Shown here: piece after piece, positions 1-64,000 of the stretch
How the letters are laid out: every line of letters begins with the position of its first letter
Numbering within the stretch: the stretch's first letter is position 1
Assembly (NCBI GenBank): GCA_945910005.1
Contig: OX246745.1
Coordinates: 6,203,591-6,267,590, forward strand
Direction: 5' to 3'
DNA length: 64,000 nucleotides
Source: Isoperla grammatica
Taxonomy: Eukaryota > Arthropoda > Insecta > Plecoptera > Perlodidae
Notes under the pieces: generated by a model
Told to the model about the DNA's origin: nothing
What the model saw: only the letters and a program-made list of their open reading frames with translations
The model's database searches: none
Made by a program: the position numbers and the translations under genes

Positions 1-82
1 GCAGGTCCGTATCAGCCAATGGAGTAGTGGTCCTAAAGTTAGGCCAGGCCTAAGTTAAGACGTTTTGTGAATCCGGGCCCAG
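1..82. mobile_element. Terminal fragment of a TIR transposon family
   Basis: The sequence AAAGTTAGGCCAGGCC and its end TGTGAATCCGGGCCCAG match the right end of the element at 59300-59732. The rest lies outside the window. Confidence 0.55.
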
Positions 83-900
83 CACTGTACAGTAGCTTTC
101 CCTGTGCAGGTCAAATAGGGAGAATTCATTAACAAAATAAAGAAAAGTATAGCTAATAAAACAATGCATTCAATTTGTTTTAAGCCTTTGTTCTTTTGTA
201 AATGTCCATACAATATACTACTACTGTAGTAATAAAAAGTACATTAATGCTATTGTACATCTCTACTAACTAATTAAACAAGAATTAATGACGATTGATT
301 TTGTAGGGTACATCGAGTGCGTGAAATAGAAAATTATTTAAAATTTACCTCACCAACGTTTTGTGACCGCTGTGGGCCACATAGTCAATGTGACTGCCGT
401 ATTCTTGGATGTTCGTATCCCTTCCCAACACTTTGCCCTCTCGTCGGTGACCGTTCATCACCCACCTCATCTGTAACCCGACCTTGTAGGGCCTGGTTGT
501 CACCCCTGCCTGCGAGATGTGTGACCGATGCCCATGTCTTGCCGAGACGGTAGCTTTGGTCGCGATTGAAATTATTTTTCTTGATTTCTATTGCTTCGCA
601 TATACGCGTAGTTCATGGCCAGTAGGAAGGAATACTACAATGAATCAAGTGCTTGTGTGGGGTAGACAGATTGTTCCACAGATATCACTCAATCACACAG
701 TACTACCTAGCTCAGTACTTGAAACTGTTTGTTGGCATGGAGAATAGACAAAAATATGCTTCCATTTTTTTATGATTGCAATGTTTTTATCTTGTTTTCA
801 CCTGATGGCCAGCAAAGTTGAATTATTTTCCAAAACATTGCATTTTATTTTAATACATCATTCTTTATTGTAGAGTTGTTTTCACTAAAATACCAATTTT
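83..900. other. No recognised gene
   Basis: The stretch is AT-rich with a moderately GC-rich part at 360-560. The short open stretches there have no homology I recognise and no convincing splice signals. Confidence 0.5.
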
Positions 901-1181
901 TCGGTAATATCTAAAAAAAACACCACACAACATGGAAAGAGTGAAAAATATGCACTATTTGGTTTCGTAAGAACACAATACTATATCAACAATTTTTTTA
1001 GTTTGTAGTGATTATAATTATCATTGTTAATGTGCTGTTGAATTAAGCTAATTAAAAGTAACAGCTTTGATTAATGAAAAATAACAAAAGTTGTTCATGT
1101 AGTATTGAGTTCTTACAAAACCACCAAATTGTGTGTATTTCTCACTTTTTCAATATTGAGTGGCGTTCTTGAGATATGACA
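901..1181. mobile_element. MITE with long inverted ends
   Basis: Left-side sequence (CACACAACATGGAAAGAGTG...TTTGGTTTCG) is mirrored on the right (AAACCACCAAATTGTGTG...CACTTTTTCAATATTG). The same architecture recurs at 47930-48202. There is no coding capacity. Confidence 0.6.
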
Positions 1182-2392
1182 CAAAAACCACTAATTTCGC
1201 ATGGCTTTTATACCAATAGTATCCCAGATACGAAATATGTTAATAAAACTAACACACAAGAATGTCAGATGGAAGCGAGATAAAATATCGACGAGGCAAG
1301 CTTCATAATAATGACTGAATGAAAAAGACATAATAATACTGTAGTATTACCACAGTATAAAGAGGTATACAGTAGCGAAATATGGGCGATATTCCATCGG
1401 CAAACTCCTGCGCGCACAGCTACGGTTGCCCTGGCGGCGAGTTATCCGATATTGGTACATTGATATCACGTTCGTTATTTCTAAAACAGCATTTTATTGC
1501 AAAAATCAAGAGAACACAATTTAAAACAACTTTTTACATGAAACATTGAGAAATTATTAAATACATTTTATTCAACAGTTGGCAATGTCTTTTAAGGTTG
1601 AGCAAAATATATTTGCAATAATAAAGTAGCTTTTAAAAGCTACAAAACATTATACAACAAAAACATAAAGTATGGAAAAAGTGATTAGGAAGCAATTATT
1701 TTTCCATTACTCTTGTCGTTGTGATTCTCAACTGACATCAACTGAATATGTACTTACCATAAAACTACATGTAATTATAATTGAAGACATGAGTTTTAAG
1801 GAGCTGTATTTTGCAGTTATCAATATGTATTTTGTTCTATTTAGGTAGGCCTACCCTGAGATAAAGCTCACTCTCAGCTTCTCTGAAGGAAAGGATTTAA
1901 GGATTTTTTTTAATGAAATAAAGCATAGATTAGGCTTACAACTTTATTGACAGTGAAATAATATAAGCCTAATAACAATTTTCCAGACTGATTAATACTA
2001 AGTTCGTCGCTTAAAATTATTGTAATAAATAAAAGATAGTGTATCAGATATGTTTCCAGCAAATACAGTATTTAGCTTATAAAACTAGAACAACAATTTG
2101 GAATATTTTATCCCCTACGAAAATATGCGGGTGGGCGAATGAAAATAATATTGCGAGTCGAAACAATTAAACTTTACTTTACAAGTAATTTTGCTTTTTT
2201 GCTTTATAAGGAATTGTGTTCAAATGAATTCTTTACAAGAAATTGGAAGAAGTATTTCCCACCTTCTGCTATTATCGCATACTGAGACACATTATAACAA
2301 ACGGTTCCGAAAGATTTAAATGTTTGACACAAGCAAATAACAATGTGGGATTTTTAAAAAAATAAAATATTTCACTCCAAATGCCATGGCTC
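1182..2392. other. MINDY3 3' flank
   Basis: This AT-rich sequence should hold the MINDY3 3' UTR. A minus-strand AATAAA (plus TTTATT) lies at 1943-1948, and another candidate lies near 1567. Nothing else is recognised. Confidence 0.45.
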
Positions 2393-2539
2393 TCAGTTCA
2401 AGGAAGGAGTAAGTTTAGCGTGCCAGGTAACATCAATGTTGGGCCACTTTGTCTGAAGACAGGTCAACATCGGGTTACTGTCGAGCACACACTTTACATC
2501 CGACTCCAATATCACGGCACTTCCCTCTTGGTACACAAC
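2393..2539 (-). CDS. MINDY3: MINDY3 exon 9 (terminal)
   Basis: The acceptor is TGTATTTCAG|GTTGTG. The exon encodes VVYQEGSAVILES, CLQTKWPNIDVTWH and the C-terminal TPSLN, then TGA at 2393-2395. Confidence 0.94.
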   Translation of the reverse strand, partial: VVYQEGSAVILESDVKCVLDSNPMLTCLQTKWPNIDVTWHAKLTPSLN

Positions 2540-5500
2540 CTGAAATACACAGCCATAATGTACTCACATTTTCATTTTTAGTTCTGCTGTCATTGAAATA
2601 ACATTTTCATTAATGTTATAATAATCCAAATTCTGTTTAAACTTTAAATATGTAACAAAAGGAAGATTGTCAATGCAGTAGTCATGACATTTCTTTTTCG
2701 AGCATCATTCCTTTCAGTGATTGATTTAGGTCTACAGAATTGTACGAGAAATGTAATTTACAAACTGGTAATTTATTTGCAGGCAATTCTGATATTTCTT
2801 TTTACATCAATAGAAAGCATAGGCCCTAATTTCGAAAACAAATGAGAATAGGCCGGGCCAATATTTTTTTAACGTTTTACATATTTAAATCGTAGTCGAA
2901 CGTTTTACATATTTAAATCGTAGTCGTGTGTCTACTGAATTACTTTAAAATATTTGGGCATCCGACACATCATTATTGTCATCTGATCAATCGTCATTAT
3001 TATCGAATTTGTAGCTAGTAATTAACTTGAATATGTCGCCGTTTCACCGACTAAACGCGAGTTGGATGTAGCCATGACAGCGCCCGCCACTACTTTGACA
3101 AGCCGTTTTCACGGCCACCTTGGTCGCCGGGCCTCGCTTACGACCCTTCAGATGCCCGGTGTCGGGTGGTAGGTATTTAAATAACTAGTGCGTTTTTCCC
3201 GTTACCATGTTTTTTGTCTCGGGTCCCTCAAACATGTACAAAGGTTCAACTGTATGATCAAAAACCGGTAATTTCGCGAGGTTCAGCGGCTTGTAGACAT
3301 ACTTTGAATGCATTCTTACTGGAGGCTGAATTTAAACACCATAATACGAGCTTAAATAACAACATTTTAGATACTTGATTCCTCTATCATATCCTAGGAC
3401 TAAGTGCTAGAAATGTATATGAGGGGGTACCCAAAATTAACCGGAATATATATACAGTATAATGATTATTTAATTTAAATAAAATGAGCAACAGGCGAAA
3501 CAGCTTTCACGAAAAATTCACAAAGGCCAAACACAACCTTCCCAAACGACGCAACTTGGCACACTGACTTGGGAGAAGTCGCTTTACACCCTTCTAGCGG
3601 TAGAACAGCGTACTATGGAAGCTCTGCACCCCACAACATGATTCCCCTCGCAAACCCCCTCGTAAAAAGCCAAATATAGTGGGTATTTCATGTTATCATG
3701 TTTTTGTCTCGTGTTCCTTGAAAATCTACACACAAAAAACGGCCGGTAATTTCGCAAATGTTTTAATATTGGCAGTAGACTTTTCTCAGATTACTAACAT
3801 GGTTGAAATGACCTCAGTACACGAGTTGACGGTGCTCGTGAGCCATCGTGCACATCCTTCAGTCAACATAAGGAGAGGCCCAAAAACCCTCAACTTGATA
3901 ACCGCGTCCAAAGCAAGCATGTTTTTTTAAATGGTACCTACTCTTTAAAATGTTGATTGAAGGCCAGTAATTTCAAGGTCCGATCTAACAAACCACATTC
4001 CATTACTAATTTGAACGTTGACTGTAGGCCTACAGTCAGGTAGGGCCTTGCCATACTTACTTTTGAATCGGGGTGGGAGCGAGCAAGTCCATTATAATGG
4101 AGAAGCGTAAACATGTCTGGAATTTTGGGTCGCCCCTCAGGAAAGAATTCGTCCAAGAACGAGTTGAGCAGAATTATCCCTAGGTTCTCTGGGTCCAATT
4201 TCTTCCGCATTATTTCAACACTGTTAAAACAGAAAACAAGATCATCTTTCACCCCACCAATCACCCCAATGGGGTAAATGGGTAATGGGTATGAATTAGC
4301 GATGACATCGGGTACCCGGGTAGCACGGCTCCAAATATTACCCGGGGCCGTTTTTCGGGTCCAGGTAATTTTTTAGTCTGTTTCTAGGCTAAATTTACGC
4401 GCCAGTATTGCTGCGGTTAATTCCGGTGAAGCCAGCAGGTACGGCGCGCGCCGACCCATCCCCCACCCTTCCACAACACGTACCTCGGCAGGGAACAGAA
4501 CAGACGCGAGTCGACTTGCATTCATTACTGTTTGTTCTTTGTTTAACATTCTGGCCTAGCCACGACCTTCAAATCAAGCCTACACATCGAAAAATACGTT
4601 TTCAGGATCTGGGGGGGGGGGGGGGGGAAGAGTTCACTGTGTTTAGTTTTCTAAAATATGTGCAATATACTAATGTTTGGTACAGCAATTATTTTGATTA
4701 TTAATGTATTTTTACCAGTGATTGTGTTGCCGATATTGCTACTGTAATATGCCTTATACGGTAGCATGCAAGATGAGATTTGCAAGAAATACATAGCTTA
4801 TAAAATGGTAGTTTGCACTACATTTAAAATGAGGTACCTACATAAAGTAGCAAGTGGCAAGCAATTATGACTGCCTTGAATATCAATCTTATTTTGTTGC
4901 AAACTTGCAATAAGCCTATGCAGATTCAAATTTAAAAAAAAAATCAATGCTTTTTAAATAGGTAGTATTACCCAAATATCTTTGAGGTAGGCCTACTAAA
5001 AAAATCTGTCAGTTTGTTTTGCATCCATAATTTAATAATATCAACAACAAAATGGATAAAATTGGTAAAAAGAATAATCTTTCGTTACGGTGTTGTCAGA
5101 TTTCTTCAAATGAAAGGCCAAGTTACTGTACTTACTAGTCGACATCTGAAACTAGATCTAGTCGAACCAATAAATCTTGAAGAAGCACCGTTGGTATGAA
5201 ATTATTTCCATCAGGGTCAAACGAACGGAACACCCTGCGAGCCACTTCGCTGGCCGTTTCCGGGCATACTAACTGTTGGTCCAAGGAAAAGATAACTAGA
5301 AAACAAAACACAAATTATAGTACAAACTACAGTGACTCAGGAGTGCAGACCCATGCTACATCAGGGGCATATAATATGAAAGTAACATAACAAATGAAAG
5401 TGTAAACGAGAGAGTAATACTTTAAATGGTGTAACAATAATACTAACTATCAACTGTACAAAATTACAATTTGTTACCCTGCACACTGGTTTGCTGTATA

Positions 5501-7868
5501 TTGAAGGCCTATGTCATGATGCAAATTGTGTGTAAATGTGTAAACGCCCGCGTGAAAATATACGTGTACGTGTACAAATATTCATACTTGTTTAACTGCG
5601 TCTTATCCCCCTCCCCTGCCCCCCCCCCCCCCCCCCCCACATAAAACCCAAACTCGCAGATTTTTCCGATGCCACAGCTCTTCGACGAGCCGGCGAGGCA
5701 TAGCTTACTTAGTGTGTGAGTACAGTTGGACACAAAGGTGTATAGAATATAATCAACAATCAATTTATAATAAATCCCACGTGTTATTTCACTGAATTCT
5801 ATTTTTGCAAACATTACAAGTTACAACTAATTATTTTGTCATTTTGTGTTATGTTTTAAATGTGTAAAATTAGGAAAAATAAACGTTCACAAAATTAAAC
5901 GTTTTCTCCCAGCACTACTCGTTTATTTCGCAATATCGAACACGCGCCTAATTGATAGAAAAAAACGAGTTTTCTATAGTAGCCTACAGTTTGGCAGTGT
6001 TGGGGTTCTGCATTTTCTCACTGTTTTGTCTAGATATTTTAAATTTTAAATACCTAATACAACACACAGATTTACACACATAGAAAGACATTTTGAAATC
6101 AAATTATTTACGTAATATTGTTGATAATCCTAAAAACAGACGAGAACAGTTCCGATATTGCTAATATCGTTGATATCGCCGATATCGATACGTCACTTGA
6201 AAACTTCGATATCGCGAAACGATATCGATATTTCTTCCCTTGATATCGACGACTTTTTTATCGTTGGGCAGCCCTATTATAGAGTATATGATAACTTGCC
6301 TGTCAAGTGAGTCTCACTTCCCAGAACCCAGATGGGATGTTTCGGATTTTTGAGAAAACTGCCGACTTCACAATATCGGAGGTGTTCTAGTAAAGTGAGG
6401 AATCCAACTTCACATTGACGATCTATTCCCCTTAGCTCTGTGAACAAAACATGACGGCCATCTTTACTTGATTTCATTTTGATTATTTAGTGTTTTAACG
6501 ACGTACTCGACAGCTAGGTGATAGGTTATATGATGTCGGGGGGTGATTGGAGGGAGGAAAGGGACGATTAGGAAGATTTAAATTAAAATAGTATAAGGGC
6601 AAGGAGAGGACCTCATTTTGTCACCTTTTACTACTAGCAGTCACTCTGGGGCAAATTCTATCCCAGGCTCAGAAGGGGAATTTGTTTAGTTTAAAAATTA
6701 AGAATATTAAGCAAATGGGGATAGGCCTATATCATACTGAAGCATATAAGAAATGGTTAACGGATTCACAAAGAGTTTTTACTTTCTGTAGCTTATGTTT
6801 TAAAGGCCTAACAATTGATCCGGAGTCGTGACATGTCATTGGCTATTGGTATTAGGTACTGACAAACTTTTCCTTATACTCAACTCAATATTAAGTCAAA
6901 TATTAAGCATAAGTAAACACTAAACTTAGGGATGTGCATATAGTGACTTTCAGGTTCGAATCGAATATCGAATAGTTCATTATTTAAAGTTTGAATATCG
7001 AATACGAATATCAATGCAACCAACTTTTCGATTTTCAAAATCAAAATTTTAATAATTCCGCAACAAATTGCCGAGTGTTCAGAACAAATACTTACTTAGT
7101 CCATCGACGTCCTGATCGTGGTCCCACACGTGGCCAACAGCACGACCGGTCAGCATCAGATTGATAAGACTTTGGCTGCCATAGCCGTAGGTGTCGTCAA
7201 TCAACGGCTCGGAAACATCGTTCACTTCGGCACTGATTTCAAGAATGCCTGCAACCAGGAAGTCCTAATATACACTCAGTGGACAAGAATAAACAATTAT
7301 CACAAAATGTATCCAGTCATGACACACATTTTTTGTTATTATTATATTATAATATGTGTAGGTAGCCTAGGTATGTATTATAATAACTGACAAAATTTAA
7401 CCAGATAGGCCTACATAATACGGCACGTTTCATACAAGAAACTCCACACATATGACGACGCATGATAGATTTTGTAGGAAACATTGATAGGATATATACC
7501 CATGAAACAAAACAAGTCAATTAGCATATAAAATGTAATATGCAATGCAATTCTAGGATAACTTTGTTAATAGCAAAATATTAATAAAATAAACAAGAGA
7601 ACTAGTTTGTATATTTTATTTTTGTATCAGTCACTATTTCTCTGCGACACTTGGTACGATTTTTTACATGCCAAGTCCCATCAAGTGCCAGCTTGAGCTT
7701 ACCTTTAGTCGATATGACTGAGTAAAGAAGTAACAGGACACCAAATGTGTCTCGGAGCACACTTATCTTTTCCGAGTAATAGGCCTCAACTTCAAGAATG
7801 TCATCCATTACCACCAACCTGAAAATAACCTACATTTAAGAGCATTTTAAAGACAACAACTTTAATTA

Positions 7869-7910
<42 letters not shown>

Positions 7911-10900
7911 CTTGGTTAAACTACATTAAAAGTTCAGTACATGGGTTAGGCAGGGCTTGACAAATACTATAGGCCTACCCGAGATGCCAGGGGCACGTTG
8001 TGATATTTACTTGGCAAGTCAATTATTTACTCACATGCCACAGAAAGATTTTACATGCTAAATTGAAGTACGAGCCTATTTTGATTTTACTTCGAGTGCA
8101 GCTACTACATCCTGTGTAGAAGGTCTACACCACCTGCTGCCTGCTTTGTTTATCACTAAGGTTATGCAAACCATCTGCCTGTGCGGAGTATCCCAGGGCT
8201 CTATTGGGTCTTCAGAGTATATATTCTCTGTTAGTAGTGATTGAGCTTACACTAATGTAAAGTGTAGGTCAGTGTAGTCAAATCAAACAAACCTTATAAC
8301 TGCACATTAAACAGTGTGCAGTTGGCATAGTTGGGGGGGGGAGATAAATGCACATGTATGCGTTATGACTGGGCCTGTTAAATTACTTGCAACATACCAA
8401 GATATATGTGAACAAATATTATTGCATATCACTACTAGCTACAAAGCCATTTAATCTCCCTCTCCTATCATAAAACATAGTCAGATACACTACCTCAAAC
8501 GAGAATGGAACTGTGCATGTTCAATACTTTGATGCTTCTCTGTAGAATCAATCAAAGGTTCAATATCCTCACGACTACAAGACACTTGATTTGTGGTTCC
8601 ATTAGCGACTTCCACGATAACGAATTTGTTGTTTGTACTGGCTTGTGATAATATTGCACAAGCTGCTGCAATAAGCAACTTATCACAAGTTTGTGCATCA
8701 GCCTGTGAAAAAAGTATAAAAATATAGTATCCTACAACCTGTACTATCTACTCCAATAGGTCCATATAGTAAAAGGAAGTTCCCACTCCCAGTGAGTCGA
8801 TTTAGTTGCAGAGTTGCAACTGTAGAGAAACTACATGCACCGTTTTCCAACTGATATTCTATAGTATACGTATGTACAAACAATATGCTGTGCAGTCTAT
8901 AATGTATTATAAGCATGAACTTTATTATTAATGCTTCCAGACCATACCATGGAAATAATAATTAATTGCTGATCTGTTCTGACTTCTGAGTGAAACGTAA
9001 AGAACCACATTTGAGTTTAAATTATTCTAAATAAATATAATGAAAAAAGCAGTGATATTGGAAATGGTTTATATTCAGAGGATTTGTGTTAAATAACATT
9101 AGAGGTATATTTATGTATCATTATATCTATGGAAAGGAGTTTATTGATAGTCAAGGAAGGAATCAGTGTGCCTGTGATTATGGGTGGAGTCATTTAGCGT
9201 TAACGAACGTCTTGAAGGAGCATTAAAAAACTGGCCCTTAAGTCACTATATAGCCTACTTCAGTAGGTATTCCAAAGAAGGGAACCTCTTGTAAGCTAGC
9301 TCAGTCCCCAATTAACCCACCACATTAAACAAAATCAATCATGTGGGTCCATACTAGGAATGTCAACGGGTGCGCCCGGATACGGTTCCAACTTTCCGTT
9401 AGTCGTTACCCGTCATTACCCATTTTTCCTGTGCAAGAAAAAATCATTGCGGCATATTTGTGCTTAGTGCTGTTTACTTTAGTTGAATCAGCGTGACGCA
9501 ACTGGCGGTTGAGTACAAGAATGTAATATGACAGCATGAGTGTAGGTATCTGTTTACTTTAGTTGAAACAGCGTGCATGCAACTGGCGGTTGAGTATAAG
9601 AATGTAATATGACAGCATGAGTGTAGGTATCTGTTTACTTTAGTTGAAACAGCGTGCAGGCAACTGGCGGTTGAGTATAAGAATGTAATATGACAGCATG
9701 AGTGTAGGTATCTGTTTACTTTAGTTGAAACAGCGTGCACGCAACTGGCGGTTGAGTATAAGAATGTAATATGACAGCATGAGTGTAGGTATCTGTTTAC
9801 TTTAGTTGAAACAGCGTGCACGCAACTGGCGGTTGAGTAAAGAATGTAATATGACAGCATGAGTGTAGGTATGTGTTTACTTCAGTTGAAACAGCGTGCA
9901 CGCAACTGGCGGTTGAGTATAAGAATGTAATATGACAGCATGAGTGTAGGTATCTGTTTACTTTAGTTGAAACAGTGTGCACGCAATTGGCGGTTGAGTA
10001 TAAGAATGTAATATGACAGCATGAGTACATAGGTATCTGTTCACTTTAGTTGAAACAGCGTGTACGCAACTGGCGGTTGAGTATAAGAATGTAATGTGAC
10101 AGCATGAGTGTAGCTACCGTATCTGTTTACTTTAGTTTAAACAGCGTGCAGGCAACTGGCGGTTGAGTACAAGAATGTAATATGACAGCATGAGTGTAGG
10201 TATCTGTTTACTTTAGTTGAAACAGCATGCATGCAACTGGCGGTTGAGTATAAGAATGTAATATGTCAGCATGAGTGTAGGTATCTGTTCACTTTAGTTG
10301 AAACAGCGTGCACGCAACTGGTGGTTGAGTATAAGAATGTAATATGACAGCATGAGTATATAGGTATCTGTTCACTTTAGTTGAAACAGCGTGCGCGCAA
10401 CTGGCGGTTGAGTATAAGAATGTAATATGACAGCATGAGTGTAGGTATCTGTTTACTTTAGTTGAAACAGCGTGCACGCAATTGGCGGTTGAGTATAAGA
10501 ATGTAATATGACAGCATGAGTATAGGTATCTGTTTACTTTAGTTGAAACAGCGAGCACGCAAATGGCGGTTGAGTATAAGAATGTAATATGACAGCATGA
10601 GTATAGGTATCTGGTTACTTTAGTTGAAACAGCGAGCACGCAACTGGCGGTTGAGTATAAGAGTGTAGTATGACAGCATGAGTGTAGGTATCTGTTTACT
10701 TTAGTTGAAACAGCGTGCACGCAACTGGCGGTTGAGTATTAGAATGTAATATGACAGCATGAGTGTAGGTATCTGTTTACTTTAGTTGAAACAGCGTGCA
10801 CGCAACTGGCGGTTGAGTATAAGAATGTAATATGACAGCATGAGTGTAGGTATCTGTTTACTTTAGTTGAAACAGCATGCACGCAACTGGCGGTTGAGTA

Positions 10901-13900
10901 TAAGAATGTAATATGACAGCATGAGTGTAGGTATCTGTTTACTTAAGTTGAAGCAGCGTGCACGCAACTGGCGGTTGAGTATAAGAATGTAATATGACAG
11001 CATGAGTGTAGGTATCTGTTTACTTTAGTTGAAACAGCATGCACGCAACTGGCGGTTGAGTATAAGAATGTAATATGACAGCATGAGTGTAGGTATCTGT
11101 TTACTTAAGTTGAAGCAGCGTGCACGCAACTGGCGGTTGAGTATAAAAATGTAATATGTCAGCATGAGTATAGGTATCTGTTTACTTTAGTTGAAACAGC
11201 GTGCACGCAACTGGCGGTCGAGTATAATATATAGCTCATGCTATGACTTACCCCACAGAAGCGACCAGTGTTCTCGTTTGTAGATCATAGTGGGCGTGCG
11301 TGATGTAGTTTGTGTGTAAACAATGATTTTGAAGCGTCATGCACGGAAGACAATGTAATATATTACGGTTTACCAATGCTATGAGTATATTATATATCCA
11401 CAATTTTGCAAATTATTTGACACCCATGAAGCACATGACAATAAAAATTAATTTTACTTCCCGGGTAGCGCAAAATTACAGGCATTGACATCCCTAGTCC
11501 ATACATGGACATATGCCTATGGCTAGGCCTAGGCCTATGCTGTTCGTGGACTTTTGGGATGATCAATTAGACAATTACACAAAAATGGATTCAACCAAAA
11601 GAATGAATTACCCAACATTCAGGCCAATCAATTCAAACGACAAAGTATTTCTAGGTAATGTTGGCAGCAGCTTTTAAATCAGTCGTACCTGTCGCCAATT
11701 GTTTCCAATGACAGCATTCCTCAATTGGGCCCTCAGTAGAAACGCTTGCACAGGAACTATAACGGCACATGGTCCCCCTTCTACTTGGACCAAGGCCGTT
11801 GGTTCATCTTTGCTAAAGTGAAACCCTAAAAACAAACCACATAATTAAGTAGGCCCATCTGGATAATGCTTACTTACGTATATATGCAATGACTCTAAAA
11901 TAAATTAATAATTATTTAAATATAATAACTGGTCGTCTAGCCTAGGTTTTCATGGACAGATCTAGGTAGGCTTAGATGTGTTATTCGGTTTTCGGGATGC
12001 AATCCATGTCCCTTTCTGCTCTTTACATGTGTTCTGCTGTCCCATTTCTCGGTGAAAGCCGAATAACTCAAACAAATACCTAGGTTATATCTAGAAGAGA
12101 TTACTTAGAAATGTGACCAAAAGACTTGATGCATGCTATTACGAGATGTAGGTACGGCAAGCCGGCCAACTGACCTACCAAATATTGTCAATTGGCCAAG
12201 TAGGCCTAATATATGAACGGTCAAATAATTAGTTAACGTGGCATTTTGATAAGAAATTAAATAAACAATAATTTTGTAATGTCAGTTAAGTTTTTGTAAT
12301 GCGCTTTATTTCGTATCACCAACTAAAGTCGAGTTAAATTTAAGAAGTCAAAGAAATCTATGTTTTGTTGGGTAGGCCTAATGGATTTAAATGTGAATTC
12401 TTGTTGGTGAGGGTTGGCCTACATATTTGTTTAGGTTAAGAGTAGGCCTAATGTGTATAGACCTATATGTGTGTCTAGGCCTACTTGTTATTAGGGCTGG
12501 GAGAAAACGTCCAATTTTGTAAACGTTTACTTTTTCGAATTGTTCGCGTTTAAGAGCGATTGGTAGTCTCTACGTAAAAAACCGCAGAAAATGTTCATTA
12601 TTAAATTATTTCTCAAGATTGCAACAAGAAAACAAAAATCTAAATCTGCAGCCCACTGTGCTTTGGTTAGCCCTACACACTGAATAAAATATTATAACCA
12701 TTTGCGTAGTATTTTGATTATAACTCGATAATTAGTAATAAAATTAATTATTTATAAAAGAACATACTGATTATAATATAAGTCACAACTTGGAGCATTC
12801 AGTGTGTAGGGCTTACTAAACCACAGTGCGCTGTTGATTCAAATTTTCGATTTCGAAGCCCATTCTTGTGATATAATTTTAAAATGAAAATGTTGTGCGG
12901 TTTTTGACGTAGAGGTATCCTTCCCTGTTAAACGTAACACCCCTCCTGTTCACAAAATGATGACAAAAAATTATGAAAAAAGGTTCAACGAAATAACAAC
13001 GGTGATTTATTATATTCATTGATGATTATATTCTCCACCTTTTTGTCCAACTGTCCAATGTCACTTTGACTCCATACCCTAAGCTATGCCAGCTCATCGA
13101 AGAGCTGTGACTTCGAAAAAATCTGTAAGTTTGGGTTTGGCTGGGGGTGGCGGGGATTGGTCAGGCATAGATCACGGTTAAACGTGTGAATATTTGTACA
13201 TGTATATTTTCGAGCGGGGGTTGACACGTTTAAACGACTCAGCCCTACTTGTTAAGAGGTTTTACAAGTTTATACCTCATGAGCAGATATCATAAAATAG
13301 TCTTTTCACCATGTTTCCTTTAGGCCTACTTCAGATAACTTACTTCAGTTACATTCCCTTACAAATTTGAAATTGGAGAATTCACTCTTGCCCTTATACT
13401 TTGGTTGCTAGTAAATGGGATCCCATTCACTCATCTTCATCATCACTACATATAATCACCATTGAACAAAATTCATAATAATTATTGATTAAATAAGTTG
13501 CAGACAAATATCTCGTAGGTGTGTCCAGCCACAATATATGAGCAAAAGATGCTGTTTTTATACTTAACCGACTTTTGCTCTGAAATTGATCAACTTGTAC
13601 CGAGATGTCTGGGTAAAACTGGGATAGCAAATTCTTGTTTTTACTTCCTTCTTCAAGAATACTTCCATGAACATTTAACAGTCTTTACAGTGAATAACAA
13701 TATCGAAATATTGAAATGATTTAAGAAGTTAGTAGGCCTACCATTAAAACTTTGATTTAGCCTATAATATATAAATCTGGTCTTGAAAAAGGAAGTAAAA
13801 ACAAGAATTCTCTTTCCGCCCAGATGTAACAGGTTAGATTTGCGCAAAGTGCGGTAGGCCCTAGGCCTATGTTTCAATATTCGTTATTATTGGTTGTGTT

Positions 13901-14969
13901 TGTTGTATTCTGAATTATTCTTCCACTTAATTTTTCTTCCAAGTGATGGGTTGCCACAATCATCAATATAATAACTGCCAAGGCGGACGAGTGAAATGGG
14001 TTCAAGTAGCCAATTGTGAGGCAACGCAGAATAGCAGCCTAAACAGCTCTTAACAGTAAACGGTTCATCGCTTGCAATGCATCTGCCGCGTCGCTCAAAA
14101 CGCGCAACAGTAAACGCAGCTGGAGTTGCTGCAGTTTAAAAATAATAAGATTTACTAAGAGGACATTTAAATTTAAATAGGCCTAGCCCATTCTAAATCA
14201 ACCTTAACCCCAAGCCAAATCCACATTTTGGTCAAATCTAATTGAAAGAAATTGTAGGATGACTTAGCCTAACTTAACCGACGCTTATACTATACTAATC
14301 CCAACAGAAGTATTCACATACCGATCTCAGGTCATTGTCTACTGCCCCTTTCAACCGCTCCACCGCCAATCGAAAGGAAATCAACAGATAATTGGCGTTC
14401 TTTCGCACATTCTTAATGCACGGTTCGGCTTAGTTGAGTGCACAGGCGGTTTGGCCACACCCACCGTTACAGGTAACCAACGGAAGGTTTTAAATTATCC
14501 CCAATGGGCCTGTTTAATGTAAGATGGTAGGAATTTTCGAGGTAGAATATTAAGTTGTCACCTTGGACTCGGCTGTGTCGTAAGCATTGGAATACTTTCG
14601 TTGGGACAACTATATAGGCCTACCATACAATGAATTCACGTCTAATCTTACTAAAGTATAGGCCTCCCCTAGGCCAATGGCTCAGCCCTAGGCCTAGGCT
14701 AGGCGTAGCCTAGGCTAGGCCGTACGTCCCGGCGCGTTTTTAGGCCTACGTTCATTAAAGGTTTGTGACTCTAGACTTAGCCTAGGCCTACCCAATATCA
14801 AACTTTTATTTTATGTTTTAGTACAGATCCCACGGAGAGCTTAGAGCGTGCCCCTTCACTCACCCTGAGCCCATCGTCGAAAAACATCCTCTCTTACATA
14901 CGGTCCCCATAACAAGGTACTGATCTCATTCAAATCATTGTGTGATGATGCACACGAGTTTTCCGCCAT
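2393..14969 (-). CDS. MINDY3: MINDY3 (FAM188A/CARP) deubiquitinase, complete 9-exon gene
   Basis: This is the orthologue of MINDY3, a cysteine protease that trims K48-linked polyubiquitin. Nine minus-strand exons (14864-14969, 11689-11825, 8494-8702, 7703-7818, 7096-7248, 6300-6437, 5136-5295, 4061-4220, 2393-2539) join in consistent phase to 1326 nt, giving 441 aa against about 445 in human. The start ATG has A at -3 and G at +4. The catalytic cysteine sits in EGGPCAV (Cys55) and the family histidine in GSETHLT (His284). A degenerate EF-hand-like stretch (FDPDGNNFIP, from residue 312) follows, and the C terminus is CLQTKWPNID...TPSLN, a hallmark of this family. Intron 6 needs a GC donor. Introns 1 and 2 are swollen by mobile and satellite DNA. 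A candidate minus-strand AATAAA lies at 1943-1948. Family assignment rests on remembered human sequence and is strong across every exon. Confidence 0.95.
2871..2926. repeat. Perfect 28-bp direct duplication
   Basis: Two adjacent copies of AACGTTTTACATATTTAAAT plus CGTAGTCG lie in MINDY3 intron 8. Confidence 0.8.
3170..3800. repeat. Diverged direct duplication in MINDY3 intron 8
   Basis: The stretch near 3190-3300 (CATGTTTTTTGTCTCGGGTC ... ACCGGTAATTTCGCGAGG) recurs diverged at 3690-3770 (CATGTTTTTGTCTCGTGTTC ... CCGGTAATTTCGCAAATG). It is probably two copies of one repeat family. Confidence 0.55.
4061..4220 (-). CDS. MINDY3: MINDY3 exon 8
   Basis: The acceptor is GTTTTAACAG|TGTTG and the donor TCAAAA|GTAAGT. 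The exon contains KKLDPENLGIILL, FLDEFFPEG and LLHYNGL, all family-conserved. Confidence 0.94.
5136..5295 (-). CDS. MINDY3: MINDY3 exon 7 (EF-hand-like part)
   Basis: The acceptor is TTTTCTAG|TTATC and the donor GACTA|GTAAGT. The exon encodes VIFSLDQQLV, then EVARRVFRSFDPDGNNFIP and LLVRLDLVSDVDY, in register with the human protein. Confidence 0.94.
5619..5638. repeat. Poly-C run (20)
   Basis: This is an uninterrupted C run in the MINDY3 intron between exons 6 and 7. Comparable runs are a 17-base G run at 4611-4627 and a C run at 35528-35553 in TACO1 intron 2. Confidence 0.95.
6300..6437 (-). CDS. MINDY3: MINDY3 exon 6 (catalytic His, GC donor)
   Basis: The acceptor is TGTTCACAG|AGCTAAG. 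The exon encodes CEVGFLTLLEHLRYCEVGS and PIWVLGSETHLT. The reading frame and homology continue only if the donor is ACAG|GCAAGT, a GC donor. The nearby GT, four bases further on, would break the frame. Confidence 0.93.
6920..7030. repeat. GAATCGAATA-type repeat in MINDY3 intron 5
   Basis: The stretch GGGATGTGCATA followed by repeated TCGAATATCGAATA resembles the ends of the element at 47150-47470. A related ATCGATATCG-rich stretch lies at 6160-6265. Confidence 0.5.
7096..7248 (-). CDS. MINDY3: MINDY3 exon 5
   Basis: The acceptor GGTTGCAG|GCATTC was chosen over the upstream TATTAG because the latter gives a frame with a stop. The exon contains SEPLIDDTYGYGSQSLIN and LMLTGRAVGHVWD. The donor is CTAA|GTAAGT. 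Confidence 0.94.
7703..7818 (-). CDS. MINDY3: MINDY3 exon 4
   Basis: The acceptor is ATTTTCAG|GTTGGTGG and the donor CTAAAG|GTAAGC. The exon contains DTFGVLLLLYSVISTKG, strongly conserved in MINDY3. Confidence 0.93.
7868..7910. repeat. (ATT)n microsatellite
   Basis: This is an uninterrupted run of about 14 ATT units in MINDY3 intron 3. Confidence 0.95.
8494..8702 (-). CDS. MINDY3: MINDY3 exon 3
   Basis: The acceptor is TTTTTCACAG|GCTGATGC and the donor TTTGAG|GTAGTG. The exon is open throughout and encodes residues 82-150, the least conserved part of the protein. It includes LLIAAACAILSQAS, which matches the family helix before the variable loop. Confidence 0.85.
9471..11227. repeat. 81-bp satellite, about 22 copies
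   Basis: Units begin TGTTTACTTTAGTTGAAACA and repeat every 80-81 bp inside MINDY3 intron 2. Copies differ by a few substitutions, and some carry small insertions (for example ACATA before GGTATC near 10025). The period is a multiple of three, so one minus-strand frame stays open for several units. I treat that frame as a by-product. Confidence 0.95.
11689..11825 (-). CDS. MINDY3: MINDY3 exon 2 (catalytic Cys)
   Basis: The acceptor is TTTTTAG|GG and the donor GACAG|GTACG. The exon encodes GFHFSKDE and the active-site stretch VEGGPCAVIVPVQAFLL. It ends in phase 0 at NNWRQ. Confidence 0.95.
12492..13247. mobile_element. hAT-like element with 8-bp target duplication, host of a nested MITE
   Basis: Ends TAGGGCTGGG (left) and CTCAGCCCTA (right) are inverted. 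They are flanked by CTTGTTAT (12484-12491) and CTTGTTAA (13248-13255), a 7-of-8 match. GTTTAAAC-type sequence also occurs near both ends. The element lies in MINDY3 intron 1 and is interrupted by the MITE at 12562-12919. Confidence 0.7.
12562..12919. mobile_element. Foldback MITE, copy 1
   Basis: The left end, CTCTACGTAAAAAACCGCAG, and right end, TGCGGTTTTTGACGTAGAG, are inverted. Internal arms also pair (GTGCTTTGGTTAGCCCTACACACTGA with its complement). A second copy is at 28935-29285. Confidence 0.85.
14864..14969 (-). CDS. MINDY3: MINDY3 exon 1 (start codon, aa 1-35)
   Basis: The exon begins with MAENSCASS and contains STLLWGPYV...FRRWAQ, the family N-terminal stretch. The donor is CAGG|GTGAGT, phase 1. 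Confidence 0.93.
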
Positions 14970-15197
14970 ATTTACAAACCGCGAGAATGTTTTTTATAAC
15001 TGGAGTACAGAATATATCAAGAACCATGAATAACGTTTCTATGAAACGCACACAAATTTTTTACAATACATTAAACCATTAATTAATATGACTGCACGCC
15101 CGAACTAAGAGACGCTTCCATTGATGATGATCGGCAGCCATTGTCAAGTTCACAGTCCCCACGATACTGAACACTGCACTGCACACTGGTTGCAGCT

Positions 15198-15330
15198 GTG
15201 GGTGAAAAGAATCGATTCTTTCTAATAATCGATTCTTTCCTTTCGATTCTTTCTATTAATCGATCGATTCTTTTTATTCGATTTAATCGTAGAATCGATT
15301 CTCTAGCATCGATTTTAGCAATAATCCGCT
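15198..15330. repeat. AATCGATTC-rich degenerate repeat
   Basis: Many interspersed ATCGATTC and TTCGATTC words lie just upstream of MINDY3. An almost perfect small palindrome follows at 15350-15378 (arms ACCAAAGATTAGAC). Confidence 0.6.
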
Positions 15331-15533
15331 CTAAAAATTTGAATGTCACACCAAAGATTAGACAGTCTAATCTTTGGTCACACTACCACAATGTCCGGCT
15401 CCTGCCCTTCGAAACTGCAAAAGCACTGCTTGAAAATTACAGTGTATAGTATCAACTGTATCAATCTATTTCTATAAATTCAACTTTTTCCCAGGGAGTG
15501 CAAGATGATATCTAAAGCTGGATTCATGACATT

Positions 15534-15654
15534 GCGTTGTTCTGCGGGACGGTGCGCGACGGAGGTTTTGGGCCAATCAGAGCGACCTGGGTGCACTTAG
15601 GTCGCTCCTGATTGGCCCAAAACCTCCGTCGCGCACCGTCCCGCAGAACAACGC
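15534..15654. mobile_element. Near-perfect 121-bp hairpin (foldback element)
   Basis: Two arms of about 55 bp, starting GCGTTGTTCTGCGGGACGGT and ending in the exact complement, differ by one base insertion and enclose a loop of about 10 nt. Such identity implies recent origin or gene conversion. ATT flanks both sides. Confidence 0.9.
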
Positions 15655-17310
15655 ATTAATATAAGGCTTGCAGTTAGCAATATGGAAAATTGCATTAACA
15701 TATAGAAAGCAATTTAATGCAACAAATATGCTTCCAATTATTTAATCAATTCATAAGTTATTTGTCTCCGATTAACACACCAAATTATATAATCCACCAC
15801 TGAAATTTTAGTACAGAGGCCATAACATTCCAGGCCATCACCATCGTCCCCCCAGTGGCCCTCCCCCCCAAATAGTATTTACTACTATAGACAATCGCTA
15901 TGCATTCCAAACCGTGTTCAATTGTCAGATATATTATATTATATTATATTTGTATAGGTATACTGTAAAGGTAGGGCCTATACTGTAATAGGAACTAAAA
16001 TCCCAATTCTAGTAATCTAACCGACCACGTTCTGATGACATAACGAAGGACGCAACGAACATTTCACGATACTCCTTCAGTTGGTTCAATTCATTCACTG
16101 TTAGCCTGCATCAAGCGCTCGCAGGCCTTCCCGTGTCTTACGTTTGCAACAATCGCCTTCGAGATTTGGCAATATTATCCATTGAATAATCAGTCGTAAA
16201 AGACATCAATTTGCATCAAGTCCTGCGGTTTGATGCTGAGCACCAGAACGAGCATAAGAATATATTTTCTTCCAGTTTAGTAGAGTAGAGTAGAGTTGAG
16301 TAGAGTAGCTTTGTTCACCATTATAAATTGTACATTTATCTGTGTTCCGTCATTTCTGGGTATAAACAAATATTAACAGGTACTATATTTACATTTAAAA
16401 TACAACAGATACAATGAGGAAAAAACATACTACTACATATATGTATATATAACTGTATAACAACCGCTGCGATTTTATCTGAAACTCAAGCAAGGGTTCA
16501 CGATGCCGCGGTGGGGGGGGGGGGGGGGGGGGGGGTATTTTACGAGTCCAGATTGCGATAGCGTTTGCGCCCCCAACTGGCATACTCGCCCCTGAACTGC
16601 CTCCTCTAATGTAACCTCCTAGCGTCGCCGATTTCCAAAGTAAAATTATAAATAATTACTTACAGTACGAAGTCACTGATTATTCTTTGTTATTTTGTGC
16701 ATAGTACCTACTTTTGATATTTAAACCATTGTATTCATTCTAATTCAGTATGTTAAACAATGATAATATAATTTTATTTCTTATGTGTCTATTAAACAGA
16801 AACGTACCCATTCGTTTAAATACATTGTTAAATAGCTATTATTCGCTTGTTTTGGGCTGGTATTTTCTTTTTTGTAATTCTTCGTATGGTTTTTACTAAC
16901 AGTGATCTTGGTGACATTGCCAGCTCGTTTCTCTTAGCTTTGAATCAAGAATGGTTCGCCATTTTCTTTTTAAATGGGCGTTAGCAAGTCCCTCTTCAAG
17001 GCGGGTCTCACACACCCATATATGTATACCGCATTCTATCGTAGAAAATATGTATTAAGGAGGATGATTTCCGATAGAGTGCGTTAGACTTGCTTAGTCG
17101 TAGACAAGCTCGATTCCACTCCGCAGTGCCTTCATAGGTAAGTTGAAACAGCGGCGTTGGTACCGGGGGGGAGGGGGGGGGGGGGGGGTAGAGCGCAGAG
17201 AGGTAGCTTGGCTGTCTGGCCTTGCATGGGGGGTCAAGAGTATCATCCCATGGTAGCTTCAGATGTATTTATTTCATTTAGGCTAGCCCATTATTAGGGT
17301 TGTGCCAGTA
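15655..17310. other. No recognised gene; simple repeats and a poly-G run
   Basis: The stretch holds TATATT and TAGAG short repeats (15940, 16280), a 23-base G run at 16513-16535 and an interrupted G run at 17165-17188. I see no exon with matching splice signals. Confidence 0.5.
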
Positions 17311-18958
17311 GATAAACATACCTGCGTGACATACCACAGATTTTGAGATAATTACGTAACTTTCAGGGGCTGTCTGTCTGTCATTCAAAAACTACGTAAT
17401 GTCATAAAAGGTATCGATTTGTAAGAGAACCTGAGTATAATCACTTTACTTGATTCCTGCTAATTAATCTCAAATACATCTACTTTTAGCGTATATAAAC
17501 ATACCTGGGTGACATATCACCGATTTTGAGATACTTACGTAAGATTCAGGGGCTGTCTGTCTGTCATTCGAAAATAACGTTATGTAACACAAAGTATCGA
17601 CTTGTAAGATAACCTGAGTATAATCACTTAACTTGGTACCTTTTATTTAATCTCAATTACATCTATTTTCAGCGTATATAAACATACCTGCGAAACACAC
17701 TACAGATTTTGAGATAATTACATAAATTTCAGGGGCTGTTGTCTGTCATTAAAAAATTACGTTATGTCACACAAGGTATCGATTTGTAAGAGAACCTGAA
17801 CCTGACTATATTTCTTAACTTGATTCCTTTTAATTAATCTCAATTACATTTTCTTTCAGCATATATAAACATACCTGCGTGACATACCACAAATTTTGAG
17901 ATAGTTACGTAAGAACAGAAAATTACGTAATGTAAAAAATTACGTAATGTCACACAAGGTATCGATTTGTAAGAGAGCCTGAACCTGATTATATTCACTT
18001 AATAACTTGATTCCTTTTAATTAATCTCAAATACATCTACTTCTAGCGTATATAAACATACTTGCGTGACATACTACAGATTTTAAGATAATTACGTAAG
18101 ATTCAGGGGCTGTCTGTCTGTCATTCGTAAATTACGTAATGTTACTTAAGGTATCGATTTGTAAGAGAACCTGAGTAAAATCACAAACATGATTCCTTCT
18201 CATTTTTCTCTATAACATTTACTTTCAGCGTATATACACATACCTGCGTGAAATACCACAGATTTTGAGATAATTACGTAACTTTCAGGGGCTGTCTGTC
18301 TGTCATTCAAAAATTACGTAATGTCATACAAGGTATCGATTTGTAAGAGAGTCTGAGTGTAATCACTTTACTTGATTCCTGCTAATTAATCTCAAATACA
18401 TCTACTTTTAGCGTATGTAAACATACCTGGGTGACATATCACCGATTTTGAGATACTTACGTAAGATTCAGGGGCTGTCTGTCTGTCATTCGAAAATAAC
18501 GTTATGTCACACAAGGTATCGACTTGTAAGATAACCTGAGTATAACCACTTAACTTGGTACCTTTTATTTAATCTCAATTACATCTTTTTTCAGCGTATA
18601 TAAACATACCTGCGGAACATACTACAGATTTTGAGATAATTACATAACTTTCAGGGGCTGTCTGTCTGTCATTAAAAAATTACGTAATGTCATACAAAGT
18701 ATCGATTTGTAAGAGAACCTGAGTATAATCACTTAACTTGATTCCTTCTTATTAGTCTCAATTACATCTTATTTTAGCGTATATAAACATACCTGCGTGA
18801 CATACCACCGATTTTGAAATACTTACGAAAGATTCAGGGGCTGTCTGTATGTCATTCAAAAATAACGTAATGTCACACAAGGTATCGATTTGTAGGAGAA
18901 CCTGAGTATATGCACAACTTGATTCCTTCTAATTAATCTCAAATACATCTACTTTCAG
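17311..18958. repeat. About 183-bp satellite, 9 copies
   Basis: Each unit contains GCGTATATAAACATACCTGC, TTTTGAGATAATTACGTAA, CAGGGGCTGTCTGTCTGTCA and GGTATCGATTTGTAAGAGA. Copies diverge by roughly a tenth of positions by eye, and one has lost part of the middle (17900-17940). Confidence 0.92.
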
Positions 18959-19494
18959 CCGGGATGCGATCGCATCCCGGGCCCCTGGGCAAATTCGGGC
19001 CCCCGGGCTGCCACCAAAAAGTTCCTATGATGTAAATACTTCTCTGTATATGCTAAAAAAATCTTAACCCCACCCTACAAGTGTTATTTTTAAATACCGC
19101 GCGCCGGGTGTCCGCGACTTGGTGACTAAGGGCCCCCCGTCGCCCAGGAAACCTTGTCAAATCCGTTCGCACGCTAGCATTTTGCGAGTGACAATATTCA
19201 GCACTTGTCAGTAACTCAAGTAACACAAGGCCATAGCCTTACCTCGAGTATCGTTTTCTTCAAATTTGAATAACGCGCCCGGTAGTGCTACTGGTGGGGT
19301 GGCCTCTGTTAATCGCGCCCTAAAATCGCATTCTAGGCCATAAAATTCAATGCAACCCAAAAAAATGTTTACGCCTTTGGCGTATTTGCCTCCAGCGGCT
19401 GGGGCTTCGCCCCAGACCCCAGCTGCGCCACGCCCCTTCGTGCGGGCCCCCCGAAACCAAGAATCCCGGGCCTTTTTATCCCAGTCCGCCCCTG
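18959..19494. mobile_element. Probable hAT-like element with CAGGGGCGGACTGGG end
   Basis: The right end, read on the minus strand, is CAGGGGCGGACTGGGATAAA, typical of animal hAT elements. The left side begins with a perfect 22-bp palindrome at 18959-18980 centred on GCGATCGC. No matching target duplication was found, so the left boundary is uncertain. Confidence 0.45.
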
Positions 19495-19592
19495 CAGACA
19501 TGTTTTAGGTAAAACGAGATCGAGCTAAGTTTAGCCACCGTGCTTGAAAATAAGGTTTGGGAACCTATGGACAAAACTGTTCTCTGTTTCAG

Positions 19593-19686
19593 ATCTGAAT
19601 ACAACGCCGCATACAATCTCCCTGCCAGCCCGGCGGACTTCAGACACTGGCCTGAGTCACTCACCGTAGCAACCACGACCTCCCAG
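19593..19686 (+). CDS. Possible plus-strand internal exon, unidentified
   Basis: The stretch has strong signals on both sides (TTCTCTGTTTCAG|A and TCCCAG|GTAAGC), enters in phase 2 and leaves in phase 0. It encodes SEYNAAYNLPASPADFRHW and ends TTTSQ. A second strong acceptor lies at 21742, but its continuation in phase stops after 33 codons. No gene is recognised. The SEY..W pattern recalls MDM1 repeats only loosely. Confidence 0.3.
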
Positions 19687-20167
19687 GTAAGCAAGACATC
19701 GACTCTTGTACGTCTCATAACTAAAACGTTACGAAATTCATTTATTTTAAGTCATGCCTTGTAATAACTAATAATTTACTGGTGGCCACGTACTGGCCAT
19801 GTACTGGTGGCCACTGGTGGCCACTCCCTGACCCGATTTATGTTGGAAACATACCTATTGATATGATGTATATTGTATACATATATATAAGTTTAATTTA
19901 CCACATTTTGAACCAACATAATTTAAACAATCATATTTATTATTGTGTAGGTAAACCCACTCTGTTATACAAGAAATTCAGTGGGGGGCATTACACCATT
20001 CATGATACGCTTCGTTGCTATGGAGGTTCTAAAGTCACCGTTTACGTACACCACTGTATCCTTCATAATATACAGATAGATTGAAGTCCATTTCCTAAAT
20101 TAAAAGCCTTAGTACGAACCGTAAATGGAACCCTAGTCCTTCTGCATTGGAAGCAGAAATCCGTCCG

Positions 20168-20365
20168 TGGTGGCTCATGTGGTTGGGGCTCAGGTCCTAA
20201 GCGTGTGCTACCAAGGGACGTGGGTTCGAATCCCGCATAAGAAGTATGGTTGTCCCTCATCTTCATCATCTGTCATCCCTCATCGTCTCGAATACTATGA
20301 TTGCGACAATAAAGACGGAAAGCGACAAGAATCATCATTGTCATCTTCATATCATCATGATCATC
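20168..20365 (+). mobile_element. tRNA-derived SINE, family 1
   Basis: The A-box-like TGGCTCATGTGGTTGGGG and B box GGTTCGAATCC start the element. The body CATCGTCTCGAATACTATGA, with GACGGAAAGCGACAAGAATC, is shared with the minus-strand copy at 55325-55490. Confidence 0.8.
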
Positions 20366-22164
20366 ATCAGTAGGGCACGGGTGTTCCGACATCTTTTTTG
20401 TACGCTTATAAAGTAGTTTTAAGTATTTTTCAAGTAAATACCAAAATACATACATTATTTTGCCTGAAAATGCATGTTTTCTCAATTTTTATTAGTAAGG
20501 GTTTTTTAGGCACTTTTAAGATACATTGTACTAGTTTGATATAATTTGATAAAACTGATGCAGAACGCTTGTGTGTGAGACTGAGTGCAATGTCGAGCTT
20601 GCCACATTGTCGGCCTAAGCATTGGCAACGATTTGTTTGCACCGTTCACTATCTCTCTCAACATCTAATAGGTTTGTCGAATGCTGTAACTTGGGATGAG
20701 TCATAGATGTTTGGGGAGCGGGACAAGGCAATGCCAGCTGCGGTATCGCGCCTAAGAGAAACTATTATACAGCAAGAAAATTTGTAGGAAACGTATCTGA
20801 TACCGTTGTAGGATCATTTGGCATGCTAGTTGCTGTAGTTGATTAGCTCACAACTTTTTTAACAACGCAACGTTCACACGTTTCCCGCATACCATTTAAC
20901 GTATCTATCAGGTTCAACAGTCACCACGGCTCAACAAATAGTTGATTTACTTAAAATAATTATGTTCAGTAACGCAGAATTGAATCAAGATGTTATTACG
21001 GTAGTATTTTGGCTTTCGCAGCAGTGGGAGCCTAGACTTTCATCCTACTAGTGAGAATTTTGGGTAATTGGATACTTGTGGTATTCGCCTGGGATAGCAG
21101 CTCTTCTCAAGTGCCCGGAATTACTTTAGATTGATTCATTATTCAATCCAGAAGGATTTTTGTGAATCGATGTTATATCTACATTACTAAAATCATTTTA
21201 AAGTTGAAGGGTGGTAGATGGGGGGGGGAGCACAGTGTATATTAAGTCTCTCTCCTATGTATCAGTATCATGCACAATTAAACGATTTTGGACCTTTGGT
21301 TGAACAATCATGATCGCCCCACCCCCTGTGTCCACTACTGCTACTATACCTTCATTATAATTACCAAGTTATTTTAAAATTCAAATAAATTGTGTTATGC
21401 GCTGTGATTGTGTATTTAAATGAAAAATAGTTGAAAGTTTTTAAAAATGTTAATTAACTAGTTTTTGAAAGAATCAAACGTGTTTGTAGATAGCTCAAAA
21501 CTTTGTTAGATGTAGACATATGTGTTTTGCAAGGGGTGCTTTAGCCCCTGAGCACCCACATACGGGCGCCCCTGAGTGAGGGGTTAGAGAGGAACGTAGG
21601 GTGGTGATCAATTGCCCGCTTCCTACCCCCCCCCCCCCACCCCCCGTTGTTTCGCGTATGTCTTCTTGTTTTGAATAATGTAATTTTGAATAAAATTATA
21701 CTAATTGTGCATTAACTTATGTTTCCCTGGTTCTGTTTCAGAATGTTGTAAATGTCGCTCTCACTGTCAAGATGTTGTATCTCAGTCTTCTGGACTCAAT
21801 GACGTCCCTTTTAGCACCATTCACATGCTGCTGTACCAAATAGGCCCTGCCGATTCACCTCCTCAACGTGTGTTTTCTCGTCGCGTCACCTCGTCAATCT
21901 CCATGCCGGAGATGCAACGCCAAACTACAATCTCTCCTGTGTGCTTGCCTATTCAAGCCGAGCATCCCTGGACCAAATGGGACGGATTTTCTTATGTACT
22001 TGTTCAATTCATGCTTTTGTGCTCACATTTTATTGTACTTAGTTCTTTTTCTAAATCCTATTGTTGCTGCTGTTGTTTGTATCTAGTTTTTGAAGCCAAC
22101 TGTTGAGAAGGGAATGCACTTACTTGTTATGCGCTGTGATTGTGTATTTAAATGGAAGATCCTT

Positions 22165-23088
22165 GGTGACGTAGTATGAGCGTCGGTAGCGTCGGTTTGC
22201 ACAGGTCGTGGTGAGGCGACGCCAACTTCAGGTAACCATTAGTAGATTTTTTTGAGTTTTTATTTTTTTACGGGTAAACAGTTTGAGATAGAATTTTTTG
22301 GTTGTCAGTTCCTTCTTATTAATTTCTATCTTGATATGATTCGTATTTTTAAAAAAATAAAAAAAAATAAAAATTTCATTATTCTCCGATTCTGCCTTTC
22401 TGTGAGGTTTTTTGAAATTTTAGGCGCCTGTATCTCTGTTAGTATGACTCCCACCATATTTTCGTTTTCAGGATGTCTAGATAATCAACGCAAAAAAAAT
22501 AAAAAAAATACAGAAACAAATTTGGGCCACACGTTTTTTTGCTACGAGCACTTTAAAAAAAAATTTCCTCCATGTAATCCCTTCTCAACTTTTCTTGTCT
22601 GAATATGCAAGAAAAAAGGACTGCCGGTTGCGGGTATCGAAACCCGGACCGCGATAACACTAGTCGGAGTCGCTACTGCCTACGCCACGCCACAGGATGG
22701 AAGTTGGCTTCCTTACAATAGTACATAACACACCGCTCTCAATGAATGCATGTATGTATCTCGATTCATTCTTTTTGTAATTGTTACACCTAAGATAGAT
22801 AAATTTACGAACAGAGGGTCTCATTGGATTAAAAAAATATCCAAGAATACGATCTGAAGATAAAAACTCCGAAAATTGTGAAAAAAACGGCTTCAAGATT
22901 TTTTTTTATCATCAGATCGTATTGATTGATTGGTTGATCGCGAAAGAACTAATTGTTTATGGACACAATGAGCCATGTGACACTTAAAAAATAAACTACG
23001 TCCATGCACGTTGATGCATTGATATAAATGCGTGAAAATGGTGGTACAAAAAAGAGTGGGTGTAACGGGTCTCGAACCCCAGACCTCG
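22165..23088. repeat. Duplicated 0.93-kb block, copy A
   Basis: The block begins GGTGACGTAGTATGAGCGTC and ends in a minus-strand tRNA-like head whose B box is GGGTTCGAGACC. A second tRNA-like stretch lies at 22620-22695 (B box GGTTTCGATACC on minus). The block is nearly identical to 23813-24755. It contains no convincing coding sequence. Confidence 0.85.
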
Positions 23089-23812
23089 ACCATGCTAAGC
23101 AGAGACATACCCAATACGCCATAGAACACGATGCTACTTCCAGCGCTTACACAGGTACAAGACACACTGCTCTCAATGTTGTGTGTTATTCGGGGTATTC
23201 AGTTAGCTTTTATCATAACCTCCTATAGCCGTCTGAACTCCGGATACAGATCCACAGAAAACGCAGTTTTGTTTTGGGACTTTCAAGACTGGACGTTGCG
23301 AACATCACTATAACCTCCTATGGCCGTCTGAACTCCTGATACACATCCACCGAAAACGTAGTTTTGAGACCCACGTTGGGAACATCACACTGAACAGCCA
23401 ACATTAAAACATGTTTCCTCGGCTTACCGTTAATGCAAGGCAAACATTAAAATGTCCAATGTATAGAGTAAGAATGTCCAATGGAGAAACTCTAGTCATT
23501 ATTTTCTTAACCCTTTAACAAGAGACGCTACGCGTCGTCAAAGACGTGCTCAAATACACTCTGTTTTTTAGAATTATATTCTTTATGGCTATAGTGTTTA
23601 TTTGGGCGATCTTAAAGGTAATTCCCGAGGTAGAACTGACAATTGTCTACTTTGAAAAAAATCATCGTTTTGCTATGTTTGTTGTGAACGACGTCAGACG
23701 TCGCCGAAATTTTAAAGATTTTCTTGTCAAGTTCCACTTTCGGTACCGATTGTGGATGAACGGTGGTACCTAGTAAGTCGTAGCGTCGAACTTAAGGTCA
23801 GTAAGAATCTGT

Positions 23813-24755
23813 GGTGACGTAGTATGTGCGTCGGTAGCGTCGGTTTGCACAGGTCGTGGTGAGGCGACGCCAACTTCAGGTAACCAAAATAGTAGATTTT
23901 TTGAGGTTTTTATTTTTTTACGGGTAAACGGTTTGAGATAGAATTTTTTGGTTGTCAATTCCTTCTTATTTTTTGCTCTCTTGATATGATTCGTATTTTT
24001 TAAAAAATAAAAAAAAATAAAAATTTCATTATTCTCCGATTCTGCCTTTCTGTGAGGTTTTTTGAAATTTTAGGCGCCTGTATCTCTGTTAGTATGACTC
24101 CCACCATATTTTCGTTTTCAGGATGTCTAGATAATCAACGCAAAAAAAATAAAAAAAATACAGAAACAAATTTGGGCCACACGTTTTTTTGCTACGAGCA
24201 CTTTAAAAAAAAATTTCCTCCATGTAAACCCTTCTCAACTTTTCTTGTCTTAATATGGAAGAAAAAAAGACTGCCGGTTGCGGGTATCGAACCCCGGACC
24301 GCGAAAACACTAGTCGGCGTCTCTACTGCCCACGCCACGCCACAGGATGGAAGTTGGCTCCCTTACAATAGTACATAACACACCGCTTTCAATGAATGCA
24401 TGTATGTATCTCGATTCATTCTTATTGTAATTGTTACACCTAAGATAGATAAATTTACGAACAGAGGGTCTCACTGGATTAAAAAAATATCCAAGAATAC
24501 GATCTGAAGATAAAAACTCCGAAAATTGTGAAAAAAACGGCTTCAAGGTTTTTTTAAATTTTCGGAGTTTTTATCATCAGATCGTATTGATTGATTGGTT
24601 GATCGCGAAAGAATTAATTGTTTGTGGACACAATGTGCCGTTTGACACTTGAAAAATAAACCGTGTCCATGCACGTTGATGCATTGATATAAATGCGTGA
24701 AAATGGTGGTACAAAAAAGAGTGGGTGTAACGGGTCTCGAACCCCAGACCTCGAT
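23813..24755. repeat. Duplicated 0.93-kb block, copy B
   Basis: This copy matches the block at 22165 almost base for base. It keeps an extra AAATTTTCGGAGTTTTT that completes an inverted repeat (GATAAAAACTCCGAAAATT ... AATTTTCGGAGTTTTTATC, 24509-24575), which copy A has lost. Confidence 0.85.
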
Positions 24756-25030
24756 ACATCACGAACTATCGACGCTACCTTCCCGATGCTACTGTCGAAC
24801 GACCTCTTTACAACTCCTACATCCCTGATACAAAGTCCCACAAAACAGCTCGAAAATTGGCAGTCACAGCAGCGGTGCGAGCACCGGGAAGGTAGCGTCG
24901 ATACATCACGAACTATCGACGCTACCTTCCCGATGCTACTGTCGAACGACCTCTTTGCAACTCCTACATCCCTGATACAAAGTCCCACAAAACCGAAAAT
25001 GACGGTTCCCACAGCAGCGGTGTGAAACTA
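24752..25030. repeat. 147-bp tandem duplication
   Basis: The unit starts CGATACATCACGAACTATCG and begins again at 24899. Each contains GACGCTACCTTCCCGATGCT, and an inverted GGGAAGGTAGCGTC separates the units. Confidence 0.85.
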
Positions 25031-25539
25031 TCGCCGTGACCACCCGTGACGTAACGACGCTAGCTTCACAGTGCTACCAGCGCATTCTATCGGTGGTCAC
25101 GCGAACTCTTTGCGCGACTTACAGCACAGTACTATATCGACTGAGCGTGAATCTTTACAAAATAAGTCTGTTCCATAAATAAAATAGCTTGAAACTTGAC
25201 ATTTAATACCTGCGACAGTGCAGTACATCTTCCTCAGGATGAGAGGTTGGTATTTTTGTGGAATGGAATTGTTTTGAGGCTCAGAAGGGGAAAACGAAAC
25301 AATCTAATTTGAAATATTTCAATCCATCATTTTTGTCTGTATTTGTATCACATGTTGAAAATATAATTTCCGGAGAAAATAAATCGTATTTCACCGGGAC
25401 CCAAACACAACACGAATTAACACACCTTGCACTTTATTAAAAACATATTTTGTATTATCACACACACACCATCCATACGGTAACAGTTTATTTGTTTAAA
25501 AACAAAAAATTAAGACAGTAAGTAATTGGTTTATAAATT

Positions 25540-25626
25540 CTATGCAACTTCTTGGCACACTTCGCCGTTTTCTTTCCTCTTCTTGACCAGTTCTACCAGC
25601 TGCTTGTAACGGATCATGCATTCCTC
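25540..25626 (-). CDS. Terminal exon of an unidentified gene
   Basis: A good acceptor (TGTCTGGTTTCAG|GAGG) precedes 29 codons that end in TAG at 25540-25542. They encode a charged helix (ECMIRYKQLVELVKKRKENG...). Minus-strand AATAAA signals follow at 25487-25492 and 25434-25439. I do not recognise the protein, and the partner exons upstream were not found. Confidence 0.5.
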   Translation of the reverse strand, partial: EECMIRYKQLVELVKKRKENGEVCQEVA

Positions 25627-25731
25627 CTGAAACCAGACAGTTTATTAATTAAAGCATCAACTTAGAATAGGGGTGTTTGTGAATCACTGTCACACGCACA
25701 CGCTACGCGCTCATACTGCACCATCTCTTCA

Positions 25732-25890
25732 TCCCCTCATAGTTAATATATTATTATAATTATTTCATTGTATTATTTCATATTTCTTTATATCTATTCA
25801 TAATGTATTTTAGTTCCTCATAATTAATATATTATTATAATTATTTCATTGTATTAATTCATATTTCTTTATATCTATTCATAATGTATT
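25732..25890. repeat. Two-copy direct repeat of about 80 bp
   Basis: The stretch TTCCTCATAATTAATATATT through TATTCATAATGTATTTT occurs twice in tandem. A tail ending TAAATAAATACTATTAAATAAA follows at 26050, resembling the 3' end of a non-LTR element. Confidence 0.8.
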
Positions 25891-26111
25891 TTGTATCAGT
25901 GGTGTGTTACAAATAGTTTGTACCTATTTTGTATTTTGTACTTTATAATTGTACTTAATGGTTTGTAATTTTTGTTTGTATTTACATGTGTAACTAACTG
26001 TACGGCTGAAGAGAGCCTCCGCACAGACGGTGGCTCTGCAATAGCCCATACATTAAATAAATACTATTAAATAAACTACATCCATAAGATTCTAAATATG
26101 TAAGTTTCACA

Positions 26112-27114
26112 TAGCACTTCTATGTATATCTGCAATACAGTGCAAGGCATCTACTAGTGCTTACTACACCGATACAGGAGGCTCAGCGGTATAATACAGG
26201 TGTGTAGCACTTCTATGTATATCTGCAATACAGTGCAAGACATCTGCTAGTGCTTACTACACCGATAGAGGAGGCTCAGCGGTATAATACAGGTGTGTAG
26301 CACTTCTATGTATATCTGCAATACAGTGCAAGACATCTGCTAGTGCTTACTACACCGATAGAGGAGGCTCAGCGGTATAATACAGGTGTGTAGCACTTCT
26401 ATGTATATCTGCAATACAGTGCAAGATATCTGCTAGTGCTTACTACACCGATATAGGAGGCTTAGCGGTAAAATACAGGTGTGTAGCACTTCTATGTATA
26501 TCTGCAATACAGTGCAAGACATCTGCTAGTGCTTACTACACCGATAGAGGGGGCTCAGCGGTATAATACAGGTGTGTAGCACTTCTATGTATATCTGCAA
26601 TACAGTGCAAGGCATCTGCTAGTGCTTACTACACCGACAGAGGAGGCTCAGCGGTATAATACAGGTGTGTGGCACTTCTATGTATATCTGCTATACAGTG
26701 CAAGGCATCTGCTAGTGCTTACTACACCGATAGAGGAGGCTTAGCGGTATAATACAGGTGTGTGGCACTTCTATGTATATCTGCAATACAGTGCAAGGCA
26801 TCTGCTAGTGCTTACTACACCGATAGAGGAGGCTCAGCGGTATAATACAGGTGTGTGGCACTTCTATGTATATCTGCAATACAGTGCAAGGCATCTGCTA
26901 GTGCTTACTACACCGATAGAGGAAGCTCAGCGGTATAATACAGGTGTGTAGCACTTCTATGTATATCTGCAATACAGTGCAAGGCATCTGCTAGTGCTTA
27001 CTACACCGATATAGGTGGCTCAGCGGTATAATACAGGTGTGTGGCACTTCTATGTATATCTGCAATACAGTGCAAGGCATCTGCTAGTGCTTACTACACC
27101 GATAGAGCAGGCTA
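26112..27114 (+). repeat. 93-bp satellite, 11 copies, built from a SINE head
   Basis: Units start TAGCACTTCTATGTATATCT at 26112, 26205, 26298 and so on every 93 bp to 27042. Each contains GAGGCTCAGCGGTATAATAC, an A-box-like tRNA head. The last unit runs directly into a SINE body at 27115. Confidence 0.93.
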
Positions 27115-27300
27115 TAGGAGCAATAACATGTGGAGGTCTCCAGTTCGATATTGGTCACCAGCAATGTGACGGTTTTGCTCAGCCACAAGGCGAACGCTGG
27201 GCTAGAGTCCTACTAACATCCTTCGGATATTCCTTCATAACTATCTAGTTAGTCCCCTGATGAGTGGCATATCTGGTTAAATTGTTTAGTGCCTACAGAA
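27115..27300 (+). mobile_element. SINE family 2 body (tail of the 93-bp array)
   Basis: The B-box-like CTCCAGTTCGATATTGGTCA is followed by GGCGAACGCTGGG, CTCCTACTAACA-like sequence and CTGATGAGTGGCATATCTGG. All are shared with the complete copy at 45690. Confidence 0.75.
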
Positions 27301-28100
27301 GGGGTTCCTGCAAAACATTATTTTTAAATATTATTATTAACCTACTACAACATATTCAGAATATGCAATTTTGGCCATTTTTCATATTATTCGTGCTCAA
27401 ATCCTTTCTACATTACACTTTTAACACTAGTGTATACAATATTGTAATGAGGTTTTGTTATTATTTTTGTAAGGATTAACTTCCTGGATACACAAATATT
27501 TCATTTCGATGACTTAGAATAAATGTTTATTTTAACATTGCTTTTTACACATTAACATGCGTTTATTAATTTTTTAACCAGGCACTGCCATTATGCTTTA
27601 ACCATTTGTAAGCGTTTGGGTGTATCACAATCACAAAAAGAACAATTCGAGTGAAATATTTGAAGTGGCCCATGCCCTGTGTTATCACTTATCAACGTAC
27701 ATATGTTAATTTCATTTATTTAGCATCTCCTGGATGTGGCCTATCAAATTTGAGGCAGCATGAAATTTTGAATATTTATGAAGTATGAAAACTGACGTAA
27801 CATTAGGTGTGCATATTTGTACATAAACAGCTGGGGCTGGATTCACAAAGATACTAACTCCTGCATTGTCAAAAAGAAGCAAATCAGCAAAATAAGACAG
27901 CACCGATCTTACTACACATTCACAAATCAAATATTTTAAGTTTATGGACAATATTTGACTACATATTGTCTCCACAAGTTTGTATGACTACATGACATGA
28001 TTTATATTACGACGATTTGTTTAAAACAAGAACATTTTGAACTAGGCATCTTTGTGAACCCAATGCCTGAGTGTTACTATACAAACTGCTTTATGTACCG

Positions 28101-28253
28101 AGCACGTGCTGTATAACATAGTTCCCGTACTTGTATCAGCTGCTCAACGTGCTGGTGTAGTTGTCTAGGATGGGGTCGTCTGTTCGGGTGTCCAATGCTC
28201 CAAGATGCGCTGGATCACTCTGCAGCCGTACGGGTGGTTGACAGCGCAAACAC
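28101..28253 (-). pseudogene. Decayed Pumilio-repeat fragment with frameshifts
   Basis: The stretch matches Puf sequence around HPYGCRVIQRILEH and the following QHVEQLIQ..YGNYVIQHVL. The match holds only with a 1-nt loss before HPYG, a loss after the ILE codons and a gap after LIQ. It therefore cannot be translated as a Puf domain. It lies downstream of the other fragment in the right order on the same strand. Confidence 0.75.
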
Positions 28254-28934
28254 CTTCAAACACAGACAACATGTTGTTAACCCTTTCCGGTCTAGTCGTG
28301 TGTTGAACGAGGCTCAACATCACAAGTCCTGCAGTTACATGCGATTCAAAACTGTGTTTTTGTTTCAATTTTCCAATCCTGGTGCCCACCTATTTCAGTC
28401 CAAAATGTACTTCTTATGAATCAACATGTCATTAATAATATTAAACGAAATAATTGGACAGCAAAATTTGTTAGACCATCATGACTAAATATTACTGATT
28501 AAAATATTCCGGGGAGGTTACTCCCGTTCCTATTGCCGGGTTAAGATAAATCATAACCAACTCTTCTTACAGTGCCATAGTGGTAAAAAAATTACGGATT
28601 GTTATAGGTAATACCATCTAGCTAGCTTTATTGGTTCATAAACATGTTTACATGAGAGTGATGTGTGAGTGTATGAAGTAACCTTGCTTGCGACGTAAAC
28701 AGAATGCAGCATCGCCCTGCTCAAATTTTGTTATGTTTGCAAAGGAATCCAAGAAGGACCAAACACATCATCAATGAATGTAACAGTCCAGTCAACATTG
28801 TCATGTTGTGTTTAGTTAGACCCTAAATTACAACAATATGATTAAGTTGGGCGTCATCTGTTTTCCCTAAAGTACATCCAGAGATGACGTAAGATAGCCG
28901 ATCAACCCTTATAACAAACATGTTTAACAGAGAA

Positions 28935-29285
28935 GGATACCTCTACGTCAAAAACCGCACAAAATTTTGAATTATATTACAAGAATGGGCTTTGAAATCG
29001 GAAATCTGAATCAACAGCGCACTGTGGTTTAGTAAGCTCTACATACTGAATGCGCTAAGTCGTGACTTATATTATAATCAGTATGTTTTTTTATAAATAA
29101 TTAATTGTATTACTAATTATCGAATTATAATCAAAATACTACGCTAATGGTTGTAATATTTATTCTATCTGTAGGGCTTACCAAAGCATAGTGCGCTGCT
29201 GATTTAGATTTTCGATTTCTTGTTGCAATCTTGAGATATAATTTAATAATGAACATTTTCTGCGGTTTTTAACGTAGAGACTACC
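28935..29285. mobile_element. Foldback MITE, copy 2
   Basis: This copy has the same ends (CTCTACGTCAAAAACCGCAC ... CTGCGGTTTTTAACGTAGAG) and the same internal palindrome as the copy at 12562-12919, in the opposite orientation. Confidence 0.85.
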
Positions 29286-29919
29286 CTTTGCCCTTAAGGC
29301 TATCATTTTCAACTGTTACCAATTATTGCCATCTCCTGGCCAATTAAGATATAGCATGTGAACAACTCTTTTTCATGGCAGTCTACTTGTGTAATTACAT
29401 ATTATAAAGTTGCCCTCCAGACCCATCCCGTAATTATAGTCTATTCATGTATTATTGTACTAGACCTGATGTTTGAAACAAACAACTCGTGCATCTTAGT
29501 GCGTGAATTCGCGCGAATTAAGCGAAAAGAAAACTTCATATGAGCTGGAATTGAATTTGACATTCAGACAATGCACACTGATTGTATTTACTTTTAAATA
29601 GCAGTCTCAGTTATCTAGTTTGGAAATATTTTATTCTATAATCGTAAAACATATCTAAACATATCTAGAACCAAACTATTGAATTGAAACTATTGAACTA
29701 TTGAATATATACACTATTGTCAAGGTTGTTCCCTATTTCCCGATAGTACAATATTATAGTTTAAGCAAATGTATTTTATTTTGAGTATTTTCAAAATACA
29801 AATGCATTTTGTATAGAAGCTACAAGGCGAAAAAAAAATCTTGTATTTTGTACCTATAATATATTTACTTGGGTATTTTGTAATAAAAATAAAAACATTT
29901 GAGTATTTTACCCAGCTCT

Positions 29920-30033
29920 GGTGACCGTCAAGCTCCTTCACGATCTCCTGCTGGTGCTCGGGCGAGATAGATTCCAGCGCCTTCTGGATCACGCGGCAGC
30001 CGTACATCTGCAGCGCTGGGGGCAGGACGTGGC
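29920..30033 (-). pseudogene. Pumilio-repeat exon fragment
   Basis: After the acceptor-like TATTATACAG, 38 codons match a Puf repeat ([20 protein letters not shown], then EIVKELDGH). Homology stops abruptly at LDGH. The next bases, CAGAGCTGGGTAAAATACTC, look like the end of an inserted transposon. The following Puf repeats are absent. Confidence 0.7.
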
Positions 30034-30476
30034 CTGTATAATAATAACAACACATAATATGTTTTTGCAACAGATCTAATTTTTCAAATCATTTTAGATG
30101 AGGGAGTGGGTGGGGATTTAACATATTTTGGATTTGTTTTAAAACTTTATTTTGGAACAACAAATTTTCTGATTTTTGCTCAAGTTATTTAAACATGGGT
30201 GACCTCAAATTATAACACATCTATAATTTTAAGTTATTATTGGATAATATTTACTGGAAATTGGATTTGTAATAAAATCCTAATTTGAAATCAAACCCCA
30301 ATTGTTTCATTTTATGTGGAAAATAATTTTTTTTGCATTTTTCTTGACTTGTTTTACTTTGGAAACTTCAAATTTGTACGCTTGGGATTATGAAATGGCC
30401 AAGATGTTTTTAAAATTTCCTACTCTTATGTTCTTTTTACACTTTCCAATTCCCAATAAAAAACACTTCGATTTAT

Positions 30477-30924
30477 TCAAACAAAATATTGATTCGTTTT
30501 CACATTATATTTTGATCGCAGCTGTTTCTCCATAATGTAACTCATTTGTCCACTTAATCGCGGTTGAATGACCCCTCGACAGTGGATGCTCCCGTACGGT
30601 CCATTATTATCCTGGACCGTGGCTCCCCCGTCCACGTCCCCGTTCACACTGGCTGCAACGTGCGCGCGCACCCCTTTGAGTTGTGTCGAAATACCGACTC
30701 TGGCTGGATCGTAGAAGCAGCTGTCACTTAGGTCCAACAAGTGACAGGTAGAGACAACTCACTATAAGTCCCACAGCTCTTATACACAGCACTATCGTTG
30801 TACTGACAGCACCACGTTTAATTAGGCGTGTTCATTAAATATCAGCCACGTCGATTAGGAGAATGCAAAGTAAACAGTCTTACCTGGACATGACAACAGC
30901 GGCGACACATCCACCTCCTGCCAT
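30477..30924 (-). CDS. Possible two-exon small gene, unknown function
   Basis: A short first exon (30884-30924, MAGGGCVAAVVMS, donor TCCAG|GTAAGA, phase 2) could join an open stretch 30477-30720 (acceptor AAGTGACAG|CTGC). Together they make 285 nt in one frame, 94 aa. The stop overlaps a minus-strand AATAAA (TGAATAAA). No homologue is recognised and the pyrimidine tract is weak, so this may be chance. Confidence 0.25.
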
Positions 30925-31529
30925 GCGTTGAGCGCGACTGACTGACTGAATCATCTAGCGCGAGTGATGTATTGGGTTCTAGGGAGAGGGGGGATTGATA
31001 ATAGCAGAGTGCAATGGGTACACAACTGTGGGGGAGTTAAACATCATGAAAGAAACGTTATGTAAACAATAATATAATCACAATGAATATAATTTAATAA
31101 TATAATTAAAAGGAGAGGTTATTGAAACGCAGGAAAAAAGAAAAGTTTAAGCAGAGTAGTAGGAAGGTTAACTTAGAGGAAAGGAAAATTTACAGTGGCA
31201 TTGAAATAAAATGGGAGAAAGTAAGCAAATGCAATCCTTGTTTTGCCTGATAAAATATGAAAATATTACGCAAGATTTAATAGTATAGATTTAGTGAGGT
31301 CGTGAGGATTATCAATACCAAGTGAGCCCTCCCGAAACACGATCAATTTTAGTGTTATTTTATCCTTGCCGCTTGCGCGCAAACATTACATAAGTTATGC
31401 AGTTGTGCACAATATTATCCCAAACTAATGCAAAGAACGGTAGTGGAATAGTTGACATATATAAACTCGAAGGCTGTTTTTGTAGGAAGCAATCCCAGCA
31501 TTCACCTTATGAATGAAGGCAGCTTAAAC

Positions 31530-31705
31530 CTAAAAACTGCTCTAACGGTGGTGGGAATTGAGGCAGCGATCTCTTGAAATAGAGTACTGGGTGCTACCGC
31601 TGAGCAACCCCTATCAGTAGTAGGAACACGCGCGTGCCTGCGATCTCTTGACATAGAGTACTGGGTGCTACCGCTGAGCAACCCCTATCAGTAGTAGGAA
31701 CACGC
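31530..31705 (-). mobile_element. tRNA-like SINE head, partly duplicated
   Basis: On the minus strand GGGGTTGCTCAGCGGTAGCA (A box) occurs twice, 75 bp apart. Only the second is followed by a B-box-like CCTCAATTCCCACC. The duplicated unit is nearly identical. Confidence 0.65.
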
Positions 31706-33428
31706 GCGTGCCTGTGAGCACAAATATCGATCGAATTAAGAACTTGATAGTATATTTGGATTCGAAATGTACCAACGATTACAACCTGATGAAAACAATT
31801 TTCAAAACCAGCCAACAATATTTTGTCAGTTTTGATTGTGTCATAAATTTCATAAATTTTGAAAACCGAATGCCCCCCAAATTGGCTGATAACGTGACAA
31901 ACGATAGACCACATCCAGAAGATGCTTAACAAATGATTTTTACATAGTATTGTTTTGGTATGCCTGGGATTCATGGTTAGCCGATGAACCATGTTTTTGT
32001 GTTGAGCCAAGTGCAACACATATAAAACACAAAACATTGAGCTTGATATAAGATTGTAGTTTGTGTATCACATTCATATGATGGATATAATTCATATCCA
32101 ATCACTACAAATAAAACAGCATACTCGAGGTCTGGGGTTCGAGACCCATCTTCCCCTACGTTGTTTTAAGGGCCAGGAAAACACGGTATATATTTTTTGG
32201 GTGATTTTTTATTTTTATCAATAGATCGTAATTTTGGGTATATTTTGCATCGAAATTTATCATGCGTTTCAAAATCCGTCGATATTATGAGTTAAATCAC
32301 AAAATAATGAATCGAGTTGAATGTATTGAAGTGGTCCCAGCCCTATATTATCAACATAATATGAGAGGAGAGGAGGAGTTGGAGAGGTTTGTTTCAGGAG
32401 TTAAAGACACAAATAAAGACCCACACAATATTATAACACAATACAATAATTTTTTTTTTTTTTTCAAATTTTGCCCATCTTTATTGCAGCTCATGGACAC
32501 GGCCTTCTGGAATCTAGCCTCGATGGACGGATGTCCGGTCTACGTTGTCACGTGATTGGAAAATGATTTCCGACAACAACCACGGACCGGTTATAAAAAT
32601 GGCAGCTGAGTTTGTTTTTGTGTACTGTGAACCCTATACCGGTGGTTCCCGACTTTTCTTTTACTCAAAGCACCCCAAGCCTACAGTCAGTAGACATGCG
32701 GCACCCCCCCCCCCCCCCCCCCCCCCTCAATCCACAGTTCAACTAACGCCCATGACAAAAACCAATAATTTTTAAAATATATAAGTAATAAATCAACATT
32801 TTGCAAATTTTGTATTACTGTACCACCACTTACTTATAGTTAGTCAAAATAATCGCAATCGTTTCCATCTAAATATTTAATTTTTTTAAACGGCGACTAA
32901 CGAGAACAAAATTATGTGTATGCAATATGCATGCATTTCAAATAGCCGGCTGCTGATGGTCCCGGAACGCCCATCTACGACAAAAGCGTCTATAAGGTTG
33001 CCATGCCACCACTTTATAACTTCAACTAGTCATTATTCTGTAAGTAATGAAATGCTTTTATTTTTCATGGATTATGGTATCAACATTAACCCAACCAAAC
33101 TTGATAAGAGACACAACACACAAATCACTGTTTTTAAACAATCTTCTTTTGTGTTTCACTACCAGTAACATCATCAATTAACATATCACACACTACGGTA
33201 ATATGTATATCATTGGTATTTAAGAGAATGTACCACATTACATGTATCCTGATTTATAATCCACTATACACAGCTTCTCGCTTGTACATATTTCTTACTT
33301 AGATTTTACACTTTCTACATGAGCTTTTTAGAAATCAAAAACAAGTACTAATTTGGATTCAATTACTCAATTAGATCTGATATACATTAAAAATTTTGAA
33401 TGTCAATGGGATTTCAATGTATAGTTGT
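31706..33428. other. No recognised gene; poly-C run
   Basis: The stretch holds a 23-base C run at 32704-32726 next to a hAT-like GGTGGTTCCCGACTTTTC. A minus-strand AATAAA near 33057 may serve TACO1. A stretch after TTTATTGCAG at 32488 reads LMDTAFWNLAS for 21 codons, but I could not assign it. Confidence 0.4.
32110..32160 (+). mobile_element. SINE head fragment
   Basis: TCGAGGTCTGGGGTTCGAGA matches the minus-strand tRNA-like end of the duplicated blocks at 23050-23088. Confidence 0.5.
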
Positions 33429-33577
33429 CCCAAGACTACCTTACACATGCTTTCGTCACAGGCGACTGGTTCGTAGCCAATCAGTGATCGGTATTGGCGG
33501 AAGTGTGTCTCGGGCGGTTCGCTGGTTGGCTACGACTGCCCCGGATGTGACGAAAGCAGGTGTAAAGTAATCTTGGG
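33429..33577. mobile_element. Foldback MITE, family B, copy 1
   Basis: The ends CCCAAGACTACCTTACACAT and ATGTGACGAAAGCAGG...CTTGGG are inverted. The core contains GGTTCGCTGGTTGGCTACGA. The copy at 62449-62610 is in the other orientation. Confidence 0.8.
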
Positions 33578-33752
33578 TCCACTATAATAATGTGTTTCAT
33601 GTTCTAAAAATTAAGTTCTCAGAAGAGATTTTGTCAAACTGCTTCTTTTCTAATACATTGACTATTAATACTGTAATATCTGATATAGACAACATTAGTT
33701 ATTTGGTGCTGGAAGTGAGTCTCTGCACAATCACTGTATACACTGGAGTTCT

Positions 33753-33953
33753 TTAAGCTATGTTGTCATAGAGTTTAACGACGTCGGGGTTTTCTTGCAA
33801 CTTATCACAGAGTTGAGCAACAGATTCTAATTCGGAATCGTTTAGTTTGACTAGTGTGTGCGGTATGAATTCTTGGTCAACCACTTTTATTGAATAGTTC
33901 AGCTTCTCCAGCTTGGCTTTTACTTGATGCACTATTTCAGTTGCACACAGGAA
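33753..33953 (-). CDS. TACO1: TACO1 exon 4 (terminal)
   Basis: The acceptor is TTTGTTGCAG|TTCCTG. The exon encodes residues 211-276, including [22 protein letters not shown] and [12 protein letters not shown], ending in TAA. Confidence 0.93.
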   Translation of the reverse strand, partial: FLCATEIVHQVKAKLEKLNYSIKVVDQEFIPHTLVKLNDSELESVAQLCDKLQENPDVVKLYDNIA

Positions 33954-36900
33954 CTGCAACAAACAACAGATATTCAATATCGCTATAGCTATGCTATCCT
34001 TCATTGCTATTTTAGTGCTGACTGCTGACATTCATGGTTCAATGAAATTTGTCATTGGATATTAAAAATGTACACAAATACACTTCCATGATATAGTAAA
34101 AGCCCTCACCACAACTGTTGGCATCGTAATCAGAATAGGGATCACAATTGTACATTTTTCCAATACAAAAATTACGGCATTACGATTTAGTAGATGTGCC
34201 ATAGAGACAGTGCCATAAGAACTACGTAAGTTAACTCTTTCACGGTTTCTGGATTGCAATTGCAACCCCGATACCGACAATTGTTGTGGGTTGGGCTTTA
34301 CACGTATAGGAGCTGGACAGTAAAACTGCTATCCAGTCAAAACCAACAATAAATGTAGTGCTATTGCAGATCTGAAATGTATGAAGAATATTCAACAGTG
34401 ATACTATAAGTATGCATCCTCACACTTAAATGATACATTTTTTTCAGTACCATAAAGTAGGCCTACCTAGAGTAACCATAGAAATCCATAAATCATTGTC
34501 CACCATTTTAAAATCAGCAATGCATTGCTACAATAGAAACGACAGCAAGGCAATAGCATTAGCAATACAACATTGCTATTTAAAACTAGAAATGCACACA
34601 TCAATTGGTATTATAGCTTGATACTAGACAATGACAAAAAATTGATAATGAATGAGAAAAATGCCTAGCCTATTTGTGTTTTTAAAATTTTATTCATTGG
34701 AGTTTCAAATCCTAGATTCCATGCCAACCTACAATCACAGATCATCCACAAGGTAATGCTGTTCCATGGTAAGTGGGTTCAGGCGAGACTGAGGAGAGGC
34801 TTAGTTAAGTAGAGGTCTGGAAGATGCATTTGGCTCTAAGAATATTTCCAGGGCTATATTTTGCAATCAAAAATGTATTTTAGCTACCGGTAAGGTTATT
34901 TTGCGATAAAAGAGACAAGTCACTGTTGACCGGACACGCAAAAATAACTCATGTTCTCTCTTCAAGATAAACAATACGTTTCCAAAATTGTGTTCAGTAA
35001 ACCACCCGTGCTTCAAAGACAAAGAGCATAGTCAGGCCTCAGGGGTATTGGACTGCCCACCCCCAGCCCTCGTCCTGAAGTGACAGTACTTGGCAACAAT
35101 ATCTGCAGCCAAAGGGATAGAGGAGAAGCGTAGCACAAAGAGGGTAGAATATTAGAATACATACTTTTAGTAACACAAGAAAAAATATTAAAATACTAGG
35201 CCTACTCCTCACCATTACCAATTTTTCTCGCCAATGGCGAGTTGGCGAGTGGAATTGGCAAGAGTTGTGGATACTCACTCGAAATAATATCTTGCCTTCT
35301 TCGTGGGTTAGCTCAATGACATCCTCTGCTCCAGCCTCGATGGCGTGCTCGATTGCTACCTCGCAAGTTAAGCTGTTGGGGCTGCTAGGTGCCGCTTCAA
35401 TCACTCCTTTCAGGTCAAACAAGTTCCGACTACCGCCTTCAGAATACGTGGCACTGAAACATTTAAACAAATCTAAACTGAAATGTAAGCTTCAATGTGG
35501 AGTTTCCCAAGGGCTGGATGCCCCCCTCCCCCCCCCCCCCCCCCCCCCCCCCCGGGATGATACTAGAAAAGGACACCAAACAATATCTCTAATAAACAAG
35601 AGTAGGCCTACAGTCACCTCAAAGTAAATTCTTATTCCCTTACTTATTTTTTCTTAAGATGGTTGATATAAGCTGTCTTGTTTTAGCAAAGTTTTCAGTC
35701 AAAATATCTGCAATTATGACACAGTTTCCAGGCCCTCTGAATTCCAATACAGCAGGTTTTGATGCTTCCTTTGATGTCTGGGACGACTTAATAATGCTTT
35801 GAATGGTACTTGACGGCATGCTGCTTCGTTTAGCTTGTTCAATCAATTGAGCAAGCTGGACGTTATAGGAAGGGTCATGGCTGCCCCCCTCTGAAATCAT
35901 ACATACAGACTTATTTAAGTACAACAGTATAAACAAGATGAAAGGAAAATGGGTTAAATTAATTAATCTTAGTATGTAGGCCTATCTCAAAGTAGGCTAA
36001 TTGATTAGGCCTATTGTATTCTGAAGATGGTGGATGGGTTTAAAGGTAGACTAGCAGTAAAAATCAAATTTACATGTAGGCTATGATATATAAGATACAG
36101 TAAGACAACCCTAAAAATGTCTACTCGCTAGCTCACAACTTGCAAGTGACTTTTGATAGGTTGCCAGTAAACTTAGTTATCTGAAAGTACCATTGCATTA
36201 TTACATTACATATCAATGCAATATTGACTCTCGTCTTAGATTTTGATTGTTTTTATGACAAGATATCGCCTCAAAATGCGTTTTAGACCATAAACATAAT
36301 GCAGGGCCAAAATTTTGTTTCGCCTTTTTTGGCACGGACGACACCAGCTACATCACGCACCTACGTTGCGAGTACAAATTACACGACGCTAGTGGACAAC
36401 TAGTTGATTTGTGGAGGGTTGCAGTAAAAAACAATCCGTAGTCGCTCGAATCAATATTTCCCCAAATACAAGTTTAAGAGCTGCTGTGCACTTTCTAGGA
36501 TAAAGACCTAACCACAATAATTGTCAGCATCGTGATCGTAAACGTTATCCGAAAATCGTGAAAGAGTTAACCAACTTTGTTGGTTCTTATGGCGCTGATC
36601 CAACATAATGCCTTAATGACGCAATTTCGCGACTGTAATAGGAATGCGTTCATAATTCTACGATTGCGATCACGATGCCAACAATTGTGGTTAGGATTAA
36701 AGAGTTAAGTATAGGGCATAGGGATGTTTTAGATTTACCAGCCTCTCAAATTATTATCACTTATTGTAGGGCCTAATGACCTCGAAAAGTGAGTGCTAGG
36801 AGCTTCTGAATGCCCTAGAACTAGAGCGCAGCTACAACTACAAAGAAAAATCCCAATACATTAGTCAATACTTGCCTCGTATAGCAACTCTCATCAGTCT

Positions 36901-37083
36901 GCCTAATTTTGTGAAAGTGGCTGCTCTTTGACCATCTTTTAAAGCTTTAGTGTGTTTAATATTAGCCCATTTACTGTGGCCTGCATTGCGTTTGTTGGAG
37001 TCGAAAATCCTTGGAGAAACTGAATATTTACTAAGTCTGCCGGTTGATATAATCTGCTTAAAAGTTCTGTTAACATAAAACAT
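33753..37083 (-). CDS. TACO1: TACO1, YebC-family mitochondrial translational activator, complete 4-exon gene
   Basis: TACO1 is a mitochondrial protein of the YebC/PmpR family that supports translation of COX1. Four minus-strand exons (36876-37083, 35644-35890, 35279-35453, 33753-33953) join in phase to 831 nt, 276 aa (human about 297). The first 30 residues are basic and free of acidic residues until a single Asp, fitting a mitochondrial presequence ([20 protein letters not shown]). GHSKW at 35-39 and IKHTKALKD at 42-50 are the YebC entry motif. [24 protein letters not shown] and the C-terminal LYDNIA follow in family order. Intron 1 needs a GC donor. Introns 1 and 3 each carry a copy of the same MITE. 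The start ATG has A at -3. Confidence 0.94.
34098..34300. mobile_element. MITE family C, copy in TACO1 intron 3
   Basis: The ends AAAGCCCTCACCACAACTGT and GACAATTGTTGTGGGTTGGG are inverted, with the internal AACTCTTTCACGGTTTC shared with other copies. Confidence 0.8.
35279..35453 (-). CDS. TACO1: TACO1 exon 3
   Basis: The acceptor is TGTTTCAG|TGCCACG and the donor TTTCGA|GTGAGT. The exon contains [11 protein letters not shown] and [14 protein letters not shown]. Confidence 0.93.
35644..35890 (-). CDS. TACO1: TACO1 exon 2
   Basis: The acceptor is TGATTTCAG|AGGGGG and the donor AATAA|GTAAGG. The exon encodes [19 protein letters not shown], the substitute of the family's N-terminal helix pair, and FRGPGN then ISTILRKN. 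Confidence 0.93.
36503..36701. mobile_element. MITE family C, copy in TACO1 intron 1
   Basis: The ends are AAAGACCTAACCACAATAAT and CGATGCCAACAATTGTGGTT, with internal GTGAAAGAGTTAACC. It is homologous to 34098-34300. Confidence 0.8.
36876..37083 (-). CDS. TACO1: TACO1 exon 1 (presequence, GC donor)
   Basis: The exon runs from the ATG to ATACGAG|GCAAGT, phase 1. Joining G to AG of exon 2 restores REGGSHDP, the conserved YebC junction. The GT two codons on gives a frameshift. Confidence 0.92.
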
Positions 37084-37136
37084 ATTAATACTCTCACAGA
37101 CCTTGGTTAGGCCTAGAACAAAATAATAACGTCAAG

Positions 37137-40100
37137 TCAAACATAACCTAGAAATTTGTCAGTGCACTGAGTGCAGTACCAACGCGGTGTCACGCACGTG
37201 ACAGCAGCACATGTGTACCAACATTGACATTTTACATTAACCTGGTTAGTCATTAATATTATCAGAAGTCGGTGAATATTTGTTGTTGATATTCCATCAC
37301 GTACAATATTCCTAATTCTGTGAAAAAGTAAATACTTCAAGCAAGCGGTAGTAACAAACACAAAACTGCATTGTCTACATGTTGGTGTTACACATATTTT
37401 GTTGTATCGTTGGTATCTCAAATTTACCGCTTTTATTTTCGAACTAATTTATGGGTCTTTAGAAGTAGCTGTAATAACTAATTGCATTATTTTACTAAAT
37501 TGGTATTTTTCATACCGTTGGACAGCTTTGTTCGTTGAAACTACTTGAACTTGCTCCCTTCTCTACTCCTATCAGACCCGAGCAATCACAAGTAGGCTTA
37601 CAAAACGTCAGAGCGGTAGAGCCCAAATGTCGGGTGAGCGCATTTTTACAAACACATTGAACGTAGGGTGCCCAGATCTTTGAGGCCCAGATGTCCCGCC
37701 AGACTTGCTAGCAGGGCACACTTTTGTTGTCCCGCTATTTTGAAAAAGCAAAATCTTATATTTTTGTTTTCAAACTTGGCACTTTTCCTTCGCATCCCTT
37801 TCTTTTATCAATAAATGAACTGGAAACATTTCAAGAGTGAACATATTACGTGTGCAAACCGCAAATACAAAACAAATTGCTGAATTTTCACTCATTTTGT
37901 CCAAAAGAATGCGGCCTTTAAGCGCCTTTTTCAGTTGTGAACACTGTGGGTGGGGTGACCGTAAAAATTGTCTATAAGATCTACGATTCTCAAAACTCAC
38001 TTTGGTGAGGTAACGAATTTCATGAGATGCTGACGTGCTGAAAAAGGTAAATCTACTTGACCTTATCCACGGACCAGATAATAGCAAAGCGTTGCGAGAG
38101 CGAGACACAGCTACCTGCTGCGTTGTTGCCTCCCCAACTCGTGACGATGTGGCAAGTTGCGCCGAGGGGCATAGAACGTACTTACCAGCAATCACAGCAA
38201 ACAGGTGAACTTATACATTGTGAGACACATGCCTCCTTATTTGATTGACATACCAAAAGTTTTTGGAAAAGTTTGCTCGGGCTTTAAATGCCAAAGTAAT
38301 AACAAATCCAACTGTTTATTTTTTAGGTAGTACTTTCACATAATTACTAATTAGTCTACAATCAATGGGCTATAACTATTTACAACTGGTGCCTACAGTA
38401 TGAATTGCTGCAGTGTAAATCTCCCCCACCTCCCATGGTGCTTTGATTGCTGATAGAATCCTCCACTTACCTGGAGTGGAGAATATTTTCGAAGGAGATA
38501 GTTGTTCTGTATTGTTTCCTATATCTCGTAGATAACTTACACAGTGAAACTCCTTTATAAATAACTCTTGGGGACTAGATATTTTTTTTTATAAACATTT
38601 CTTTATAAAGATGGTACCTTTAAATGCTTAAGAACCTTTTGGGACCTACATAATGGCTTGTTATATAGATCATTTTGTTATAAATACGTTTGTTATAAAG
38701 AAGTTTCACTGTACAAATAGTTTTACCCGAGGATTCACCTCAGACGTGTCAATAGCATACACGCTACTGACCCGACTCAACCCACAATTTTTTAACCCGA
38801 AATCCAATCAGTAAATCTCAACTCTCTCCCCCCGATTGCTGGCATGCAACATTTACTGCAGAATCCTGTGCTGCTGTATAACAGACTTTACTTTCATCGT
38901 CAGACAATAAATATAACCAGTTGTGTGCAAAAATCTCAAATTGATAAGCTTATTTGTCTTGCATTCTAACTTGTAAACAATATTTTTTCTATATTCATGT
39001 GTTGTATTATCATTTTGATGCAAAAACGTCGATATCAATTTTGATATGAAACGATATTGCGATATATCGGCAAAATAACCTCGATATTGATAGTGAACAA
39101 AATATTGTTGCACATCACTATATACAAGCAACTGATTATAAACTACGTACCTATAATTCAAGTGTACCATTAATCACAAATACATCACCTCTGTACCTTG
39201 GTTTACACCTTGGCTTCCTGCCAAGATATCCCTCTCCTCATTCTTCTCACTGCACAGCAGTATTTATTGAAGCACCTATCTTGATGTGTGTATCTTATGA
39301 GGCCCCTCTATTGATGCACAGACAATTTTCACAAAAATGATTATATTCCCTTCAAATTGAGAGTTTAAGTCCTTTTAAAAATAGAAGAAAGTAAAAACTC
39401 AATTAAGCCTCCATAGGTCTAACACATTTTAACAAGTAGTTTTCAGTATACAGCACACCAACCACAGACCAAGCAGAGATAACTAATTAACCATACACTT
39501 CCTGTAGTCCAAGTGTAATTGGATCAAACGTTCGTCCTTTGCATACGTCCTTGCCTCTTGGGTTGGGTGGTAGTCGACTGGCATTGGATGCGCCCGTAGC
39601 ACAACTTGCATCCAATCTTTGGGAGCGAAGGTAGGGTGAGGCCCTCATTAACATAATCTCACAATTTTGTTGACAAGAGGATAGGATGGATGTTGGAGCT
39701 AGTTATGCTTTGCAATCTTTGTGGAAGAAAGTTGGTCATAATCTGTGATACAATTTTAGATGAAAATTAAATCTTTTAAATTGTAGCTAGGCCTACTTAA
39801 AAAATAGTCAAACAAAATTGGGATTTAACTTAACTTTAGTTCTATTAACTCTCTCAAGACTTGACTTCATCAAAATAATTAAAAAGGCAAGCAAGTTGAT
39901 TTTTAGATAGTATATTTTTGTATGAGTTCCTTTTAATTAAGATTACACAAGTTTTCTACATCTAAACTTTACACTTCTTATGAAATAACATCAGTTGTGT
40001 GAATTTAGTGAACAATAACCTAACCTAGCTTATTTACATATTAGTTAAAAAAAATCCTGATTGTTTTAAATCTAGGAAAATGGCACAACAACTAGATAAT

Positions 40101-42900
40101 TTCGACAGGTAAAATATGCGTGTCAGAAAGATTGAAATGGTCACTCAATTCACCTATGGACGTTTAGATACATGTGAACAATTGGTACCGTGCCCCAGAA
40201 AATACTGACACAAACTTCTCAAAACGTCTGTACAAGTTTAGTACTAGCTAAGAACGTGCACTGTTCCAAGCTCTGTTCCCGATGCATTACTTAACAAGAG
40301 GTAGCTGTACCAAAATCTGTAACGCAGTCGTATCTAGACACAAAATTGACAAAGATTATTTCAGCTACTTTTTAAGTTGGCAGTTCTTAGCAATTTTTTA
40401 CGTGATAATGACCCAATGTATTAAAAAACGGACGCTATTTTCCCCAATTGATTCACTTTACAGACATGTTCGTGTTTCACACAATTAAGTAATTTAAAAA
40501 TTCTTTGGAACTTAAAAAAATGTCTCATTTTAATTTTAGAAACTTGTACCATTTTATTTGAAAACCAAATTTTGATGTTAACAATCAATTTCCTTATTTA
40601 CTATATTGTAGAGTAAGATTGGTAGCTGTCACGATTCATGTGATTTTGAGATGCAACAAAGGTCTTTCATGTACTTGACAGAGGAAGCTAACAAACATAA
40701 TCGAGTCAAGGAATAAGGCAACTCTAACGAGTTCATTTCGATAAATTCCGAACTCATATTGCTATCACGAAAATTACATTTGTGCGTTAAAAACTGCAAG
40801 GAGGATTGATCGTACATGGAAAACCTTCGGGGAATCTAGACCCGTCAAAACTGCTACTTCGTATAAAAACTGTACAAATCAAAAAACTATCCACTAGCAC
40901 GTCAAAAGTGCAATTAGTCCCCAAGTACAAAACAACTTAATAAAATGGAAAGATTGTTTGGCAAAGCTAAGATGGATGCATGCTTATTGGTAACTACAGC
41001 ACTTTGGAAACAAGTCAAATAGACGTAAATGGGGTTAGCGCGGCTCAAATCACCGTAAGAAGCAATCGTTGAAGACGGAAACGAAGACGAGTGTTGCGTA
41101 ACAAAGCAATCCTTGCATTTTAATCCGTTCCAACAATATTCAATCCAAAGCAACGACGATGCTCCCTGCGGTGTCTCCGGGAACCTCAATGTGTTACACT
41201 AACAGGTGGCGCACCCGCACAATGTACAAGTTTCTTGGATTCAATTGACAAGTCTTTGTAAGATCCAAAGAATTTCTCACAACTGGAAAAATATTACAAA
41301 TTGGAATCTTCAAATCTGCATAAAAATACTGTTCAATGTTGTAAGAAAGAAACATTTCAAGCAGTTTTTTTTTTTTACATTTATCCAGACAAAGTAAAAT
41401 ACATCAAAATGTTATCAAACACAAAACAAAACAAGGAATGATCATATTTAGAGAAGAGTATGTATAATTCGTATTTTCATCTGATTTAATATTTTGGTTA
41501 CATTAAGGGTTTCAACTTTGCAATGTAAGTAGCACTTGGCTGTGCTTAGTGCTTGTGAGGTGGGTCGAAGGTCCAGTGAAAAATAGCAAATGTAAGCAAA
41601 ATAGAAAATCAAACATACAAAGTTGCAATGTTAACAGCTAGAAACAATACATTCATACAATAGACATACACACATTTACAATGTCTGTCCGAAACAGCAG
41701 TGTTTAACATTGAGAGTAGCTGTGTCCAAGCAAACATGTTGTGGTGAGTACAATCAAATTCCAAGGCAGATGAGTCAAGTATTACAACAAAATCACCTCA
41801 GTTTCATGTTGATGTTGAACAAATTACAATCCAGTCATTCTATTGAAAACAAGTTGTATAAAAGAAGAACATAAAACTTTACAACCAAATTATCAGGTCA
41901 TGCCAAGTAAAAGTACCAATATGTGAATTGCTATTGACTGTCGTCAATGAAATTCAAGAACACAGGGAATATGTCATTTAAAAGAAGATAGGCACACTTT
42001 GGAAATAGATAGACAGCATTCGCAAGACTAGAACTAACAAAGCGAAGTGACTCCACTTTGTTATACTCTCACCCGATAGTGCCGGCAATGTGCTGGCAAT
42101 GTCGGGACTAGTGCTTAGTTCTTGACTTGGCATGGAAATGCAAACTTCTCTCGATCGAGCCATTAACTGGCGACGAGTATGATGGAAAGAAACGAAAACA
42201 AATCTTCACGAAACTGTTGTTTTTCAATTTAAAACACAGAAGCTGGCATGAAAAATGTTTGCTATCTTATTATTTTATAATTATTAGTACGTTTTGTTAT
42301 AATAATGGTATTATAATAATAATTATTATTATTTAGAACGTTCAATTTTCGTTATTCGACAGTAACCGAATAAAGTTTGCTCATCCAAAGAGTTTTAAAA
42401 AAGACTTCGGGCCATTTCTTCACGATTCACAACACTCGCCAATAACTTAAAGTCGTGTAGTATTCTTTAGTTGTCCACATTTAACATTTGGTTGTCGTGC
42501 TTCTGTTTTGTTCCCAGTTTCATTCTTCCTGTTATTTCATTGAAAGCTTGTATCTATGGCATTTTTTCCAAAACGGAAAACTATTCATTATTTATTTCTA
42601 TCTTTTTCTGTATTTTATTTTTATCTTCGTTAAATAAATATTTCCTCCCATTTATCAGATATTTAATTTATTCTCTTGTAACATAATTTAAACCTCCCTT
42701 GCATTCGTATCAGTCCTTTAGTCTGGGAATCACTTCTCTGATTTGTATAGACTCCCAAACGGATCCTAACGGAAATGTATTTCTCTCATCTTTTCGTTAC
42801 GGTATCTCTTACGGATTAAAGACCCAACGTTGATTTTTGTTTACTTTACTTTTATAAATATTTACTCCATAGCAGTTATATTTTGGAAAATTCATGTTCC
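37137..42900. other. No recognised gene between TACO1 and syndecan
   Basis: The sequence is AT-rich. A stretch at 37660-37740 (GGTGCCCAGATCTTTGAGGC) looks like a transposon end. An open minus-strand run at 37770-38195 matches nothing I know. An ATCGATATCG-rich repeat ending in TTGCACATCACTA lies at 39025-39120. The right part (42300-42900) is probably syndecan 3' UTR. Confidence 0.45.
38542..38711. mobile_element. Pogo/Tigger-like MITE
   Basis: The inverted ends CAGTGAAACTCCTTTATAA and TTATAAAGAAGTTTCACTG resemble the CAGTNAAAC ends of Tc1/mariner pogo elements. TA follows the right end. Confidence 0.65.
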
Positions 42901-42988
42901 AAATACTCCCTCGACGTTGTTAGACGAAACATTTACACATTCTTACTTTATTTAAAGCCCAACGTTGTTTGATTTTCTCGGTGGAAAT

Positions 42989-43158
42989 TCAAGCGTAGAA
43001 TTCACGGTTTGAGTTTTTCGTGTAAGAATTGACAGTTGGCGATCGCTTGGGCTCGTCCAACGCATACGAGCCTTCGTCTTTCTTGCGCATCCGATAGACG
43101 ATGAACATGACGACGAGGATCGCACATAGGAGGCCGACCACTGCACCACCGATCACCG
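42989..43158 (-). CDS. SDC: Syndecan transmembrane/cytoplasmic exon (canonical acceptor)
   Basis: Starting from the acceptor nearest the stop (GTCTGTTGCAG|CGGTG), the exon gives the normal ILA|AVIGG junction, one membrane helix and the tail ending EFYA. Identical acceptors occur at exon starts 43242, 43326, 43410 and 43494. All are in frame, so this exon could extend to 43494. Confidence 0.9.
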
Positions 43159-44548
43159 CTGCAACAGACAACACACTCGTCACAAGAATCAACATTACGA
43201 GGATCGCACATAGGAGGCCGACCACTGCACCACCGATCACCGCTGCAACAGACAACACACTCGTCACAAGAATCAACATTACGAGGATCACACATAGGAG
43301 GCCGACCACTGCACCACCGATCACCGCTGCAACAGACAACACACTCGTCACAAGAATCAACATTACGAGGATCGCACATAGGAGGCCGACCACTGCACCA
43401 CCGATCACCGCTGCAACAGACAACACAGTCGTCACAAGAATCAACATTACGAGGATCGCACATAGGAGGCCGACCACTGCACCACCGATCACCGCTGCAA
43501 CAGACAACACACTTGTCACAAGAATCAACATGACAAGGATCGCATCTATCTATCTATCCATCTTTTTCATCCAATACTAGACTATTTCTCATGCTGGTAA
43601 TGTTTCCAATTTAATTTAAATTAGGGAGGAAAAATTTTATCAATTCTCCGATTACTATTTTTAGATCCCTGGATCTCTAGGTATAGGATATGGCAATAAC
43701 TTAATAACTTATAAGATTATGTACACTACAAGATTATTAATCAATATTCACATCCGGATAGACGCAAGAGGCAACCGATCTTTTAACTGGGATACAACTG
43801 ACCTCACACGTAACCACACATGCATCCGAGACAAGACGTACCTGCTAATATGCCGGGCTGCGCAAAGAAAGAAGTGGTTCTGATATCCCCCTCCTTTGCG
43901 CTCATTATCACGCCAGTGTCGGCCGGTCGTTTACCGACGTCTGGTGGGTTGGGAGTTGGCTGAGTACCGGGCTGGTCCACCACTATCGGAGTATCTACGT
44001 TGTTCTGCTGGAACAAGGACATAATTGCCTCGAGTTTGTGCGTAACAAGATAGCAACAATACTTTATCTTGTAACACAGATCTTACTATATCACTGACAC
44101 TTTTAGAAACTTGTACTTACATGAAATACAAAACCCCAACAGATGATAGCATACTGCATGCATCATTTGATAATGATGATGATGATGATGATGATACAAG
44201 GGAAAGTTTGCCCGAGAATGACGGTATTTACCCGAATAGAAGAATACTTCAAATTTAAGACGACCCCCTATTTCCAAGAATTTAAAACTGGAAAAAATCA
44301 TATTCATAGGCCTAATCTTAATATGCGAATTTAAGACGACCCCCGATATTTCAACTATACAAAATGGAAATAATTATAGTCTTAGATCAGATGTATAGTG
44401 TAGGTAGCAGGGGTTCCACTACAGAAAATTGAGACTAAAATTAGTTGCTATTAAAGTCTCCTAATATCAAAAGAAATCACCTAATACTCTACCTGAATAC
44501 CCAGGTCACAAAAAGCCACACCAGTAGAAATAAAATGCTTTGGAGCTT

Positions 44549-44583
<35 letters not shown>

Positions 44584-44646
44584 TGTGAGAGGTTTCAGGT
44601 AAGCTGTTGGCTCCTATCCTTCTTTCCCTCTCACACATCTATATTT

Positions 44647-44685
<39 letters not shown>

Positions 44686-44905
44686 TATACTTGGAGAGGC
44701 CAAAAGGCTGAGTTAATCTACTGTGTGATCAAGACCACTAGTTGGCCAAAACGTCTCAGTTTATTTGTCTTCTCATCTATACGTTTCTCTAAGCAACCTA
44801 TCTACTTTCTCAGGTAAGCTGTCGTCCTTCTGTACCTTTCCCCTAACTAGAACATGTTTTATCTTGTTCTGAGTTCCAATTATATATATTGGATATATAT
44901 ATTGG

Positions 44906-44943
<38 letters not shown>

Positions 44944-47900
44944 CCATTCTTAGTTTCAATCCATCAATGATACACATTAATACATTAACATACATATTAA
45001 TACATCTCTCGTTCGTGAAAGCCTTCACAATTGTGTGTATATATATATGTACGTATACGTTGCACGTTTTCTGGTCAACTGCCGCTCTCCTTTGTCTCTC
45101 TTCGTCCTTTTTTTTTGAAAGAATACAAAACGGTCCTTTTAAAAACAAAAATTGTCTCAAGAAAGAGCACGGCAGTCAACCCGAAAACGTGCAACATATA
45201 CATCCATCGGTCTGCGAAAACCTACAACTCAAAATATATATAGGCATATATTCATAGACAGATATAGGCTAGCATTAATGATAGCCTAGGTACTATAAAC
45301 ATATGGAAAGTAAAAAATGAGATATCTACACTTTCTGGGTTGTTATGCTCCACCCACTTCTAACAGTTGAATGTGCCGTAACCTCCCTAAAAGTGTTTAA
45401 TTGAATTTTAAGAATTATTACCTTAATGACTTCTTTGACCGGCTTCTCTGTTGGCTTCAAGCTGGGTGCTGAAAGAATACAAGAACACAGGTATTAGTGT
45501 ATTGAAGACTAGACTCAATGAACAGGACAGAGAAGGAGGCAGCCTTATATTGGATAGCAAGAAAGAAGAATGGTTGAAGAGGCCAACTCTGCACAGGGGA
45601 AAAAAAGGATTTCTCTTGTGACATGAAGGGCTTGTTCCTCAGAAATAACCCCTACTACACCAGCAATTCATGACAATTGTTACCAATAGAGGTGGCTCAG
45701 CCGTAAGAAGCGTAACTCTAATTCAGGAGGTCGCCGGTTCGATTCTGGCCACCTGACCGAAGGTTTTTTCTGAAGTTTTCCTTCTTCGTAAAGGCGAATG
45801 CTGGGATTCTCCTACTAACAGCCGTCTGACATTCCTTCTCAACTATCCAAACACCCTTATATACCTAGTAAGTCACCTGAAGAGGGGCACATCAGGTAAA
45901 GTGATGTGTACCCTATAATAATAATCCTATGACAAATTAAATTATTAATATTATTTTGGTTATGTGTGATTCTGTTTGTAGTCAGGGCAGAGGTCAAAAC
46001 AACAGCAACAGTGATTTATACTTTTATTTAGACCTATAACGAAAACAATTCACCCCCACAATTCAGAGTTTGAAAGGTTAAAATGCTCTAAGCGTTAGTT
46101 TTAGAAAACAATAAACAGTATGAAAAAATTTAAAAACTGCTTTTGTGGTTGGCGCAAAATAACATAACTTGAAGAGGTCAGTATCTTGTTTGTTGAAAAT
46201 TACAGATAGCAAAAAGATTAGCAATCGAGATCAGAAGCATCATTTCCTATGTTTGTCCTGTGTTGTGCTTCTTGTTTGTTGTAAATTACAGATAGCAAAA
46301 AGATTAGGGATCGAGATCAGAAGCATCATTTCCTGTGTTTGTCCTGTGTTGGGCTTCCTGTTTTCGATCGGACAATCATATTATTCAGTTTTCTTGACAA
46401 TGTAAACATGTTTGTACAGTTATCAAGCAGTAGCAGTTATCTATCTAGACTAGAGCTAGTTTAACAGGCACTACTTTTCTTTTGAGTTATTACCTGGTAC
46501 CTATTTACCATTTCCAATGAGGCCTATATAGGCCTACACATTACACAATCCTTGGAATATCTAAAGAATTAAGCCTTTAATTATATTGCTTCTAAGTATG
46601 TTAAGTATAGCTAACTATATGAACTATGACTATATGAATAAAATCATTGTAACCTGCTAACTCATAAAATACAAACATGTAGCCTATACAAGTTGGCTGA
46701 AAAGATTTGTTACTGAGAATTATGTGATGCTAAGAAACAGATTAGACACATAGCACATATAATGTAAATATGTAGGGAATAGGGACGGCGACTCTCCTGT
46801 TTTTCAAAATTTGGTACTCTAAAGCTAAAAACTAGGTAGTTTAAAACTGTTTGCCCTGATTTTTTAAATGATTTAAAGATTAAATTAACCATTCTTTTGG
46901 TAGTGTGTGAAAGAGTGCAAACAATATTTATACTATGATGACGATGGTAATGGATGGGAATAAGTGCAATACAGTAGTATGGTAACAAGTACTTACATGA
47001 GCTGCACAATACTACCTAATAAGAAGTATGTACATACTTACTAAGTTTACATCTATACTTAACATATGAATGCACATGCTTACTTACAATTTCATGGACC
47101 AGACAATTTTTACAACTCCAAATTAAAGGGGGATATAAATAATTAATTAGAGGTGTGTGAATAGGTTTTTTTTAAATAAAAAAAAACAAATAGTACACAC
47201 TCAAAAATCAAAGTCGAATATTTCCCACAATAATGCTGCACACAACTAATTAATAGCCTACATATTATTGGTTTTCAACATTTATTGGCCGATTGCAGTA
47301 AACTGCAAATTGGGGGCAAACATGATGTTTGAAACCGATTCAAAACAAATGCTTCGTAAATTATCGAATACTTTGAAAATTCGAATAGTTACTATTCGAG
47401 TTTCGAATCGAATACGAATAGTAAATTATTCGCTAATACTTCGTAAATTTCGAATATTTGCACACCTTTAATATAAATTCTAAATACTGTACTACTACTA
47501 CACTACAACTACTACTACGACTGAATAGGCCCTACTTGTATTATTTTGCGGCTTACGTCGTGTTCCATGGCTCCCGTAACTTCTCCTATAGGGTGTATAC
47601 CTACATTACTTGCTCAAAATAGGCTAAGACAAGTACACGCTGGCTAATGAGCATGCACCAATGCTTTTATGCACATGAGGAATGTTACCACTAGCAGCAC
47701 CACAGCACCCAGGTAGGCCTAACCAGCTTTCATACCCTCAATTACTGTGGCAAGCCTACATGGTAAATAAAAGTGTATATGTCAAAACAAACTAGCACTG
47801 GAAAAACAGAAGCAAAGAAATAATAACAATTGACTTTAGGTTTTTATTTAAAAAGTAAAAACTATTTTTAATGTGAACTTAGTCACACTATAAAGACTGG

Positions 47901-48560
47901 GGTGAACTGACTTTTTTTTTTTAGTAATATCTTGAGAATGCTACACAATGTTAAAAAAGTGATAAATGCCCAAATTGTGGTTTGGTTTTGTAAGCACCAG
48001 AAAACTGGATTAAAAATGTTTCAAAACTCTGTATCGTTACCGGGTAATTAGTAATTAATTGCAATAATTTTACATAAATTTACCAATTTAGCAATTGTAA
48101 TGATTAATATATTTGTAATGTTTGTAACTTAGTTTTTAGATAAATTACAGAACCACAATTCGGGCATTTTCACTTCTTTAATATTGTGTAGCGAGACTAC
48201 ACTTTGACGTTAAATACAAAAGAAAATAAACTAATTAAACGTGAAAGTGTGACAGCCCACAAACAATAGCACCCGTAAGGCAAACATCACCTGCGTTTGG
48301 TTTTGCCTCGATCATCCCTCGGCTATTTGTATAAAATGTAGACAACAGTTCGTGCCTAGTAATAACTCACTGGCTGTCAAACCTGAGCCACCATCGCCGT
48401 CCTCATCGTCATCATCCGTGGTGGGGCCAAAACCGGAGCCGGAAGACTCTTCTAGGTCATCCTTCACTTCCCTGTGGCCTTGACCTGAACCCTCCAACTC
48501 CTCGTCGTCGATGTAGATATCATCCTTCGAGGACTGCCAGAAGGACAGAGAGCTGCCAGT
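42989..48560 (-). CDS. SDC: Syndecan (heparan sulfate proteoglycan), 5' exon missing
   Basis: Syndecans are single-pass cell-surface proteoglycans that carry heparan sulfate. Four exons (48371-48560, 45422-45468, 43842-44007, 42989-43158) join in matching phases (0-1, 1-0, 0-1, 1-stop) to 573 nt, 190 aa with no start codon. The first has acidic Ser-Gly sites (ELEGSGQG, EESSGSGFG, DGGSGL) for glycosaminoglycan attachment. The middle two encode a Pro/Thr-rich stalk. The last gives AVIGGAVVGLLCAILVVMF (membrane helix with a GxxxG-type motif), the C1 region YRMRKKDEGSYALDEPKRSP, a variable region, and the PDZ-binding C terminus EFYA. The signal-peptide exon was not found between 48561 and 64000. 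A minus-strand AATAAA lies at 42947-42952, 37 nt after the stop, with others near 42667. The acceptor of the last exon is part of a five-copy 84-bp array, described separately. Confidence 0.93.
43113..43544 (-). repeat. 84-bp tandem array spanning a syndecan 3' splice site, 5 copies
   Basis: Five full copies begin at 43113, 43197, 43281, 43365 and 43449, followed by a 12-nt partial copy at 43533. Read on the minus strand, each unit is 38 nt of intron end (pyrimidine-rich, ending TGTCTGTTGCAG) plus the first 46 nt of the transmembrane exon. The unit is divisible by three and has no stop in the syndecan frame. It encodes 28 residues (AVIGGAVVGLLCAILV then MLILVTSVLSVA). Only a few substitutions separate the copies. 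Confidence 0.95.
43842..44007 (-). CDS. SDC: Syndecan juxtamembrane exon
   Basis: The acceptor is TTGTTCCAG|CAGAAC and the donor TTAGCAG|GTACG, phase 1. It encodes a Pro-rich linker and ends in FFAQPGILA, directly before the membrane helix, the usual syndecan layout. Confidence 0.9.
44550..44942. repeat. Three (AT)n tracts with paired flanks
   Basis: AT runs lie at about 44550-44581, 44651-44682 and 44911-44940. The first two enclose GGTGTGAGAGG and CCCTCTCACACA, so the region can form a long AT-stem hairpin. AGGTAAGCTGTyGkCyyC also occurs twice. Confidence 0.85.
45422..45468 (-). CDS. SDC: Syndecan 47-nt stalk exon
   Basis: The acceptor is ATTCTTTCAG|CACCC and the donor ATTAAG|GTAATA. It encodes PSLKPTEKPVKEVIK and restores phase 1 to 0 between its neighbours. 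Confidence 0.85.
45690..45930 (+). mobile_element. tRNA-derived SINE, family 2, complete
   Basis: The head GGTGGCTCAGCCGTAAGAAG and B box CGGTTCGATTC precede GGCGAATGCTGGGATTCTCC and CACCTGAAGAGGGGCACATC. The element lies in the syndecan intron upstream of the juxtamembrane exon. Confidence 0.8.
47150..47471. mobile_element. TIR element with GAATCGAATA sequence
   Basis: The ends AGGTGTGTGAATAG and AATATTTGCACACCTT are inverted, and the interior is rich in TTCGAATCGAATACG. It lies in a syndecan intron. Confidence 0.6.
47930..48202. mobile_element. MITE with long inverted ends
   Basis: GAGAATGCTACACAATGTTA and AAATGCCCAAATTGTGGTTT are mirrored by CCACAATTCGGGCATTTTCA and TAATATTGTGTAGCGAGAC. 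It is related to 901-1181 and lies in the syndecan intron. Confidence 0.7.
48371..48560 (-). CDS. SDC: Syndecan ectodomain exon with Ser-Gly attachment sites
   Basis: The acceptor is CTGTTTAG|ACTGGC and the donor GCCA|GTGAGT. The exon is very acidic (YIDDEELEGSGQG, DDDDEDGDGGSG), as expected around xylosylated serines. It begins in phase 0, so the missing 5' exon should end in phase 0. Confidence 0.9.
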
Positions 48561-48824
48561 CTAAACAGACAACGGTTATCCTTAACACACTTGCAATTTA
48601 ATAACTTCTAGGGCTGGGGGCTTGTAAATGTTTGTGATTTACTATTTAGTAGTATTAAAGTAAAAGTAAGTAAATGTAACTGCGTTCCGTTTACATTGCA
48701 ATGCCAACAGAAATGACGATGATCAATATCTGGGCTTTATGTGCCATATTTTGGAAACAATGCTAATTGAAAAGATGAGTGGGTGATATTTTAAGATGAA
48801 AAACCCGCCATATAACATCCATAG

Positions 48825-48900
48825 CTAGGATTCGAAACTGGAACGCATGAACTGCGGCAGTCTTCTAGCCCAACAAACAATCGACTGCGGCCAACAATAC
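48825..48900 (-). mobile_element. tRNA-like SINE fragment
   Basis: The minus strand shows TTGTTGGGCTAGAAGACTGC followed by the B box AGTTTCGAATCC. Confidence 0.45.
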
Positions 48901-49954
48901 CGAATTCCAAAATTCAAACATGGACCACAGGAACCACTGTTTATTACAACCACACTTCAAAGTTAAAAATTGTGAAGGTTAACATTTGAGTATTAGAACT
49001 GTGATACAGTTGAATTGTATTTATTAGGAACTGGGCCATGTAATAATTAGATGTGGAAATAAAGAACCAGATTTATTAAATTTCCACTAATTATTTAAAT
49101 TGAGAAAAAAATTGGTAAAATGGAGAACCCATCCTACAGAAACTAGTAGACATGGAAAAGATTTACGATCACATTAAAGTACACATACTACTTGCATTTG
49201 ATAACTTGGACAGGACAGAATGTAAAAACACCCTTTTAAGGACATAAACACAAATAATGACACCAATGACAATAACAAATGGAAATTACATTGCCCAATG
49301 CCCTATGGTGTAAACGGAAAGAATTTTGCATTAATGGGCCAACTATTTCATGATTTGACATTACAATACTACTCATCTTTCACCTCAGTTTCGTGGCGCG
49401 AGATCTCACAGACTTGGATCACTTGAGAGAATTCTGATTGAAAGCGATCCTAACCTAACAAAACGAGGTTTTATGTAGGTGGCAACAATGGTGGGTGGCT
49501 TGTCTTTAAGCAATGCACCCTCTGTCTCCCTGCACTAACTAGACATTAACAACTCTCACAGTCACAGGTAGGTGCGTCTTTGTAATCAATACCTTGATAA
49601 ATGTGCTTCATCATACTCACGCAATTGTAATAATGAACAACGCTCACGCGAGAAGGCTACACAAGAAAACGAAGCCCAGTAGTAATGTTAGCGATCAGCG
49701 CTCAACTCGTGCGCACCATCCACGTGAATTGAACAGGAAGCGGCGAGGTCTTCTTACGCATTATATATATAAATAGCGCACAATGGTATTGTCGCGTCTT
49801 GGTTAGCGCCCACCGAGTCCGACTGAGGTGAAGGATGAGGAGTGTCTGTGAAATCAATCAATACGGCGAGACTTGCCTGGCGCACTGACATAAGCCAGTG
49901 CTACCAATTAACAAAAAAATATACCCAAGTTTTACCCCGTTCATTCGCGTAAAG

Positions 49955-50032
49955 GTGTGACGGCGGCCGACGGTCATCACCACACTGGCCTCTAGTTCGG
50001 AAGGATGCGTGTTCGATTCCCGCCATGCATAA
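49955..50032 (+). mobile_element. tRNA-like SINE fragment
   Basis: A clear B box GTGTTCGATTCCC is preceded at the right distance by a poor A-box-like GGCGGCCGACGGTC. Confidence 0.4.
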
Positions 50033-50339
50033 TAGACCATTCAAAAGGTTTACCTCGAAAAGCGCCCTGCACATTCATACGAACGAGGCTATAAGATACG
50101 GAATGTGGGGACGCACGTGGGATAGTTCGAATGCCCATCCGTCAGTTCTCAGAAGTGACGTCACTCCAAGTGTCAAGTTGAATCATCACAGGAACCTCAG
50201 CCACGGATCTACGTAACATATATCGCTGTAGAATAGCGTTATTCCCAAAAAGGCAAGCGTTCGCATGCATAAAACAAGCCCCCCACGTGTGCAGTATTTG
50301 AAATAGTGATTGATCTAAGTAGGTTAGGTGGACTCTGGA

Positions 50340-50700
50340 CAAGCCTATTGCATCACTATTCTGCCTGAATAAGTGGAATAAAACATTCTCTGGTGTCCCG
50401 AGCTTCGAGTGATCGGTGTATGAACTCTGAACCAGCCACTTTGTAAATGACGTATTACGTTAACAATGAAGATCGGAACAATATGTCGACTGAAATGCAT
50501 TCCCTTAGAAGGATGTGAAATCGATTCATCCCCAGTTAGACAGTGCAGAGTGATCCGTGTATGAACCCTGAACGAGCACAAATTACTAGAATTGTAAAGA
50601 CTTCGAACACGACACAGTTTATTAAAAATGAAAATAAAGCATGTCGAATGAAATGCATGTTCCTGGGAGGAGATCGATCGATTCTGAGTTAGGTCAGCCA
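50340..50700. repeat. Diverged two-copy tandem repeat of about 180 bp
   Basis: GATCGGTGTATGAACTCTGA and GATCCGTGTATGAACCCTGA, plus TGAAATGCATTCC and TGAAATGCATGTTCC, recur in the same order. Confidence 0.6.
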
Positions 50701-50719
50701 CCTATGACCTCCATAGAAC

Positions 50720-53700
50720 AAGCGGCAGGGTTTTATTGCTTTGAGGGGAGGCATCTGCCTCTTGACGCGTTCGTGATAAATACTTCGACTCGTGACGTCA
50801 CATAACACAAACCAAGACCGCACTTCCACAATTACGTCAACGCGACGCGAGGAAAAGCGTCATAAATTCTTAGGAAAAAACTAGGAGAAGAAATAAACTG
50901 AAGATTTACTAAGAAACCCTTTCACGAACAGACGGCATGCGTCAACGGAACGACTAGTCCAGACATTACCATAACCATCTTCATTGAGCTGAACCCGCGG
51001 TGATCAATACTACTAGCAACTGCTCAGAGCACCAAGGCCCATCAAGAACATTTCGCCAGTAACCTTACAACCACTCAATTGTTTTGGTTTTTAAAACTTT
51101 ACTGGGGGGCACCAAATGCAGCGAGCGGGCCCTCCCCGGCGCTTTTCACAATCATGCCTACCACAAGCCGTTCATTAGCTACGTAGCCTCCTGTAGGTGG
51201 GAGGTCGTGCTAAGGGGTGGTATTACATCCCCTCCCCCGCCATTCGACCTCGTTTGAAGGAGTGGTGGGCGACACGAGCAAGGGGCGCGGGTTCGAGCTG
51301 CATCAAGTAGCCCAACACTTACTTCCCCATGGTACCAACCGAATGATTCGTCAGAATGTTCCTCAGTCATAGAACGAGCTTGATACAGGTCTGCCAGTAA
51401 GGGCCCGCACGAGTAGCTGTATGCCCGAGACACGGCCCGTCCGCTGACGGCAGACACAGGAGTATAAATACTGCGGCGAAATGGCAGCCTTCAATATTAC
51501 TTGACAATATCTTTTAAGTATAAACACGTGTTCTTAAATGGTTTATTTCGAGCTGCACTCGGCGGTTCGGTCGACACTCGACAGAGAGAAGTGGACGTGA
51601 CGTGACGAAACGCCGCACACGCACGCCCAACTGTGAAGCAGGGATTATTTGGGCAATTTCTTCACAATCACATTAGTGTTACGTTTCGAAGCCAGGCGAT
51701 TATATGGCTTCGCTTAGTCTCGACGCTTGTAGGACAACTCATACGACGAGTCTACTCACTCCGGTCTCTCCCCCCACACAGAGCGGTAAATTAATGAGGA
51801 TCAGATTTTACTGTACGTGTACGCGATTTTACGTGTACGCATGGGCGTCTCGAGAAGGGAGGGGGGGAGGGGGGGGGGAGAGCAAGGGGTGCAACCCTTT
51901 CCCCCTCTCAGAGAAAATTATGATTGTGAGTGACCGGCTAACATAAATATATGAATTTCAATTAATTTCATTCATTCAAGACCTATTTTAACGGCGCAAA
52001 ATCGTTTAAAAATTCCCTGTGGGGTTAACTGGGAGGCTACCGCCCCGCAGACGCCCTTCAACCAAATACACAGGATTGTTTTGTTTAGCCCCCCCCCCCC
52101 CCCCCCCCCCCCTTGAAAATATCTTGGCGATGCCCATGTGTGTACACACAGAACATGACATTCCAACGTGTTTGCACTTTGCAATGAAGCGATTGTTACC
52201 TTCTCCACACATAGTTAAGCACTGTAAAAAAAAAAACATACGTTGCCATTATGTCCATCCATCATTTCCAATTTTCTTCTATTTCAAATGAAATGAAATT
52301 CCACCGCGAGGCGCGAGCCTATAAGGGCGCGTCTAAGCGGTGCAGATTGCAGATTGTGAAGGAATGTCTCTCGGCTTCGCGAGCCCAGGCAGGCGAAGAG
52401 AAGCGCAATGCGTCGGGAAGGGAAGGGTTAATTCTCTGTTTATAAACTAGACGTTTTATTTAGCTATAAACAGGGTTAACGTGTGGGATCAGATCACTCC
52501 CTGGAGCAACATCAACAGGAACCATAAGAAATGCATTTTATAGCTACCGGTATCCATTTACGAGGCTCAATTTGTCAAAACTACGGCTATCCTACTACGT
52601 AAACACGAGCCAAAACGTTTTTTTTCCTGGATTTACGCACTGATCTTCACTTCATCATTATGTAACTTATTCAGTAGTACAAGGTCTAACATTATTATTG
52701 GCATATTATTATTTATTAATAATGAATATTCCCATCATATGGTCAAATGAAAACAGAGGATTGTAGCCATAGTTTCCCAGACACATGCAGTATAGAGGCT
52801 GGGAAAGGTGCACTCGTCGGTGTTAACACCCCTTTTGTTTACTTTCGTTCGACGCCACAATTCATAGTGAGTATGACACAGCTGACAGCTCGGCCTTGAG
52901 CACTATTTACTTTGCATAAGATTGCAAAACGCAGAAGAAACACTTGCGTCATCTTGAAGACGGGGACGGACCAGGCAAATCACAGCGTTACGTGTTCGGT
53001 TTCAACGAACGGAACCACTCCACACCGGATGCTAAATACCGGCAAACTCCGCCGAGTTTCGGGGAGGTTGTCGGGAACGTGGGACAAATACTCAATCACT
53101 CTAGCCTAGCTAGCCCTGACCCGAAAGACCCTTGACTGGACCACAGCAATCGAGACAGACAAACCGCTGACAGCCAATTCGAAGAAGAATCGAAAGTTCA
53201 TTTTCCTTTCCGAGAAGTTTCCAGGTGTACAGATGTCTGTACAGATGTCGCAGGTCTAGTCATGTCACGTGAAACAAGACTCTTTGTTGGTTTTAACAGG
53301 TGGTTCGCACTCGCACACGCACATCAGGCAGGACGTCCACATACTCTCGGTTGGCTCATATAAAATGACAAAAATCTAGATCTTTAAACCTTTTTTCATT
53401 AAGCCTATATGCAATTAAGACGCGTCAGGTTATTGATTCACTACTCCCTTCGCCGTACGATTTCAATTATAAGCTGGAATTAAATTTATAATTAACAATC
53501 CTGGGGCATGCAACGGTGTAAAATACAGGAATTGCTCAATAGGAAGAATTTAATTTAGCTCACATGCCTTATTGCTTTGCTAACACGCGCATATGAATCT
53601 CAATTAGAACCACCTGCGACTCTAAAGGAAGGTCCTCACCCCCGGTCAAAGCTAGGACGCAAGGGAAGTAGGTTCAACGAAGTGTCTGGACTCTGGGGCG

Positions 53701-54820
53701 GATACCCGGCGACTAGAACGGATCACAGACATTCGTGATCAAATTAGCAGCGTACAAAGCAATGAATAGATACTTCAAATCGTGCTCGTTTTTTGTACAG
53801 GTTATACTAGGAGAATTCACCCCTAATGGAACCGACCTGACGCTCCAGCTCTTTGTCCAGCCAGGGCAAGAGATGTGACCGATTGCCCTCGGGAACTGCA
53901 CGCCAGGACTTAGTGCTGCCATCATCTGAGGTGTGACAACTAAACGACATAAGTTATAAGGTTGCTCGCTACACATTATTAGCGTTGACGCGTCACACTC
54001 ACAGATTAGATCCAATCAAAATCTTCGCATGCTGAAGCGGAGTTCTTTAGCTCTAAGTGCAGGAACTACCCGAACGCGATTCTGATAGTCTTTGGAGTTG
54101 GGAGATATAGATATTTTGTTCGTATGATAATGTCCAGTGTCTACGTACATGTGTGCGTGTATTTTGTATATTATGTGATGATTACAATACAATTAACAAG
54201 TTATCTAAAAATGGGCGGGCTCCATATCCCGAATTGAAAGAAGGAATCACCAGATTGATTTCGTCCATTCCTTTCTACCCACTCCCAGTAATGCCATAGG
54301 CCTACAGCAGCTGTGCATAGGTTCCATTGCTATGAAAATTTGGGGGAAAAAAAATAATATTAAGAATTTTAAAAACATAATTATAAACGTTTCTATCCTC
54401 GATACTATTCTTATTAGTAATTATACACTTAGTTTTTAATAAGCCTATAAATACCGCAAGCACTACAAATCGCTAATTTGAAAGGTGCGGTGATGCGGTG
54501 CCGGCATCGGTTCCCGCACAACTATCTGGGCATCCCTTGTATAAATCTGAGTGTTCGCGCTTCCAGGTTTAGGTTATCAATCAAGTGGTGCCCTACATCC
54601 ATGATTTAGCATGTAATTATCGCAGTGCACGGCGTGGTGTGTGATGCCGCGTTGTCCAGCAGTCCAGGCCAGGGTGTAGCCGCCGCAATTGAACGCCAAG
54701 GCTGCACACAATGAGACGACCTCCGCAGTAGAAGCCACAGGTTTGCGATCCTACGTGACTGGCGTTGATTTAACGATTGTTTTTTTCCGCATAGCATCGC
54801 AAGGCAAGTGGTGTCAGGTG
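50720..54820. other. No recognised gene; GC-rich stretches and poly-G/C runs
   Basis: CpG-rich patches at 51540-51640 and 52310-52440 could be promoter-like. A C run of 24 lies at 52089-52112 and G runs near 51861-51880. Open stretches at 52912-53135 (plus) and 53713-54015 (minus) match nothing I know. The missing syndecan signal-peptide exon was sought here without success. Confidence 0.4.
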
Positions 54821-54831
54821 ATGCGTTGTGT

Positions 54832-54880
54832 GGTGAGCAATGTGAGCAATGTGAGCAATGTGAGCAACGTGAGCAGTGAG
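54832..54880. repeat. 9-bp tandem repeat
   Basis: GTGAGCAAT is repeated about four times, then degenerates to GTGAGCAACGTGAGCAGTG. Confidence 0.85.
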
Positions 54881-55324
54881 CAGGGAGCGAGCCCCAACAA
54901 AGATTGGATCACCCCCGGTCAAGAACCGTCTCGGTACGCGCCGTTACCTACTGCACTGCGGAGTGCAGAGTGCGGACTACGACCCGATAACACCATGTGG
55001 GCGAGTCTACGAAAATGAACCACACAGAAAACAAGACACTGCAGACAGACACAGATAAATTAATTGACGGTCTGACATGGGTTTCATACGGCCACACATC
55101 ACACATGTCTAGTACAGCAGAGTCCTCCCTCAAGGCTAATCACTTTTCGTTTTGTTTTTCGTTAACACGAACATTAATTAGGGGATGATGACAAATTTCT
55201 CCTAATGCTTAAGCCTTATTGGAGACCTGATTGTTTCCTGAAACAATATGCCTGCCCCCTGGCTTTAAAAAGTATAGGGGAGTCAGTGGGTCACGGGAGG
55301 GTTTTAACAGGTGTATTCATACTT

Positions 55325-55490
55325 CTGATTCTTGTTGCTTACGTCTCTATGCTACTCGAGACGATGAAGATGAAGGACAATTACAACAACTAAAACACAT
55401 GTTTTGCGGGATTCGAACCCACGTCTCTGGAGACACACGCTCAGGACCTACGCCTCAACCGCATGAGCCACCGCGGATGGCTTATTCACA
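55325..55490 (-). mobile_element. tRNA-derived SINE, family 1
   Basis: Read on the minus strand it begins GGTGGCTCATGCGGTTGAGG, has the B box GGTTCGAATCCC, and continues into the same ATCGTCTCGAGTAGCATAGA body as the copy at 20168. Confidence 0.8.
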
Positions 55491-55559
55491 CTTCAATTAG
55501 TTTGTTCAAGTTCTTGCAATGATTGGGGCTTGGAAAATTACTAGGAATAAGAAACTTCT

Positions 55560-55736
55560 TCTTAAAGCGCTGTTCACAATAAAATCGTAATGTCGAATGA
55601 TTTAGCATGATAAAATGTACGCTTGCGATCCCGATGCCGACAATTGTGGTTGGGGCTTTACATGGTTCGTATGGTGAATTAACTCTTTCGCGATTTCCGG
55701 GTTGCGATTACGATCCCGATCTCGATAATTGTGGGT
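55560..55736. mobile_element. MITE family C, rearranged copy
   Basis: One complete end (CCGATGCCGACAATTGTGGT then TGGGGCTTTA) is followed at once by another copy of the AACTCTTTCGCGATTTC half. This suggests a partial tandem or broken element. Confidence 0.65.
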
Positions 55737-56253
55737 ACTGACTGGGTAGGCCTTTTATTCCTTACTGCCAACCCAGTTCATGTTCACGCAGTATGGGAAT
55801 AAAACAATTGTTGCCGTAACGTCAACTGCCAACACCCGTCAATCGTTTGCGGGTAGCGCTCGTTTTTCGCGTTATGGGAATGAAAATCCTATAACGCAAA
55901 CAACGACATCGGATTTTATCATTAACGCCAATTGCATGAGCAGGTAGTAATAGTAAGAATTGTGGTGTTACAAAGATTACTGGACTCGGTACAAAGGTAG
56001 TTTATCCCACTTATCCCTTTATAGACCGATAGTAATGTTGGCGAGTAGTGAAATGGTTGTTCGTGTTAAGGAAATACACCATTTATAGACAGGTACTTAT
56101 GATGGTGTTGTTTATTTAATTAATACCCACCTTGAAGAAACGTAATCACAATATTGAGAAATGTGTGTTATCTCCAGATAAGTGTTATCAACTAATGTTA
56201 TAAAATCTTCGTAGTCTAAGATACTTGTGATGGCGAGGCTAGAGCATAGGGTC

Positions 56254-56716
56254 CAGTGATGATTTCAGACATTTTTCCTAGGGGGGGCTGATACAAATCT
56301 GCTATATTAGTTGGTGTTGCTATATTAGTAACTCATTTTATGGCTTTTTTTTGACGCCGTGACAAAAGGCAGGGGTGGAGGGGGTTACGGTCTCTGTTGA
56401 TGTTATCCTTTCAGTTTTCGAACATGAGGTGATTCCTATTTGACATTCTTACCTTAACCTAACATCGTTTAAATAGAAAATAAAATGTTGCAACATTTAT
56501 GTAGGTGAGTTTTTCGTGGAAATCGATTTTCCTGGTCTATATGAGGTGGAAAAATATACCTCATTTTCTTGCATTTTGCATATTTTTTTGCAAATTTACA
56601 TAACTTCATGTGATTTTTTCAATCTGCTAGGGGGGGGGGGGGGGCATTTACAACTGCCGGGGGGGGGGGGGGGGGGCTCCGCCCCCCCCCCCGAGATATG
56701 CCTGAAATCATCACTG
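56254..56716. mobile_element. Non-autonomous hAT element with intact 8-bp target duplication
   Basis: The ends are CAGTGATGATTTCAG and its complement, flanked by ATAGGGTC at 56246-56253 and 56717-56724. The 463-bp body holds poly-G runs at about 56630-56644, 56660-56677 and a poly-C run at 56683-56692, with no coding sequence. Confidence 0.9.
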
Positions 56717-56999
56717 ATAGGGTCCACTTAGTTTAGTGCCCACTGTCGAATGGGACAAACCCATCATCCGGGATGCCAACTTCCAATTGATAGCTCATGC
56801 CATGCATGATTGCTAGTGACAATCAGGCTGTTATCGCAAAGAGAAGAGTGCATACACATCCGGTAGTTACGCCACTGTACTGATTGTCGAAATATGTACG
56901 TGACTTTTTACTCGGGAAACTACCAGTTCTTAATTCTTTTCTTTAGTTTTTTCAGAGGATTTTTTAAAATTCTCTCAAAACATTGCTAACATAAAGAAT

Positions 57000-59299
57000 A
57001 GCGTCAAATTATTTTTTTTCTTTTAGTCGTGTCCATGTGTATTCAAGGTAGTACTAGATTTTGGCGGCTTATAAATTGTCAGGCTTAAGGTCTCCAAAAT
57101 CTTAATCCTACATATTTTCAATTTCTAAATTGTAATGGGAAACTGTACTGCAGTAGAGTTCCGTGGGAGTTTACACCATGGCCACACCATTTCCCCCCCG
57201 TTTTGTACCCCCATAGATACGTTGAAAGATAAGCGACCCCGGGATTTCTTGTTTTCCTAAAAACGATCGGACCTCATCGCCTTGAAGAATGTGGTGAGTG
57301 TATATTCAGTCATCTGAATTCCTCGTCCTTTGCTCGAGTTTAAATGGAGATAATTGCTCGACTGGACTTTGCTCTAGGGGTGTACCATGAAAACTACCTG
57401 AAAGGTTGGTGTAAGCTCCCGCAGAACTCCACTGTAGGTTTAACATTTATTGTCCCTCTCCTCCCCCTCCCTTTTTCTTCCTTTCCCACAAGTAGTATAC
57501 ACTGAAACAAGCACAAACCTTATCACAATTTTTAGCGTCTGTACAGCTTTTGATGCCAAAATTATAACCCCTCTCCCTGAAAATATTATTTTTTTTTGCG
57601 TAAGGACTTTCAAAATAGTATAATCTCTCTGAATACCATTGAACACACGATGAAGGTCACCCCTCACCCACCCACTACCCACTACGCATCCACCGAACCA
57701 TTGACACAGCAGAAAATATTTTTAGACGAATTTTGCTCGAATGTCGTTTGTGCTTTCATTCAAAGCCCGGGCCGGTACTGTTACTAACAGGTAAGGGCGG
57801 CAAAGTTACGTCTCGCACATGCGTTGCTATCATTCACTCAGAAGGTTAATTTACATGAATATCGAATATGGTATACGTTGAGCAGTGGCGTTCCGCGTTA
57901 GGCGTATCCAAGAGGGGGGGGGGGGGGAGACAAACAAAAACCTTTCGTAAAGGAAAAAAAAACGAAAATGACCTTTTACCTTTAAAGAAGACACTATTTC
58001 GTTTTATTTCATTGAATACCGGTACCAACCTATTTAAAAAAATACCGCATTGATCTACAGTTCACTGGTAAATGGGGGATTTAATATTTAATCAACAGTG
58101 CTGAACTAGCCTCCGCTTGTAACTTCTCAAGCAGTTCTTGACTACAGACAGCTTCTTTCCATTTCCATAATGCTATTTACCGGCAAAACGCGTAATCTAT
58201 CCGAAGGTTGTTTACGCGAACCTGATCCACGCTCGATCATAGAGGCAGACGTAAGGACGCACCCCTACTACGCCCTCCTACTCGTTGAACTGGACACCTT
58301 TCTATGTGATGAGCGTCAGCCCTTCAAAGTGATCCCTTCTCAGACCAGTGTTATTTATCGATCTACTAAGGCATCTCAGGTCAAATAAACAGGGCCATTC
58401 TATCGTTGTTAAGTTGTAATACGAGGATCAAGATGGGTTAGGTCTATACATCTTCGGATGTTGTTAACATTACCATGTATGTACATAACCAAACAATAAT
58501 TTGTAAACTTTAAAACACTAAACATTAATTGAAGCTGCTGTCAGTATGATATTGCAGAGGCGTAGTAAAATGTATTAATTATGTCAAGCACATCGTCTAG
58601 ACTATATGAACTGGAACTGGATTGATCATATTAAAAACGGAACTAAGTAGAGCACAGGTTTATGTAACCTCAACTAGTATTAGGACTTAATTTGAATGTA
58701 TTTAATGTTCCTTGTTATTGAAATTGTTTGAAAAGGAACAAGTGAATAAGCCTATTGATCCTGCTACAGGGAAAACATAGGGAAACTGAATGTCGTGGTA
58801 AGAATATATAATTGTTCTTGGTAAAGTACTTTCATGCGCAAAATAGTTGCGAGCTAAACTGACACGGTAGGGTTATTTTCTTTACCACGATTGTTACTGA
58901 AATGCATTTTCACCAACTTGTTCGTATAATGAAAACGGGGTGAGAGACATTCTGTCCGTCAGAACGTCACAATGAATCAATCCCGCTGATCGAGGACTCA
59001 CGTCCAATCCACCTCAATGGTCATATCTTCCATTGTAGGTATCAATCAAATAACCATTAACTCGTCCTCTGCTCATTGGCCTTCGCGGCGAGCCCCGCGC
59101 CGCAGCCTGGCCGCTTCTAGTTACATAACTAACGTCGCTTGCGTTTACGATTCTGCGAATTGTTTCGTCTACCCGATTAGAACATGCTAGCACAGAAAGT
59201 CGCAAATCACAATATCGAGATTAGCAAGAAATGTTGTACTGACTACGGGAATCCGAAGCATTGCAATTTGCAATGTAAGGAAGGGATGTGAAACCACCA
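57000..59299. other. No recognised gene
   Basis: An open plus-strand run at 58170-58388 and a minus-strand one at 59014-59205 show no homology I recognise. The rest is AT-rich sequence. Confidence 0.4.
57914..57927. repeat. Poly-G run next to a hAT-like end
   Basis: CAGTGGCGTTCCGCGTTAGG precedes the G run by about 30 bp. The CAGTGGCGT motif resembles hAT termini. The other end was not found. Confidence 0.5.
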
Positions 59300-59732
59300 G
59301 GGCCTGGATTCACACAGGATTCACACAGAGGTCAGAAGTCTTTTTCTCGTCTAAAACCCCAACCACAATTGTTGGCATCGTGATCGTGATCGTCATCGGC
59401 ATCGCAATCGTATATTTCTCATGACATTACGATTATATTGTGAACAACGCCATATGAACTAAGTTCGTTAATTCTTTCACGATTTCCGAATTACGATTAC
59501 AATCACGATGCCGAAAAATGTGGTTCGGGCTTTAACTTAAAACCAGACTAACTTTGGACCACATGTGAATTTTTGCTCGCGTCACATAAAAGGAAGTTAC
59601 TAATTCCTGGTGGGAACCAAAAATATGTTTTACAAATGTGTTCTCGGATATAAGCGTGGATTTGCAAGGGGTCCAAAGTTAGGCCGGCCTTGTAATTATG
59701 ACTTAGGAGTACCTCTTGTGAATCCAGGCCCA
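59300..59732. mobile_element. TIR transposon with nested MITE family C
   Basis: Outer ends GGGCCTGGATTCACA and TGTGAATCCAGGCCC are inverted. Inside, 59353-59535 is a full family C MITE (AAAACCCCAACCACAATTGT ... GTTCGGGCTTTAA). The outer family also provides the fragment at 1-82. Confidence 0.75.
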
Positions 59733-60214
59733 GGATATTATCAGGGCAGGCACTTGACATGTGGTGTTACCACTGAATTTTAACGATCCCATCAACAATA
59801 TTGAGTGGCTAATGATGAAAGAAATGAAGGTCAAAGTTCAAAGTTGCCTAAATGAAAAGTACGGATCGTTTAGCCTTTAGACTTAAGAGGTTATATTTTG
59901 AGGCGAGCCGTAAGGGGCCCGTAGTTTCACCATTGCGCAAACCTTTATACCTGTGCACTTGTGAATTATATTCCCATTGCGCCAGCAGGGCGAGTCATTT
60001 GGCGCATTAGGAAAATAAATGTTATAACTCTGTCAACTGTCAATAGGATCGCAATGAAAAACGTCAATTGTACCCACTTTTGATGTACGAAACTAAAAAA
60101 AACCCTCAGGAGTCACGACATAATATAACACAATGAAGAAGGTACTGGTATGTAAATTACATGACTTGTTTCAAACCAATTCCCAGATTACAAAGATTAC
60201 TAAGAATATGTTTT

Positions 60215-60490
60215 TGTCTCGGAGCTGTCGGCACAGCACAGATGTCTTTCAATATGTATTTGTCTGACGTCAGTCACTTCTCGGAGCTGTCGGCACAGCA
60301 CCTATGTCTTTCAATATGTATTTCTCTACCAAATACATATGTCTTTCAATATGTATTTGTCTGACGTCAGTCACTACTCGGAGCTGTCGGCACAGCACAT
60401 ATGTCTTTCAATATGTATTTGTCTACCAAATACACATTGAAAGACGTGTGCTGTGCCGACAGCTCCGATCGAGTAGTGACTGACGTCCCT
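60215..60490. repeat. Direct and inverted repeats with a 60-bp-arm hairpin
   Basis: CTCGGAGCTGTCGGCACAGC with ATGTCTTTCAATATGTATTT occurs three times in direct orientation. A complementary copy from 60425 folds back on the third, giving a long cruciform around TACCAAATACA. Confidence 0.85.
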
Positions 60491-60499
60491 TCGAGCGAA

Positions 60500-62448
60500 T
60501 GACGAGAATTAGTCACCTTCCTGTGAGGCGAGGGCGGGTTATCTAGCCGGCTGATTCTGATTCATGGCGGATGGTGACAACACTGATAATCCTCAAGAAA
60601 TGAGATATTTGCCCCGGCGGGATATTCTCGGGTAGCGTTTTGCGTCACATGAGTGGATGTGTATTGTCATGGCATCATGGCATCTTAAAATATCTCAAAT
60701 CTAGCATAAACAAACTGCATTTCCTCTATACCCACTCAGTTACAAGAACTCATTTCCAGTAGGGGACGTTAGGCCTATATCATCTAGGCTATATACTGTT
60801 TTGTTGCTAAGACGATTTAGCACCGCATACTTTATAGGGCCTACCTTATTACTTTAAATGCTTTTATTAATAAAGATACGGACAAACGACGGTAAAATGT
60901 AAATCATAACCCCTTCAAAAGTTTCACGCTATATGTGATAAAGTAAACAAGACACTTATTTATTGGAGAAACTACTACTCTACTACTCTTACTATTACTC
61001 TAGTGGGTGTGGGTGCAATTGTTGCGCAAACCAGCCCCGCCACATAGATGTTATAATGCGCTCGCAATATCAGTACCGGTGGTCTAGGGGGTCAAGGCGC
61101 CCACCCGGCAAGTGAGTGATCTGCATTCGATTAACAGTCGGGGTTGGTTTTTTAATGTCTGGATTTCAAAACCACACTTTCTTAATTATTTTTATTAATC
61201 GAACTGTAGAGACCAACAACAGCAAGATACCGTTCTGGCAATATTGGACAGTGAGTGCTTGCGTCGTTGAGTCATTATCAAATACGAAACAACAGCATGA
61301 AGTGCATCGTGACGACAACATACAGCCTGGTATAGCCTCCATGCCTGCGTCTACGCAGTAGTAATGCACAGTAATGCACAGTAATGCACCTGGAAACAGA
61401 TCAACTGAAACTGTTCTTGAAAATGTCGAGAAATACAGCCAGAAACTGTGTTGAAATAATTCTTGTTATTTGAATAGAAGTAAGAAGTATCGATCGATAT
61501 ACTATTACGCAACATTCGTGATGAAATTCCTCCCATGAATTGGTTTGGTCCTTTATCACTGATTGATTTATATAATCATCATTTCACAACCACAAATGTC
61601 CGGATGCAAATGTATAGGCCTAGCCTCGATCAATATTTCATCAATTTCGCTAGCGAATTTGCTTTTTGCCATCCAGAAAGCGCAAAAAAGTAAGGGCCGT
61701 TCAAGACGTATGACGAAACGTTTAGACGATGACAACATAACGAAGATGGACTGTTTTTTTTATACGAAACAATGGAATTTCGGATTTCGTGCTCCTTCTT
61801 ATTGTAGCTGCATGCAGGTATATAGTAATAACAGCAGGTCGACCACTGCTCAGAGCGACTGGCTCCTTTCGCAATTGCAAGTGGCATCGTAAATGAAGTT
61901 TCCTACAATAACATAATCACAGGTTTCCTGAGAAAAACTCGAAAAATTCCGTTTCCCGAATAAAAATGCAAATTAAAGTGAATCGATGAGAGCCCAATTC
62001 TTGCCCTATACTGTTTCGATAGCGGGATGGGGAGTTAGGAACACCTCACTTTAAAACGCTTCTGATAAGAGCTATGTAATGAGATCAACCGAATAAATGA
62101 AAAAATAACAGTAATTTCTTTGGGGCGTGCGTTATTAATCCGGTGATTGTAAAACAATGGCACCAACGAACAGCGAACACCGAACACTGTATATGGAGTA
62201 TGAACTGCAGCATTGCAGACATTGTTGCGTGCGGTACGTGTGATGCAACCGACCGAGGCAAGTTGCCTTCTTACGAGACGGCCGATCTATTGTAGACGGA
62301 TAATAGTTAGACGTTACTTCCAACAACTTGAGAACAATGGTAGGTATAAACTTTCTTGGCGTTTTTTGGGATTGAATTAGTACGTTTTCCTTGGGCAGTC
62401 ATACCGCTCAAACAAGTTACAGATTGCCAACTATCATAACGTGTATTT
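60500..62448. other. No recognised gene
   Basis: Apart from the degenerate tRNA-like head at 61078, I see a short triplicated CAGTAATGCAC at 61365-61390 and otherwise unstructured sequence. Open runs at 61116-61361 and 61563-61892 lack recognisable similarity. Confidence 0.4.
61078..61145 (+). mobile_element. tRNA-like head, degenerate
   Basis: GGTGGTCTAGGGGGTCAAGG looks like a tRNA A-box region, but the B box (GCATTCGATTAAC) is damaged. Confidence 0.4.
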
Positions 62449-62610
62449 AGGCAACTCAAGACTACCTTACTTACATGCCTTCGTCACATGCGAGGTATTC
62501 TTAGCCAACCAGCGAACCGCCCGAGACAAGCGCGCGCAGATAGCGATCGCTGATTGGCTACGAGCCCCTCGCCTGTGACGAAAGCATACGTAAGGTTGTC
62601 TTGGGTTGCC
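62449..62610. mobile_element. Foldback MITE, family B, copy 2
   Basis: This copy has the same terminal GACTACCTTAC...CTTCGTCACA and the complement of the family core (TTAGCCAACCAGCGAACCGC), so it is inverted relative to the copy at 33429. Confidence 0.8.
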
Positions 62611-63022
62611 TACTTGTACAGGTCTACTGTGTACTATGTACGGTGTACCTATACCGCATTGCAGCTGATCGAACAACAGCATGGCATTTATGAGATAATA
62701 CCTCTCCTCACCTCGCCTCGCCTAGCCCGCCCGACATGAACTAATTCTAACCTTTGGAAATGTCAAAGAAAGCAATTTGTTAAATGGTAAAATACTAATG
62801 AGAATATGTAAAGCGTTTAGTCTATAGCAACTTGACTGTATCGATGAATCCTCGCACGCAGCCTACTCCTTGTCGGCTTACAACGTACCCAAGTACATTA
62901 GTCGGGCCGGTTTATCGCGTGCTTAGGTGATGGGAGATAGTAAACACGCAAGGCAGGGCCGAAAGAGACCCCTTTACTTTATTTACACGAGGCGGAGGCT
63001 CAACCGCCGAAATAATAGGAAA

Positions 63023-63718
63023 CAGTGACGTAGCCAGGAATTCGAAAGAGCCGGGGAGGGGTAGGTAAATAAGTTTGAAAATGCAATGGATGGAAGTACG
63101 AGGGACGTGTGATTTTTTAGCAACAGGAGGAATAAGAATTATGAATTGTATTAAAAAAAATCCCATTTGAACTTAACCACTTTCACTGATGAACACTAAG
63201 ACCTACAAACTTAATACCATTTATATCTTATCATTTTTTTCAAAACTTATGTTCGAAAACACATAAATAGCATGGCATGGTCTAAATCTGTTTAATAATT
63301 AAACCTTTCTTGATTTATTGTACTAAAATCGTTTGTTTCGCGGTGAGGCAAAAAAAAGAAGAAAGTTCGCAAAACATTTGGTGAAACAATTTACAATGTA
63401 GTCAATAATAACTGAGAAAACAAAGTGGGCTAAATTTGGGAATATTTCAATCCAAAGTTTCATGATTTCCTTAATTATTTTTACGTTATCAGCCGTCAAC
63501 TTTAATACCCAAAAACAAGCCAGATCGAATTACTTTCTATCAACCGGTACGTCAACAAAACAAACGAATTTACTTTATTTTCCGCATTTTATGCAAGTGA
63601 GAGGTTTGATATTGAAGTTAGGGGAAAACGCGTGCTTTTACAAGACGTCGCCACATATACGTCGCGGAAACGTCCAGTTAGAAATCTTTTCCCGTTCCTA
63701 CGCCACTGAACGCCACTG
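63023..63718. mobile_element. Possible hAT-like element
   Basis: The left end CAGTGACGTAGCCAGGAATT and right end CCTACGCCACTGAACGCCACTG are inverted (the right one with a doubled CGCCACTG). The flanks ATAGGAAA and ATAAGGGA are only partly alike. Confidence 0.45.
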
Positions 63719-64000
63719 ATAAGGGAAATACCTGCACGAGGCAGAAGAAAACCAAGGCGTCAACATGTTGCAGTCATCAGTGCCCGCGTTGCCACTGCGC
63801 ACCGTCAGCAGTCAGCAGTTACCTAATCAAATAAACTACTACTCGATAAAATAATGATGATATTACATTCAACTTCTGATAACAACATCAAACAAAGACA
63901 TTTTTATTTCAACATCGAAATCAGAAATGAACCAATGGCTATATATGTAATTAATAACTTTAAACAATAGATTAATTAAGATCGTAAACACCAATCGCTT

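Follow-up and report, generated by a model that had tools for sequence, protein, structure and literature searches.

NAGNAG and similar tandem acceptors provide in-frame alternative 3' splice sites that lie a few nucleotides apart, and test substrates with duplicated beta-globin 3' splice sites reportedly stem from work by Reed and Maniatis in 1986. In-vitro substrates in which the human beta-globin 3' splice site was duplicated, with 14, 55 or 205 nt of exon following the proximal copy, were spliced very inefficiently and at the distal copy alone (PMC5389562). A stronger substrate with two sites was also spliced poorly, with roughly half of its molecules having both sites occupied simultaneously; competitor RNA reduced the double occupancy and raised splicing several-fold (PMC5389562). 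The length of the proximal exon is also reported there to matter for site choice, so the distal-only rule is not universal (PMC5389562). The closest published natural case found in the open-access literature is the potato RdRp gene PGSC0003DMG402000361, in which one tandem duplication across an intron/exon boundary led to a new intron, proven by RNA-seq (PMC4974935). Epstein-Barr virus internal repeat 1 carries spliced W1/W2 exons in its repeat units, with a variable number of exon pairs in the transcripts (PMC5834210).

The locus described here lies in a window of 64,000 nt (the whole stretch of DNA that was analysed), in which an 84-bp tandem array straddles an intron/exon boundary of a syndecan gene and presents five acceptors to a single donor. 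Like NAGNAG sites these acceptors are neighbouring and in frame, however they lie 84 nt apart and are copies of one another. The beta-globin substrates share with the array identical acceptors in tandem, the first being followed by a stretch of the exon that also follows the second (14, 55 or 205 nt there, 46 nt here), however they were engineered, held two sites and were spliced in nuclear extract, whereas the syndecan array holds five sites in a natural gene. In potato RdRp the duplicated segment likewise takes in the 3' end of an intron and the beginning of the exon that follows, the copy inherits the branch site, polypyrimidine tract and CAG (with the branch points of syndecan being predicted), and differences between the copies serve as evidence for a genuine duplication. 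The potato gene gained one extra copy, a new donor and a new intron, whereas the syndecan array has four extra copies of a unit that keeps the frame, and its donor-like GTAATG, the sole one examined, leads to a stop. Internal repeat 1 repeats whole exons of a virus with a promoter in each unit, whereas the syndecan array repeats the acceptor side only, and the viral unit is much longer than 84 bp. A single boundary-crossing duplication is already known from potato RdRp; searches of the open-access literature found no account of a transmembrane exon with a many-copy (five-step) array that repeats the acceptor alone and keeps the frame.

The syndecan gene and its boundary array

By its sequence the gene is an arthropod-type syndecan, with the splice product from acceptor 43158 matching Pfam PF01034 (E 1.9e-30, 105.1 bits against a cut-off of 25.2), and the closest solved chain to that product being 6ith_A, named Syndecan-2 (E 2.2e-6). 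Relatives were drawn from two protein searches run with a length limit, which gave 644 and 976 matches at E 0.001. Together the top 120 from either search comprise 176 distinct proteins, with long forms being possible among the proteins beyond these. All 176 listed relatives carry the syndecan Pfam domain, and all are from arthropods where the organism is named.

A putative ectodomain exon with an acidic, Ser-Gly (glycosaminoglycan-type) segment, DDIYIDDEELEGSGQGHREVKDDLEESSGSGFGP, was located at 48371..48560 (minus strand) by tblastn of the relatives (best 71% identity, E 5.2e-18). Its splice ends, placed by eye, read TTTAG/ACTGG and CAGCCA/GTGAGT (slashes marking the junctions), and its Ser-Gly motifs EGSGQGH and SSGSGFGP (~48560-48371) are candidate glycosaminoglycan attachment sites. 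A putative juxtamembrane exon at 43842..44007 (minus strand) ends in ...SFFAQPGILA(G), with SFFAQPGILA exact in 150 of the 176 listed relatives, as is the sequence from GILA to RMRKK, and the juxtamembrane EGDIRTTSFF present in none of the 176. The putative acceptor of this exon at 44007 (minus strand), by eye TTCCAG/CAG, forms a NAGNAG, TTCCAGCAG, which could add or drop one Gln. The donor GT at 43840..43841 (minus strand; GCAG/GTACGT) is in phase 1 and can be joined by all five acceptors. The standard terminal coding exon, AVIGGAVVGLLCAILVVMFIVYRMRKKDEGSYALDEPKRSPTVNSYTKNSNREFYA followed by a stop, occupies 42989..43158 (minus strand) and is assigned by the PF01034 match, with the first AATAAA 3' of the stop codon at 42947..42952 (minus strand). 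All five splice products end in ...NSNREFYA and a stop, with EFYA being the C-terminal PDZ-binding end of syndecan, and the 34-residue tail is identical in 7 of the 176 listed relatives (from Timema, Schistocerca, Anabrus, Ischnura, Hetaerina (two), and Gryllus).

The recognised syndecan exons, including the terminal exon with its tail and the Ser-Gly exon, are free of damage. No signal-peptide exon was found among the tblastn places listed for the relatives. None of the joins tried between the two ectodomain exons (four donors with three acceptors) gave an open frame, so at least one further syndecan exon probably exists beyond those recognised. Elsewhere in the window, pieces of a TACO1/YebC-like gene lie at 33753-35981 (minus strand; Pfam PF20772 and PF01709), with a mayfly protein of 46% identity being the sole match at E 1e-20 or better among the 239 candidates scored, and a Pumilio-repeat piece (29720-30088, minus strand; Pfam PF00806, E 4e-11) lies downstream of this gene on the same strand. 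The taxa with the identical syndecan tail and the mayfly match make it likely that the window comes from a non-holometabolous insect or a near relative. Searches of the 64,000-nt window gave no Rfam match at the gathering threshold, and no tRNA or tmRNA with ARAGORN under the bacterial code.

The initial annotation had proposed five copies of exactly 84 bp, each fusing 38 nt of intron end to 46 nt of exon start and each presenting the same acceptor, and this is borne out by both TRF and a phased alignment. TRF places the array at 43113-43544 (minus strand) with a period of 84, 5.1 copies, 97% matches and 0% indels, and phasing on the acceptors gives head-to-tail units that are all exactly 84 bp long. 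On the minus strand these are unit 1 (43449..43532, exon start 43494), unit 2 (43365..43448, exon start 43410), unit 3 (43281..43364, exon start 43326, with one A-to-V change in its exon part), unit 4 (43197..43280, exon start 43242), and unit 5 (43113..43196, exon start 43158), the last of which gives the standard syndecan transmembrane segment as judged by the span length of the relatives. From -17 to +36 around the acceptor all five units share one sequence, and the whole alignment holds four variable columns, with units 4 and 5 identical, units 1, 2, and 3 differing from them at 2, 1, and 1 positions respectively, and four distinct unit sequences in all. Pairwise differences of only 0-3 per 84 bp agree with the earlier suggestion of a young array. 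Elsewhere in the 64,000-nt window no ungapped alignment to the unit exceeds 39/84, which puts the array far beyond chance. The tract before each array CAG is moderately rich in pyrimidines (9 or 10 of 17), with that of unit 2 being slightly better, and a further CAG, also in frame, lies 18 nt into the exon part of every unit.

Two of the three minus-strand frames of the 84-bp unit are free of stops, with the syndecan frame being one of these, and in this frame the unit encodes 28 uncharged residues, AVIGGAVVGLLCAILVMLILVTSVLSVA or a one-residue variant. The further claims that the unit lacks stops, that the donor at 43842 could be joined to any of the five exon starts, and that the EFYA tail stays in frame from every acceptor also hold at the level of sequence, with all five splice products being open.

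Choice among the five acceptors

We consider it reasonably probable that the array is a young boundary minisatellite from which the working mRNA is made mainly at 43158, with the four upstream acceptors acting as decoys with a minor in-frame leak. In this account, whose duplication route, branch points, last-acceptor choice, decoy effect and tolerance we infer, each unit would carry a complete 3' splice signal (the branch-point-like TTGAT and TGTGAC, a U/G-rich tract, and CAG), and all five acceptors should thus be recognisable. Acceptor 43158 would make the working mRNA, as the sole one to give the standard transmembrane length and the one closest to where the cytoplasmic tail begins with purine-rich sequence, and the upstream four would compete as decoys and lower splicing efficiency. 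A minority leak would yield in-frame mRNAs with 28, 56, 84 or 112 extra hydrophobic residues; such a leak would not truncate the protein, and the array could persist, because the unit length and frame allow it.

Depending on the acceptor, the hydrophobic span is longer by 0, 28, 56, 84 or 112 residues. In all 176 listed relatives 27 residues separate the last D, E, K, R, H, N or Q from RMRK, and this uncharged span is kept by the 43158 product and not by the other four, with the extra-segment probes LILVTSV and VMLILV also absent from all 176. The last acceptor is expected because of this constant membrane span and by analogy with beta-globin, with more weight resting on the conserved length than on the analogy. 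The purine-rich GCAAGAAAGACGAAGG at 43071..43086 (minus strand) is a candidate exonic enhancer lying ~73 nt past the last acceptor and 409 nt past the first, with the purine maximum reaching 11/12 in the tail versus 8/12 in the unit. A point against the choice of the last acceptor is that the acceptor cores are identical, with nothing in the acceptor itself favouring 43158.

The same identity of the cores, together with one phase and the lack of stops, speaks for an alternative in which all five acceptors are used appreciably to give graded syndecans with a hydrophobic segment 0 to 112 residues longer. By hydropathy scales each uncharged 28-residue unit contains a 19-residue window of strong hydrophobicity, the units being separated by weak barriers, and could span the membrane by itself. 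This ladder is nonetheless doubtful, and unlikely as the main set of alternative acceptors, given the 27-residue span of all 176 listed relatives and the published two-site beta-globin substrates, which were spliced to the distal site only. A single-sequence AlphaFold model of the entire open frame consists of long featureless helices (mean pLDDT 75.7, pTM 0.29), and says nothing for or against acceptor choice.

The reading frame of the array bears on the same alternative. A unit length divisible by three is expected by chance in one case out of three. Amongst mononucleotide shuffles of the intron tail 54% are without a stop, and 7.4% are without a stop and without charged or strongly polar residues. 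For CAG sites beyond the array, 500/819 are open and 17/819 are open and uncharged where the tract holds at least 9 pyrimidines of 17, with 324/498 and 15/498 respectively at a threshold of at least 10 of 17. By these figures the open, uncharged intron tail of the array is moderately unusual, being open and uncharged beyond what chance would be expected to give, and leans mildly towards a ladder in use. Selection for such a tail was considered and is suggestive at most at these frequencies, with chances of 2 to 7% being no strong evidence of selection and T-rich intron ends tending to read hydrophobic.

That the first acceptor, 43494, dominates as the one nearest the donor and transcribed first seems improbable. 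Its product would contain a 139-residue uncharged stretch, or the gene copy would be dying. Proximity and first-AG rules favour the upstream 3' splice site, and the upstream flank of 43494 is the original intron, unlike that of the other four acceptors, however its use would extend a membrane span whose length is the same throughout the 176 listed relatives, the choice in the beta-globin substrates is distal, and the terminal exon, tail, and Ser-Gly exon are undamaged. Expansion of a single genomic copy by mis-assembly is more improbable still: units 1, 2, and 3 are each distinct from the others, the 432 bp fit well inside one long read, other arrays with imperfect copies occur in the same window, and short-read assemblers tend to collapse tandem arrays, not to expand them.

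We give little credence to a length dial, by which the choice of acceptor would set the number of times that syndecan crosses the membrane. If each 28-residue unit crossed once, 43158, 43326, and 43494 (1, 3, and 5 crossings) would keep the tail intracellular, and 43242 and 43410 (2 and 4 crossings) would put it outside. The side of the tail would depend on the parity of the crossings, so use should favour every second acceptor if the dial were true, and variation in unit number between individuals would then alter the set of topologies.

New introns inside the array, running from the donor-like CTC/GTAATG of units 1-4 to a later acceptor and leaving 44-nt microexons, are scarcely credible, since despite the precedent of potato RdRp, where a donor was recruited beside a duplicated intron/exon boundary, and the presence of GTAATG at all four unit junctions and its absence from the last exon, the donor matches the consensus poorly, the 44-nt shift reads CGG TGA and so terminates two codons beyond the junction, and just 40 nt separate the donor from the next acceptor. 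If the intron is retained, the 13th codon after GILA is a stop, and splicing to the second CAG gives a span six residues shorter, in frame; of the retention, microexon, and second-CAG routes none looks productive, except possibly the last.

Origin and significance of the array

The array would have formed as a young minisatellite across the last intron/exon boundary of the arthropod-type syndecan gene. The first duplication possibly proceeded via two nearly identical 12-nt ends (TGCGATCCTYGT) at a spacing of 84 bp, one intronic and one exonic, with the intronic TGCGATCCTTGT before the array (43533..43544, minus strand) being 11/12 identical to the exonic TGCGATCCTCGT at 43124-43113. A duplication between these ends, as a possible microhomology, would give a unit of exactly 84 bp, and unequal exchange or slippage between whole units would then have led to five copies. 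Aligned to the exon, the intronic sequence preceding the array scores 25, which is reached by 1/5000 mononucleotide shuffles and 7/5056 other 50-mers of the window, and the microhomology at the array ends is not clearly beyond chance. The idea that the intron tail is a relic of an older exon duplication was considered and rejected, as the score is equalled by those other 50-mers and microhomology is to be expected where a duplication ends.

TRF found nine tandem arrays in the window whose units measure at least 28 bp, covering 5584 of its 64,000 bases (8.7%), which points to a high mutational supply. Young tandem duplications seem to arise often in this genome, and the array is as such ordinary, with the unusual part being its site in a very conserved exon and its keeping of the frame. 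The long minisatellites lie at 9470-11227 (81 bp x 21.6), 17308-18959 (183 bp x 9.0), and 26112-27113 (93 bp x 10.8). The four arrays with at least five copies of units longer than 28 bp (a 44-bp TRF row being taken as part of the first long minisatellite) all have unit lengths divisible by three, which is probably a coincidence. Five duplications of roughly two copies, with 93-100% matches, lie at 25735-25892 (81 bp), 31566-31714 (74 bp), 46184-46363 (86 bp), 60238-60434 (97 bp), and 2871-2926 (28 bp). Two near-identical stretches of 247 bp on the plus strand (22354-22600 and 24004-24250), which align without gaps, lie 1650 bp apart and are both open in one frame, are probably copies of a repeat.

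With five acceptors that share one core sequence, follow each other every 84 nt and are served by one donor in front of one exon, the locus amounts to a natural experiment on how the spliceosome chooses among equal 3' splice sites, position being almost the sole variable. The array further shows a minisatellite absorbing the edge of an exon in a very conserved gene with the frame unbroken, and it offers a direct test of the tolerance of a single-pass receptor for a multiplied transmembrane segment.
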